Shown: piece by piece, positions 1-64,000 of the stretch | Position numbering within the stretch: position 1 is the first letter of the stretch | How the letters are laid out: each line of letters opens with the position of its first letter | Assembly (NCBI GenBank): GCA_902728285.1 | Contig: CACVBU010000096.1 | Span: forward strand, 241,937 to 305,936 | From: Clytia hemisphaerica | Taxonomy: Eukaryota > Cnidaria > Hydrozoa > Leptothecata > Clytiidae | DNA length: 64,000 nucleotides | Direction: 5' to 3' | Notes under the pieces: generated by a model | What the model was told of the DNA's origin: nothing | The model's database searches: none | What the model saw: the letters and a program-made list of their open reading frames with translations, nothing else | Position numbers and translations under genes: made by a program

Positions 1-1737
1 AATTCGTTACCTTTGAGACAATTGGGAAGTGTTCAGTCATGATAGCAAAACACCTTTAATTATACATTTACCTCTTTAGAGTTTCCAGAATTGACATATT
101 TATCATCAGGAGGATCGCCATCAGTTAAGTCGATCTTAAAGTGACATAAAATAATGATTATTATGATTTTACCAAAACTATTATCATCATCATCACTATA
201 TGTGATCTAAAACTGGGTAGTTATGTATGTTATGTAAAGTCAACATGAATAAAATACCACCCTACTACAAGAAAAAGATAAGGTACAGTCAACCAACCAG
301 CATCATGATTGTTTTATATTCATGCAGTTAATACACAACATTTACTAGTCGTGGTGATCGAAAATTCTTTTAGGAAAACAAAGGATGGTTGACCCAATCA
401 ATATTTTGTGTAGTAACTGCTGATATTTAATAGTAACTGCCATGCAGCTGAAGAATTTGGTAAGATATTGCTGAAAAATTTTGAATTATTTTTTTCGAAT
501 TTTCGCACTCTCAATCATGGTCAAATTTCCAACAGAAATATTTTTGTGTTAAATATAGTTTGCAACGCTGATTGGGCTCTTCCAGAAAAAAATTCTACAT
601 GGAGGGTGGAGGATACATATTGTCTGGGCGGTAGCAAAAAATCATCAAAATTTCCCTTGTCTGGGGGAGCGCGTTATAAGAAATTATGCGAGCCGACTTG
701 AAGTGTCCGCCTAAGTATTTGCATGGATCGCGCGGGCGATCAGCAAGGCGCGTATACTGCTTTGCAAATCTCCCTGATTTTTCTTCTTCCAAGCAAATAA
801 CAATAGAATGCCTAATTATCTCCCTTGGGTGTTTGACCACGCATCTAAATAAAAATAACAATAATGGTAGGGAAGAAGTGGGAAGATAAAAACATGCGAA
901 TTTTTAGATGTTCTGGTTGTTTTCTTTTCATACTTGCTTAGATATTCTTGTTGTTTTAATCTTCTTAATGACTTGGTTGCATCTTGTAAAGAACTAAAGG
1001 TATATCTTTATTTTGCTTCAATTCTTCTTTTCTGTTTGCTAATTTTGTAGTGCTGTTTTGGGTTGGAAGTTTTGTTTTGATAACTTTTTTTTTCTCCAAA
1101 ATTCACTTTGCACTTTTTCTGTCTAACAGACTTTACACCATACTGTCTATATTTTATGGTCAAGGCTGCCATTCTAAATTGATTTATCACTGCTTGGGTA
1201 CCATCTTGAAATTATGCATGTCATTATGTGCATATATTTATTTTCAGCCATGGGATTCATGCAGGAAAATCTGTCAACAGGGGTTCACCTGATTTCTAGG
1301 TGAACCAAGCTCTATAATTTTAGAACTTTGTCTGACTTTTTTTTTCTAAAATTCTGAGCTCGGACATCCAGGCTAACTCTTCTTGTGAATCCATCAAAAG
1401 TCATCAAAAGTCATCAAAGGTCAAATAATTAATCAATACAGAGGAAATTAGCACACTGAGGCCAATAGTTGCTGAAAAATTAGCAATCAAAATTTGGACA
1501 TATATACAGTCATAAGGTAGATACATAAGGAAAACTCTTTTTTTAAATGTTAAATTTTAAAAAAGTACAGAAAGGAAGAAAGACTGATATTAATGTTTAT
1601 TTACATCAGAACAAAGTATATAAAAGAACATAAGGCTTTGAGGTCCAAAAATCAAGAACATGCTTTGGAGAATCAAGAGTATATACCAGGTGTCCCAGAA
1701 ATAAAATTGGTTTAAATTTATTTCGGGTTTTAAAAAC
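1..1737. other. AT-rich region without recognisable gene
   Basis: I see no coding exon supported by composition or motif. Short open frames around 468-889 and 1008-1292 have no recognisable domain and a biased composition typical of non-coding AT-rich DNA. A short triplication of the tcatcaaaag word occurs near 1395-1420. Confidence 0.5.
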
Positions 1738-2518
1738 TTACACATATTCCTTCTTTGAAGATGAGCTTCGAAAATAATGAGGTCTTGGAAAGTCGATAAC
1801 GTCGTCGTGATCGTAAAATATGATTCCCTCGGCTACCTCTTGCCAAGCTTTCATTTGAAGGAAGTCTGGAATTCTTTGAAGGTGGCATTGCCAGGCTTTA
1901 GGATAATTTTCTAGCAGGTGAAATGAAAAAAGTGTGTTTTCCGTCTCGGCTTGAGAAGCTCTGCATGTTTACTAATTTCGTTTTTCTCGCTTTTTGTATA
2001 GAACCAATATTGTCACCCCAATCATCGTGAACTTGAAGGCATAAAAAACAGTTGGTTAGCACATTTTCAGGATGGCGATTGGACATGCGTTTACTAACCT
2101 CTTTCAATAAAAAGAAGCAGTGTTCCTCGTCCTCCGCATTTGCTGCACTCAGATCCATTATCCTGAACTGTTGTGGTGCATGGTCAATTGAAGCATGATA
2201 GTACTGCCCAAACAGCTCTCGTTCCGTCATATTCTTGGTTTTCACTATTATGTCGACCAAAGATTCTTCGCCGTACACAATTTCTTGGATTTCGCTCATT
2301 TGATCCCGCAGCTCTACGTAGCAGGGCTCAATTTTTCTTTGTAGATAGTTTGTTATATTTACCAGGCTCTTTCTATAATCGGCGGCCTTTTTTATTTCTC
2401 CCTTAAAAGAAAGATCAACTGCATCTTTAAATAAATTAAATTTAAATATGCCTTTTCCTTTCTGGTTTAGGTGAGCTGGGATTTCCTGGTATAAGTTCTT
2501 GATATACCCTGGATTAAA
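1738..2518 (-). pseudogene. Coding exon of an unrecognised multicopy gene family, one frameshift
   Basis: Read on the minus strand, an open frame begins after a pyrimidine-rich splice acceptor (TTAATCCAG, AG at 2520-2519) and runs to a stop at 1740-1738. The first about 190 codons are continuous and include the phrases LFKDAVDLSFKGEIKKAADY, AEDEEHCFFLLKEV and SNRHPENVLTNCFLCLQ. Near 1937 the frame shifts in an A-rich run and continues as LFSFHLLENYPKAWQCHLQR, then LQMKAWQEVAEGIIFYDHDD, to the stop. Charged, balanced composition and the splice acceptor argue for a real exon. I do not recognise the family; the wording resembles uncharacterised multicopy genes of cnidarian-like genomes (from memory, not searched). 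It lies downstream of the HECT-like fragment on the same strand, but I cannot show they are one gene. Confidence 0.55.
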
Positions 2519-2816
2519 GAGAATTTAGATTGATTGAAAGATTTTAGATCTCTTTCAGCATTAACAACCGTAACAACCCGTTTTGCAATTTGCTTTGGAA
2601 GTGTAATTTAATCGGATTAACTTTCGCAAGATTAAATTTTGCGATTTCGCGAATTAGGGTCCATTTCTGGACGGAGAAACCAGTCGTATTTTCAGCTGTA
2701 TTCAGCATTGAATGTCATTAAAAAAACGGTTATCTACGGTACTAACTAACTGAAAGCGGACTTTGCTGGTAAGAAAATGGTGTAACAGTGATTGAAATGA
2801 TTGTATGTGTTATTAC

Positions 2817-3590
2817 CTCTTTAGTGAAATGTTTATACACTGGACTAACAACTTCGTTTTCACTAATGCCACTGAGGAGGGTATCTTTGATACTACCAGT
2901 TCGGATGTATTCAAACACAGATGGTGCTAAATGAGGGAAACCTTCCCCTCCTTGGCAGATGTAGTGGGCGATCATCTTACCCACTATGACAATTATTTCA
3001 TTGATGAATATTGCTTATGTTGCAATTGGCAAGAACTTTGGTGACTCCCCTTCAAATAACATATGGGTCACGGCGTATAGATCGCTAACATTTTCAAAAA
3101 AGCTTGTTTAAAATTGCCTAAGGAGTCCTCCAACATCAACTCCTGGGCCTTCGTGTTTTTGCAGTGGTCTTCTAGGGTCGAAATCTGGTGATTTGTATAT
3201 GACAAATGCATTATTTACCAAATGCTCAGTATCGATTGTAACAGAAAGTTTTGGCTTGCCTCTCAGCTGTGAGGTTAATTCTTCTACAATGGATAGCAGC
3301 TTCTTCTAAGCTGAATGTTCTTGAAATCACTTCATCAATAACATTTACAGCAACATCAGGGAATATTTCTCTTAGACTTGATTGAACTTGTTCTTCTCTT
3401 TGATTATCCATTTGTCTCCTGGAGCCAGCTTCATCTTTGTTCTCCATTCTTCTACTGGAGCCAGCTTCATCTTGGTTCTCCATTCGTCTACTGGAGCCAG
3501 CTTCAATTTGATTATCCATTCAGCTGTTGGAGCCAGATTCATTTTGATTATCCATTCGTCTACAGGAGCCTACCGTGGCAGATTTAGACA
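2817..3590 (-). pseudogene. CUE-domain plus HECT N-lobe E3 ubiquitin ligase-like gene, broken
   Basis: Minus-strand coding stretch. An ATG at 3519 opens a run of 12-residue repeats (MENQDEAGSSRR type). It is followed by a CUE-like helix pair, LREIFPDVAVNVIDEVISRT then FSLEEAAIHC; CUE domains usually bind ubiquitin. Near 3250 one extra A shifts the frame. In the next frame the HECT N-lobe is recognisable: GPGVDVGGLLRQF, ENVSDLYAVTHMLFEGESPK, VGKMIAHYICQGGEGFPHL and SGISENEVVSPVYKHFTKE. The exon ends at a splice donor (GAG|GTAATA, GT at 2816-2815). HECT proteins transfer ubiquitin from a C-lobe cysteine; that lobe is not in this exon. Two in-frame stops (3110-3108 and 3017-3015), plus a stop between the first two repeat units just upstream of the ATG, indicate a pseudogene. 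Relatives of this layout occur in many copies in invertebrates (recalled). Confidence 0.7.
3409..3572. repeat. 36-bp coding tandem repeat, about 4.5 units
   Basis: The word GGAGCCAGcTTCAt recurs at 3421, 3457, 3493, 3529 and 3565, exactly 36 bp apart. On the minus strand each unit encodes 12 residues like MDNQ-EAGSSRR, so the period keeps the reading frame. In the second unit boundary from the 5' side a CGA arginine codon has become TGA. Confidence 0.9.
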
Positions 3591-3594
3591 AGTG

Positions 3595-3795
3595 CGTTTG
3601 TGTTCTGTTTTAAAGGCCTTTAAACGTCCGGCCGAGTGTTTTGAAACGTCCAGCCGCGCGTCTTGAAATTAGAAATGTCCGGCTGTGTGTCTTAAATATC
3701 CGGCCGCGCATCTTGCAAAAACCTTTAATGCGCGGCCGCGTGTCTTAAACGCGCGGCCAGATGTTTTTCGATTTCAGGCCTTTAAAATTTACGCA
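3595..3795. repeat. CpG-rich degenerate repeat of a CCGGCCGCGTGTCTT-like word
   Basis: Six diverged copies of a 20-30 bp unit (cgtccggccgagtgtttt, cgtccagccgcgcgtctt, tgtccggctgtgtgtctt, tatccggccgcgcatctt, tgcgcggccgcgtgtctt, cgcgcggccagatgtttt) are bracketed by AGGCCTTTAAA words at about 3612 and 3776. It is a GC and CpG island inside AT-rich DNA, just upstream of the minus-strand CUE/HECT gene, so it could be its promoter region. Confidence 0.6.
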
Positions 3796-4174
3796 AAGTT
3801 CCGGTCAGCACATGGTCAGGAGTAATCATAGCAATACACCAGAGAGTACAGGATAATACACCAAGAGCAGAGTACCAGATGGATAATTACACCAAGGTTA
3901 GTAATTTCAATCTTATTGAAATATATACGATTTTAAGAACTTGAATTTGCTGTATGAGTGAAAGAGGGCTTCTGTTATCATACTTCCTGCTGAGGCTCTC
4001 AGGGGGAGGGTAGAAGTAGACCTCAACATTCTGATTGGAGGCTCTTTTTTCTAAGATCAGGGGGGACACATACTCAGGGGGACTTCTCTTTTATAAGTCC
4101 CTATTAGGTCATGACTGATCAGTGACTAGCAGCCTAACAGATATAGAGTTTTCTGAACACAAATACGCTGAAAC
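3796..4174. other. Gap without recognisable feature
   Basis: Nothing coding is visible. Near 3836-3890 the phrase ATACACCAgAG/ATACACCAAGAG recurs as a short imperfect repeat. Confidence 0.4.
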
Positions 4175-4180
4175 TCTAAA

Positions 4181-4574
4181 CCAGACCCCCGCGCTCGATA
4201 GGATCGAGCATCGGAACGGCTCGATGACGGATTGATATGTGATCGATGGATTACTCAACGATCCGGATAGGAGATCGATAGAGGATCGATACTCAAGATT
4301 TTTTTAAGCTTATGATTAGTAATCGATTATTTATCGATCTATCATCGATCTTTTATCGATCTCTATTTACGATCGATAACAAATCGATTAACGATCGATG
4401 ACGAATCGATATACTCGATTGAAATACTAGCTCGATAATGGATCAACGAAGGACCGATACTCAAGACTTTTTAATGGCTGAATCTTCCATCGATCTCCTA
4501 TCCGGATCATTAAGTAATCCATCGATCACATATCGATCTGTCATCGAGCCGTTCCGATGATCGAGGGGGTCTGG
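4181..4574. mobile_element. Foldback MITE packed with ATCGAT palindromes
   Basis: The ends are inverted (CCAGACCCCC at 4181, GGGGGTCTGG ending 4574) and the arms stay complementary for about 120 bp with small gaps, for example GATCGATGGATTAC on one side and GTAATCCATCGATC on the other. The element is flanked by identical TCTAAA at 4175-4180 and 4575-4580, consistent with a 6-bp target duplication. The centre is a dense series of ATCGAT and GATCGAT words. No ORF of note. The transposase family cannot be assigned from the termini. Confidence 0.75.
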
Positions 4575-4580
4575 TCTAAA

Positions 4581-6745
4581 GATGAAAACTGATATCTGAG
4601 GAAAATAGTCACATCTCTTAGGATGCTCTAAATGTCTCCTACTGTACAAGACAAAAAACAATTTTATCGTTATATTTTCTTGCGAAAACTATTTAGCTAG
4701 GAATTGTTATTATTTTGAATCATTCTGTTTGTGTCATGAAATTCAAAGTTTTTACAAAAAATACATAATTTGTTTAGCATTGCATTTCGATGTCTAGATC
4801 TCGAGATATTTTGGTTTAAATATTGAAAATTATCGATATCTTTTGCTGAGTCAGCAGTTTTTCAGCATAATTATCCATCTTAAAAATGAATTATCTCGAG
4901 ATTTATACATTGAAAGTTGACAAACCATACCATTTTTGGATACTACTAATTCAGGGCTATCCAGCTGTGGTAGTGACTTTTTCTGAAAATGCTCATAGGA
5001 AAATGCTGACGTCATCGGAAAACGCCAAAAACGTCGATTTTTCGCCTTAAAAATGCCATTTCTCGGCACCAGGTGGTCGAAACTTAACAAATAACCCCAT
5101 TTTCTTTATCTACTTTTCACGCTGAATCCGTTGGTGGTCTCAGATATTTGATTTTCAGACTTCGAAAAAACCGTTAGTAAAGGGGGGACCCTTGATAAGT
5201 TCTATCGATTAACTAAAAATCGATTCACTCGAAAACTGCAGGAGATTCGAAGGGCAAATTTTTTTTGTTAATTCTACACCCTATTAGGAGCATAATATCA
5301 AAAATTTGCCCTGATCTAAGGGGTGCCCTGCGAAAACCATTTTTAAGGCCTTTTTTGAATTTCGGACGCTGTAATGTTTGTGCTTATAAAATGGACAAAA
5401 TCATTTTAACTTTGTGTTAATGAACTTTGATCTTATAAAAAGATCATATTTCTTAGAGAAGACATATTTTCTTATAATTAGCATAAAGCAATTATCTTTT
5501 TACGCATTTTTAATTGTTTCAATTTTGATCAGAGAGTTTTCACGTTTTCTGATTTTCACATTTCTGACAGAACATCTTTGTAGAAGGATGTATGTTGAGG
5601 GAAGTCAGAGAAAAAGTCACTATTTTTGATTTACAAATTTGGAATTTAAGTCAATGAATTTCAAGTTATAATTCATCAATTTTCACTGAATTATTGGCAT
5701 GGCATTTCACAGCACATCTCTACTTATTACATTTTTCATCTACTTTTACTTCTCGGAAAATTCCAACCTAATCGTTTCAGCCACCCCATGCGAGGTTTGA
5801 ACTGAACCGGTTATCAATAACGACTTTAAAATCAAAACAATAGCACAATTAAAACCTAACGGACTTGAAAACACATAATAATAGAAGTACTCAAAAGGTT
5901 AGTAACTAAAACGCCAAGAACAATACAAATAACATAACACAAATAAAAAAATCGGCCCAGGCCCACAATACAAAAAAGAAAACAATACTTACAACCAAAT
6001 TGACCAATCATGGGACGCAAATAAAACAAGAACAATAGGTCTATTCTCACGGAAAACCACAAAATCAAAAATTTGAAACCACGAGATCCTTCTCCAATCA
6101 AAAGCAAAGCTTCATCTATGGAAAACACATTTATCGAAGGTGAGAATGAATAATTACTTATATCTTATGAATCTTAAAAATCCAAACTCTAAACCAATAT
6201 AACTTTTGAAAAGGAAAAAACTAAAACTTAAACTCCACGGAACCAGCGGAAGAAACTAAAATAACAATGAAAAAAGAAGTGTACTTTCTACTAGACAAAG
6301 TTGCCACACCTTTGACACGTTTCTGCCACAACGTTGTAGAAAGCATACTAGATGGGAAGGAACTGGGATTGGACCGCCACTATCCAACCCTGTGGCTCTC
6401 ACACACATTTTACAGTTCAAAGAAGAAGATGGAAAGAGTGGGAAAAGAATGAGAATTTAAAAAACAGTCGGACTAGAACCCGGTTCGAAGCCCCGTACAC
6501 CCGTGACCACTTACCGCAAAAGCTGGCGAACGACTGAATATTGAGAAAGTTGAAATCTTGCAATATATATATATCTAAAATAGAGGAGACATCCTCTAAC
6601 AACAACAAACAATTCTTTAGGAAAATCTATGATAAATATATACCTTAAAATACCCAAAAAACAAACACCTTATTATAAGAAAGTCTGAAAACTCTATCCC
6701 TAGAAATAATTTTTTCTATCAGTTGTTTCCATAATAATAAAACAT
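4581..6745. other. Long intergenic AT-rich stretch
   Basis: No exon could be supported. Open frames such as 5856-6128 (minus) arise from an A-rich plus strand and have hydrophobic, low-complexity translations. Around 6470-6500 the phrase AGAACCCGGTTCGAaGCCCC contains a tRNA B-box-like GGTTCGANNCC; a close relative is at 49563. A short (AT)n run lies at 6561. Confidence 0.45.
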
Positions 6746-6749
6746 TAAA

Positions 6750-7291
6750 AACAGATATCTGAATATATTCTTAACATCTTTTCTAACTTTGTCCCAAACA
6801 AAATTATAACAATTAGGGATAAAGATGCGTTATGGATGACTCCTGAGATAAAGCAGATGCTTCTGGACAAGGCTAAAAAATATATCGTCGTTGAAGAAAG
6901 TGGCAAAATAAATCCCTTAGATCGCCGGGCACTCGATGATATGGTTGTCGAGTGCAGATTAGCCATTAATACTGCCAAGGACAACTATTTTTCTCGTCTT
7001 GGCAATTCTTTAAATGATCCAAACATCGGAGGTAAGAAATACTGGTCTACCCTTAAGCAGTTCCTGAGCATACGAAAAACCCCTAAAATTCCACCCATTC
7101 GCGACGAAAGAAACGTCCTTGTGAGCGATGTTTCTGAGAAAGCCGATATTTATAACTCTTTTTTTGCAAAGCAATGTTCTTTGATCGAAACTGGCAGCGT
7201 GCTGCCACCTGAACAATTTTTCACTGACTCCAGGCTAAATAACCTTGAATTTGACGAAGAAAAAATCGCGTCAATTATTAATTCTATATAA
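6750..7291 (+). pseudogene. LINE fragment: region between endonuclease and reverse transcriptase
   Basis: Open in one frame from about 6750 (ISEYILNIFSNFVPNKI) through 7291. The motifs DALWMTPEIKQMLLDKAK, YFSRLGNSLNDPNIGGKKYW and KADIYNSFFAKQCSLI are typical of the linker between the APE endonuclease and reverse transcriptase of CR1/jockey-type non-LTR retrotransposons. Neither the nuclease nor the catalytic RT motifs are present, so only an internal piece survives. It stops where an AT-rich junction meets the minus-strand Penelope sequence. Confidence 0.8.
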
Positions 7292-7310
7292 TAATTATAT
7301 AATAACGATA

Positions 7311-7338
7311 TTTCGTTCTATTTTCAGAACTTCATCAG
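7311..7338 (-). ncRNA. Hammerhead-ribozyme-like core next to Penelope 3' end
   Basis: On the minus strand the sequence reads CTGATGA (7338-7332), one A, then a 5-bp stem GTTCT/AGAAC closing a 6-nt loop, then GAAA (7314-7311). This is the order of the conserved hammerhead core (CUGANGA, stem II, GAA). Hammerhead ribozymes are known in Penelope-like elements. The extra A before stem II, and stems I and III and a cleavage site that I could not define, leave it as a candidate; it may be a decayed or coincidental motif. Confidence 0.35.
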
Positions 7339-7891
7339 GTATGATACTGCACAAGCGTTAACACATTTTTAAATGCTACAAAATCAGTGATGCGTAAATC
7401 AAAAGCGAGAAATAAAAAATTCTAATGAACAAAGGAAAAAATTCTATAGGGAATAAAACAAAGAAAATGTTAAAAAGATTTAATAAAAATAGGTCCGTAG
7501 CGATAATATTTACAACGTTAAAACAGTACAATAAAATTGATGAAAAAAATCCCGTGGAGAATAATCGTCGAAAACAATAAAACTAAACATTAAACGAAAA
7601 AGGTTTCGAATTAGCACAGTAAACGCAGTGGAAATTAAAACGGAAAATTAAATGCTTGTGTCCCCTTCTGGCTTATTCAGAGCAAAACAAAAAGAAATTA
7701 CGGAACAAAACATGGGAACACCTGATACTAGTAGAGCACACAACTGTGCTGTAGGCTTGCCCGTAGGTCATACCAAGCAGTCCAAAGAAGGGCGTTCTCC
7801 CAAAGACGACTGGTCGTAACCAAATGACCGCAGTATAAGCTCAATACTAGCATCAGTTATCCCCAGAAAACTAAGGTGTTCAAAAAATGGC

Positions 7892-8485
7892 CTAATCCGG
7901 AACAACAACTTCACGATCGTTCAACCCGTGAGGAAGGAACGTATTAAGTTTATATTGCCAAAAACGTTCTCTCTTCCTGACATCTTCAAGGTTATTTCCC
8001 TGGTCAATAAGAGTGTATTCAAAATCTGCAAAACCGGAATGACCAGGTAGGTCAAAATGTTCGTGAAGTTCTTGTTGTGGCACAGTTTTGTCCTTGTGAT
8101 ATTTGTTACACGATTTATAATTACTGAACCTAGTTCTAAAAGGATTCGTGCAACTACCGACATACTGAATACCGCAGGTTTTGCATCTAAGAAGGTATAC
8201 ACCATTGGATGAGCTACAGTTCATAGATAAGCCACGAATGTTGTATATCATTCCATTCCTAGAAGAAAACTCTGATCTATTCTTAACTGAAGGACAAACA
8301 CCACAGCGTTTTCCAAGACATGGTTCACTCTGGCCTTTGTTATCATCCCTCAAGGTAGGGACTTTCGCGCGAACCAACATATGTATTCTTAACTGAAGGA
8401 CAAACACCACAGCGTTTTCCAAGACATGGTTCACTCTGGCCTTTGTTATCACCCCCAAGGTAGGGACTTTCACGCTAACCAACAT
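7892..8485 (-). pseudogene. Penelope-like element GIY-YIG endonuclease domain
   Basis: The C-terminal part of a Penelope polyprotein. A cysteine pair precedes the GIY-YIG-like strand: GVYLLRCKTCGIQYVGSC. It is followed by TRFSNYKSC, HEHFDLPGHSGFADFEYTL and RKRERFWQYKLNTFLPHGLN, the usual order (GIY..YIG, R, H, E, N-terminal basic patch) of the nuclease that nicks target DNA during retrotransposition. The catalytic arginine and glutamate regions look intact. The first about 65 residues are affected by a 106-bp tandem duplication, so the phrase KVPTL..KAR/GQS appears twice. Confidence 0.8.
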
Positions 8486-8489
8486 ATTT
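8278..8489. repeat. 106-bp tandem duplication, two copies
   Basis: TATTCTTAACTGAAGGACAA starts at 8278 and again at 8384. The two 106-bp units differ at only a few positions (catccct/caccccc, cgcgcgaa/cacgctaa). The duplication lies inside the Penelope coding end, exactly at its truncation edge. Confidence 0.85.
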
Positions 8490-8668
8490 AATAATTATAT
8501 GTATGCGTTCAATTATGTAAATTTTATGATCTATAATTGCTAGATGTGATTTTGAAATTTTGATTTATTAACACTTACAGATCTGCCGCATGATGTTAAA
8601 GTAGGCTTTGTGCACAATGTCGAAAATTTAACACAAACAAACACACCGGAAAAGAAAAATTACTTCAC

Positions 8669-9058
8669 GTGTACACTGCAAATCAAATGATCAGTACCGT
8701 TTGCTTCAGTCCTAAAAAGCGCAAACTATTCAATGAATTACAAGAATCATGTGTGCCCATGAAAATTACCAAAACATCCAATTCTAGGGACTCGTTAATA
8801 ATCAATCAATGGTCACAGGTTTCTCTGCTAAAAAATCTACCATTTGAACATAATGGTGCAAGCTCTTCAAAAAGTTTTGTCTCCATCGCTAACATGGCAA
8901 GACTTGCCCCTTTCGAATTTGTCCGCGTAAAAGCAGAAGTCGTATCAGTTGAGGACCCAGTAGAAATGAAAGGCAGAGATGGCAACCCATTGGCCAAGCA
9001 GGTCGCTGTCATAAGAGATTCAACTGATTCTAGTACTGTTGTGCTCTATGGTGAATAG
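8669..9058 (+). CDS. OB-fold-like protein fragment, uncharacterised
   Basis: A 129-residue open frame. The first half (KKRKLFNELQESCVPMKITK) is basic. The second half, VRVKAEVVSVEDPVEMKGRD then KQVAVIRDSTDSSTVVLYGE, has the pattern of an RPA-type OB-fold strand set (VKVVSV...DSTG...L.LWE), which binds single-stranded DNA. The frame stops exactly after LYGE, where such folds normally continue, and a GTGAGT donor-like word follows at 9060-9065, so this may be the first exon of a longer gene. It resembles multicopy invertebrate proteins of unknown role (recalled). Confidence 0.5.
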   Translation: MYTANQMISTVCFSPKKRKLFNELQESCVPMKITKTSNSRDSLIINQWSQVSLLKNLPFEHNGASSSKSFVSIANMARLAPFEFVRVKAEVVSVEDPVEMKGRDGNPLAKQVAVIRDSTDSSTVVLYGE

Positions 9059-10590
9059 GTGAGTAGTAATGTTGTGTAATGGTGAGTAGATTGTTTGATG
9101 GCTGGAAAGAGCTACAAAATGGAAAATCTCAGACTGAGCCAATCGACTGGTGATAATTGCGAAGCGAATGTACATGAGCGAAGCAGTTTTGCTATCGTGT
9201 GTGCGTACCTTTAACTATCTATCCTTTCGACTCTCTATAAGGCAGGGAGAGGGGGAAAACGTTTCGAATCTCCGAGTTGCGCGACACCAAATATTTAGGG
9301 GATAAAATACAAAGGATAACCACCGAAATGGTAGCTCAAATTACCTCCGTCATATCAAATTTGACGTATACGTCAGAATGATACGAAGAACGAGTCCACC
9401 CTCCGTGACCCGTGACGTCAATATTTAGGAGATAACAAATGTGAAGAATATCCCGGGAAATGATAAAACAAATTACCTCCGTTATAGTAAATTGTTATAT
9501 TTGAATTTATTGCAAAACGAAAGTGATGCCATTATGCTCCCTGTCCTTTTTGACGCCACGGCGATAGAGATATCTTGACACTGATTCGTTCTACAGATTC
9601 GTTGTCATGGTTTCAGTTTATCATCAAAATGGTTATTCTTTTTTTTTCTGTCCGAATTTGGCTGAATCGCAATTCTGAGAAACTGCTTGGCTGTTATTTT
9701 GAATTTTTATTGAGTCATTACTTTCTGTTATCATCATTACAATTTACTATAATTTGTCCTGTTTTTCTTGGCTTCGATCCTTGGCATCGTTCTTTTTTGG
9801 TCATTGGTTTGGTTTCGACTTTCATTTCAATCAAATCGACAGCAAAGAAAGAAGGCACTGGCCTGTTATTGTTCATTGTTTGGTTGGTTGTTGGTCTTCA
9901 GATCAGGGAAGTCAATTTTAAAATTTATTGTGCTACAAATTACTTCTCAATTATGACGTCATAAATAATGACGTCATAATCACGTTTTCTAAAAAAAACT
10001 CAAATTCTGCTGAGAAAGAATTTAAGTTACACCGAATACGGTATTCTACATCCAAACACGCTTCCAAAAATGTATAGTTTGTTATGGTTTAGGAACTGGA
10101 ACTGGGGCGGAAAAATTAATGCAATTCTGGGACATGCATTAAGTTACCCGAGATAAAGTTTTCTGTATCAAAAATGTTAATTTCAACTGTAAAATTAATG
10201 ATGAGACTGTTCCATATTTATTAATTTATAAAAAATCAAAATCACAAAAAATTTCACCATCTATACCAAGCCCTGTACGCAATATAAAATTTGACAAAAA
10301 CATTTCTGAAGTCTCTATTAGCTCAAACTCAAAAACAACCAAAAATATGGATGCTACCTCTTCACTAAAAAAATGGATAGAGTTGATATGCTTTTGCAAG
10401 ACGAGTGTGACATTTACAAAGCTAATTTTTTGTCCCCTCAAAAAAATGAAACCACAAAGGCAATCAGGAAACGAAGAAAAATTATGCGAAGTGAAATCAA
10501 GGAAAAAAAGTCATGTATTGTATAATCTTCTACTAATTATAGACAGGAGAGCTCTGCTAAAGCAATATGTACATCTCCACTGAAAAAAAA
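9059..10590. other. Gap with diverged repeat pair and two CRE palindromes
   Basis: Two diverged copies of a block (atatttaggRgataa...caaattacctccgt) lie at about 9290-9352 and 9422-9484. The ORF at 9575-9964 is hydrophobic and lacks a motif. No convincing gene; the A-rich stretch 10200-10590 may be the decayed 5' part of the Helitron. Confidence 0.4.
9954..9976. promoter_or_regulatory. Pair of CRE palindromes TGACGTCA
   Basis: TATGACGTCATAA at 9953 and ATGACGTCATAA at 9968 give two perfect TGACGTCA octamers 15 bp apart (starts 9954 and 9969). Such sites bind CREB/ATF factors. No gene start is recognised beside them. Confidence 0.45.
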
Positions 10591-10735
10591 CTTGCTTGAT
10601 AAACCAGATTTAAAAATTAACGTCCCCAAATAAACCAGAGGGTAAAACACTTTTTAAAAATAACTTGCTTGATAAACCAGATATAAAAATTACGTTCCCA
10701 AATAAACCAGAGGGTAAAACACTATTTAAAAATAT
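10591..10735. repeat. 73-bp tandem duplication
   Basis: CTTGCTTGATAAACCAGAT starts at 10591 and 10664; the two 73-bp units differ by a few substitutions. It sits at the start of the Helitron N-terminal coding remnant. Confidence 0.85.
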
Positions 10736-11237
10736 TGATTTTCAACGCATTGTTATCCCTTCTGCATTTTTTAAAAAATCCTCAAAAGAAACATCATATA
10801 AGAACAAATCGAAAACTGGCAAACTTTTAAACAAGAAAAAGATAAATCCAGACAGGTTATTAAAAAGTCTTACTCAAAATAATTCAAAATTATCACACAC
10901 TTCTATGAACATCAATACTAATCGACAACCTTCTGACAACAATAACATTCCATTGAACAATCAGAATGATCATGAGATGAATGAAGAACCACGTGTGAAC
11001 GAAACAAATATTCAATTGAGTGACCATCATCATGGGCACCTTAACATCCATGAAAATAGATTTGTAAAAGAAGCTGTTTCAAACTTCATCAAAGGGGAAG
11101 ATAAGCATTCTATAGATAGATGTATCACATGCCAAGAAGTCAGGCCAGTATTCTTTTCCCATGTCCCTAAGAAGAAGGCGGATAAGTGGCAAGTAGAAGA
11201 TCAAAGATGCACTAGGTGTAAAGATGAATTTAATTAG
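10665..11237 (+). pseudogene. Helitron N-terminal region with C4-type zinc motif
   Basis: A lysine- and asparagine-rich leader is followed near the end by CITCQEVRPVFFS and CTRCKDEF, a C-x2-C...C-x2-C metal site typical of the region preceding the Helitron-like N domain. A stop at 11235-11237 separates it from the next frame segment (11328 on), which is in the same phase, so the two were probably one frame. Confidence 0.65.
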
Positions 11238-11327
11238 AAACAAAATCGAAAAAAAAATCATGCGCTACTTTTTTCAGGGATTCATTCACCTCCCACTGAT
11301 TGCTTCTGTGACAATGAGGGAAATCTG

Positions 11328-12401
11328 TTGCATAATAATCAACACTTTGCCAACACACCCTCTTTTCTCCAAGGCCTTACTTTTGTCGAAACATTGTTAA
11401 TTCGCAAAATATCCATTGCAATCTATGTTCATTGTTTAATGTACGGAATGTTGGCCTCAAAGGGCCATGCAGTTGCCATACCTTCAAATTTAAAAATATT
11501 CACCAAATTGCCTCAATTACCATCTGAAATTGGCATCATCTTGATAAGAAGTGGTAGCAATAATTCAAAAGCTTACATGGCCTCCCGACACAGGGTACAA
11601 AAAGCTCTTAACGGTTTGGTTTTTGGTATCCCTGCTTTTGGACTGGATAATCCACAACCTGGATATTCTCAATATAAAGGAAAAAATCACATTTCTGGGA
11701 AAATTTTAAAAGGAAAATATTTTTTGCATGAGCCCAATCCATATTATCATGATGTAATTATTGAGCAGGATCGCCTCTTAAACATTCCTGAAGATGGTGG
11801 AATTATACCAGGGCTTCCAATAGTTTCTGCTAATAAGTTCAATAATGAAAATAAAAATGAAGATATTGAAAAGCTTGCAGTAGATGAAGAATTAACAACA
11901 GCATCAGGGTTTGCAACTCAATTAACAAATTCTGATGCTGATGAAAATGTCAAGAATGCATTGCGTGCATTTCTGGGTGACAATGCTAATGTTGAAGAAA
12001 TTCTTGAAGCAGGTCAAGTAGCAGACATAGGAAGGCTGCACCTAAAAAAAAGAGAGAAACCTATTCCAGAATTATCAACCGATGGTTTTTTCACAATGTG
12101 TTATCCTCATATTTTTGTAAATGGGACATGTGTTTATACTATTAAAGCTGCAAGAACTTTGAAATATGAAGACTGGGTACAGCACATATGCTATTGCAAT
12201 GATAACAGAGTGCCTGCTCACAGATTTCTCAAATTTCACCTAATGAATATCAGTATGCGTAAAAAAGCTTTGGATCAAGGTTCCTTCTGTGTCAACCAAC
12301 AGATCAATAGAAACACATCACCAGGGATGAGTTACTTGAACCGTTACAAAATCAAGATAAAGCAATACCGCGTAAATTTTTATCATTCAGTGCTAACTTA
12401 A
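11328..12401 (+). pseudogene. Helitron-like N domain of Rep-helicase
   Basis: The start is MHNNQHFANTPSFLQGLTFV. YRKLSxxE-like context is represented by TFVETLLIRKISIAIYVH; further on come VAIPSNLKIFTKLPQLPSE, RVQKALNGLVF, then PELSTDGFFTMCYPHIF and HRFLKFHLMNISMRKKALDQ. These phrases match the order of the DUF6570-type and Helitron-like N domains that precede the HUH nuclease. The acidic insert at about residues 180-240 is variable in the family. The frame is lost near 12330. Confidence 0.75.
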
Positions 12402-12439
12402 TTGATACAGCTCCGTATTGGCGTGAACGAAAGCATGAA

Positions 12440-13557
12440 TTGGATTCCTTTTGTTTTTTCATGTTGAAAGAACACCAAGTTTATCCTACCTATTTTGATA
12501 CTTCCAGCTGTGCAGAGCATCACTGGATTCCACTGCATAACATTTTGATAAAGTACCTGTCTCAAATTACTGGAGATCTTGAAGCTGATCTCCAAGTAAA
12601 ATTCAAAAGTGACTCAAAGTTTCGACATCACAATTACATAAATACAGTATTAAAAGAGCTTTTTCAGTATGAAGAATTTTGGAGTCGATATAATTCGCCA
12701 AATCAAGAGGGCAGATTCATTCACACTCCTTATTTTTTTCTAAACAACACTATGATAAAGTCAAAGCTATATTATCTCAAGATAAAAATGACCCAACTGT
12801 AAATATTGCCAAAACATGCCTTCAAACAAATGAGATGAATGACACTGGGATTTTTTCTCCTGGGTTTGTATCCTTACACCCTGCAGGAGGTGAAGTGCAA
12901 CACAATGATGATCAAATACCACAATGGGTTCCTAACAAACAAAATTGGCCTTTGCCAGAAGGAAGTTTAACTGATGTAGATGCCAATGTGTTGAAAAAAT
13001 GTGTCTTATGTCAAGGAGATGATGAAGAATTAAAAGCATTCCATACTGACTTAGTCAATAAGGTTATGCTTCACACGTGTAGCTCGTACTGCCTTAGACG
13101 TAAGACTGTAACCACTGAGGAAAAAGATCAAGATGGTAAACCAATTGAGAGAGTCATTCGATACTGCAGACATCATTTTGGCGAATATGATGAAAAATCT
13201 AAAAGATCAACTGGTAAAGAGATCAATCCTTTTGAGCCAAGAATTACAGAGGGTAAAATATCCAGATTTGAAGGTAGAAACGATCACCCGAGGATAGTTC
13301 AACATATACTTCTAAGACCTTTGACATGGCTAGCCCAATGTGATACCCAGGCTATAGTCACTGATGATTTATTGGCATTGATTAAGTATATAACTGGGTA
13401 TTGTTGTAAAGGTAACAAATCTACACAAGACCTTATGGATATATACAAGGAAATACTGAATAAATCTGATCCAACAATTTCTCTGAAGTCTGTCGCTCAA
13501 AAACTGCTTTTGAAAATAGTTGGTTTTGTTGATACTCCATCTTCAGCTGCTGATTAA
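12440..13557 (+). pseudogene. Helitron HUH Rep endonuclease core
   Basis: Two frames. 12440-12802 has PTYFDTSSCAEHHWIPLHN (family: TFSCAEWHW), KELFQYEEFWSRYNSPNQE and EGRFIHTPYFFL, which aligns with the second Rep motif where a histidine pair binds the metal; here only one histidine of the expected H-x-H is obvious. 12835-13557 has VNKVMLHTCSSYCLRRK, HFGEYDEKSK, RFEGRNDHPRIVQHILLRP and the tyrosine motif LIKYITGYCCKG with two tyrosines four residues apart. Rep nicks the donor strand and becomes 5'-linked through these tyrosines. Confidence 0.8.
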
Positions 13558-13623
13558 ATCAATACTAAAGGTAAGCTATACAGCTGCAGCAGGAGATTTA
13601 AAAGAATTGCGGTTTCAGGCTTT

Positions 13624-14404
13624 TTGATCCTAATGGTAAAGATGGCAAAGTTACCAAAGATACCATTATTGACAAATTTCTTTCAGATAAAAGAAGGGAA
13701 GAAAATCCCTATATTACTTTGTACGACTGGGCAAAAAAGTGTGATTGTGCAAAGAAGTCACCCTGTAACAAAGATCATGTTCCTGTATTTACTGGATGTC
13801 AGCGATATGGCCAGCAGGTGAAGATTTTTCTAAAGAGCTGTTAATGAAATTCTCTCCTGGTACTTGGAGAAAAGTTGATGATTTGAAAAATGGATTTGAT
13901 ACATACACAGAATCATTTGCTCAATTTCTGGACTCTGACTATTGCCCTGAATCTGTAAGAATGATGCTGCAGTTTGCCAAGGCTGAATATGACAAGAAAG
14001 TTGCTAGACGCCAAAAGAGACAAAACAATCAGCCGAATCAACCAATAGAAGAAATAAATTTCTCTCAATCAACACTTGAAGGAAGTCAAGATAGTCAATC
14101 TTCACAAGGCTCTGTCGTTGATACAATGGGAAACCAACTTTTTAGAGATATTGCGAGAGAAAATAGACTATCAATTGAAGAAGCTTCTGTCGATGAGGAA
14201 GTGCTATACAATGATGGAATTGATTATGACTGGCACGCAAATGGCTTGATGTGGTTGGGTGTACAATCCTTTCCTGACACACTTATAGAAGAAACAAAGA
14301 ATTGGCTATCCGATGTATCAAAGCAAGCAAATGAAGCATTTGAGAGGGAAGGTAGACTTTGTACATTGCCAGATGTTGACCCAAAATTAGTAAATCTAAT
14401 CTAA
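13624..14404 (+). pseudogene. Helitron linker between Rep and helicase
   Basis: Two overlapping frame segments (13624-13821 and 13796-14404). The first retains KITKDTIIDKFL-like content across frames; the second has FSKELLMKFSPGTWRKVDDL, SFAQFLDSDYCPE and a basic-plus-serine-rich stretch. No catalytic motif is expected here. The stop at 14402-14404 is in frame with the helicase start that follows. Confidence 0.6.
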
Positions 14405-15904
14405 ATGCTAATTGTCAACTACAATATTCACCTTCTTTTGGATTATGCGAGAGGAAATTTTGCTGTAGGATATGAACATTGCAAACGACTAATTGTTCAA
14501 GGCTGTGCAGGTACAGGTAAGTCACAAGTAGTAAAAATTATCACCCGTCTTGTGCGTCGCATTTTCAAATGTAATAGATCCGTTTTAAATGTTGCTCCTA
14601 CTAGTGCAGCAGGTATTCTTTTACCTGATGGCGGAACTATTCATGAGTGAATATTCATATGTTAATATTCCTAGAAAAACTAAAGGAATAACTTTTGACA
14701 GTTGTCCCATGAATTTTGATCAAATCAAACATTTAAAAAGCCTGGTACTCGACAATGATGGCAAAAAACTCTCTCTCATGTGTCTAAATGCTGATGAAAG
14801 AGGAATGGTTGGACAATATGTTTTGGGTTGGTTTCATCAACGGTTTTCCCAACTTTCAATAAACCTATTAGACAGGGAAAGTGATCAAAGTATACCGTTT
14901 GGTTGCATTCCAACTTTTAATTTTTTTGGTGACATTTTCCAATTGAGAGCCATTGGGGAACGTAATCTGTATGATATTGTGTTGGATTCGACAGACCCTA
15001 TCGATTCTGCTGGTGGTTTTGCCTACAAAGATTTCCAGGATGTATTCATTTTAGAAGAAATCATGCGGGAACAGCCCAATCAACCAGCCTTGTTAAAACG
15101 CTTAGACAACCTGCGAACTGGCAATGTAACCAGAAAAGACTGGTAGGAGATAAATCAACGTTGTTATGATAATTTAACCACTGATGAACAAAGAAATTTT
15201 AACGACGAAACTTCGAATGTTATCTGTTTAACAGAAACATGGAAAGAAGCTAGCAGTTATAACCGCCGTGTTTTGAATTCAACAATGACCAATGGAGAAA
15301 GGACTATTTGTGCTGAATTCAAGAGTACTGGCTATGGTAAGCATCACAACAGCGCCAGAGAATCCATGTCCCAAATACCCAACAGAACAAGCATTGCCGT
15401 TGGATGTAGAGTTATATTAACAAGAAATCAAGGTTGTATGACCAGACTTGGGTTGAATAATGGTGCCATTGGTAAAGTTGTTAGTATAATCTATAAAACT
15501 AATATTAAACCTCCCCAGATGCCAGAGATTGTCGTTGTTGACTTTCCTAGATACAAGGGCCCTGTCTGGGACGAAAACCACCTCAGACTACCATGGAACA
15601 ATTGAATTGTGGGACGTCTTATACTGCATTCTTACGGGTTACACAAGATGAAGATTGGTGTTTAGCTGAATCTATTCCATTTGAGCGTTTAGAATATATT
15701 AATCGTCACCCACAATTGAAGCTCAGAAAGAAAGAAGAAGAAAGACTGCAAACTCTCTCAAAAAAGACAATTTCAGAAAACACATGCTCAATTCAAGAAT
15801 ACTTGAATTTACTACGCGAAGTTGACTTATTTTGCGATGATGGCATATCTGACGCTGACTGTACAGATCCGGATTGTGAAAGGTGTTTATTACACAAGCA
15901 TTGA
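14405..15904 (+). pseudogene. Helitron Pif1-type helicase
   Basis: Walker A is intact: QGCAGTGKSQVVK (14490-14540). VAPTSAAGILLPDGGTIHE corresponds to motif Ia. After a frame change come ADERGMVGQYVLGWFHQR and FNFFGDIFQLRAIGE (motifs II-III), then after a TAG at 15144-15146, in the same frame, SVAVGCRVILTRN-like text (IAVGCRVILTRNQG) and LGLNNGAIGKVV. Near 15600 the frame shifts and the expected SQG(L/M)T-type motif VI is missing, so part of the C-terminal RecA lobe is deleted. The last segment, 15593-15904, ends LFCDDGISDADCTDPDCERC. Confidence 0.8.
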
Positions 15905-16188
15905 GCAAATATAACCGATTCAATGTATTAATTTTCAAGTAGATTGAGTTGCCTATATTGCCTGTTTGTCCTTTTTCTTATCATTCAACTTGTTTTCAAG
16001 ACTCTTGATAGGCAACTACTTTATGTTATTATTGTTGTTATAAAGTTTTTAAAATTGAAAAATTGCCGTGTTAAATAAATACCCTTTTACTTTGAATTCT
16101 GTTAACAATTACTATTTAAAACATGTAATTGATTTCGTTTCACTGGCAATATTTTAAATCAAGGCTGATTTTCTTTCCTGCACATGGT
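15905..16188. other. Spacer between Helitron helicase and hairpin array
   Basis: AT-rich spacer with no ORF. It may contain the Helitron 3' region, but no CTRR terminus preceded by a clear single hairpin was found. Confidence 0.4.
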
Positions 16189-16447
16189 TAGAGACAGGTA
16201 TTTGATGGATGATGATAGTTGTTTCCATCAAAGGTGGATGTTGATAGTTGTTTCCACCCTCTGGTGACATGTTGATAGTTGTTTGTCACACACAGAGTAT
16301 GACACTGTGAATGTTGATAGTTGTTTTCACAGTGAGCCTTGTAACATGCTGACAGTTGTTTGTTGCAGTAAGGGTGTAAACTATGTTTCTAATGTAGCCT
16401 GACGCAGTGAAACAGCCTTGTACTCTAAAAGTACCTTCTGGTCTCTA
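16189..16447. repeat. Array of five hairpins with an invariant 16-nt loop, closed by an outer stem
   Basis: Five consecutive stem-loops share a loop of exactly 16 nt, consensus ATGNTGAYAGTTGTTT, while each has a different self-complementary stem. H1 16201-16232 has an 8-bp stem TTTGATGG/CCATCAAA. H2 16233-16258 has GGTGG/CCACC. H3 16264-16289 has GTGAC/GTCAC. H4 16303-16334 has CACTGTGA/TCACAGTG. H5 16337-16373 has GTAAC/GTTGC (one G-T wobble) extended by CCTT/AAGG across a 3-nt bulge. The array is bracketed by TAGAGACAGGTA (16189-16200) pairing with TACCT (16432-16436) and GTCTCTA (16441-16447), a 12-bp stem with one 4-nt bulge. Covarying stems around a fixed loop point to structure rather than simple repeat copying. 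Function unknown. Confidence 0.8.
16384..16431. other. Additional weak stems inside the array
   Basis: TGTTTC (16384-16389) can pair with GAAACA (16409-16414) around a 19-nt loop of unrelated sequence, and GTACT/AGTAC (from 16420) forms a small hairpin. They lack the shared 16-nt loop, so they are not counted as array units. Confidence 0.4.
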
Positions 16448-16554
16448 CTACTACTTACTACTATCCTTTTCAAGATAATTTTAGATATGTTAAATTTCTC
16501 AACAACATTTTAAATGTATATTTATATGATTAGCCACGAGATTTGCGTTCTTCT

Positions 16555-17164
16555 TTAAGGACATGTTTTTTTTACTGTACCAAAATGCCGATTTTCAACT
16601 AACCCAGTTCAAATTGGCACTAACAGAGACAGCTGAACCCTTTCTTATCGTTATTCAAAAATAAGAAAATAGATTAGTAGCCCTGTCCGATACTTTTTGT
16701 CCAATCTTAATAGCTTTTATGGAATTTAAGATATCGCTTTTTGAATCCGGAGTTTTTTGTTTAGTTGATAAGAAAGGAACGAACTAAAGAAAACGGGAAT
16801 TGTTAAAATGAGTGAAAAATGATTAAAAAAGTCTTGATCATAACTCACTCCGGTCTTTAAAAAAATTACTCCTCAGGCTGTTTTATGATTTTAGACTACC
16901 TCAGGAATGCATAGAAACCTCCTCAGGACCGAATAATGACTCATGGAGTGAGATATGATCCAAAACACTCCATGATTAATTAATCCTGAAATACTCCGAA
17001 TTTTGAAATTTCAAATAGCTCATTTTAAAGTCCTTCCCAAATTTCAATACATATCAAAATTTTGGGAAAATTCATCATGCGAATGACGAAATAATTAAAA
17101 TAAAGTGATTTTCACGATTTTCGAAAACCTGATTTTGGTACAGTCAAAAAAAACATGTCCTTAA
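16555..17164. mobile_element. TTAA-flanked MITE, piggyBac-like
   Basis: TTAA at 16555-16558 and 17161-17164 flank inverted ends GGACATGTTTTTTTTACTGT and its complement ending CATGTCC. The terminal repeat is about 32 bp with one indel. There is no ORF. A TTAA target duplication is the hallmark of piggyBac transposases, so this is most likely a non-autonomous piggyBac-type element. An inner inverted pair (CATAACTCACTCC / GGAGTGAGATATG) lies in its middle. Confidence 0.75.
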
Positions 17165-17780
17165 GCTATTTTATATTAATATCTCTCAAACTTTAGCGAA
17201 CAAATAGTTTAGGAGACCAGATGTTACAATCTAAGGTGGGGTACAAAATCCTATGGCTTATCCTTCACGTGGTGTACCCTGTTACGCATTTCCAATTTTC
17301 CAAATTGGAAATGCAAACTAAAAGCCAAGGCTATCCAAAGAAAGATAATTATTGTTAGTAAAGTATTTGAGATCGAAATGCATGCTATTATCTCTATTTA
17401 GATAGGATAAACCAAGAAAGAATTCGATACAGGGGCCCCCAGCGGTTCACATTCACTTTTGATTGCATGAATGCGTGAATCTGGGCTATTTTGTGCGTGA
17501 ATACATGAATTTACCCTCTTTTCCTCTGATTGTGTGCAGTTCTCCCGATTTGCCAATGTTTCTCTGATCTTTCCAGAAAAAATTTTCTGAAAAATCCGGT
17601 TATTGCGTGAAACTCAATAAAAAATTTTATGATTGCATGAATTGAGGGTCCGCTTTGGAAGGGGGGTCTCACACAGTGTGTCCATAAAAATTGATATTGA
17701 AATGCGTATCAAATTTATGACTTAAGAAATTGTTTATAGAATGGATGTGACTATTGATATGCCAAACTTTAAATATATTT
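17165..17780. other. Gap with a perfect palindrome and a short repeat cluster
   Basis: GCATTTCCAATTT-TCC-AAATTGGAAATGC at 17286-17314 is a perfect 13-bp stem with a 3-nt loop. Around 17460-17640 the word GATTGCATGAAT/GCGTGAAT recurs in a T-rich context, with ggggcccccag near 17432 and a ggggggtctc word near 17663, probably a decayed MITE. No gene. Confidence 0.5.
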
Positions 17781-17847
17781 ATTATGGACGCACTGTATTA
17801 TCCAGATTGATTTTTTTGTTTGTTTAAGATAATAAATCAATATCAGA

Positions 17848-18966
17848 ATGAGTACTGAATTATCAGAACCACCAATGAGTGACGACTCGCTGAGTGCAGA
17901 GATTGAGGCAGAGAAAGATGAAGAGATAGAAAGGCAAAGACAACAAATAGAAGAATTGGAGAAAGAACTAGAGAAGTCAAAAAAAAGAGAGAGAAAAAAC
18001 AAAAAGAACGCAATAACATATACAAGATACAAGAAAATGAGAGAGGAGAAGGGAGGGCCAACATCTTTAAGGTCATACAGATTTTATTTTTTTCATGAAC
18101 TTGATAATTTTCAAATTTTTACATTTTGGCTTTGTTTTGTGATTTTGGAATTGTATGTTACAAAATGAATGAGCTTGATACAAGTTTTCAAAAGGAGATC
18201 AGAACAACGGAGGCATTTATCGATGAGCAGTTTACAAATCATTTGAAGAAAGACATTATGGACGAGATTAAAATCTTCATTTCGAAAACAGTGAGTAACG
18301 AACTTGAATTAATGAAGCTGTCAAGTGATGAGAGCCTTAGAGGACCTGAACAAAGTTTTCATTCAGAGGGAAAGGATTTCCTGAAACATTTGAAACGGGA
18401 AATAGACTTTTTGAGAAAACAAGTTGAAAACCGTGACGATCTTATCTACGCTCTGTTACAAGAAAAATCTCTCAAAACGCAAAAAATTCAAAAATACAAA
18501 AATAGTGATGATTTTCAGTTCCCGAAAAATCCTATCAAACACTCTAAAAGCACTCAAAATGAACAAATTAGTCTTGATAATAGATACGACACACTTTTTA
18601 TTAAAGAAAATTCAAGTTCAATTGATGATGACATTAATGACATTATAATTGCACCCAAACAAAAGGGAAACATTACAACCCGTACATCGCGCAAAAATAA
18701 TTCAAAAAAAGGAGACACTGACAGTAATAATGGCAATAATAACAAAAGGGTTGTTGCAGTTGTTGGTGACTCGATAATCAAACACGTCAAAGGATATCAA
18801 CTCACAAATAAAGATAACAAAGTTGTAGTGAAAACTTTTCCTGGAGCAAAAACCGATTGCATGAAGCATTACATTATACCGACACTCAAACAAAAACCAG
18901 ACCTTGTAATCATACACTGCGGAACTAATGACTTGAAAACAAAAGAGCCGGAAGAAATTTCATAAA
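17848..18966 (+). pseudogene. CR1-like LINE ORF1 region: coiled coil then SGNH hydrolase
   Basis: A first frame (17848-18168) starts MSTELSEPPMSDDSLSAEIE and continues as an acidic/basic coiled coil. A second frame (from about 18168, MNELDTSFQ) has another coiled coil (LKREIDFLRKQVENRDDLIY) and then an SGNH hydrolase core: VVAVVGDSIIKHVKGYQL carries the GDS block and DLVIIHCGTNDLK the GTND block. SGNH esterase domains are known in ORF1 of CR1-like retrotransposons, where they may act on membranes or lipids. A TAA at 18963-18965 interrupts the same frame, which continues downstream. Confidence 0.75.
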
Positions 18967-19235
18967 ATGTTGTTGCCCTGGCGAGATCGGTGAACGAAAC
19001 AAATCAAAACACTGGCGTTATCGTGTCTGGCATTGTTCAAAGAGGAGACGACCTTAATCAGAAAGTAATGAAAGTAAACGAGATCTTGGAGCATCAGTGT
19101 AATGAATGTAACATTGGTTTTCTTGATAATAGTGGCATCGATCCCGGTAAGCACCTTAATGGCAGTAAACTGCATATCAATGTTAATGGGACCGATGAAC
19201 TTCAAAACAATTTGAAAAGGATTATAAACTGTTGA
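18967..19235 (+). pseudogene. SGNH hydrolase C-terminal part of the LINE
   Basis: Same frame as the segment before it: VVALARSVNETNQN, VIVSGIVQRGDDLNQKVMKV, NIGFLDNSGI and DPGKHLNGSKLHINVNGTDE. The last phrase supplies the D-x-x-H catalytic block (HLN in the family: D..HLN..G). The segment ends at a TGA (19233-19235) that is in frame with the endonuclease segment that follows, so ORF1 and ORF2 are in the same phase. Confidence 0.7.
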
Positions 19236-20993
19236 CGTGTTTCGCATGAACTTGACGATGAAATTGACGACCTCGATGGTACTGAAATTCTAAAAAATCC
19301 TTTACAAAACCTGAGCAAAAAAGATGGCATTTTATTTACATATCTCAATATAAACTCTATTAGAAACAAGCTTAAAGACGTAAAGGGAATCATCCTACCC
19401 CATGTGGATATCCTCTGTATAGCAGAAACTAAGATAGACTCTTCGTTTCCGGAATCCAAGCTTTTGATTAAAGGGTTCATAAAGCCAATTAGACTTGATT
19501 TCTCTAAAACCAGCGGAGGTTTGCTACTTTACGTAAAAAACCATCTCCCACTTCGCCAGCTTAAAGATAATCTTCTATCACCTGGAATTGAGTGTCTTAC
19601 ACTGGAGTTGAATTTGAGAAAAACTAAATGGCTCCTATTTTCTATTTGTCGTAATCCAAGTTTACAAAAGCTAAAACCGTTTCTTGAAGAATTAACAAAG
19701 GTTCTTGACCACCATAGTGACACGTATGAATATGTATTGGTTTTTGGAGATTTTAATGAGGAAATATCTGAGAAGAATATGTCAGAGTTCCTTGATGCAT
19801 TTTCACTGAAAAGTCTAATTAAGAAGCCAACATGCTTTTAGTCAGAAAAGGGTAGATGCATTGATTTGATCCTTGCAAATCGGGCACCTTGCTTTAAAAA
19901 AAGTGGGTCATTTGAAACTGGAATCAGTGACTACCATCATCTGATTTATAGCATGTTCAAAGCTAGCTTTAAAAAACCTCCTCCAAAGATAATTGAATAT
20001 AGATCCTTTAAAAATTTTGATGAAAAGGGTTTCCGGTCCAACCTCTGTCGTAATCTTGATTGTGACTTCTCAGACTTTGAAACTTTTAGCACAACTTTTG
20101 AAATTATTCTTGATGCTCATGCACCAATGAAAAAGCGAACCGTCCGGGGAAATCAAAAACCTCATATGTCTAAAACCCTACGTAAAGCAATCATGGTTCG
20201 CTCATACTACAAAAACAAAGCAAATAAGACCGGAAACCCCCTCTATAAAACCTTGTATCGCAAACAAAAAAATTATATTGTAAATATGAATAGGAAAGCA
20301 AAGAGAAAATACTTTCGTGATTTAGGGACATCAGAAAATTTCTGGAAATCTGCAAAACCATATTTCTCAAAGAAAGTCCAACATCACGAGAAAATCTTCT
20401 TGCTTGACGATTCAAATAAATCAAAACTTGTTGATGATGAAGCCTCCATAGCAAACATTTTTAACGACTATTTTGTAAATATTGCTTCCCATCTCGGCCT
20501 AAAAACTTCAGAATGCAGTCTTCCAGAAGATTCTGAAACCGATCCGCTTGAAAACCATCCTAGTATACTTCGCATCATCGAATCTCTATCTGCAAGCAAG
20601 TCTTTCTCTTTTAGCGAAGTAACTCCTGAAGATATCCATTGTATTATGCTCAAACTTAATCAAGATAAATCTGTCAGCGGTCCTTCTTCAATTAGAATAA
20701 TCAAAGTGGTCTCTGATATACTGTCAGGGCCATTATCAAGACTCGTAAACCTTGCCTTCAGTACTTCTAAATTTCCCCAAAGTCTAAAAAGGGCAAGGGT
20801 TACGCCTGTTTTTAAAAAGGAAGATAAATTTCTGAAGAAAAACTATCGGCCAATTAGTATATTACCAGCTTTTTCTAAAATATTTAAGAGAATTATGCAC
20901 GACCAACTTTCATCCTACTTTGATGGCATTTTTTATTCGAGACTCTGTGGCTTTAGAGCTAAGCACAGCACTCAACATGCTCTCAGGCATTTT
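19236..20993 (+). pseudogene. CR1-like LINE ORF2: APE endonuclease and truncated reverse transcriptase
   Basis: After the TGA the frame is open: YLNINSIRNKLKDVKG (APE motif I), DILCIAETKIDSSFP (motif with catalytic E), GGLLLYVKNHLP, and FGDFNEEISE (D-x-N). A TAG at 19839-19841 interrupts; the frame resumes as RCIDLILANRAPCF and TGISDYHHLIYSMF (SDH-like motif). The RT begins with KLNQDKSVSGPSSI, ARVTPVFKKEDK, NYRPISILPAFSKIFKRIMH and LCGFRAKHSTQHAL and is cut at about 20993, before the catalytic YADD region. The element is therefore 3'-truncated at the border with unrelated sequence. Confidence 0.8.
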
Positions 20994-21103
20994 AAGGCAT
21001 GTCCAAATTTTCCGTAATTTTTAAACTCCAATAGAACTCGCCAAGAGGTGTTCATTCATACCTTTTTGGACGCGTATTAGGGTGTAGAATATGAAAAGTG
21101 CTG
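20994..21103. other. Junction between LINE and MITE
   Basis: Short non-coding spacer; the translated frame loses similarity to reverse transcriptase after QHALRHF. Confidence 0.4.
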
Positions 21104-21541
21104 TTCGATAATGGTTTTGTTTGCCTAAATAAAGATATATGGATAAATAATGCAAAAAATGTAAAAATGCTGACGTCAGCAAAACCTATTTTTTAAATAA
21201 CTTTTGATTGGCTTGATTTTAGATGCTGAAATTTTGCAGAATGCAACAGAATATTGAAAAGCACACTTTGGATGAAATTTTTTTTAGAAATTTGATGACG
21301 TCAGCAGAAATAAGTAAAAAACGTATTTTTGCAAAAATATGCTGACGTCAGCAAAACTTCAAAATACTTTTTGATTTGAAATGTGCCTATTTATAATGTC
21401 CTACTTTGGTTAAAATTTCAGCATCTAAAGTTAAGCCAATCAAAAGTTATTCAAAAAATAAGTTTTGCTGACGTCAGCATTTTTACATTTTTTGCAATAT
21501 TTATTCATATATCTTTATTTAGGCAAACAAAACAAATCGAA
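21104..21541. mobile_element. Foldback MITE with several TGACGTCA palindromes
   Basis: The two arms are complementary for about 125 bp (TTTTGTTTGCCTAAATAAAG near 21115 against CTTTATTTAGGCAAACAAAA near 21513) with a central spacer. GCTGACGTCAGC occurs in both arms (about 21173 and 21470) and again near 21343; ATGACGTCAGCAG is near 21296. Each contains the CRE octamer TGACGTCA. There is no ORF and the superfamily is not clear. Confidence 0.75.
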
Positions 21542-21822
21542 TCATAGGACAAATTCGTTTTCGAAACTGTATAAATTGGAAAATTGTTCTTATAAAAACA
21601 ATGAAAAAACTAAACGAGGAGTGCGCAGAGTCATTTACAGATTTTTCTTGTAACAATGAGAAGACAATGGATCTCTCTTGGGAGCAACGAGAGAAGTTAA
21701 TCCACCTATTCTAATCCGTTGGCACGATATATGAGATTATGAGCATGCATACATCGTAACTTTTTTAATCGTAGGGCGAGCTTGGTTACAATAGCATACT
21801 TCTCCTGTTTCTTTATACCTCC

Positions 21823-22419
21823 ATGCTCTCACCAAGTGTTATACCGGACAAAATAAACGACATCATGAAACAAGACCGACAAAACAGTAACAAAAAACTA
21901 TCGAACGAGCGATCTTACGAATTCCATTCAAATAAATGTATCCAGACCAACCGCCAACTCGCAAATTTGAAACAATATGACGAAAAAAACACGGTACTGC
22001 ATTGGCTGATGCCAACTATCAAATCAACAATGAAACTACCCGAACAAGAAAAAGAGAAATGGGATACCATATTACTCGCCACTGTAAGTCAATTACGCAA
22101 CGTACTGTCCACATATCACTCCAATGTGTTAACGCACCACATAACGAAAAGAAATGAACTGAAAATAACAAATAGAAGACTATCAGAGATTGATGAAAAG
22201 ATTGAAATAAAGGAAACAGAAAGAAAAAGAAGAAGAAGTAGCACTAATTTTTCGAAAAACTTGTAAATAATATACATAGTAGAGAAAACCTAAACATCAA
22301 AGATAAACTATATCAAAATTATAACGTTTCTAAATCTAACTATTTAACTGCAAAATACCCAAAAAAACTTTCGAACACCTCAAAAAAGAATGTCATAAAT
22401 TTGACAAAAAATTTTAAAC
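21823..22419 (+). pseudogene. Penelope-like N-terminal segment
   Basis: The ORF 21823-22266 starts MLSPSVIPDKINDIMKQDRQ and is rich in charged helices (KWDTILLATVSQLRNVLSTY; RLSEIDEKIEIKETERKRRR). After a stop the same type of text continues (IKDKLYQNYNVSKSNYLTAK) to the MITE insertion at 22420. N-terminal parts of Penelope proteins are poorly conserved; the assignment rests on its position before the recognisable NTE motif and on the uninterrupted style across the insertion. Confidence 0.55.
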
Positions 22420-23012
22420 TTAACCCTTTGAGTGCCAGGGTCTTTTTTTCTAAGTTTTTTTTTAAAAATCGCTAGTTCAAACTTTAAGGGCTTATATCTC
22501 CTGATCTAGAAAGAATTAGAAGCTCGTATATAGCTCGTTGGATAGCTTAGAGTCTCCTCTTTCTTTTGGGCGCCTTCGGCGCCGCCCGATTGAGGAAGGG
22601 CGTGGTGGGCGGCGGCCAAGGGGGGCTGCGCGGACCTGACTGAACTGATGGAAAGGTGCCCAGTGGTAAAACTTCAAATCAATTCACTAGAAGACAGAAT
22701 AAAGTAAAACAGGGCCAAATTTGGAGGTTCTTGGATCGCTCGTTGACCAAAAATAGTCAAAAAACGGTCAGAATCTCAAAAAAGTGAATTTTTGTCAATT
22801 TTTTGCATTTTTTTGACTTTTTTGCTTAAAATCTCGCTGGAAAGACTCATTTTTGAAATTCTTTTTGCTTGACCATAAAGGACAATCTAATTCCTACGAG
22901 TTCGACCAAAAATAACGATTTCTAACTCAAACTGGGCATTACAGGAGGGCGGGCTTCGCCCTCCTATATAGCCCATGTCGTATATATACGACATCGGCAC
23001 TTAAAGGGTTAA
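22420..23012. mobile_element. piggyBac-like MITE 1 inserted in the Penelope element
   Basis: TTAA (22420-22423) followed by CCCTTTGAGTGCC, and GGCACTTAAAGGG followed by TTAA (23009-23012). CCCTTT-type ends with a TTAA duplication are classic piggyBac features. It is 593 bp with no ORF. The interior contains two GC-rich hairpins in otherwise AT-rich DNA: GGGCGCCTTCGGCGCC near 22568 and AGGAGGGCG-GGCTT-CGCCCTCCT near 22944. Confidence 0.85.
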
Positions 23013-23246
23013 GAAAACTGATTTTAATTTATTAAATAAAGGCTTAACCTTTGTACCAACACCAAACAAAAAAGATTTCGAAAAACACATATTAACATCT
23101 GTAAAAAACCTTTTCAATAAAATGTCTGTCATTTACTGCTTTCGATCAAAAAAACAAAACCATAGACCATATTTTTGAAAAAAAACTTGGACTGCCCTAA
23201 ACCAACAAATCAAAATTTAATAACATATTTTGAAAAAACATATCAT
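23013..23246 (+). pseudogene. Penelope-like NTE motif segment
   Basis: Right after the MITE the frame reads DFNLLNKGLTFVPTPNKKDF, the signature (L..GL.F.PTP) found at the N-terminal extension of Penelope reverse transcriptases. KKDFEKHILTSVKNLFNKMS follows, and then stops appear. Confidence 0.75.
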
Positions 23247-23811
23247 TTAACCCTATTCGTACTAGGGGGGGGGGGCTCTTTCTGTTCGGAGGTCAAACTA
23301 TTGGTAATAGCTCCTGAAATAATAGAGCTTTTGCCGTGAAATTTTCTGTAAATTCCTAACTTTTATTTAGCTTCAATATAAAAAAAAATTTGACACCTAA
23401 AAATTTTTACACCTTGAGCATGATGACATTTCTGACAGTAAGGTGTCAAAAAAATTTACACTTTTCCAATACAAATTGATTTTTAATGTCAAATATATCG
23501 TTTAAACCGTAATTTATTGAGTATTTAGGATAAAATAAGCATTTTAAACTCAGGCAATTTATTTCTAAAGCTTTTGTTAGAATACAATAGCTATTTATAA
23601 GAACAAAGGAAATTTTCGGTTTTTGCTCACTTTGGGAATGATGAGTGACGTCATCAAAAAAATTTTTTGTCAAAAGTTACCTTATGTGTCAAGGATCTTG
23701 TGTGCCAAATTTCATCCAAAAAGGCCCACTAGATCAAAAGTTAAGGGGTGGTACAGGAAAAGCCCCCCTAGTTCTGAACCGCCCCCAAAAGCCTAGTTTG
23801 AATAGGGTTAA
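23247..23811. mobile_element. piggyBac-like MITE 2 inserted in the Penelope element
   Basis: TTAA (23247-23250) CCCTATTCGTACTAGGGG at the left and CTAGTTTGAATAGGG TTAA (23808-23811) at the right. It is 565 bp, with a run of ten G at the left inside edge and no ORF. The terminal repeat differs from MITE 1, so it is a separate family. Confidence 0.85.
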
Positions 23812-23960
23812 TATACAATTTCTTGCAAAATAACAAACATTTCAAACTGAAACAAAATCTAACTAAAAAAGAAAAGATTACTCTAATCAAAGAAATCGTT
23901 GAAAATCAAACCAAAGGAACTATACTAAATGACCTAAAAACAAATATGATTTCATTTCAT
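23812..23960 (+). pseudogene. Penelope-like segment between NTE and palm
   Basis: Translated text (NLTKKEKITLIKEIVENQTK then NDLKTNMISFHG) is in the style of the Penelope fingers region and stops where the DIRS element begins. Confidence 0.5.
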
Positions 23961-24064
23961 GGATTTATTTATAAGTAATGTTAATTCCAAGATAAGACAT
24001 GTTTGTTTTCTCTAGCATCTAGCATAGTTTCAGAGCAGCTATACTCTCACTTATTATTAGAGTC

Positions 24065-25171
24065 TTGCTACTAGGCTATCTATCTAGCCTCTATGCCTAC
24101 TCATCACTCATCCAGGCTAGTGCTCAGGCCCAGGCCTCCTGCACATGTGAAACATGCTTAAAATTCCAAGATGACCACTCTCTCTCTAACCATCAAGCAG
24201 CCAACACACAATTCAACTTAGATTCTTTTTCAAGAAGAATTTCCAAAGACTTTTACATAATGCTGCTCATACAACCTAGAGTAAGCTTAGTGCTACTAGG
24301 CTTACTACATTGCTTCCATCAAATCTTGGGCCAGCCAAACGGCCCAGGCAAGAAGAAAAACAGCAAAACAAAGAAGACCCGACAAGGAACTCGACCGTAC
24401 ACCTCTAGTAGAGCAATCACAGATGTATCAGCTACATCCCCTGCCAAAACCATCAACCAAGGTAATGGTTTGACATCTTTATCCTCTTTATCCCCATTGG
24501 CTGATACACCCGCTGACCATTATGAAAACTACGACAACTTTCTGCTTGGCAATTCTTATGACCCTTTTATGCAAGGACATCTCTCTCCTGTTCATGGATC
24601 ACAGCAGGATAATGTTACATCGTCAATGCCTCCTGAACAACCAACCATCACCCCCATTAACACCCTTGTGTCACCACGCCATGAAACAGGACCGCATCCA
24701 ACCTTTGCACCAAACATTAATCGAACCACCAACGCTACTTTTACAAGGTACGACACACTTACACGAAACCATGTCCCTAATCAAGGTACCACTCACCGTA
24801 CCACTCTGGGATCAGCTTCTACTCCTCGAACGTCCAACATTGCACCATTCGTCGCCAGCCCTTCACCAACAGTTACTTTTCGGGAAGAGATGCAGCGTAT
24901 GCTGGCTGAATCTTTGGCTCCTGTCACTCGGCAGATTCACCAACTGCAGCAACAACAACAGCTTAGGTTACGCGCCAATACCATCGATTCCATTCCAACC
25001 ACGTCGTCTGTACCGTCATCTCGGCTACCGGTTCAAATTCCCGCCACGAATCCAGCCATAATGACAACCCAAGAGCAGTCCTTTTCCTTTCAGCAACAGA
25101 CGAACAACAACACGGCCTTACCAACAGCCCCAGCCCGCATCATCCAAAGGATACAACGGGTGAGTTTATAA
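24065..25171 (+). CDS. DIRS Gag-like protein
   Basis: An open frame of 368 codons, low-complexity and rich in T, S, P, N and Q, as expected for a DIRS gag. It has a CETC-like cysteine pair near the start (CTCETCLKFQ), a polybasic patch (KKKNSKTKKTRQG), an NPF-free disordered middle, and a predicted helix FREEMQRMLAESLAPVTRQI followed by a Q run. The first part (MLLGYLSSLYAYSSLI) may not be coding in reality, as no strong start context is seen. A zinc knuckle is encoded downstream in another frame. Confidence 0.55.
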   Translation: MLLGYLSSLYAYSSLIQASAQAQASCTCETCLKFQDDHSLSNHQAANTQFNLDSFSRRISKDFYIMLLIQPRVSLVLLGLLHCFHQILGQPNGPGKKKNSKTKKTRQGTRPYTSSRAITDVSATSPAKTINQGNGLTSLSSLSPLADTPADHYENYDNFLLGNSYDPFMQGHLSPVHGSQQDNVTSSMPPEQPTITPINTLVSPRHETGPHPTFAPNINRTTNATFTRYDTLTRNHVPNQGTTHRTTLGSASTPRTSNIAPFVASPSPTVTFREEMQRMLAESLAPVTRQIHQLQQQQQLRLRANTIDSIPTTSSVPSSRLPVQIPATNPAIMTTQEQSFSFQQQTNNNTALPTAPARIIQRIQRVSL

Positions 25172-25379
25172 ATTTTAATTTGCTCCTTCCTCAGCTCACC
25201 ATCGACGGAGATCAGTTAAGCCTTTCTCGTGAGAATGGGGAGGGGGCGAAAGACTCCAACACATACAAACATATACTTGGCTAATGGCATGGACCTTGTT
25301 TTACCAAATTTTTATTTTTTATCCACCTCACATGATGGCCCAATTGTTGAAGTATCAGATGTTTATTGGTAACCTGGCC

Positions 25380-26966
25380 TCTACTTACAACTTTAATTCG
25401 TGGTACAGCTAGGACCAGGCATTTCGTCAACACCTTGCTAATAATCCTGGTGCAAGATGGGACTCGTGAAATGACCTTATATTTAATTTACACGTTAGTG
25501 GCTCCTCTGGCAGAGGAAGCTGCTATTCCTGTGGCTCAACAGATCACATCTATTCAAATTGTCCAAAGCGTGCTGCGTCTCGTCCTGCGAGTGATCCTGC
25601 ATCCCGGGCGCTTACTAGAGCTCCTTCGGCTCGTAGCCAGCAGCCCTTTCTTTCCCCCAGCGTCAGTCTCCTGCGCCCTCAGCTTCTGCAGCCGCGTTTC
25701 CCTCTTTTCAGCGCTCTCAGTCCGCAGCGTCTTCCGGCGAGGTCTGCTTTCGATTCAACCAGGGCATCCCCTGCGGCGACTGCTGCCAACGTTTGCACAG
25801 GTGCGTCGTGTGTTCCGGTGACTACCCCGTCACTCACTGTTCTCTTCTCTCCAAGGGAAGCTCAAACCAGCGACAAGGAAACTGAGTCCTTGACATCTCA
25901 ACTAGACAACTTATCTGATTGTGCATTCCCTCCCCCTCCGGGGATTTACACGCCTGTGCGTGTCCGCGTCTTGGATTCTCTGTTGTCTGGTTATGATGTC
26001 AAGATTCATTCGTTTCTTGTTACTGGTTTTTCTGTTGGGTTTCGCATAGGCTTTAGTGGTTCTTTACCTCATAACTCTGAACGCAATAGTTTTTCCACTT
26101 TTCAATGTGCAGAACCAGTCTCGACTGCCATCCTGAAGGAGATTCGGAGGGGCCATACTGCCGGCCCTTTTTCCCACCCTCCCTTGCCTGACTTCAAGTG
26201 TTCTCCGCTTGGTGCTGTCCACACAAAGGATGGCACCCAGCAGATCATTCTCGATTTATCAGCCCCCATGGGTTTTTCTGTTAATGATGGCATTCCTGAC
26301 TGTTCTGTACATTACACCTCGTTTGATGAGGCTGTTGAGTTGGTTAAGCTTGTGGGCAAGGGCTGTTTCTTGGCTAAGGTGGACATTCGACATACCTTTC
26401 GACTGTGTCCTGTCCACCCAGATGATAAGCATCATTTGGGTTTTCGAGGGAGGGGTAGGCTTTACCACGACATTTGTCTTCCTTTCGGTCTTCGTTCGTC
26501 GCCTCCCATATTTAATTGTTTTGCTGATGCACTTTTGTGGATTCTTGTGAACAAGTTTGGGGTTGTGGGTGCGTGCCACTATCTCGACGATTTTCTTCTT
26601 AGTGGGTCTTCTGAGGATGAATATAGAATGAAACGTGATCTTTTTCTTTTCTCCCTCTCTATTCTCGGGGTCTCCATTGCTGAAGACAAGCTAAAGGGTC
26701 CTTCACAGGTTCTCACTTTCCTTGGTATCGAGATTGATACACAGGCTTGCTTGTTAAGGGTCCCCCCCACAAAGCTTCTGGAACTCAAAGGTTTGGTGAT
26801 CTTGTGGTCATCCAGACGCAAGTGCACCAAAAGGGAATTGCTCTCTCTAATTGGGTCTTTATCTTTTGCCTGCCGTGTGATTCAACCAGGTAGAATCTTT
26901 CTTCGTTGCATGATTGATTTAGCTCATTCGGTCAAGTCATCTCATCTTCTATCCGTAAGGATTTAG
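25380..26966 (+). CDS. DIRS pol: zinc knuckle and reverse transcriptase
   Basis: The frame is open upstream of the ATG at 25818 and encodes a CCHC knuckle, CYSCGSTDHIYSNC (25521 on), in phase with the RT. The RT motifs are VHTKDGTQQIILDLSAPMG, FLAKVDIRHTFRLCPVHPD, GFRGRGRLYHDICLPFGLRS and the catalytic box CHYLDDFLLSGS, followed by FLGIEIDTQ. All three catalytic aspartates (one in VDIR, two in YLDD) are present. The reading frame ends at 26966; RNase H follows immediately in another phase. Confidence 0.8.
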
Positions 26967-26968
26967 CC

Positions 26969-27380
26969 ATGTGGTTCGTCTTTCTATATTCCTGGAATGG
27001 CTCTGCCCTCTTTCAAGATCGCGCTATTTCTTCTCCCGACTTTGATCTATTCACTGATGCTTCAGGGCTTGGTTTAGGTGCCTTTTTTCAGGGAGCTTGG
27101 GTCTCAGAGGCCTGGCCTTTTAGCACTGTGGGTATTAATGTTGCTCTTTTGGAACTTTTTGCAGTTTTCACAGCCATCTCGTGCTGGTCTTCGGGCCTGG
27201 CCAACAAGTACATCATCATTCTTACAGACAATGAGGCTATTGTAGCTATCTGGGCTTCTGGTTCTACACGAGACAAACCAATTTTTTCTCCGCACCGGTT
27301 TGAATTTGTCTATCGTCTTCAAGCAGGTTCCTGGAGTGTTAAATCCTTATGCAGACCATCTTTCTCGTTTACAGGTAGAG
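26969..27380 (+). pseudogene. DIRS RNase H domain
   Basis: LFTDASGLGLGAFFQGAW holds the first catalytic D, ALLELFAVFTAISCW the E and IILTDNEAIVAIWASGS the next D. Downstream text (AGSWSVKSLCRPSFSF) departs from the expected N.AD..SR phrase: in another frame NPYADHLSRL can be read near 27340, so a frameshift lies around 27330. Confidence 0.7.
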
Positions 27381-27399
27381 TGTTTTCTCTTAATTTGCC

Positions 27400-28434
27400 C
27401 TTCAGCAGATGCTTCTCCCACACCGGTGCCTCAGTTACTTTGGACATCTTGGGACAATCTCTGGCAGGATACTTAGACCAATCTCTGGCACAGTCTACTA
27501 CGAGCACGTACCTTTCTGGTGTTTCTTCTTATTTGCGTTTTTGTGGCTCTATGGACATCTGTTGGTTTCCTATTACTGAAGCTTCACTTTGCTGTTTTGT
27601 TACGGCTGAAGCAAATTGTCGCATATCTTATGGTACTATTAAAGTCTACTTTTTTGAGTTCTACATCAAAATATACTACTTGGTTATCTTCACACTCTGG
27701 CTCACTTCCCTATCTTATTTCGCACCCTTAGGGGCATTCGTCGGGTTCAGGGTAATTCCCTTAGAAAGAAACCACGTACACCCATCACCGCCCAGCATAT
27801 GACAATAATCATCACTTTTATACGTACATCTAATATGCCCTTTGTAGATAAGCTTATGTACATGGCAGCTATCCACACAGCGTTCTATGGCCTGTTGAGA
27901 GTTTCAGAATATACATCTCCAACTCAGACTCGGTATGACTCTACCCTACACATGTTACAAAGTGATATTTCTTTCAATCTTCAACGCACTATCATGTTTT
28001 TGCGTCTCAAAGAAAGTAAAACAGATCCCTTCCGAATTGGCACGGTCATCCGCATTAGCTCTATCCCCGCCCTATTTTGCCCTGTACAGGCCATGCTGGC
28101 TTATTTTAGAAGCTTACCAATTGCTGACTTGCCTTTATTTCGATTTAGCGACAGACGTGTTCCAACTAGGAGACATATCAACAAATTACTCAAAAACGCA
28201 CTACCTAATATTCACAATATTTCTTCGCATAGTTTTCGGATTGGAGGTGCCTCTGCTGCAATATCCGCCGGCGCCTCTGATGCACTGATTAAAATTTTAG
28301 GCAGGTGGTCAAGTGACTGCTACATTCGCTATGTCAGAGTTTCAGACGATTTGATTGAAAAGTTCCAGCGAGCTATGGCTAAAGTGACTTCTAAGACTTC
28401 AGTTTTGGACCCGTGTGACAAAATATTAAAATAG
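27400..28434 (+). pseudogene. DIRS tyrosine recombinase
   Basis: The N-terminal core-binding part lies in the frame ending 27802: LDQSLAQSTTSTYLSGVSSY, then SYGTIKVYF. After a frame change the catalytic domain 27799-28434 is intact: GLLRVSEYT (Arg I), KESKTDPF, HSFRIGGASA (H-x-x-R), LGRWSSDCYIRYVRV (W and the nucleophile Tyr). The full R-H-R-Y set is visible. DIRS recombinases integrate a circular DNA copy without target duplication. Confidence 0.8.
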
Positions 28435-28739
28435 TTGAGTTTGACGGTACTTGGGGCTGCACTGGGTCTAATCTGGGTTACTTCGTAACCGAATGATTTC
28501 ATTTTCTCTCAGTTCTCATTAATTAGTCTTGGCACAACCCCAATGTTACTCCAAAACCCGTCAGCTTCGCGTTATACGTATGTTACTCTATTCGTGTTTT
28601 CAATATATTTTCGATACTCAAATTCACACTGTGTCATTTCTTGTGTTGCTCTCTTTCATTATCTTAGCTTCATTTGATAGTACATTTATATTCCGGACAT
28701 ATCCCTTTTATCACAGCTCAAAAACTTCTATATAATAAT

Positions 28740-29612
28740 TCCATTATCACATTGACACAAACACATTTAATTTCATGATACCTCAAAATAATTTCAGAAC
28801 CAGCCTTTTTTATACTCTTCCGAAAATACACAAAACAGACATTCCACACAGACCAATTGTATCATCTGTAAAATCACTCACTGAAAATATATCAGAATTT
28901 ATAACAATTTGTTTAGAACCATTGAGAGACAAACAAACATCCCACATCAAAAATACAAAAGAATTCTTACAAAAAATACTAATATAATCACCAGAAAAAG
29001 AAAGCTTATTAGTATCCTTAGATGTATCCTCACTATACACAAACATTCCACAAAAAGAAGGAATAAAAACTTGCTTACACTATGTAGAGAAACAGAAATA
29101 TACTGCCAAAATTTGTTCCAAATTCAAGAATACTCGAAACATTAATCCTATTTGTCCTGGAAAATAATTATTTTTTATTCAAATCAACACTTTATAAACA
29201 AATATGGGGAACTTCAATGGGTAAAAGGCTAGCCCCAGCCTATACAGACTTATTTCTTGGTAAACTTGAAGAAACACACATCTTAAATAGTTCATTTAAT
29301 GATTACATTAAAACATACAAAAGATTTTTGGATGACATATTCATAATTTGGACTGGAAATAAACAAAGACTAATGGAAATGTTTAAAACAATTAACAATA
29401 TTCATCCTCAAATAAAATTCACCATCGAATACTCTAAAACATCCCTAAATTTTCTTGACATAACAATATACATTGACAAATCTACAAACAAATATATGAG
29501 CAAACTTTACAAAAAACCAACTGATACTGACTCTTTTTTACACTACTCATCCTGATACTGACTCTTTTTTACACTACTCATCATTTCACCCAAAACATAC
29601 TTTATTAGTTAC
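28740..29612 (+). pseudogene. Penelope-like reverse transcriptase palm
   Basis: DTNTFNFMIPQNNFRTSLFY and TLPKIHKTDIPHRPIVSS give the finger motif; after a stop at 28985-28987, SLDVSSLYTNIPQKEG carries the first catalytic Asp. After further stops, GKRLAPAYTDLFLGKLEE and YKRFLDDIFIIWTGNKQR give the G-x-x-x-x-P and DD motifs, then FTIEYSKTSLNFLDITIYID. The frame ends TDTDSFLHYSS at a 31-bp tandem duplication and SFHPKHTLLVT continues in a shifted frame to the next insertion. Confidence 0.8.
29522..29583. repeat. 31-bp tandem duplication in the Penelope RT
   Basis: CTGATACTGACTCTTTTTTACACTACTCATC occurs twice back to back; the second copy causes the premature stop and shifts the frame. Confidence 0.85.
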
Positions 29613-30195
29613 ACGGTCTTCTCGAGGTGGGATACGGGATATACAGGGTCAGTAAAAACCGTATTGGCAGCGAGGCTTGCCGAGTCCCAATACGGTTTTT
29701 ACTGATCCCTGTATATCCCGTATCCCACCTCGAGACGACCGTGCAACGGATTTATCCCGTTGAAGTCCTTTTGTATGTGTTCCAAGAGCACGAAAAATTT
29801 TCAGAACTCTCCAAGCAGATACTTACAATAAAGAGCAAACTGTAAAAGCGGGATATGTGAAAGTGACATTTTATAGCATTGCAATTGAAAGTCTTGCTCG
29901 ATCCATATCAACCAAATAAAAGTAAAAATCAAAATAACTTAAAGATTTTCTGCATCCTATTGACACAAACATTCTCAATCACTGTTTTCCTCTTATTTTA
30001 TTTTTTCTGTCTTTTCAAAACAAAACATTCGAATTTTGACCAAAACATTCGAAAGCGCATTCGTCAATATGCAATGTCTTCTTTTTTTTCTCAATCGAAT
30101 GCGAGGAAGACAGATACGGTTTATATCCCACCTCCACGTGATGTCTTTCGACCAATGGAATCGCGAGAATCTTACTGATGCGGGATAATAATTAA
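29613..30195. mobile_element. Insertion with a 57-bp near-perfect terminal hairpin
   Basis: At 29613-29745 CACGGTCKTCTCGAGGTGGG and about 37 further bases are followed, after a 19-nt spacer (CAGCGAGGCTTGCCGAGTC), by the complementary strand ending CCCACCTCGAGACGACCGTG; only two mismatches or indels in about 57 bp. A second short inverted pair (CAACGG...CCCGTTG) follows at 29744-29762. The insertion ends before ACCCAAATACTTAAATAC, where Penelope coding resumes. The ORF inside (29879-30178) has no known motif. Confidence 0.6.
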
Positions 30196-30514
30196 TATCA
30201 TATATACCCAAATACTTAAATACAGAATGATCAATACAAGGCAATAAAATTTGAAGAAAGAATTGAAAAACCTGAAATCAATTCTGAAAAATAGAGGATA
30301 TCCAGAAAATATAATAAATTCTCAGCTATTTAAGATAAAAAATCACAACCAAAAAGAACATTTATTTATTTCACCCAAATTGCGAAAAAATTACAAGCGA
30401 AAAAACTACAAAGGAAAGATAAAATCAAAACATCACCAAACAACTCCAAAAAAGGAAACTGAAAGAAAAGAAAATCAATTTACCTCTGATTATAGAGTAT
30501 TACGAGAACATTGA
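30196..30514 (+). pseudogene. Penelope-like thumb segment
   Basis: QILKYRMINTRQ and KELKNLKSILKNRGYPENII match the helical thumb region (family: L...L..RGYP...I) that follows the palm in Penelope proteins. The end is very basic (RKNYKRKNYKGKIKSKHHQ). No GIY-YIG or CCHH motif follows within the next 600 bp. Confidence 0.65.
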
Positions 30515-31115
30515 AGTGTTAAGAAAAATTCTACTAAAAAATTGGGAATAATTCGAAAATGTATGGAGTGCCATTTGTCAAAATATTCAAAAATGTATTG
30601 TGTACTAATAAATGCCATTGTGTTTGTAATAAATACATTGTTCAAGTGATTGGTGTTTTTAAAATATATTTTATCATCATTCGGAACAACCATGGCAACC
30701 GTCACGTTGTTTTTGAAATAGCCTCGATCTCAAGTCAAAATCGTGTTGTTCAACATGGAGCCACGTAAAATGTGCAGCCTACACGTGGGACGTCGACGTC
30801 TTTTGGAAAACCTGCACGCTGACGATAGAAGGAAAGGCAAGTGAAATTCCTTATCTTTGATTCTTTTTCATTTGATATAAAGCTTTCAGGAATATCATTT
30901 GATATAAAGCTTTTAGGAATATCATTTGATATAAAGCTTTTAGGAATATCATTTGATAAAATTCAATGCCCAAAATTTTTTTTAAATCTCCTGGCTAGCG
31001 AAGCTGACCCTTAAATGAAAAATAAATAAAACTTGGGTGAGAGATTCCTCCCCCATCATGGACCATGGTCCTTGGGCTATACCAGACTGTTAGAGGGGTA
31101 AGGTCTGTCACATAC
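30515..31115. other. Gap with 27-bp tandem repeats
   Basis: No gene. CATTTGATATAAAGCTTTY plus GGAATAT-type units occur 3.3 times at 30869-30959. Then comes the left target duplication of the BEL element. Confidence 0.6.
30869..30959. repeat. 27-bp tandem repeat, 3.3 units
   Basis: Unit starts at 30869, 30896, 30923 and a partial at 30950; almost identical. Confidence 0.9.
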
Positions 31116-31674
31116 TGTAGCACGAACGTGCAAAAGATATTATTTATTTATAAGAAAAGCAATTAAAAAAAAAATTTATTATACGCATAGGTCATTATGA
31201 CGTCATTTGTCAATTAGTTTTTTATATTTATCAATTAATGTCTCCCGTGAGCATTCGAGAGCTCGCATATCAGATCTCACTTTTCAGCTTTTTTCACTCT
31301 CATTCAATCACATATCATAAGGGGTGAGTGTGGTATGAAGAGATTAGAATGTTTTCAAGAACTCAGTGAATAAATTTGTCAATCAAGTTTTCTACATTCA
31401 TTTTGAACATTTGCATTGATCATTTGAACATTTACATTGAACCATTTGGAATTATTTTCACATATCAATTCACATTTGGCAGGCTGGTAAGCTAATATTT
31501 TCTAAACTTTATTTTATATCAAGGCTTTGTCAACTCAAATTTTCTAAAGTAAGTTTTTCAATCAAATTTGTAATTTATCAACTTAGATCAATTTGTATCA
31601 AATTTATTTTTCAGTTTGAACATACATACATTCAATTCATAACGTTACGAACACCTGTGTCCGATAATTCCACA
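31116..31674 (+). repeat. 5' LTR of the BEL/Pao element
   Basis: TG...CA ends. It contains TATGACGTCATT (CRE-like, about 31197) and an inner GAACATTTGCATTGATCATT / GAACATTTACATTGAACCATT repeat near 31405-31445. Confidence 0.92.
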
Positions 31675-31696
31675 TTCAAACAGCACAAATATCAAT

Positions 31697-31860
31697 TGTC
31701 GCCGACGCTCAACAAACCGTCATCCGACATCAAGTCAACTGTCGCCGATGCTCAACAAACCATCGTCCGACATCAAACCAATCGTCGCCGACACTCAACA
31801 AACTGTCGTACGACATTTAACCAATCGTTGCTGACGCTCAACAAACCGTCGCACACAGAC
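31697..31860 (+). repeat. about 44-bp tandem repeat in the BEL leader
   Basis: Four units starting with TGTCGCCGACGCTCAACAAA-like text (about 31697, 31740, 31784, 31827) lie between the LTR and gag. They are diverged by several substitutions each. A primer binding site is not obvious. Confidence 0.8.
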
Positions 31861-31913
31861 TCAAGCTGACGTTCACGTCATCCAATCAATTGACACACCC
31901 ATATATCAAATCA

Positions 31914-34900
31914 ATGAGAAGGAGTGATCGTTTGAAGACAAAAGACCAAATCAATTATAAGACCTTTTGTAAAATCGTGAAAGAACAACCTCCTACATCA
32001 GAAGTAGCTATCCCACACGCAATGGCTGCTGAAATTGCATCGTTAGCCATCGATTACAAGATCGTTCACGCTGAGCTTGCAGACTTCATAGACGAGCATC
32101 AAGTTGATCCATCAGCAAGCATCAAATCCCTGGATAAAGATTTCACATCTTTAGAGAAATTAAGGAACACCCTTCGAGATTTATTCATTCGTCTAGAAGA
32201 GTTATCCCCGATCGAAGAAGAATTCCGAAATGATTTTCTTCAAATGAAGCAAGGTGCCAAACTTCTACTAGCTGAAATCATCAAGACGTTGAAAGTAAAA
32301 AGAGAGAAAGAAACGAATCAAGACACTCGTTTGGTCAAAGACATCAGCTCAAGCATAACCTCCCTCAAATCATCACTGGAGAATGAACTCTCAGACAAAC
32401 TTCCAGAGCTAAGTGACGCAGACATCACAAAACGCAGCACCAATATCCCTCACCTCGAAAGACGTCTCACAGACCTTGACACCAAAATCACTCTACTTGT
32501 TCAATATGGTGGTCAGGACCAAAGAGGAGGGTATGAAACTTTTCTTCAGAAATTCCAACTCTACAAAACTAAACTAGACTCTGAACTTGAGAAAAGGGAA
32601 GTTGATAAACACAAAATGATGCTTGACAGTAGTTTAACGATCGAACTTAAGAAATTTGGGGGATACGACTCAACTTATGACATCTTCACCTTCAAAGAGA
32701 AATTTGAGAAATTCCATCTTCGAAATACTCCTAAACACTTGTTACCAGACTTGTTAAAAATGAATTATCTTGAACATACTGCATTGTTGTTAGTCAAGGA
32801 TTCAAATGATATTGACGAGATATGGAAGAGGCTTAAGAAATCATTTGGTGACCCACAAGTGATGCTTGACAAGAAGCTCCAACAATTCGACAAACTTAAC
32901 CTCACGCTCAAATCCAAAAACCTTGAGAAGACAATCGAATCACTTGGTGAACTCATCAGCCTCATCAAAGACACCATGAAACTCGCCAAACTACACAATG
33001 TTGAAGGAAGATTGTACTACAGCAACAGTCTCGAGAAGTTATGCAAGGTGATCGGTGAACACAGACAAAATCGTTGGTTATCAATCACTTGTGAAGAAGA
33101 CCTGGAAGGAGAAGATCTCTGGGGAAAATTCACCAGTTTCCTGGAGAAGGAGATTCGTATCACCCAAGGAAAAGTGTTGATCAAGAATCGAACTGACGAT
33201 CAAAAGAACGACCAACCCAAGAATGATCCACCTAAAAATCGTCAAAGTGGACACCACTCAGGAGGAGGGGTAAGAGATCCAAATTTATGTTATATCTGTG
33301 GTGCCACCGACCACGTCGTTACAAGTGGCCCAGGAGGTTCTAGACTCATCCAGTACTTCGTTTGTGAAAAATTTGTCAATCTCACCCCCCGTGAAAGATT
33401 CAACGAGTTAAAGGCTAAAGGACTTTGCTACCAATGTTTGTTCCCTGGAGCGTCTTTGTCCCATCCCAAGCATAAGGAAGGTCGTTGTCAACGAAATTTT
33501 ACATGTCAAAATCCAGTTCACAACAATAGCAGGTACCCAACCAGAAAGCACGTACTCGTATGTGAGGATCACAAGCATGAAAACGACCAACTTCTCACTC
33601 AATACAAGGATATGCTCTTGAGAAAACGAGAACAGCTTCCACCATTCGTCAAAGACATGGGACTTCACTTCAATCGACAAGAAGGCCATCATTCGTCCAC
33701 CAACAATGACAATGCCATCTATCAACTTCAAACGATTACAATCAACAACCAACTATTCCTGCTCTTCTACGATTCAGGATGTAGTGACTTCGTCTCAAAA
33801 TTCAACGCCATCCAACGACTACCCCCAAGCAACTGTACACAAGAATACGCTGGTCCAATTCAACTTGGTGGAATCGGTGACAGCACTACTGAATCTCCTC
33901 ATGGTATGTATACCGTATCCATCCCAACGTTCGACAACCAAACCGTTGCATCATTCACTGGCGTCTGCTTGGAACGACTAACAGCTACCTTCCCAACTCA
34001 TCAATTGGAAGAAGTCGAAAAAAATATCCAAGACGAATTTAGAAAAACCAACCAAGACGCCAGCTTACTACCAAAACTTCCAAGATCCATTGGAGGTGAT
34101 GTCGATTTTATCATCGGAATCAAGTATCTACGTTACCACCCAGAGATAATCTTCCAACTTCCATCAGGTTTAACAATCTATCGTTCATTCTTCAAAAACA
34201 GTGATGGATCTCGTGGTTTAATCGGTGGTCCACATCGTGTCTTCAATCAAATTGCTGCCCACGTTGGTATCACAAATCGAACAAGCTTCAGCTCCAGTCA
34301 GCTCAGAGCGTATCAAGCTGGCTATCGAATCAACCCAGATGTATCATTATTCGGCTTTAAAGACTCGGTGATAGACACCTACCACGTCCACAATGATCAA
34401 ATCTTCGTCTCCAAGACAGAGAAGAGATTCCACGAGGTCGAATCTGCCGGTTCCGAAGTGAGTTATCGTTGCATCAAATGTCGATCGTGCAAAGATTGCA
34501 AAAATCATGAAACCATCGAATCCATAAGCATCCAAGAGGAAGTCGAACAAAATCTTATCGATCAATCCGTCAAAGTCGACTTCGAAAAGCATCAGACCAT
34601 CGCATCTCTTCCTTTGTTACACGACCCGACAGTCAAACTCAATCCCAATCGATGGAAAATACTCAAAGTCTACGAGCAACAAGTGAAGAAGTTGTCAAAA
34701 TTTCCAATCGACAAGAATGACGTCATCGCCTCCGAGCAAAAGTTCCATGACTTAGGACATGTCGATTTTGTCAAAAATCTATCTAAGGAACAACAAATCA
34801 AATTATGTAACAGCCAAGTCCAGAAATTCATTCCATGGAGGGCAGTTTGGAAGACCAATTCCATCTCAACACCCTGTCGAGTAGTGTTTGACGCCTCCCA

Positions 34901-35744
34901 GCCTACTAGCAGTGGATATAGCCTCAACAACATCTGTGCCAAGGGTCGCAACAACATGAATAAGATGATCGAAATCCTCATCCGTTGGAGTATCAGACGC
35001 ATTGGTTATCATACAGATGTAAGTAAAATGTATAATACGGTTAAATTGAACGAAGACCATTGGTGCCTCCAGAGGTATTTGTGGTCAACCGATCTCAATC
35101 CAAACCAACCACCTCAAGAGAAGATCATCAAAACCTTGATCTATGGGGTAAAGTCAAGTGGAAACCAGGCTGAACTTGCCCTACGAAAGACAGCTGACCA
35201 CTCAAAGGACAAGTACCCTCGCGTCAACGAAGTTGTCAACAAGGACGTTTACGTCGACGACTGCATTTCAGGTGAAGATTCATTACAGGAAGCCATGGAA
35301 ACCGCCGACAGCTTAGAAATCGTCGTCAACAAAGGTGGGTTTCGACTCAAAGGATTTACCTTCAGTGGCAGTGACCCACCTGAAGCTCTCTCACATGATG
35401 GCAAGTCTATTTCTGTTGGGGGAATGGTCTGGTACCCAAAGATCGACAAACTATCACTTGACATCTCCGAAATGAATTTTGCTCGAAAGCAAAGGGGGAA
35501 GAAACCGACAGAATCATCAGGTACAATTCCATCTCGACTCACAAGAAGACACTGCGTTTCCAAAGTATCTGAAATCTTCGACCCAACTGGAAAGATGACT
35601 CCAATCACTGCTGGTCTCAAACTCGATCTGCATGAACTAGTCAATCACAAACTTCAATGGGATGACGTCCTTCCAGACTCACTTCGCTCACTATGGACAT
35701 CCCACTTCGACATGATCAAGAAGAAATCAAGACAAGGACATTAA
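31914..35744 (+). CDS. BEL/Pao Gag-protease-reverse transcriptase polyprotein
   Basis: I take the ATG at 31914 (MRRSDRLKTKDQINYK) as the start; the frame is open slightly further upstream. The first about 430 residues are an alpha-helical Gag (DUF1759-like: GYDSTYDIFTFKEKFEKFHL, NYLEHTALLLVKDSNDIDEI). Zinc-binding cysteines follow (CYICGATDHVV, CYQCLFPG, HKEGRCQRNFTC). The aspartic protease is LFYDSGCSDFVSKF (D-S-G). The RT has WRAVWKTNSISTPCRVVFDA, GYHTDVSKMYNTVKL and DVYVDDCISGEDS (YVDD), with HCVSKVSEIFDPTGKMTPI after it. It is long and unbroken, so this part could still be functional; the frame is lost at 35.7 kb. Confidence 0.88.
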   Translation: MRRSDRLKTKDQINYKTFCKIVKEQPPTSEVAIPHAMAAEIASLAIDYKIVHAELADFIDEHQVDPSASIKSLDKDFTSLEKLRNTLRDLFIRLEELSPIEEEFRNDFLQMKQGAKLLLAEIIKTLKVKREKETNQDTRLVKDISSSITSLKSSLENELSDKLPELSDADITKRSTNIPHLERRLTDLDTKITLLVQYGGQDQRGGYETFLQKFQLYKTKLDSELEKREVDKHKMMLDSSLTIELKKFGGYDSTYDIFTFKEKFEKFHLRNTPKHLLPDLLKMNYLEHTALLLVKDSNDIDEIWKRLKKSFGDPQVMLDKKLQQFDKLNLTLKSKNLEKTIESLGELISLIKDTMKLAKLHNVEGRLYYSNSLEKLCKVIGEHRQNRWLSITCEEDLEGEDLWGKFTSFLEKEIRITQGKVLIKNRTDDQKNDQPKNDPPKNRQSGHHSGGGVRDPNLCYICGATDHVVTSGPGGSRLIQYFVCEKFVNLTPRERFNELKAKGLCYQCLFPGASLSHPKHKEGRCQRNFTCQNPVHNNSRYPTRKHVLVCEDHKHENDQLLTQYKDMLLRKREQLPPFVKDMGLHFNRQEGHHSSTNNDNAIYQLQTITINNQLFLLFYDSGCSDFVSKFNAIQRLPPSNCTQEYAGPIQLGGIGDSTTESPHGMYTVSIPTFDNQTVASFTGVCLERLTATFPTHQLEEVEKNIQDEFRKTNQDASLLPKLPRSIGGDVDFIIGIKYLRYHPEIIFQLPSGLTIYRSFFKNSDGSRGLIGGPHRVFNQIAAHVGITNRTSFSSSQLRAYQAGYRINPDVSLFGFKDSVIDTYHVHNDQIFVSKTEKRFHEVESAGSEVSYRCIKCRSCKDCKNHETIESISIQEEVEQNLIDQSVKVDFEKHQTIASLPLLHDPTVKLNPNRWKILKVYEQQVKKLSKFPIDKNDVIASEQKFHDLGHVDFVKNLSKEQQIKLCNSQVQKFIPWRAVWKTNSISTPCRVVFDASQPTSSGYSLNNICAKGRNNMNKMIEILIRWSIRRIGYHTDVSKMYNTVKLNEDHWCLQRYLWSTDLNPNQPPQEKIIKTLIYGVKSSGNQAELALRKTADHSKDKYPRVNEVVNKDVYVDDCISGEDSLQEAMETADSLEIVVNKGGFRLKGFTFSGSDPPEALSHDGKSISVGGMVWYPKIDKLSLDISEMNFARKQRGKKPTESSGTIPSRLTRRHCVSKVSEIFDPTGKMTPITAGLKLDLHELVNHKLQWDDVLPDSLRSLWTSHFDMIKKKSRQGH

Positions 35745-35746
35745 TT

Positions 35747-36898
35747 TACCGCACAATCATTCCTGAAGATGCACTCAATCTCGACATCTCAACCCTCGAC
35801 TTCGGTGATGCAAGCCCATCACTAGCTTGTGCTGCCATCTACACTCGTATTCAAAGGAGAAATGGTACGTATTCGTCACAACTTGTATTCGCACGATCAA
35901 AACTCGTTCCTCAACCCTCAACACAACCTCGAGCAGAGATGTTTGCAGCATTGATAAACGTACACACTGGTGAAGTTGTCAAGAGAGCATTCCAACAACA
36001 TCACAAGGGATGCTTGAAAATCAAAGACAACACCATCGTGCTTCATTGGATATCAAACACTGAGCTTCAACTCAAGCAGTGGGTTCGAAACAGAGTAATC
36101 GAAGTCCATCGACTCACAAACATCGAAGACTGGCGATTCATCGACTCCAATCAAATGATGGCTGACTTAGCAACAAGGAGAGGTGTCCAGTTATCAGAGG
36201 TCCAGCCAAACTCAGAATGGTTCGTTGGCCAAGACTGGATGCACCAAGATGAATCCAAGTTTCCTGTTAAAAAGATTGATCTTGCATGGCCTGTAAAGGC
36301 ATACTGCAATCACCACAGACGATCAACAATCAAGCTTTGGTTGACGGTCTTCTGCTGCATGACCACTTCAGCTACATCAATCAAGATCATGGACGACTAC
36401 AGCACTGTCGCCTTCATCCAAGCGTTCGTACGATTTTCATCTCACCATGGTTATCCTCAGAAGCTCTTCATCGACTCTGGTAGCCAACTCATCAAAGGAT
36501 GTGAAGACGTCAAAATCGACTTCCACGACTTACGAGCCAGCTTCATCGCAACAACGACTCCATTGAATTCGACATTCAGTTCAGTTGTGCACACAACTCC
36601 AAGGGAAAGGTTTGAACGCCAAAATCAAGGAGATCAAAGATCGATCGAGAGGACGATTCTCAATCACGACACTCAATCCTTCATGGGAAACGGTGGCATC
36701 CGAGATTTCGAACAGTTCAATAACATGCCTCTCGCACTTGGTTCCATCACATCTGATTTCGAAAGCATGGACCTTATTACACCCAACAGACTTCTTCTCG
36801 ACGCAACAACGAGAGAGGTCCCATTGGTCCAGTCAACGTTCCATCAACATTCAACAAATCATCCAAACGAATATCGACATCTTCAACACGTGGTTTGA
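35747..36898 (+). pseudogene. BEL/Pao RNase H and integrase remnant
   Basis: After a frame change: SLACAAIYTRIQRRNGTYSS (first D region altered), QPRAEMFAALINVH (E), IKDNTIVLHWISN (D) and MADLATRRGVQLSEV. The integrase then begins abruptly: KLWLTVFCCMTTSATSIKIM, DYSTVAFIQAFVRFSSHHGY and LFIDSGSQLIKG (the second catalytic Asp region). The zinc-binding HHCC part and the first catalytic Asp are missing between about 36260 and 36330, so an internal deletion is likely and integrase is dead. Confidence 0.75.
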
Positions 36899-37249
36899 AA
36901 ATGTTGATCTCACATGTCCCCAAGCTTATTCACAACCAAAGTGGTTTAAGAACGACAAGCACTTGAAAAAGGGTGATATTGTCCTTTTCCTTAAGAATGA
37001 TTCTCCATTGCCAAGACATATCATCTGGAAGAATAAAAATGTTCATGTTAGTAAAGATGGTAAAATTCGTAAAGTTGATGTTGAGTATGTCAATTCAAAT
37101 GAAACTGCCAAAGTAATACTACCAGATTGTGTCAGAGATTTAGTTGTAATTCATCATGTTGATGAAATGGACGTTTTGCAAGAACTCAATAAAATGTTCA
37201 GAACTGACTGTATCTGGATTGGACATTTCACTTTTCCACGTTGGGGGAA
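36585..37249 (+). pseudogene. BEL/Pao integrase C-terminal domain
   Basis: Another frame: HPTDFFSTQQRERSHW-like text, then FNTWFENVDLTCPQAYSQPK, WFKNDKHLKKGDIVLFLKND, HIIWKNKNVHVSKDGKIRKV and VEYVNSNETAKVI. This is the DUF5641-type beta-barrel at the end of BEL/Pao integrases. The translation then runs into the right LTR. Confidence 0.7.
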
Positions 37250-37806
37250 TGTAGCACGAACGTGCAAAAGATATTATTTATTTATAAGAAAAGCAATTAA
37301 AAAAAAATTTATTATACGCAAGGTCATTATGACGTCATTTGTCAATTAGTTTTTTATATTTATCAATTAATGTCTCCCCGTGAGCATTCGAGAGCTCGCA
37401 TATCAGATCTCACTTTCAGCTTTTTTCACTCTCATTCAATCACATATCATAAGGCGTGAGTGTGGTATGAAGAGATTAGAAATGTTTTCAAGAACTCAGT
37501 GCATACATTGTCAATCAAGTTTTCTACATTCATTTTGAACATTTGCATTGATCATTTGAACATTTACATTGAACCATTTGGAATTATTTTCACATATCAA
37601 TTCACATTTGGCAGGCTGGTAAGCTAATATTTTCTAAACTTTATTTTATATCAAGGCTTTGTCAACTCAAATTTTCTAAAGTAAGTTTTTCAATCAAATT
37701 TGTAATTTATCAACTTAGATCAATTTGTATCAAATTTATTTTTCAGTTTGAACATACATACATTCAATTCATAACGTTACGAACACCTGTGTCCGATAAT
37801 TCCACA
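37250..37806 (+). repeat. 3' LTR of the BEL/Pao element
   Basis: Near copy of the 5' LTR. It is preceded by TTGGGGGAA (37241-37249) and followed by CATAC. Confidence 0.92.
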
Positions 37807-37811
37807 CATAC

Positions 37812-38550
37812 TTTGACAAGTTGCAGAGATCTAGATCTAGAATATTTTCAAATAAAGCTGCTCCAAATATAGGGATTCTATAACCACACAAGTCTTCTTA
37901 TCAGTTATTTTGACATTTAAAGTCTGGCGTGTCAACTATTAGGCCAATCTGATCATTCCTCCAATAGTACCTTACACCCAGGATGCATTGACTACTTTAG
38001 AGGTGGGGGTGCTTGTTTTTTGTTCCAGGCCCAGGGAGGGGGTACTTATAGGCAAGAATGTGTGCGGGGTATGTGCATAAGGTAACGGTTTTTCTCACAT
38101 TTTAAAGTCTCTAGGACTAGGGTCTCACAGAATAACCCACTGCATGGTCCAAGAATTCTTGGGCCTCTTTGAGCTATGTTCAGGCTGAAAACCCTATTAA
38201 TTCTTTTGGCTCGATCTTGACCCTAGTCATTCAGGCCACTCGACGACTTAAATGTTAACTGATCAACCTATACCTTTGTGTCTGTCTGTGAGGATTCCAT
38301 ATTTAATTGATCCGGCTTGTCCAGTCACTTGAGTCACAACAAAATTAAGATGTGAAAATGACGTTGAAATTGTGTGAGAATGTTAGTTTTAATTTATTTT
38401 GTCGGTTCATCTTCTTGCTTAAAAAAATTTCTGTAGATTCACTTTGAAGTTTAAAACCAGAATCTGTTTCATAGCAAATGTTTTTTACCTAAATATATTT
38501 ACAAATATGTTTATACCAAATAAAACATTTCATTTTTTATGAAATTTATA
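37812..38550. other. Gap without recognisable gene
   Basis: I see only AT-rich single-copy-like sequence; no conserved motif. Confidence 0.4.
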
Positions 38551-38552
38551 TA

Positions 38553-39827
38553 CAGTATGTGGCCCCCAAAACGGCGATCAAATTTGAAATTTCTCTCAAA
38601 TCTAGGGGAAAAGAGATTTTACAAAAAATTTTGCTGCATGAAAACCTTTAACATCTCTACTTTATTTCCTGGAAGTTCTTTTTCAAAATTTTCAATTTCA
38701 ACAATATTTTTCAATCGCTTAAAGATAGGTAGCTTTTTTCTAATGGCCCCCAAAACGGAGGTTTGAAATTTTAGCGATTTCTCGAGATATCTTTAAGATA
38801 TGAATACAAAATTTTGACCATAGTTTTGAAATATTATTTAGAGGGTTTTTGGCATAAATTTATTTGATAAAATTTTTACAGTATACCCCTGGTTGTCAAA
38901 ATGCAGGTTTGGGGCCCCCAAAACGGAGGTGTAGCTAAAATCAAATTATTAAGCCCGGTGGTAATAGGGGGAAAAACTATGAACATATTTGTGTTTTCCC
39001 TTAAATTTACGACCCGATGGATGTAAAATTTATGATTTTTATGAAATATTTCAAGATTTTCGATATTGCAAAGTCCAAACTGAAAATTTAGAAATTTTCA
39101 AAACGACAATTTTGATTTAACAACGTCTTCATCAAGTTTTTGAAAACAAATCCCTTTTGAAAATAGTTCCATTCATATATGGAATAGGCTGTGAAAATTT
39201 TAGAAAAAAAGCTTAACTGAAACTGAAAATATTAAGCTTTAAGATATTTTTCTCCTATATTTTGCAAAAAAATGACAGAATTTGCCGTTTTTGCTGATTC
39301 AGCGAAAAATTGACATTATATATAAAATTTTTCGGTTTTTTTGTTATAAACTATTAACTTAAGGTGATAGGAATAGAATTCCAAGATTTTTTACTTTTTC
39401 TCATATTTAGAATTTTCGGTTTTGTCAATGCTGATTCTAGGGCTCCAAAATACTGGTTGACCTTCAAGATGCTATATCTTTTACCCAGCCTCTAAAGTCA
39501 CAGATGTATTTGCATTTTCTGAACGGCATTAGGTGTAGAAAGTTTCCTATACCCCGTTTTCATAACTTATTTTCAATATCCAAGGAGCTAGAGTGAGTTA
39601 TATGCAATTTTTATCTAATTTTGGTGTTAAAATATTTCCTTTAGACGCAAATATGTTATTTTGAATCCGTCTCAAACCAGCAAAAACATGCTTATTTTTA
39701 AGTATAACCATCATTCTTTCAAAATAAACAAAAATCGTTTAATTCTGATAAATCTACAAGTCAGAATCTTCATTTTAATGAAAACCTCCTTTTTGGGGGC
39801 CGTCTCCGTTTTGGGGGCCATATACTG
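38553..39827. mobile_element. TA-flanked DNA transposon with GGCCCCCAAAACGG ends (Tc1/mariner-like MITE)
   Basis: Ends CAGTATGTGGCCCCCAAAAC and its complement ending GGGGGCCATATACTG, both flanked by TA (38551-38552 and 39828-39829). CAGT termini with TA duplication suit the Tc1/mariner superfamily. The word GGCCCCCAAAACGGAGGT recurs inside at about 38745 and 38926, and again inverted at about 39789, so the ends carry subterminal repeats. It is 1275 bp without a transposase ORF. Confidence 0.75.
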
Positions 39828-39830
39828 TAT

Positions 39831-40140
39831 GGCATTCACAACAAATTGAAGTAGAGATTTAAAGTTTTTTGATATGGCATTCAAATATTTAAGAGAAATC
39901 AAGTTTTTCTACAGAAAATGTTGCAAATATCCAGAACTTGGGCCAGTTTGGGTCATAAACCCTGGCTTTATTCGAATTATATTACTGTAAATAATTTGGC
40001 ACAAGAATTCTCAGGCCATGCAGTGGGTTATCGCAAAAATCACAAAAATTCAAATCAGTTTCTCTTAGGGTTGGAAAAATCAAGATTTTTAGAAGAAACT
40101 TTTGATTCAGAATGAAAAATTGAGAAAAAAAGGACGGATC
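39831..40140. other. Gap without recognisable feature
   Basis: AT-rich; the ORF 39918-40115 has no motif. Confidence 0.35.
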
Positions 40141-40149
40141 GGTAGGGAC

Positions 40150-40582
40150 CATTTAAAAAGTACGCATGCTCAAAGGGGGAGGGGGTGTACCCCTAAACGC
40201 GTACGAAAGCATACGGTGGGGGAGGGGGTCGACAAGAAGTACGTAGGCTGGTAATTTTTTTTAACTGTCTTCATTGAGAAAAACACATTTAGTTTCGGTT
40301 TGATATTTTTGTAAATAAATCAGGCTTAAAGAAATTCGAACTTTCTGATTTGAATTCTTTTTTGATTGTTTACGTCAAACTGTATCGCGAACAAAAATAT
40401 CAAACCGAAACTAAATGTGTTAATGTAAATATTCTATGGTTTAAAAGAGTTATTAGTTTTGAAGGGGCTATCTTAAAAGGGTACGCCAAGGAGAGGTTAC
40501 ATTAAGCGAACCAAAGAGTACAAGGTGAGGGGGTCAAAAATTTACGATTTTCGCATGTACGTACTTTTTGAATGGCCCCATA
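40150..40582. mobile_element. Foldback MITE, GGRCCATTYAAAAAGTACG termini
   Basis: Left TAGGGACCATTTAAAAAGTA (from 40150) and right TACTTTTTGAATGGCCCCAT (ending about 40581) are inverted. An inner inverted pair of about 31 bp, AACACATTTAGTTTCGGTTT and its complement (40284-40314 and 40391-40421), forms the core. Next to each end is a G-rich run (gggggaggggg) or its equivalent. No ORF; a hAT-type origin is possible. Confidence 0.65.
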
Positions 40583-41226
40583 GTAAAATCTCAGACAAGT
40601 ATGAGTATTTATGTATTTTACATACCACCACACCCAGATTCTTTGAAGATGTATTTTACTACCCTCAGGTAATAAAATCTTTTGGGACAATATTTACTAC
40701 AAAAATTAATGTTTAGCCCTTAGACGAGACCAATTTAATTTATTGTTCTACGCGGGCCCGACAACCCTATTTTTGATAAAAATGAAAAAATAATATTGAA
40801 TGTGTGGTATCTTAATTTCAGAATGTTAGTTATTCTTAAAAAATATCTGGAGTAGTAGTAGGGCTCTACTAATAACCTTTAAAGATATCTTCACTTTTAT
40901 TAGCTAATTTTTAATTTTTTTCTGGGTATCCCTTTGAGAGTGTTCCAACAAAAATTAACCAAATTCAACTGGAACAGCCAGTTAACAGAATGGTCTTCAA
41001 CAGACTAGTTTATATTTTAAATATTTCTTCTGCCAATTAGTATTACTAAAGTGGTCATAAAACAAGCCTTCTGGTCATATTTAGTTCTCTTTGAGGGGAT
41101 AATAACCGTGTAGTGGACTGGGATCTGAAACATTTGAAGATTAGATCGCGGGGGAAGCTATATTTGGCAGGGCATCTATAACCCCAGTTGGAACCATGTT
41201 AATTTCAGGATTGAAGGATAAACTTT
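40583..41226. other. Gap upstream of the HECT-family exon
   Basis: No feature beyond AT-rich sequence. Confidence 0.35.
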
Positions 41227-41246
41227 AAATTTGTCTTGTGTTCAAG

Positions 41247-41601
41247 ATGGAAGACCTGAGAAGAGTGGCAGAAGAAAGATCCAGATTATTCCAGCGGGGA
41301 AGACAGCTAATTTACCAGATAATTTACCACCACCCTTTGTTCCGTCAGACCAATCTAACAATGTAAGAGGAAGAGGCAGAAGCAGACGCGGTGCAGGAAG
41401 AGATCGCATGTCCACAAAAGACATAATATTGTTGGATGTAGGAGAAAATATAAGTCCTATAGGACAAGAAGGAGGTCGCATGGAAGAAACAGGCCAAATA
41501 GTTGTCGCCAAAATTTCAACCACATGGTCTCAAAGAGAATTAGAATCATTTTTAACTTCATTGTTTCAGAAGCTTCTGGACATGAGCAAACAACCTCCAA
41601 G
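41247..41601 (+). pseudogene. HECT-family protein N-terminal exon, frameshifted
   Basis: An ATG at 41247 gives MEDLRRVAEERSRLFQRGRQ in one frame. Further on the coding moves to another frame, which is open from 41231 to 41638: basic VRGRGRSRRGAGRDR, then MSTKDIILLDVGENISPIG, ETGQIVVAKISTTWSQRELE and SFLTSLFQKLLDMSKQPPR. It ends at a good splice donor (AAG|GTATGT, GT at 41602). The pattern DIVLLP...W....ELxxxLxxLF is what I recall from the N-terminal region of the same CUE/HECT-like multicopy family seen at 2.8-3.6 kb; this link is not verified. No following exon was found. Confidence 0.5.
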
Positions 41602-41639
41602 GTATGTATTTCAATGTTATGGACGGGCACTGCTTTGAT

Positions 41640-44330
41640 AAGTTCCTGTTTTTGATTAAATTAAAATCACCTTCAAACTTACTGAAGAAAATCTCATAAT
41701 ATTTTCTCATTCAATTTGAAGCATGAAAAATATTTACGGAAATATTCCAACTACTTGATGTACTCCCGTCGTTGATGAAAACTAACCATCTCTATTATCC
41801 TAAGGGCTTTGATGCGCAAGTTAAACCATCATTTGCAACGACTGGTACCTTCTAGTATATCCGTACATCTATTCTATCCATATCATATACTGAAGAGGAG
41901 GATTGTTTATATTTAAAAAACCCTTCAGCACAAAACAGTAATGTCAAATTTGTGTAATATAGAAAATAAAAAAGTTGATTTTAAAAGGCGTAAGTGTTGG
42001 TTTGAATATATGACAGACAAATCCCTTCAATACTAGAGATAACGAAAGACGGGCAAAGTGTTTGAAAAAGTGACAAAATTGGACTTTCGTGGTTAATGAC
42101 TATCTAAAATTAAAATTTCTTTTGTAACTGATTTTAAAAGCTCGTTAATGACTGTTGATGACGATTTAACTATCTTTCTCTTTTTCAAATTAAAGATTTT
42201 TCATTCTTCATTTTTCACAATTGGTAATATCTTCAAGTACAGATGGGCACCTGAGTATCAATTCAGAACCCCTACATATCATATTAAGTGGATTAAATTT
42301 CGCGTGGATTAATTTTCGCAAATTCTGGCCGTTTTCGCGAAATTTAGTCTCCGCGAAAAATTTAAATCAGGAATTTAGCGAAAACTCCTAGGAAACTGAG
42401 AGAAATTGATTCGCGAAGTTTTGTCCAAGCGAAATAAAGTCCACGTGCAAATTAATCCACTTGAGGTATATCTTTGGCAATCATTGGAACCGTGTAAGAA
42501 AAGAATTTCTTTACCGGGTGCAAGATTAACCAAGATAAACCCCCTCCGAGTAGGATCGCAATTTGTTTTGAAAATTAACTGTAAAAACGTATGGGGGAAA
42601 GTTTTTATTTTGGCAATTTTCAGCAACTGTAGAAATTTTTACCCCATAGCAAAAGGGTAATCCACAAGAGCCAATCCAAAGACTGTTTAAATGCTTGCAA
42701 AGCAAAGTCTAAACGATTTAAAATTAAAATTAAAAGGTTTTCACAAAAATTTGTAAAAGATGAATATAAAAAGCAAAAAATCCTAGGAAAACTAACTTGA
42801 TGAGAGCAATCAATGTGGCGAGATCTTTTTTGCCTTTTCATTTATCTTCACTCGAAATTTGATGAAATGAACATAATCTTTCCCAGTTTTACCACTTTTG
42901 TAAAAGTAGGCTCGTTATGTTTTACAGCATAAGTTTTTCTATCTTTACACTCATTATACACACAAACACAAACTCAAGGAGTTATTCTTGCGTTTGTAAT
43001 TTTGGAGGTGGAAGAAAAAACAAACACACTCCACCGCGCATGCATTTTTTAGGATTCTTCATTCAGTAAATAAAAAAAAACATTATAGCAAAATTTAATG
43101 CGGAGGAGAATATTCTTCTTTTATTTGCGTTGTATTATGTTTTGACTTTTAGAGAGAAAAAAATGAGCTTGCTCTACAACAAATTTCCATTCATTTAATA
43201 AACTCACAAAATGAGAAAGTTTTTTTTTGTAGCGCTATATGTAAAGAAAATATGAGGAATTTTTCATACCTTGCAAATAATAACACCGTCACATCGGTTT
43301 TTAGAGGTTAAAATACCGGAATACCGACAAAAATAAGGCTAATCACCGTCACCGTCTGATTTTAAAATACCGTTTTCCAGTCTCTTTTTTCGTCAAATCC
43401 CATTATACCGTCCTAAAAAAGGGCCGATCCCCATCTGTGTATGAAAACGTCCATTCAATTTTTGGTCAATTTTCAATATTTCAAAAAGTTTAAAAATTGA
43501 ATTTTGAATTTTGATAATTAGGAGGCCTGGGAACTAAATCCAAAACACAACCTTTTGTCATCGGGGATCTGCGAAGAAAACATGTGTGCAGTTATGATAC
43601 GATACAGAATACATTACAAGAATTTGGAACATTTATTTATAACACTCTTAAATTAGTGTCCCTGTCAAGTCCGTCCAATGAATAACCCCGGTGAAAAAGA
43701 TGCTGTAAAATCTGTCTAAAATAGCCTAAATTTAATGCACACGGCCTGTGTGTCAGCGGTTAATTGGAAAGTTATTGTATCAACAAGACGTAATTTCAAC
43801 AAAAGCCTAATCATACAGTAAAATATATAAAATAAATAAGATAATAAAGAAATGTGCTCTCGACAAAAATATGATAACATAATATACTTTTTCCTTTCTT
43901 TCTTGTGAACCGCTGGCCGTGCCGCTGACCTTTTTTGTCAGTCAATTTTGCATTTCCGAAAATTTTTTGTTAGTCACACCCAAAGAAGAAAAAGATGAAA
44001 AGGTGATGACGTAGATTTTACGTAAACACCTACTTTCATCTCCTGTCTCATTTTAGAAATACCCACCAGAGATATTTAAAGAATTTTCTCCCGTGTCTGT
44101 TACCATTTATTTGCTGACTATTGTGTATTGGTCGAAACTCCATTCTAATTTGAATAGATTTTACAGGTACCTTTTCTTTGAACTTTAAATTATTTTTGCA
44201 TAAACAAACGCTTATCATTGGGTTTCTCATTTTTACTTTCCTTTGTCACTTTCCCTATTGTTTTCTACGCGCCTTCTCCTCTGATTGGTTATTTTTCAAA
44301 AGCTTTTATTTTCGGTGATATTTATAACTA
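41640..44330. other. Long AT-rich gap with one small MITE
   Basis: No supported exon. A 177-bp inverted element (next entry) lies at 42286. Around 43400-43560 there are runs of diverged T/A-rich sequence. Open frames at 42375-42841 are shadows of A/T-rich DNA. Confidence 0.4.
42286..42462. mobile_element. Short MITE, AAGTGGATTAA ends
   Basis: AAGTGGATTAAATTTCGCGT at the left and ACGTGCAAATTAATCCACTT at the right are inverted; the centre is rich in TTCGCGAA-like words. A similar patch (GGATTAACTTTCGCAAGATT) is at about 2615. Confidence 0.6.
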
Positions 44331-44488
44331 GCAGAGAGCGTATTTTTACAAAGCTGCCAGGTCATTTGAAAGTGTTAGGACGTCCGTGAGCTGGGTGAGT
44401 AACAAACAACACTTTCACCTTGTGTTATGGCGCGGCAGAAGTGAAATTAAGAGTCAAATCAATCAACGCAACATTGGGAGATCATTCC
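44331..44488 (+). promoter_or_regulatory. Probable promoter and 5' UTR exon of the RING-like gene
   Basis: A GATATTTATAACTAG (TATA-like) word at about 44318 precedes GCTGCCAGGTCATTTGAAAG. The putative non-coding exon ends at CCAA|GTAAGT (GT at 44489). The next acceptor, TTTTTTTTAG at about 44900-44908, leads to the ATG at 44939. Confidence 0.4.
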
Positions 44489-44908
44489 AAGTAAGTTTTA
44501 TTGTTCTGAAAAAGGGGTATAAAAGTATGTTTGCTAAGTCCTGAAGTGATATAAGATTTCATCTGTCATATCTGAGCAATAAAGCTGGTCATTGTATTAT
44601 GATATACGTAAAGGCGGAGCGGTGTAGACACCTTAAAGTTAAAAGCTATTTTGGCCCTACTACATATCTCGATTCTACTAGAAAAAAAATGAATTTAGGA
44701 TTTCTTTTTTTTCTGTTATTTTTTACGGTTTTTTCAAAATCCATTGCATCTCCGGGGTGTGGTGTTTCGAGTCGAAAAATGGATTTTTCCGACAATAATT
44801 TTTATATTTCGTAAAATAAAATTTGATTCTGTCAGAGATGAAAAGGCTAAAAATGACAAAACATCGACCTTGTTGATTCGTTATAAATAATTCTCTCTTT
44901 TTTTTAGA

Positions 44909-45409
44909 TTACTGACACAACTGGAATTTTCCTAAAACATGGCTCAAATGCCGAATTCACCAACGACCATGCAAACTTCGACCTCGGAGACTATGCGGAA
45001 AACGATTTTCAATGTGTGTATAAGTGGCGTTCCTCAAGCATCCCAATCCCAGCCACAACCATCAAGCAGCACTGATATAACATCATCCACCCCGGCTACC
45101 AATTCAGCACAAAAATCCACACCAAGACAGCCACCATCTAGTCTCCAGAGAATAGCCAGAAAACCGTTAGCCACCGTGAAAGTCGTCAGAGCTGATGTAG
45201 GCGAAAATGGAAAGCCGACAAACGTCCACTTTCACAATTTAAGCGTACATGTGAATTTGTACTCGGAGGAACAAGCTAATATTCCTTTCATACTTGGCAA
45301 AGTTAACGAAGAAATAAACGATGATTATGATTTAGTTCTTGTTGGCGCAAATGGATGTCCTGCTATGATCAAGAAGGAACCAGAGGTCTGTAAAAACTTT
45401 TCAGCTTAA
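44909..45409 (+). CDS. Exon with start codon, unknown N-terminal domain
   Basis: Acceptor TTTTTTAG|ATTACTG, then ATG at 44939. It codes for a low-complexity S/T/P/Q leader (residues 1-75) followed by a folded-looking part: RADVGENGKPTNVHFHNLSV, LYSEEQANIPFILGKVNEEI and DDYDLVLVGANGCPAMIKKE. A possible donor is GAG|GTCTGT (GT at 45386). I do not recognise the domain; the layout recalls multicopy cnidarian-type genes whose later exons carry a RING-like finger, as found 1.1 kb downstream. Confidence 0.5.
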
Positions 45410-45706
45410 ATCATCGTTTCATTATGAAAAATTCTAACTAGACTTTTATCCACCTCAGGGAATAAGTTAATGCGAATTTGGCCGTGGTGGTGGCATTTAT
45501 CTAATTCTATAACCCTGCCTTTGTACCCCAGTGGGTAGCGAGGTGAAATTTTATAACTTTCTAATCCGCTGGAGTGGGTCAAACGATTAATTTTTTTCAT
45601 TGGGGTCATGAAATTCTATTGTTCTTCCATCATATTTTTAGTGGGGTGGCTCTTTTAAATTTTCAACTTTACCAGACAGGGGTGTTTACACACGGCTGAA
45701 GTCGAT

Positions 45707-46033
45707 TTAAAACCTTGTTTACACTAGAGCTAATAGTTCAGTTTTCATCTATTCCTCCGTTTTTGTTGATCAAATGGCCTGTTATGTTTTGGGGTGTCGT
45801 CTACACATAAAATTATATTTTAAAAATATGCGTACTGTGTGCAGTAAAGAAAGTGTTTACATTGCTTAAAAAATAAAAAATTATATTTCACATGAAAATG
45901 GAAAAAAAATTTTCACTCTACTCTAATGTTTTCAAAACGTTGCGTTTTTATCAAAATTTGTCCCCAAAACGGAATTATTTTTCAGCTTTGAACGCAATCC
46001 GGAACTTTTAACTCTAGTGTAAACGAGGTTTAA
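45707..46033. mobile_element. MITE, TTAAAACCTTGTTTACACTAGAG ends
   Basis: Left TTAAAACCTTGTTTACACTA and right TAGTGTAAACGAGGTTTAA are inverted over about 22 bp. It is 327 bp, non-coding, and sits in the intron between the two supposed exons. hAT-like ends are possible. Confidence 0.6.
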
Positions 46034-46529
46034 GGGGCGTTGTCTAAGAATTATATAGACCTTTTGCTCATTATGCATTAAAAAAACTCACTGTTGAAAA
46101 AGTCTATGTACTAAAAGTTTGTGCTAAAAAGAAATATGGAAAAGATGTAATATGTATATTATAATTCTTGGGGGGAGGAGTCGTGTTCTATAATACCTAA
46201 AATTGACTGATTTGCATTAATAAGTTCAATAAATCATTAAATTTTTCTGTGATTCCATCAAGAAAATATTTTGGCTAAATCAGGAATAAAGTGTTTTTGC
46301 AAATTCACGACCTTGAAATCAATAAAGAAAGTTCAACAAACTAACGAGAAAATCAACTAGTACTCAAATAATGAGTACAATGTTTAAGCTGGTTTAAGTG
46401 GATTTTCTATAACTTCAAAACAAGTGACTGAACCAAGGAATACTGAACTGAAAAATTGCTTTTGCTCCTTGTGGTCAGGAGTCGTATTCTGGAAAGTTGG
46501 ATCCCGTAAGGTTTTTGCTGTCCCTTGAG

Positions 46530-47047
46530 AAGACATCAGCAATCGCAGACGTAGATCCTTAGAAGAAATCGAACCTACAAGTTCAACCCCAAATAAACGC
46601 CGGCAAAGTTTGTACGAGGAATCAACATTGGATAATGTAGTCGGTGAGTTAACAGATATAAAAGGTGCTTTAGAAACATTTAAAAAGTTGGCATTCAAAC
46701 ACCACTTTTCTGCTACGTTTTTGCACTCCCTCGAAGAAGCTTTCAGCTGTTGCATTTGCCACCGATATCCTGCCTTAAAACCTATGGGCTGCCAACAATG
46801 TGGTACGTTGGTGAGTTGCCAGGCCTGCTCAGATCGACACTTTGGCTCAAGAAACGTGTCAGCGAAAACGTGCCCGAAATGCAGATGCGAGAGAGGATTA
46901 GCTCATTCATTTAGATTACGTGGATTCGACAATCTTATCGATCAGATAAAGATTATGGAAAATGAAGAATCTGATATCGACGACAATGAAGATGATGAGC
47001 TTGGTGGAGCCTTTGACGATACATTACCAGTCATTCCAGACTCATAA
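46530..47047 (+). CDS. RING-like zinc finger protein, C-terminal exon
   Basis: The exon opens after a pyrimidine-rich tract (TTTTTGCTGTCCCTTGAG). Basic NRRRRSLEEIE and NKRRQSLYEE precede a helical part (NVVGELTDIKGALETFKKLA) and a cysteine-rich finger: CCICHRYPALKPMGCQQCG, LVSCQACSDRHFG and TCPKCRCERGLAHS. The C-x2-C spacing is RING-like and probably binds two zinc ions, which would make it an E3 ubiquitin ligase. An acidic tail (ENEESDIDDNEDDELGG) ends at the stop 47045-47047. The splice phase does not match a direct join to the 44909 exon, so an intermediate exon may be missing. Confidence 0.6.
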
Positions 47048-48674
47048 ACTTTGTTAAATTCTTTTAAGGGCCATTCGCGAAAGTTTATAGACAGAAAAAA
47101 ACATCTGTAAAACTGGGAATAGTTAACATTTATACACCCTGTCTCCTTAAAGTAAAATGTAAGATTTATACACCCCTGTCTCGGTGAAGTTTTGAAATCT
47201 ACCAGGAGGCCTATGTAAAAGGTAAAATACACCGTTAGTATCGTTATAAGCATCTTTCAGCCTTTTCAAGCCCTCAACCGAGGCATCTCCGAGCCTGTCA
47301 AAATTTTACCCGATGAAAGTTCCCATTTCTCAATGCTCTTTATTTCTACTTGGCCTTCATATCCCTATCTCATCAAGTGGAAATTTAAGGTAATTAAAAG
47401 GCAAACCGTACCGAAATTCTCATGTCCTTTCTAAGTAAAAATCACATCGAATGGAAAAACATCGAAACATTATAAAGATGTTTTTGCAGCTTGAGCTCAA
47501 ATGAAAATCGAACTAAACTCGCTAAAAGGTGGAAAGTTTCTCCCCTTGTCCCGGTGGACTGAGAGACAATATGATGTACCGTTTCCCCAATCTTACCGTA
47601 TTCATAAAAACTCTTTAACAGACATGCAGGACATGTGAGACAGGGGTGTGTTTCTTTTTGTAAAATTAGCCAAAAACCATGTCATCGTATTGGCGAATAA
47701 AAGCCATAAATAAAAGTCTCGCCTGTCGTTCATAATTGACATAATTCTGTAACTTTTTTGTTACATTGTTTTAATTGATTTTCAGTTCATTTATTCCCAA
47801 GAAAATTACTTCGCACTTTTAACGACTTTAAAATCAACAATCATCGTTCGTTACAATTCATTGCACATTGTGTTTTAGACGATTCCAATTTCAGATAACT
47901 TGAGCTCCACCGCAGATGATTGAAAAAGTCAATTCTTCGTGTGCTTCAACTTCACAAACTTCGCCAATCCTGGTGGTGATAAGATTTATATGAGAGTAAT
48001 AGTCACGAAAAGCGCTAATAAAATATCGAAAAATGAAGATTCCCAAGATTGGCGAAGGTATCTTAAATCTTGGTTTAAAAAATCTCTTTGATATTTCTTT
48101 TTTTTCTTGTGTTAATTGCTTACGTCATTGATGACTTGCGAGATATTTCTCATGATGAAAACACACGGATTTTACCAAGATGATAAGAATTTTTTATATT
48201 ACAGAATTCATAGAATATAAATCAAATGTCTAAAAATTACCAATTTCCCACACACAAAACTATGTGCGCAAAAATTAGCACATTTTAGGAAAGTGTTTTC
48301 CCGCTGACAGTAAGAATTTTGCGGCAGTGATTGAATTTTTCTCTTTAGATTGTTTCAGAGTTCCGTCATAAATGTTTCATTCAGCAGTAACATATTTTTT
48401 ATAAGCATATTAACATTCGAAAACAGATTTGGGGATGCACATTTTCTTAAGAACATGATGCACAGAATGTCTAAAGACTGAGAAACATGCTTTTAATGCG
48501 GTTTTTTGTTAGAACCCATCAATCAAAACAAATGTTTTTTTCTTTGCATGAAAAATAAGCTGATTACGTAAAAAAGTTTAGAAACATGTAAGAAACATTT
48601 AAGGCTCTAAAGGCCGATTTCTTAAGAAACATTGAGGCTGCTTGGAAAAACTAGTTTCATAAGAAAAAAAACGT

Positions 48675-48879
48675 GTACTCTCGGGTGTCTAATAAACGTG
48701 TACATGTACGTTTTTTTTCTCGTGTCAAATTTCCCGCCTGTACACATCTTATTAGGACCTGTACGTTTATTTATTTTGACCCAATATCACCCGATTCATA
48801 CTGTACTAATGCTGTACTACATTTATTTTAGCCTGTACGTTTATTTTGGTCTTTATGTTTATTAGGCATCCGAGAGTAC
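48675..48879. mobile_element. Short TA-flanked MITE
   Basis: CTCTCGGGTGTCTAATAAAC and GTTTATTAGGCATCCGAGAG are inverted, each next to TA (48676-48677 and 48877-48878). Interior words TGTACGTTTATTT recur. It is 205 bp with no ORF. Confidence 0.65.
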
Positions 48880-49065
48880 TTAGGTTGAGGGCAACAAGGA
48901 TGTACGACGCTTACAAGGAGAGTTCATTTCCAAGAGATTTTTAGGAAAATCAGGACCCCATTTTGTTCATTTTTACCTGCAGTACCCACATCCCCTATTT
49001 ATTCCACCCTTCCACAAGAGTACCCTATGTATATATAAAAAAAGACGATACGAGATTATACAATA

Positions 49066-49460
49066 TATATGGTGAAGATCAGAGATCTGACCTCAAGGAG
49101 AGAAAGTGTTGAAAATACTAAATAAAATAAAGATGAAACATAAAAAGGCACAAATATTTTTATAATTATACGTTTTTTCCATTTTTTTAATTATATAAAT
49201 CAAACCAATCAAACATTCTGTCAAGAAATGAGAATTTTAGGCGAAAAAGAACCAACAAACCAATAAACATAAAGTTTAAAAAGCCAAGCAGAAAAACACA
49301 AACACCAAAAACTACTCAAAAACCCAACCAATGCAATCTGGAGTCCCTGACTTGCGACAGGCGCAGCAGCTTTAAACATGTTTTAAGGACGTCCAACACT
49401 CAGCCTCCCCCAGATTCCATAACCCTGAACCGACCCGCAGTCCAAACAAACTAACAAACA
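49066..49460 (+). repeat. Dispersed repeat, plus copy
   Basis: AAGATCAGAGATCTGACCTC (about 49076) and CATAACCCTGAACCGACCCG (about 49420) reappear on the other strand at about 59395 and 56205 respectively. The two landmarks are 0.35 kb apart here and 3.2 kb apart there, part of the difference being the TIR element at 56253-57999. Confidence 0.6.
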
Positions 49461-50464
49461 TAGAAAAATAAACAAAAACTCCCACACAAATACAAAGAAA
49501 CAAAAAAGGGTAAACAACAGACAAGTACAAGTATCAAAAAACACAAATTTTCAGAAAGTAGGCCCAGAACCCGGTTCGACATCTAAAGTCCGTCCAGCCG
49601 TCTGCACGGGAAAGAACGAAAAAGAAAATGACTGAGAAAACTAACATACAATACATAATATTTAAAAAAAATGTTTCAATTTTTCAAAAATGCAGTTGCG
49701 CTAAAAAACCATTTAAAGATTCTCCGAATTTCATAAAAGTCTCCGGAAATCTATCAAAACACTTAACAATTTGTTTTTGCAAGAAAGATCTTTCAGCTTC
49801 CTGATTGAGCATGCGCTTGAAAAGTTCTGAAGTTCTGGGCAGAACATCTTGAAAAAGAAGAGTGCATCTAGCAATGCATATATACTATGAAAATGTTTCC
49901 TTATATTCACTTTTGTGCTTTTAGATAATGAATCGGTGGAATCGGTACATTCACTTAAGTACTCTGAGCATAGTCAAAAGAAATACTTCTCTTCGCAAAC
50001 GTCTTCATTTTCTTCTTCGTTAATTTTTTCAATGCAACTTTTGAATTTTCAGATTCAGGAATAGCTTGTCTAACAGAAACAGTATAACATGTCATAATTT
50101 TGTTGGTAACAGTCAGAAAGCACACTTTAAACACGACAATTATGAAAAATTCATTATTGTCAGAGCCCTAATTTAAACCACAAAAGAATGAACATAGACC
50201 ATTTTTACATCTTTTGTAGAGACCAACAGTTAAGACTCCAACAAAAACGTCAACGAAAGCGTTTGAAGAGTTGGGGTAAAGGCAAAAGTACAGACGCTTA
50301 ACACAAGTTCAGTAAGCTATCTTTTATGTCAAAAGCATTGGTCTCGTACATGTCGTTCTAAATTTAGTAAACCATGCTCTCCTAACATAATTTTCAGAAA
50401 AAGAGAATCAAATGTCTAAAGAAAGGAATGCCTGAAAGTGAATCTAAATGTGTACTATTTACAG

Positions 50465-53400
50465 GGAAAACGTAACGAGAGCAGTGGAAAAATATGGTTT
50501 TCCAACGACTCAAATAAAATTAAAAACATCAGCAGCCACAAAGATCACTGTCTCATGTGATAAAGGTAGATATTTTTTAATATTCTTTCACTTCTCAATT
50601 GATTTAAAAGTTTCAACGTCTTCCAATGAAAACTACTTTAAAAAAAGAGTAAAAATTACGATGTGCGTTAAGGGCTCGAAAAGGGCATGTAAAAATCAGG
50701 TAATCAAAATATCATTGAAATGTGTCTCTGTGGTCAGAGTCGTCGAGCAGCCAAACGTCGTCGAGCAGCCAAACGTCGTCGAGCAGCCAAACGTCGTCGA
50801 GCAGCCAAACGTCGTCGAACAGTCAAACATCGTCGAACAGCCAAACGTCTTTCGAATCAAGCCAAACGTCCTCAAGTGATATTCATCCAAATTTCCAATG
50901 GAAAATAGGTGAAAATACCATTCTTGCATCATTTCTCGATTTAGATAATGTAAATCAGCGCGACCCATTCCATTCATTCTGATAATTTCATAAATGTGTT
51001 TGTCCAATAAATTCTCTCATTAGGTGATGTTATGTCTGAAATGGATAGGACAAAAGCTGTTTTGTACGTGTTGGACCGATATACTGTTTCTGTGAAGGCA
51101 TACCATGAGCTGTCACAGATATCCTTTGATCTATCCAGAACCCATCAAGTTGAAAGGACCCAAAAAGAACTCTCTGGAAGCTTTGTTATTGACCACACCC
51201 CAGGAGACACTGTTATAGCTCCATGCTCACTGATGGGGAATTAAAAAGAGATACACGAGTAAAGTCAGCAGATAAAAGTATCATGGTATGTATAATAATC
51301 AGCATCTCTACTGGTGTATGGGAAATACCTCAAAAAGGTCTTAACCTCGAAAAAAGTTCCATGAGGCTAAAATATCAGTTTGTCAATTAGGATCATAGGT
51401 ATTAAAGTTTGATATTATTAACTTTAGCTAAAAGTCAGTGGTGATGGCACAAAACTCACTAGAAAGTCGTACACTATTATAGAGGAGTCTGGATCATTCT
51501 ACAAAAGCTCTGGTGAGTAAAATGTTTAAGTTCAGGATACACCTCCCCGTAAAAAAAATCAAAAACAAAAACAAAACGATTTAGTTTAACCACACTAAAC
51601 TGTAAAATTGCTTGGTAATCAGGCTTTTGAACATAGGCCTCTAAATAGATAACAATTTTCAAAGATAAACAAATGTTAAAATAAGATGCTTCTTCATTTA
51701 CAGGAAACAATGCTGTTGGTGTAGGTATGGCTAGTGAATCGTATGATTGTAAGTAAGATCGTAAGATTTGATTACCGAGGTGGGCGAAATTGCAAGAAAT
51801 CCAAAAATCAATGTGGATGGAAAGAATTTAGATGTAAATCTTTTGATTGGTGGAGATTACAAAGTAAGTACATTTTTTTGGCTGGAGTTACTGAAAATCT
51901 AAACAACCAGTCTACTATAGTCATGTTTTGTTGGTAAATTTAAAATGGTCATGAATGTTGTTATTAATGATATTTTTACTTTGTTTCTATATTCAGTTTC
52001 TCTTGATGCTACTTGGTATGAAGCAGGCAACCTCCAACAATGCATGCATATACTGCGACATAAACAAGAATGAACGGTAAGTGTGCAACCTAAAATGTAA
52101 GATTATTTTCTTAACTGTAAGCTTGATTTCAACAAATGCAAAATAATGTAGTTAAACTCTGAGAGTGCCAAAAGTAGTAAAAAGATTACACAATATCAGC
52201 AAGGATAATTTATATAAAACTATCAGCTTTAAAAAATCTCAACACTTTACAAATCTTAAATCAATTTTTAGCCAAGATCCTTCAAAGTCAGGAAAAAAAC
52301 GGACCATCAATGCAAAATGGAGCAAGCAGCCAGGATGCAAGGATGACCCAATCTTCTCAGATGTGCCGATCGATCATTGTTGCGTTGATGAGCTGCATCT
52401 TTTACTGAGGGTCACAGACCGGTTGGAGGATGGAATGTTCCATACCATTATTGATATTGATGAAGTAAGTGGACTTCCTGAAATTCGAGTTATAAAATGT
52501 TTCAAATTATTACTACTGATTGAAATTCACATCATAGGGATTTAGGCTAGGTATATTTTTCACAAATCAAAACTTATCCCTAATAATTTCTCTTTAGAAA
52601 AATGGAAACAATGATATGCAATCAAAACTTGTGTCTGCAATGAAATCAATCTGCATCACTTTGAAATTTTGGAGAGACAAGAAAAATAAATTGGAGTGGA
52701 CATCATTAATGGGTAGTGATAAAAAGAGAATGCTGAAGAAGCTGCCAGCATACTTTGGAGAATTTCTGCCAAGCCAGGATGTGGCTCCAACACAAAAACT
52801 ATGGAAGGCAAAGACTCATATGGGTTTTAAAACGAGAACATCTTGAAATATTTCTTAAAGGAACCAACTTCTGGCAAATTTAGAGATTAATGAAGATTTA
52901 CCTAAATTAGATATTAATTTTGGTTTCCCAGGACTTCGAGGAGCTCTACACCATCATGAACCACCCAGAATTGGCAGACGCTGAAATTGATGACTATGAA
53001 TTGAAGGTATGAAGATTTTTTCCCCCAACAAAAATGTCTACATTAAGATTTCAGGTTGCTTCCATTCAGTGTCGTCTAAGATCTCCATTTCTTTTGGTTG
53101 GTGAAAGTGGATTTCATCCTGTAAAATATTTTTGTAATTTAGACACATGCATGGATCAAACAATTAAAGAAAATGAATGGGTGTGGATATGATTGGGCCC
53201 TGTTACCCTGTTACAAAGCATGCTCCTGAAATCCTGGGGAAATACAAAACCTTACGGATCTTTTCTGGTCAAGGTAATTCTAATAAATTCTGAGAGCCAA
53301 AATTAATGTAAGTAGGGATAACCAAGGTATTTATTACACAGCTAGGTCATTCTAATAAATTTTGAGAGCCAAAATCTATGATACTAGGAAGTAAAAAACT

Positions 53401-53655
53401 TTAATATGCTTGCTGAACAATAAACTGACAAACTTTTTAGAAGCATTTCCAAAGAAAGACAATGTTGCATAGAACTTTACCTATTATTTTTAAGGATTCG
53501 AGAAGAAAAATGATGACCTGCGAAAAATCTTTCATTCGAAGATCAACAGGATAGATGCATGTGTGAACATGCTGAGTGTTGAGAAGCGTTCTCAGCAGCT
53601 CCATGAAGAAGGTTACGAGAGAAAGAAGCGTCCATACCACCACACAGAAGAATGA
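50465..53655 (+). CDS. Multi-exon gene with RAG/Transib-like DDE transposase motif order
   Basis: At least ten exons with GT-AG borders. Phases agree at 51512/51704, 51863/51997, 52076/52164, 52464/52598, 53006/53143 and 53273/53495. Order: variable N-terminus with a Ser/Gln repeat; helical part (VLDRYTVSVKAYHELSQISF); first Asp in LKVSGDGTKLTRKSY; second Asp in NVDGKNLDVNLLIGGDYK; FLLMLLGMKQATSNNACIYC with a C-x2-C; DHCCVDELHLLLRVTDRLED (C/H-rich helix); C-terminus QGFEKKNDDL and KRPYHHTEE. The sequence D...D..CxxC..H.LH..LR echoes RAG1/Transib-type RNase H transposases; no E is assigned. Damage: frame slips near 51225 and 51757, an 8-bp duplication near 53205, and a GC donor at about 52816. 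Either a domesticated or decaying transposase or an uncharacterised multicopy family (similar text recalled from sponge and Hydra). Confidence 0.55.
50739..50846 (+). repeat. 18-bp tandem repeat, six units
   Basis: GTCGTCGAGCAGCCAAAC is repeated at exact 18-bp steps, the last two units with substitutions, then decays. All three forward frames are open: VVEQPN, RRRAAK and SSSSQT. Only the SSSSQT frame joins in phase with the next exon at 51014. Confidence 0.9.
51428..51512 (+). CDS. Exon carrying the first candidate catalytic Asp
   Basis: Between TTTAG and GGTGAGT. Encodes LKVSGDGTKLTRKSYTIIEE. SGDG resembles the first-aspartate block of RAG1/Transib proteins (family SGDG/SADGT). Confidence 0.55.
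51704..52076 (+). CDS. Exons carrying the second candidate Asp and CxxC
   Basis: 51704-51863 reads NNAVGVGMASESYD, then, after a slip near 51757, TEVGEIARNPKINVDGKNLD and LLIGGDYK. 51997-52076 continues in phase: FLLMLLGMKQATSNN and ACIYCDINKNER. The intron between has GTAAGT and a pyrimidine tract before CAG. Confidence 0.55.
52164..52846 (+). CDS. Exons for the C/H-rich helical region
   Basis: 52164-52464 includes KWSKQPGCKDDPIFSDVPID and HCCVDELHLLLRVTDRLEDG. 52598-about 52816 includes LKFWRDKKNKLEWTSLMGSD and APTQKLWK. The latter ends at a non-standard AAG|GCAAAG donor if the join to DFEELYTIMNHPEL (52932) is right. Confidence 0.5.
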
Positions 53656-53947
53656 TTGCAGTTAAATAAATGAGAAAAGAAATTTTATATAGTTTAAACA
53701 TGATGCTTTTGTTAAAATTCTGAAATTATCATTTAGTGCAAATCTTGGAACTATGTTAGAGATTGCCAATACCCATTCCTAATTTGATCAGCATAAACTT
53801 GCATGATCATAAACTATATTTCTCAAAATCACAATCCTAACTATAAATCATACATAAACTAGGAATTTAAAGTATCTTTGCTTATGGTGACTGTAACCCT
53901 TTGTGTCAACCTCTGCTTTTTCTCTACTATCCTTTCTAACTGGGTTT
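53656..53947. other. Convergent intergenic gap
   Basis: It separates the plus-strand transposase-like gene from the minus-strand chromodomain gene; both end here. Confidence 0.4.
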
Positions 53948-54271
53948 TTATGTAAAGTTTGGGGGATTTCGATAAAAGCAGCGGATTTTGATAGTGAAAA
54001 GAATAACCCTCTTAGTTCCTCTCAGGTTTATGAGACTAAAATGCCAATCTATAAGGAACCATCTGGGATCAAAGTCATCTTTATGTAAGGCCTTAGTATC
54101 CTTTTTTAGGTCCACCCCCTTCCCATTAAAGAGGTACCGGAAAACTGTGACTGGAAAGTCGAGCTGCCTCACACTCTGGAGCCCTTCTTTAAGGGATGCC
54201 TCAAAACATGAGAGGAGTCGCTCTACTGACATCTGGCGATGGAGACTCCCAAAATTTAAAAATGCAACCAA
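53948..54271 (-). CDS. Probable third exon of the chromodomain gene
   Basis: Minus-strand text SVERLLSCFEASLKEGLQSV, QLDFPVTVFRYLFNGKGVDL, LHKDDFDPRWFLIDWHFSLI and GTKRVILFTIKIRCFY is of balanced composition and reads like a folded domain. The pattern FRYLF..KG....LH..DF...W...G.RVIL.IKI recalls the tail of multicopy chromodomain-containing proteins in corals (memory only). I did not define its splice sites. Confidence 0.45.
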   Translation of the reverse strand: MVAFLNFGSLHRQMSVERLLSCFEASLKEGLQSVRQLDFPVTVFRYLFNGKGVDLKKDTKALHKDDFDPRWFLIDWHFSLINLRGTKRVILFTIKIRCFYRNPPNFT

Positions 54272-54517
54272 GTTTAAATCAAACTTAGAGAAAATCTAGC
54301 AGAACTGTTACGCTATTTCACACATCAAAGCCAAAGTCGTGCTTGCGTCATTTGAGCCCAAAAATTTGAGTCCGTCAGTCTGCAATAAAATGCACTCAGA
54401 ACGGCCAGCGCTGAGATTAACAGAAAAAGCGTAATCTAATGTGCAGATTTCTGATAGTCCTGAAAAAGTCCCTAATGTCTATAACACAAAGTTACAGAAA
54501 TGAGTGGAAAGACTTAC

Positions 54518-54619
54518 TGCAAAAGTCTTCTGTCCACCAAATGATCTGTCGGTTCCCAGGTACTATCCTCTGTGCCCCATCCAGACCATTTCACTAGATA
54601 AAACGTTATCTTCCCAATC
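54518..54619 (-). CDS. Chromodomain exon 2
   Basis: Acceptor TTCTGCAG, then IGKITFYLVKWSGWGTEDST and WEPTDHLVDRRLL, then donor GTAAGT (54517-54511). YLVKW.GW....TWEP is the core of a chromodomain, which usually reads methylated histone lysines; the aromatic cage residues Y, W and W are present here or in exon 1. Confidence 0.8.
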
Positions 54620-54737
54620 TGCAGAATTACAAAATGAGCAACTATGTATTGTCTTTGAGAATACTAGACCATAGTTTTGAGCCAAATTTCTTTTTGTTTG
54701 AGACACAAAATAATTCTCAAAAACAAATCAAACAAAC

Positions 54738-54878
54738 GTTCTTCTCTGCTAAGGTTTCTTCAGCTTGATAAATGTCCTTTCTTCTTTTCAGTCTGGATTG
54801 TTGAGCCAAAACTTCGTGCTCAGAGGCACTTGAAAAGTTATTCAAGGATACATAGTTAATCCTTTTTCTGCCGGACAT
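54738..54878 (-). CDS. Chromodomain gene exon 1 with start codon
   Basis: The ATG at 54878 gives MSGRKRINYVSLNNFSSASE, a basic RLKRRK and DIYQAEETLAEKN, the first strand of a chromodomain (Y.VE.IL..). The probable donor is AAC|GTTTGT. Joined to exon 2, it completes the fold. The gene may produce a chromatin-associated protein; similar first exons are frequent in multicopy invertebrate families. Confidence 0.65.
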
Positions 54879-54989
54879 TTCAAATCTTGATGTCGACTTC
54901 ACGTGTGCAAGTTTCCAAATGAAATCTCGAATGTTCCTCACATGTGAAAATTTGCTGACGCGACAAGTTTTTGTCTATTGCCTATTGTT

Positions 54990-55075
54990 TTTCGGCCAAT
55001 CATAAGAGTTTAGATTATTACAACAACCAATCACGCGTGTTTAGATTATTACAACGACCAATCATGCACGTTTAG
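54990..55075 (-). promoter_or_regulatory. Three CCAAT boxes in 31-bp tandem repeats
   Basis: CCAATCA occurs at 54996, 55027 and 55058, in a repeated unit CCAATCAYRmRyGTTTAGATTATTACAAC. On the minus strand these are ATTGG boxes 115-185 bp upstream of the chromodomain gene ATG. CCAAT boxes bind NF-Y, and three phased copies fit a promoter. Confidence 0.65.
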
Positions 55076-56182
55076 AATGTTACTGATGAAGTAACAAATT
55101 CCGGGGGTGCGCGTGAAAAAAGAAAATATGACAACTTTTAGAAACCCCAATCTGCGCGATGGACTTACAACAGTATCAAAACGCTGATTTTTTGTTTGTG
55201 GTTCCCTCAAAAACAATTCAAAAGCAATGCAACGACATAAAAAGTGTTTTTCTTAACTTCCATCCCCTTTCAGACACATTGATGAGTCACTTTGCTCTAT
55301 TTCTCATCATTTTCACTGAAATTTCATTTGTCTACAACCTTTTGTCCATGATAGAAGATTTCAAGTTTATTTATGGGGAAATAATGTAATTGCAAATAAA
55401 GTTTTCTTCCATTTTGACGAGCTCCAAAACTGTGGTTGAATTATTCTCAAGTTGGCAAATTAACTCATTTAAAGAATTCTTTTCTTTGAAAGAGTTAGAT
55501 TTTGTTTTTTTGCAACATCTCCAATCTCCAACATCTCCTTCACGAAAAAAATAGCTTTAAGAATTTGATCTAAAGGAAGACGAAGTGTAAAGGCTTGGGA
55601 ACACAAGAAGCTTTTTGATTCGAATCAATGTTGTTCCATTGTCCCGGTGAAAAATATCTCACTTTTTTTGGTAGAAAAATGGGGTCGAAACACGAGATCG
55701 TGTTTCAGGTTGGTGGGATGGAGCATGTTGGATTGCACCAACCAAATTTATCTATGGATTACATTTATAATGTTGTATTTGCAATGAACACGATCTTAGA
55801 AACCAAAAGGAGGATGAAAATTCAAACTCGTGTAATAAACACAATTCTGTTTCAGCGTTGAATTGCTCTTTTGAAACCTCAAGCCAGTCGATCTCCCAAA
55901 TCAAATTGTTCTAGGGCTGAATGTTGAAGAGGTTATTGCGAGGACAAAAGATGATATTTGCTTAAACATCTTCAAAGATATTCCAAACTTACCATCCCAA
56001 ACTATTCCACCAGTTGATCAAGGCAGATCATCCGACCACTCGAATTTCATTGATGAATGTACGAATCTGATAGTTCAAATATGTTAAATGATGACATGAA
56101 TCAAACATCTTCAAAAATGTCTCAAACTCGCCATCCCTGTCTATTACCAATTGTATTACTGAATTGTATCTGGATTGTTAGT
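55076..56182. other. Gap with weak ORFs
   Basis: 55159-55389 and 55628-55861 are open but motif-free (LLFHCPGEKYLTFFGRKMGS in the latter). No splice pattern supports them strongly. Confidence 0.35.
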
Positions 56183-56252
56183 TTGTTTGGACTGCGGGTC
56201 GGTTCAGGGTTATGGAATCTGAGGAAGGCTGAGTATTGGACGCTCTTAAACA
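56183..56252 (-). repeat. Dispersed repeat, minus copy (part)
   Basis: CGGGTCGGTTCAGGGTTATG and its surroundings are the complement of about 49380-49455 over about 75 bp with few mismatches. The TIR element starts at the next base. Confidence 0.7.
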
Positions 56253-57999
56253 GGCGTACTGTATAACCCGGACCCGGACCGGACCCTGGACCCCAAGAAA
56301 ACCCGGACTCCGGACTTTTACGAAAATGGACCCCTCGTAATTTTTCGAGAAAACCCGGACCCAATCCAAATTTACGAGAAAACCCGGACCCCGTCCAAAT
56401 TTACGAGAAAACCCGGACCCCCATCTAAATTTACGAGAGAACCCGGACCCTACTCAAATTTACTCAAATCTATCTTTAATAACAATATATAAAGAAAAAA
56501 ATGGCTAAAAGTTTTAAAATCAGCTAGTCAGAGCTTCAATTCAGTAGATATAGAGCTTTCAAGATTTGAAAATAGACACTGCATTGGTTATACAAGACTA
56601 GAGAAAGATGTCAACCATCCACACGGTTTTTTTTATTCATGAAAAAAATAAAGCATTTCAGGGGGGAGGGTGTACAGACACAGGGCACTGTGTCGTAGTG
56701 GAACACGCGCGAATGTGAGCGTTTGACGTCACTCAAGTTGGAGCAGTTGACAGTAGTACCCCATGGGTGAGTACCCTGCCTCTGTACCCCTCCCCCTGAG
56801 CATTTATCAAAAAAAGATTCTCTTTTGGTAATCAATTCCAACAAACAACTAATCAATATAACAGTTTTTTGAAAACCATCCCACGGTGTGAACATTATCA
56901 ACCAACAAAACCCACACCGGCAAAATTGTAAAAATAAGTCAATATAATTTCTATAAACAATTTCTAGTTAAATTTTTTTTCTTCCAACATTCTGATACCA
57001 ATCATGGATGGCTGGAGCAGCCTGGAAGCATAAAGTACCATGTGTAGAGTGACTGTGTGGCATTTCATTGCTTTTAATGATCATGATACTTGTTGCTTAA
57101 AATGTTTTGCATCAGCTCATTTCCATAACTTCTAGTTGCAAAAATGGAACTTTTCTGTCATACACAAACTTGTGTTTACCCCAAGAGCCAAGATTCATTT
57201 CACGTGAACGTACATAAGATCAAATACTGTTCTGTTATAACCAAGCCAGAAATAAAAAGTCATTGTGTAACAACAAAAGTTTATTGAAAATCATCCCACG
57301 GTCATGGTGTAGCTAAAGATTTATCAACCAAACAAAACTGACGCCAAGTCAAATCTGTCGATTGAAAATTTCCAAGAAAATTATCATCGAAACTTATCTC
57401 GTAAAGTGCTTTTTCAACATTCTGGAGGTGTTCAAAGTTAGAGGTATCATATGTAGAGCCAAGCAATACATTAAAAGTCATTTGCTATCCCATTTGCCAT
57501 GAGATATATGAGTCAACAAATCAAACAAAAACCAACAAATCATGTCTCTTCACTTTCATATCACATCGTGTTTATATGGGATATACCAGAAAGTCAATCC
57601 ACAAGAACAGCCATCTTCCTTTATTATGGAGTGTTCCAAAACTATTGGTAGGTTGTTTGGAAGTAAAGAAACCTACACAGTTTGTTTTATTTTAAAGATT
57701 TAACTTGAAAACAAACTGCATCTTTCCAGCACTCATGTTTCAACCTGTTACATAACAATTGTCAGTCGGGTCTGCTACTAACATCTAATAGTTATATTAT
57801 AACCGAGCTTGAGAATCCTTTGGGAACTTGTAACATATATTATGTATAATTATATCAGTCGACTTGAATCACGATACATTACTCACATTTCACTGGATTT
57901 TCTCGAAAAATTACGAGGGGTCCGGTTTTTCTTAAAAATCGGGTCCCTGGTTTTCTAGGGGTCCAGCGTCCGGTCCGGGTCCGGGTTATACAGTACGCC
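56253..57999. mobile_element. TIR element with GGACCC-rich subterminal repeats
   Basis: GGCGTACTGTATAACCCGGA at the left and TCCGGGTTATACAGTACGCC at the right are inverted, and similarity continues for about 100 bp (GGACCCC..., TTTTTCGAGAAAA). Inside the left end is a 33-bp unit, ACGAGAAAACCCGGACCC, x4 (56345-56460). It is 1747 bp, with no ORF above noise, so non-autonomous; a hAT-like end (CAGGCG) is possible. Confidence 0.75.
56340..56465. repeat. 33-bp subterminal tandem repeat, four units
   Basis: Units of the form TTTACGAGAAAACCCGGACC plus a CC.TCCAAA tail, spaced 31-34 bp. Only one matching unit is obvious at the right end. Confidence 0.8.
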
Positions 58000-59700
58000 C
58001 CTTTGTGGTACACACAGTAAATTGAATCAAATTTGTAACGATGATGTGATATTGTTCAAAGTTCAAACTGAAAAAGTAGAAAAAACTTGTGTTCAAATAA
58101 TTGAAAAAAAAATGAAAAAATGACTAAGTCTTAATTGACAAATGAAGTTGAGCTAATTGAAATTAAAATACATGAAAGGAATTTAAGTCTGAGTAAATGA
58201 AATTTGTGACAGAAAATCTAAGTCTAAATTAAAGTTAAGTAAAAAAAAATGATGAGAAAAATGAGTGAAAAATTCTAAGTCCTAACTTAACCTAAGACAC
58301 ACCTAAAAAAGCAAAACAAAATGGCTGACACACACAAAAACAAACATGAACCTACCAGGTGGGCCAAAGTTGAAAGCTGTGTGAAGTGTGTGTGTTGATA
58401 CTTGAAATTGATTGAAAAAGTTGTTGAAATTATTTGAAAAGTTTGAAAGTTGAAAAGTTGTTTAATCCTTCCAGTCTGAATGCATAATGTCTACTGCACA
58501 TGAGGTGTGTTTGAAAAAATGATTTTTTTATAAATTATATAAAATTAATTAAAAAATACTTCTATTCCCTAGAGGTAATAAAAAGGTGATGTCATGAGAC
58601 ATAATTATTGATAATTGGCCTAATTAAACATATGATAAACTAGTTGAAACAAAAGGATAAGACACATGGGACTGAAAATAGGAGTGACAAACAAAAGACA
58701 AAAACCTGAAAAACACTGAGAAGGAGAGACTGAAAAAAGCACAGAATGAAAAGTAAGAAGCTGAAGACTCTCAGGAGAATTTGAAAGAAGAGTAAGATCG
58801 TCCACAATCTCTTTAAGAGAAGCAACATCTGTATCCTCAGACCAGCACAAACATATTCAATGATAATATTCTTAGCAGACAAGAAATATAGTGAAGTTAT
58901 ATCCACTGAAGAAGATGCAAACTAGCGACTAACCATGACAATCTGTAATAAAAACCCAATATACATTAAGGGGTCTTCGACAAAAAACTTTCGAATTTTT
59001 TATCGGCATTGGGCCGATAAGCCTTAGACCCCCCCACCCCCTGCTCTTATCGGCCCAAAAATTCCTTTGAAGACTGAGTAACCATTGATTTTGTCTATTT
59101 CACAGGTTCTTACGATGACCAGAGCACCATAAACGTCTTCCTTTATCCAAGCACCGATCCACACACGTCTATTTGTTCACGAAAAAGCTTTTCCGGAATT
59201 TGCTCATGAGCAAAGTTGACATCACTTCATCGCAGTTTGGCATCAAAACCCCGCCCCTTTATCCCGCCGCCCGATTGATTTGAACAGTTTGAAGACATTT
59301 GGATGGATAAACACCTTCTAACACGGAGTATTACGAATAATATAACCATGAAAATATTAGTCTCTTGTTATGTTTCATTTTAATTTTCCTTGAGGTCAGA
59401 TCTCTGATCTTTACCATATATAAGTATATCAGTAATTGATAGTCACTCCCATTTTCATGACGAATATCTTGTATAAATAAAAATATGAAGAAAGAAAAAA
59501 TATTTATTTATCTAATTAGCAACACAGTCAGCTGTTCTCGTGTGCGTGTTTTGTGTACACTTTCGCACTTTGAACACTTTGCGCATGCTCTACTCCTCTT
59601 TTTCATTCGAAAGTCTCATTGACTTGACTTTATTTTGTGTGATCGTGTGGAAAAGTTGAATCGAGATTGTGTGAATGGTAAAAGAAGAATAATGAATTAT
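58000..59700. other. Gap with a hairpin and the inverted repeat partner
   Basis: Around 58980-59070 TTATCGGC...GGGCCGATAAG and CTTATCGGCCC form inverted words. 59393-59418 is the complement of the 49076 repeat (GAGGTCAGATCTCTGATCTT). ORFs at 58620-58906 (minus) are T-rich noise. Confidence 0.45.
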
Positions 59701-59721
59701 TAAAAAACGTCGAGCTTAAGT

Positions 59722-59989
59722 ATGAGTGGAAAGAAGCAAACAACACTTTTTGGATATGTAGCCAAACAGAAAACTTTTTATTGTTTTAAAAATCCTTCAA
59801 ACGATTACGAGTGTTTTGTTGAGAGATATTGCTTGCGGAATAAATGTTCTGGAATGGACAAGAAAAATTTGATAGATGAGGCAACTTCTGTGTGGCAAAA
59901 AAACTCTAAGACCATCAAGAACAAAGAAGATAGGAAAACAAAGTTGAAAAATTCTTAGAATCAAAGCGAGGGGAAAAAGCATTTGTAAG
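59722..59989 (+). CDS. Basic-protein gene exon 1, PIP-box-like N-terminus
   Basis: The ATG at 59722 gives MSGKKQTTLFGYVAKQKTFY; QTTLFGYV resembles a PCNA-interacting motif (Q-x-x-h-x-x-Y/F). It is followed by FKNPSNDYECFVERYCLRNK and NLIDEATSVWQKN. The frame slips near 59940, after which KFLESKRGEKAFV reaches a donor (AAG|GTAATT). Function unknown; the slip may mean a pseudogene or a sequence error. Confidence 0.5.
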
Positions 59990-60445
59990 GTAATTCTTTT
60001 TAGTTTGTTTACATTCTTTTTTACTTTTTTTGGGGCCCGTGAAGCGTTTTATAATAATCAATTGGCTATATATAAAGCTTTGAAATACAAGACTTTTAAA
60101 TACTCACCCCTATGTCTTTTTCCAATTTAATTTGAAAAATTTGTTTTGGCATGGCACATTTAGTTTTGATTTGATTCAATTTTGATTTCTTTGTTGTCTT
60201 TGTCGCCATATTCTTTGTTTTCACGCATTTTCGAATATTTTTAAAGCAATAGAATGACTTCATTTCGATTGTGTTTCGCACACGAGGTTAGGCTGAGGGT
60301 GCGGGAGGGAGGCGGCACAAGACTCAAGGTGGCGTCACTCATCTAACACCCCGGTGGGGATAAAGTGAAGAAATTATAACTATAGCTCAGATTATTCAGG
60401 GCAGATAATAAATCTAAAAACTCTTCCCCTTTCGATTGATACTAG

Positions 60446-60726
60446 GCATGAAAATGATCGTTATACTTTGAGCCCAAATGAGGAGGGACAGAAGCAACCA
60501 AATCTAAAGCCGTTCTTTGTACGAAACTCTACAGAGTCTTTATCTGAGGAACCTGGACCTACTCAGTCTCATGAAGCAACCACAGCGTCAAATAACAACG
60601 AATGCGATAACTCTTTCCGACCAACAGGATCTAAACAATTAGACGCCCTAGAGATTGTGAATGATAAAGCAAACAAGAAGCCGAAGCGGCATGAAGGCCC
60701 AGCTGACGTGGCAATAACCAAATGTC
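60446..60726 (+). CDS. Basic-protein gene exon 2
   Basis: Acceptor ACTAG|GCATGAA joins in phase with exon 1. It encodes HENDRYTLSPNEEGQKQPNL, KPFFVRNSTESLSEEPGP and DNSFRPTGSKQLDALEIVND, ending KKPKRHEGPADVAITKC. The putative donor GTTTGT gives the right phase for exon 3. Largely disordered. Confidence 0.5.
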
Positions 60727-60790
60727 GTTTGTATTGGGTATATACCTTAAGAGAACCAATGTTCGCGGAATCGTATTTTTGCAATTTTAG

Positions 60791-60931
60791 GGTTTGAAAG
60801 AAAACATCGAATCTTAGAATCCTACTGCACACATTTTCGGCAGAGATTGAAATACAGAACATTCAAAAAGTTAAAAAAGTTCGAAAATTGGCTGAATGAA
60901 AAAAAAACAAAAAAAACAGCTGCCCTGGAAG
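60791..60931 (+). CDS. Basic-protein gene exon 3
   Basis: After TTTTGCAATTTTAG the frame FERKHRILESYCTHFRQRL, KYRTFKKLKKFENWLNEKK is open to a donor-like GAAG|GTCAGT. It is strongly basic and helical. No later exon was identified before the satellite. Confidence 0.45.
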
Positions 60932-61082
60932 GTCAGTAATGATAAATGATACGCAATATATGTATATAATAGATTTACTTTATGTTTTTGTTACTAGTAT
61001 GAAAGAAAAAATCGGTTTAAATAAATTCACAAACTTCAAATGTCAAATGTTGACCTCCAAAGTTCAGAAATATCAATTTAAC

Positions 61083-61900
61083 GCGTAGCATCATGAAAAA
61101 CATTCCAAACTTATTCAAATTTACACTCACATGAGCTGCATTTTAGTATCCTTTAATGAGTTACAGCATAAGTTTACTTGGGAAAATTCTCTGTGTCAGG
61201 TTTGAAAAATCCAGCCACCGTCCGTTTAGTTTAGAGCGATAAATCCAAAATTAACCATTTTCACGGCGTAGCATCATGAAAAACATTCCAAACTTATTCA
61301 AATTTACACATGAGCTGCATTTTAGTATCCTTTAATGAGTTACAGCATAAGTTTACTTGAAAAAATTCTCTGTCAGGTTTGAAAAATCCAACCACCGACC
61401 GTTTAGAGCGATAGATCCAAAATTGACCATTTTCACGGGTAGCATCATGAAAAACATTCCAAACTTTATTCAAATTTACACATGAGCTGCATTTTAGTAT
61501 CCTTTAATAACTTACAACATAAGTTTACGTGGAAAAATTTTCTGTCAGGTTTGAAAAATCCAGCCACCGACCGTTTAGAGCGATAAATCCAAAATTGACC
61601 ATCTTCACGGGTAGCATCATGAAAAACATTCCAAACTTATTCAAATTTACACATGAGCTGCATTTTAGTATCCTTTAATAACTTACAACATAAGTTTACG
61701 TGGAAAAATTCTCTGTCAGGTTTGAAAAATCCAGCCACCGACCGTTTAATAGAGCAATAAATCCAAAATTGACCATCTTCACGGGTAGCACATCATGAAA
61801 AACATTCCAAACTTATTCAAATTTACACATGAGCTGCATTTTAGTATCCTTAAATGACTTACAACATAAGTTTACTTGAAAAAAGTCTCTGTCAAGCTGG
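61083..61900. repeat. Satellite-like tandem repeat, about 175 bp x 5
   Basis: The block starting GTAGCATCATGAAAAACATT recurs at about 61087, 61268, 61440, 61612 and 61787 with very few differences; the last unit is cut short. Each contains ATTCAAATTTACACATGAGC and CCAGCCACCGWCCGTTTA. Non-coding. Confidence 0.9.
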
Positions 61901-62324
61901 AAATATAAAACTCCAACATCCAAATGCTCCCACTTATGCTCCCTGACCTGACTCCATCCATCTTGAAAACATTAAAAAATACTTTGCCATAAAGAGAATG
62001 AAATTTGACTTTACTACCAATTCAATCCAATATAAGAGTAGGTCAAACATCGTGCGGGTAAACGAGGCAAAAATTCTAAATCGGCCGCTGGTTTAGCCTG
62101 GACTACTCGACTTGTTAATTTATTGCGCGCACAGGCTCCGACAAAGCCAAAATCTTTTTAGTCAGTTGCTTTTTAAAGGCCCACTTGAGCTACGCGGCTG
62201 GGCCAAAAAGAAAGTTGCAAAAAACCATTTTAATCGTCTAGAGGTTCAAAAACTGTTGAAAGACTTTTGTCCGAAACTTATATCAGATGATGTTTTAAAT
62301 AACGACTTGTTTGTCGACGGCATA
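61901..62324 (+). other. Gap with a short coding-like frame ending at the TIR element
   Basis: 62112-62324 reads LRQSQNLFSQLLFKGPLELR, KKVAKNHFNRLEVQKLLKDF and KLISDDVLNNDLFVDG. Composition is coding-like, but I do not recognise it, and it runs straight into the TIR at 62325. Confidence 0.35.
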
Positions 62325-62399
62325 CACAGGAAAAAATTTTCGATTTCCAAGGTTGGAAATTTCAAGTTTTCTTAGTTGGAAAAAAGATAAAATCCAATG

Positions 62400-62870
62400 G
62401 AAAATCCAACCTGAAAATGTGGGTCATTGTCCAAGGTTGGAAATGTTGCATTTTCCATGGCTTGGAATTTTCGAAAATTCAGTTGGAAAAAAGCCAAAAT
62501 CCAAGCTTAAACAAGGTTGGAATTTTTAAAAATTCAGTTGGAAAAAAGCCAAAATCCAAGCTTAAACAAGGTTGGAACTTTCCAAAATCGAGGTTGAAAA
62601 AAGCCAAAATTCAAACTTAAACAAGGTTGGAATTTTCGAAAATCGCGGTTGAAAAAAGCCAAAATCCAACTTTAACAAGGTTAGAATTTTTTAAAATTCA
62701 GTTGGAAAACAAGGTTGGAATTTTCGAAAATCTAGGTTGAAAAAAGCCAAAATCCAAATTTAACAAGGTTGGAATTTTTCAAAATTCAGTTGGAAAAAAG
62801 CCAAAATCCAAATTTAACAAGATTGGAATTTTCGAAAATCTAGGTTGAAAAAAGCCAAAATCCAAAAAGT
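62400..62870. repeat. 60-65-bp tandem repeats, left half of the TIR element
   Basis: Seven or more units of AAGGTTGGAATTTTYRAAAATC plus RGTTGRAAAAAAGCCAAAATCC; unit length varies and one copy is partial. Confidence 0.85.
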
Positions 62871-63249
62871 GATGGCAGAGATGTGGAAAAGAGATCTTAA
62901 ACAAGGTTATTGTTTTTGTGAACAGTCACTCGCTAGCCTAGGCTCGATGGCTCCCGGTCAATCTCTCGTTATTGTTCGCACAGATACGTGGTTGATCTTA
63001 GATCACTCACACAGCTCAGCAGGGCGCTATTTGAAACTATGACACAAGTACCCTATGTGCTTCACTGTGCGAACTCACTGCGATTGACCGAGGCCGCTCC
63101 GAAGGGACGCCTCACCTGACGGAAACTTACAGCTTTACTGCTCACATTATAGTCTAATATTCAGGTTAGCTATACATCAAAACAGTTTTGTGCGAAAAAT
63201 CGCTTGTGGTTTTCTCAAAGGAGCATGCGCAGAAAATGGTTAGAAAAAC

Positions 63250-63600
63250 GTAATTTCCACATGGATTTTTAACGTTTTCCAAACTGTTTGGAGAAACACA
63301 AATTTCCAACCCAAAAAGTCTAGTTTTCCAATCGAAAGAGTTTCAATTTCACAAAAATGTAATTTCCACATGGATTTTTAACGTTTTCCAAACTGTTTGG
63401 AGAAACACAAATTTCCAACCCAAAAAGTCTAGTTTTCCAAGAAAGGGTCTCAATCTTAGAAAAAATATAATTTCCACATGTATTTTTAACGTTTTCCAAA
63501 CTGTTTGGGAGAAACACAAATTTCCGACCCAAAAAGAGACCTTTTTTTTCAATTTCCAAACTGTTTGGAAAATAAAAATTTCCCACCCAAAAAGTCTTTT
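63250..63600. repeat. about 112-bp tandem repeats, right half of the TIR element
   Basis: GTAATTTCCACATGGATTTT starts near 63250, 63359 and 63469; the units share GTTTTCCAAACTGTTTGGAG, itself containing the palindrome CCAAACTGTTTGG. Confidence 0.85.
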
Positions 63601-63790
63601 TTTCCAACCAGCCTTGGAAAACTGTCATTTCTACATTGGTTTTTTTCACTTGATTTTTCAAGTGCATTGGTTTATTCTACAAAACCTATGGGTAATTTAC
63701 GTTTTCCAAATCACTTTAAAGTAATCGCCCAAATTTCCAACCCAAAAATATCGAATTTCCAACCTTGGAAATCGAACATTTTTTCCTGTG

Positions 63791-64000
63791 ATAGTTTCCC
63801 ATGCTAGCGTTCTCGGGTAAGTTATGGCCTGTCCATTCTTTTTGCGTTCGCACACGCGGGACATGTCTTTGAAAAACGCGTTTACTAAGTTCCTTATTCT
63901 GATTGGTGGATTTTTTGATGACGATGCGTTTTTCATTATGAGATATATCTGTCCTGCCGTAAACCGACAAATTCGGGAAATCGAACAAGAAGCTTCCTGC
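63791..64000. other. Window end, no recognisable feature
   Basis: Short non-coding stretch. Confidence 0.3.

Follow-up and report, generated by a model that had tools for sequence, protein, structure and literature searches.

The 64,000-nucleotide stretch of Clytia hemisphaerica DNA analysed here, which we refer to as the window, carries five hairpins in which the loop is kept while the stems differ, and comparison with other copies in the genome shows that this array is real and conserved, a multibranched element with constant loops that belongs to a transposon lineage. Compensation in the stems of 24 arrays, together with loops that are the slowest-changing part, supports the selection on structure that was put forward in the original prediction. 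As judged from its sequence, the array suggests an element whose loops are read, probably in partnership with a small adjacent gene that we call ORF2.

The hairpin array in the window

A scan of the window found exact matches to the loop pattern ATGNTGAYAGTTGTTT at five positions (16209, 16238, 16269, 16311, and 16346), while all remaining matches in the window carry 2 or 3 mismatches. As had been predicted, each of the five loops is bracketed by its own complementary arms (Table 1), but the loops are not all identical as had been claimed; the letters are the same in three of the five units, with unit 1 having A at the N of the pattern and unit 5 having C at the N and C at the Y. The first A and the last T of the loop can pair, which leaves an open loop of 14 nt. 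The G-T wobble described for the fifth stem is present, whereas the gap before unit 5, given earlier as 2 nt, is 6 nt by our count, or 3 nt if the stem is counted from CTT. Random 16-mers are flanked by five contiguous pairs in 1.6% of cases in 15901-17400 and in 0.9% in the window, and the chance of finding stems on all five units is therefore about 1e-9. The energy signal is modest, as the + strand RNA fold of 16180-16455 has a z of -1.8 and 10 of 200 shuffles are equally low, and it is covariation rather than folding energy that is decisive.

Table 1. Positions of the array, its outer stem and the neighbouring Helitron features in the window.
Feature	Position	Strand	Details
RepHel gene of host Helitron	11238-15904	+	Several broken frames; DUF6570 near start; helicase part; IHSH (HUH-like) and YxxxY recognized by eye
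Outer stem, 5' strand	16189-16199	+	TAGAGACAGGT; pairing options 16380-16391 or 16432-16447
Hairpin unit 1	16201-16232	+	Stem 8 bp, arms TTTGATGG/CCATCAAA, loop 16209-16224
Hairpin unit 2	16233-16258	+	Stem 5 bp, GGTGG/CCACC, loop 16238-16253
Hairpin unit 3	16259-16297	+	GTGAC/GTCAC plus outside CTCTG/CAGAG, loop 16269-16284
Hairpin unit 4	16303-16334	+	Stem 8 bp, CACTGTGA/TCACAGTG, loop 16311-16326; other stem in subtype B
Hairpin unit 5	16338-16373	+	GTAAC/GTTGC, one T-G wobble, loop 16346-16361; subtype B has another, covarying stem
Outer stem, proximal 3' strand	16380-16391	+	ACTATGTTTCTA; consensus fold
Outer stem, distal alternative 3' strand	16432-16447	+	TACCTTCTGGTCTCTA; likeness to L172 and L173 stops just beyond
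Second conserved block	17236-17281	+	One hairpin, GGGTACA/TGTACCC, loop about 27 nt, nearly invariant
ORF2 start (second Helitron gene)	17848-18084	+	Cut by LINE in window copy

Copies in the genome, covariation, and two subtypes

In the 417-Mb genome the loop pattern occurs 142 times, compared with 10 times for the reversed pattern. A DNA search with 16150-16480 returned 40 rows, which correspond to 35 array places, one duplicate row, and four weak secondary rows, and 24 of the 35 places, including the window, were analysed in detail. These 24 arrays hold 115 units, 37 of which are distinct as 32-mers, and a stem of at least five contiguous pairs is present in 108 of the 115. The seven units that lack one are two in L157, where a deletion between two loops breaks the stem, one each in the truncated copies L162, L164, and L170, one in L159, where a 3.4-kb insertion splits the unit, and one in L177, where the stem was lost by a point change. 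Five units in unchanged order are found in 20 of the 24 arrays, and the remaining four have lost units (three are left in L157 and four each in L162, L164, and L170), a distribution that speaks against the suggested insertion of a cassette with inverted flanks.

Among the 37 distinct units, 95.9% of stem cells are paired compared with 62.4% in shuffles, and the covariation score is 0.866 compared with 0.233, with none of 500 shuffles as high on either pairing or score (scored on a six-pair helix, one pair of which is invariant). Two of the five covariation measures did not exceed the shuffles: pairs changed on both sides were at least as frequent in 279 of 500 shuffles, and further pair types in 293 of 500. 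This is expected, as many pair types are already present among the stems of different units. When the unit was made into a covariance model, it gave 38 matches in known arrays, drawn from 13 sources, and no other match was better than E 0.3.

The arrays fall into two subtypes, with 13 assigned to A (the window, L151, L157, L158, L160, L162, L163, L166, and L170 to L174) and the other 11 to B. Units 1 to 3 are common to both, while stems 4 and 5 differ. Stem 5 of subtype B itself varies between CCTGAAAC/GTTTCAGG, CCTGGAAC/GTTTCAGG, which has a wobble, and CCTAAAAC/GTTTTAGG, in which both sides are changed. Subtype B also has an extra variable hairpin between units 4 and 5, one pair of which is broken in three of nine copies. 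Doubly changed pairs reported by RNAalifold are few within each subtype (2 of 65 within B and 2 of 78 within A). Between 10 A and 9 B copies the mean difference is 4.5% in the loops, 17% in the stems, and 56% in the linkers, compared with 33% in the 73 nt upstream, 49% in the downstream part, and 67% in the outer 5' strand. The ORF2 types also differ between A- and B-type arrays in the copies examined.

An outer stem closing the array had been predicted as TAGAGAC+AGGTA with TACCT+GTCTCTA; an outer stem does exist, but the distal partner named there is one of two. When 10 subtype A copies are folded to a consensus, the proximal pairing (16189-16199 with 16380-16391) is chosen, and this pairing corresponds in position to the outer stem of subtype B, whereas the distal pairing is chosen by the single-sequence fold of the window copy. 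As the distal partner in subtype A is conserved too and is mutually exclusive with the proximal one, a switch between the two outer stems is possible in this subtype. From A (TAGAGACA-GGT with ACC-A-TGTTTCTA) to B (AAGTTGATG/CATCAACTT), the outer stem is swapped for an unrelated complementary pair. Variation inside either subtype consists of wobbles plus one broken end pair (in L156), so support for the outer stem comes from its replacement between subtypes.

The loop pattern was also found in at least 120 stretches of viral contigs, with one match in each of the 80 listed, and these were set aside as occurrences of a chance word. Two loops in a row were not found in the genome contig collection, and six array matches in phage records are at chance level. 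In Rfam 15 there was no match in the window at the gathering score; nine matches in 15900-17450 at E values up to 10 were all far below it.

The host Helitron and its association with ORF2

Helitrons encode an HUH Rep with a two-tyrosine YxxxY motif fused to a PIF1-type helicase, and this combination is found in the host element, whose gene we refer to as RepHel. The motifs IHSH and YITGY were recognized by eye in the frame 12694-13557, Pfam identified DUF6570 in the window, and the PIF1 helicase domain was found in the relatives L151, L152, and L174. Helitron_like_N matched a homologue (P0007) but no scanned piece of the RepHel lineage of the window. The proposed link to Helitrons holds among the other copies as well, as RepHel sequence lies upstream of 22 of the 24 arrays (it was not found in the stretches around L163 and L170) and ORF2 lies downstream of 20 (all but L156, L158, L160, and L164). 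The RepHel of L151, which belongs to the lineage of the window, is only 37.6% identical over 644 aa to that of the L152 lineage, although their arrays match.

Canonical Helitrons have a 5' TC and a 3' CTRR end and insert between A and T. It had been suggested that the array is an amplified Helitron 3' signal, but the copies in five pairs (L151-L166, L152-L168, L153-L177, L157-L173, and L175-L176) remain similar across ORF2, over 2 kb beyond the array, and the array does not have the location of a Helitron 3' terminator, whose palindrome lies some 11 nt short of the 3' end. A Helitron 3' end at 16441 was considered separately and rejected: CTGG followed by T is present there in the window and L172, but L173 has TTGG and subtype B has neither, and no examined copy ends at this position (L164 breaks off between units 4 and 5).

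ORF2 is on the same strand as the array; its N-terminal part is rich in E and K, and its tail, YKKMRxxxGGPxSxRSYxF, is conserved. It had no Pfam match at the cut-off, and protein searches found as relatives only three Clytia hemisphaerica proteins among the 7999 scored candidates sharing most words (a second search had 5 candidates). ORF2 and RepHel, searched with one protein each, had no match in viral contigs. The second conserved block is located before ORF2; its stem is doubly compensated in L152 and mismatched in 2 of 12 aligned copies (L160 and L162). Polyadenylation signals had no consistent placement in the 9 copies examined. In the window, ORF2 is interrupted by a LINE (18085-21017), the frames of which look by eye like an endonuclease and a reverse transcriptase. 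A 357-bp insertion between array and ORF2 (16729-17086) is shared by the window and L158 and is absent from L151, L163, L166, and L171.

To compare presence across the genome, 135 helicase rows were merged into 116 places, and an array was scored as present up to 3 kb away and ORF2 up to 5 kb away. Both were found at 20 places, neither at 89, the array only at 6, and ORF2 only at 1, where absence means not found by these searches, which would miss arrays with other loops and remote ORF2. Two of the array-only places (C793 and C792) have ORF2 5.5 and 6.9 kb away, and another (C557) has an ORF2 of a different subtype (in L176). Viewed from the 35 array places, ORF2 lies within 2 kb in 26 and within 10 kb in 28, and a helicase lies at most 3 kb upstream in 26; conversely, 16 of 44 ORF2 places lack an array within 10 kb, and many of these 16 are remote relatives. 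As the array copies are related, these co-occurrence counts are not independent events, and the co-occurrence of array and ORF2 could be mere linkage. RepHel kinship does not predict the presence of either. Where the helicase is at least 77% identical to that of the window, the array is found at 6 of 13 places (5 of these with ORF2); at 60-76% identity, neither is found at any of 26; and at 40% identity or less, the array is found at 20 of 75 (15 with ORF2). In L157, L160, L173, and L174, a subtype A array adjoins sequence from the RepHel lineage of L152, which indicates that the 3' part of the element has been exchanged.

Some further repeats are found around this element. A repeat of about 800 bp with fixed ends (9157-9953) occurs at many genome places (the best 40 of 1086 first-look candidates were scored) and also upstream of several Helitron copies. 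In addition, contig C430 contains stretches 100% and 99.9% identical to 8600-11400 and 13957-15057, which points to either a recent duplication or an assembly duplicate.

Proposed function and alternative explanations

We propose, with confidence just short of even, that the array is a functional structured element of the + strand that works single-stranded, most likely as RNA between RepHel and ORF2, and that its loops are read, likeliest by the ORF2 product. The array would lie in the untranslated stretch between the two genes and act as + strand RNA, with the outer stem closing a multibranched domain that displays five copies of one loop (14 nt inside an A-T pair). A protein or RNA would recognize the loop letters while the stems would serve for display only, and the fivefold display would allow multivalent binding. 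The likeliest outcome would be control of RepHel or ORF2 expression. Pairing and folding counts lean toward + strand RNA. On this strand the distinct units contain 10 G-T cells compared with 3 A-C cells, an excess that comes from a small number of independent events (roughly 7 to 9 compared with 2 or 3 when counted by hand), with 2 of the 10 G-T cells in disrupted units (L157 and L159) and 2 of the 3 A-C cells in truncated copies. As RNA, 36 of the 37 distinct units fold on the + strand and 32 on the - strand, whereas as DNA there is no strand difference (33 and 32 of 37). Stems of five pairs that enclose 14-nt loops have little stability as DNA, with a mean of -3.3 kcal/mol compared with -6.5 kcal/mol as + strand RNA. 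When both strands were folded, as had been recommended, the five arrays tested did better than shuffles on either strand, whether treated as RNA or DNA, and energy therefore does not discriminate between the two.

The main rival to RNA reading is reading as single-stranded DNA during rolling-circle transposition, in which hairpins on the displaced + strand would be recognized through their loops by RepHel or ORF2 and would pause, load, or stop the machinery. That the host element is a Helitron fits this, as do the DNA folds above, and the 3' hairpin of Helraiser, which is loop-specific with an exchangeable stem, is a strong precedent (PMC4778049). We nonetheless consider it rather unlikely, as the array is internal, more than 2 kb from the element end in the five copy pairs, several of its stems are weak as DNA, and it does not follow RepHel (0 of 26 at 60-76% identity compared with 20 of 75 at 40% or less). 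The likeness among arrays might instead have come about by recombination that carried a structured module from one Helitron lineage to another, and so show exchange rather than constraint. The four copies that join one RepHel lineage to subtype A point this way, and likeness between the window, L172, and L173 falls off in all three pairings immediately beyond the right end of the outer stem, reaching background in the two that involve the window. Such exchange explains the distribution but not the compensation within and between A and B; as a full account we therefore find it improbable, and it may hold in addition.

The loop could also be a double-stranded DNA site for a transcription factor, with stems that are incidental. 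An array 0.37-1.5 kb upstream of ORF2 in 8 copies, with repeated 16-mers, would fit an array of sites, but complementary arms would not be needed, and yet compensation is seen in the stems and both strands of the outer stem changed together; this explanation is disfavoured and seems to us improbable. An ordinary minisatellite or chance is almost certainly not the answer. Tandem Repeats Finder does report a period of 29 nt with 2.6 copies, but a minisatellite would repeat the whole unit, stem and loop, and here the stems are unlike between units, as the original prediction had pointed out in arguing against simple tandem duplication; moreover, unit places are kept in 20 of 24 arrays, the deletion between loops in L157 breaks a stem, and stems on all five units would hardly arise by chance.

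Several known systems share features with the array. In Helraiser, stem exchange kept about 90% of activity while a loop change was equivalent to deletion of the hairpin, so the canonical Helitron 3' hairpin is similar in that the loop matters and the stem is exchangeable (PMC4778049). The Helraiser hairpin is a single 19-bp palindrome, located 11 nt before the 3' end (PMC4778049), whereas Clytia has five internal hairpins with 14-16 nt loops and an outer stem, located between two genes. Helentrons and DINE-1 are also rolling-circle elements with palindromes and extra genes, but as far as the available part of PMC4067079 describes them, their repeats are terminal or subterminal, and a loop-constant array is not described there. 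The Helitrons presented in these two papers have a single terminal hairpin or palindromes at their ends (PMC4778049, PMC4067079). A loop-constant array in a Helitron was not named in titles or abstract openings among the literature matches listed. With its constant loop and free stems, the evolutionary pattern of the array would fit a hairpin that is read through the loop and has an exchangeable stem.

Smaug recognition elements, constitutive decay elements, and iron-responsive elements likewise combine a conserved loop with a free stem, often in untranslated regions, and are read by proteins. Their loops are much shorter than the 14 nt of Clytia and they belong to host genes, and we know of none of these mRNA hairpin classes with this 14-nt loop. 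The nonanucleotide origin hairpins of geminiviruses and circoviruses also have a constant loop and a free stem and are read by an HUH Rep, but these mark the nick site at the origin, whereas the five hairpins of Clytia lie away from the ends.

To our knowledge, how Helitrons regulate themselves is an open question, and here a covarying array changes more slowly than the transposase and accompanies a new gene. If it is read through its loops, the array would be a natural multivalent loop tag with freely chosen stems, in a laboratory jellyfish with a sequenced genome. It is conceivable, though doubtful, that it forms part of a Helitron-borne two-part control, in which a small ORF2 protein of no known family, a multivalent nucleic-acid platform of five hairpins with one loop and free stems, and a sixth conserved-loop hairpin close to ORF2 are exchanged from one Helitron lineage to another as a module.

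Two further lineages were sampled, with one stretch each. L178 (C784), which follows a RepHel with 75% identity to the helicase of the window, has three 163-nt tandem repeats (1-900, minus strand) that lack the 16-nt loop; they contain a recurring ATATGTTAA, some copies of which lie in the loops of hairpins that are only partly convincing, and this recurrence would point to different loop codes in different lineages. No array was found in L179 (C480), after a RepHel 38% identical. At 121-373 of L179, following this more distant RepHel, a 19-nt inverted repeat (95%) surrounds 215 nt, and TTTAGCGAACA of the same stretch recurs before the second conserved block in the lineage of the window. Elsewhere in the window, long frames at 31890-37349 are flanked by the same period-21 tandem repeat (31402-31448 and 37534-37580), which looks like another mobile element with terminal repeats.
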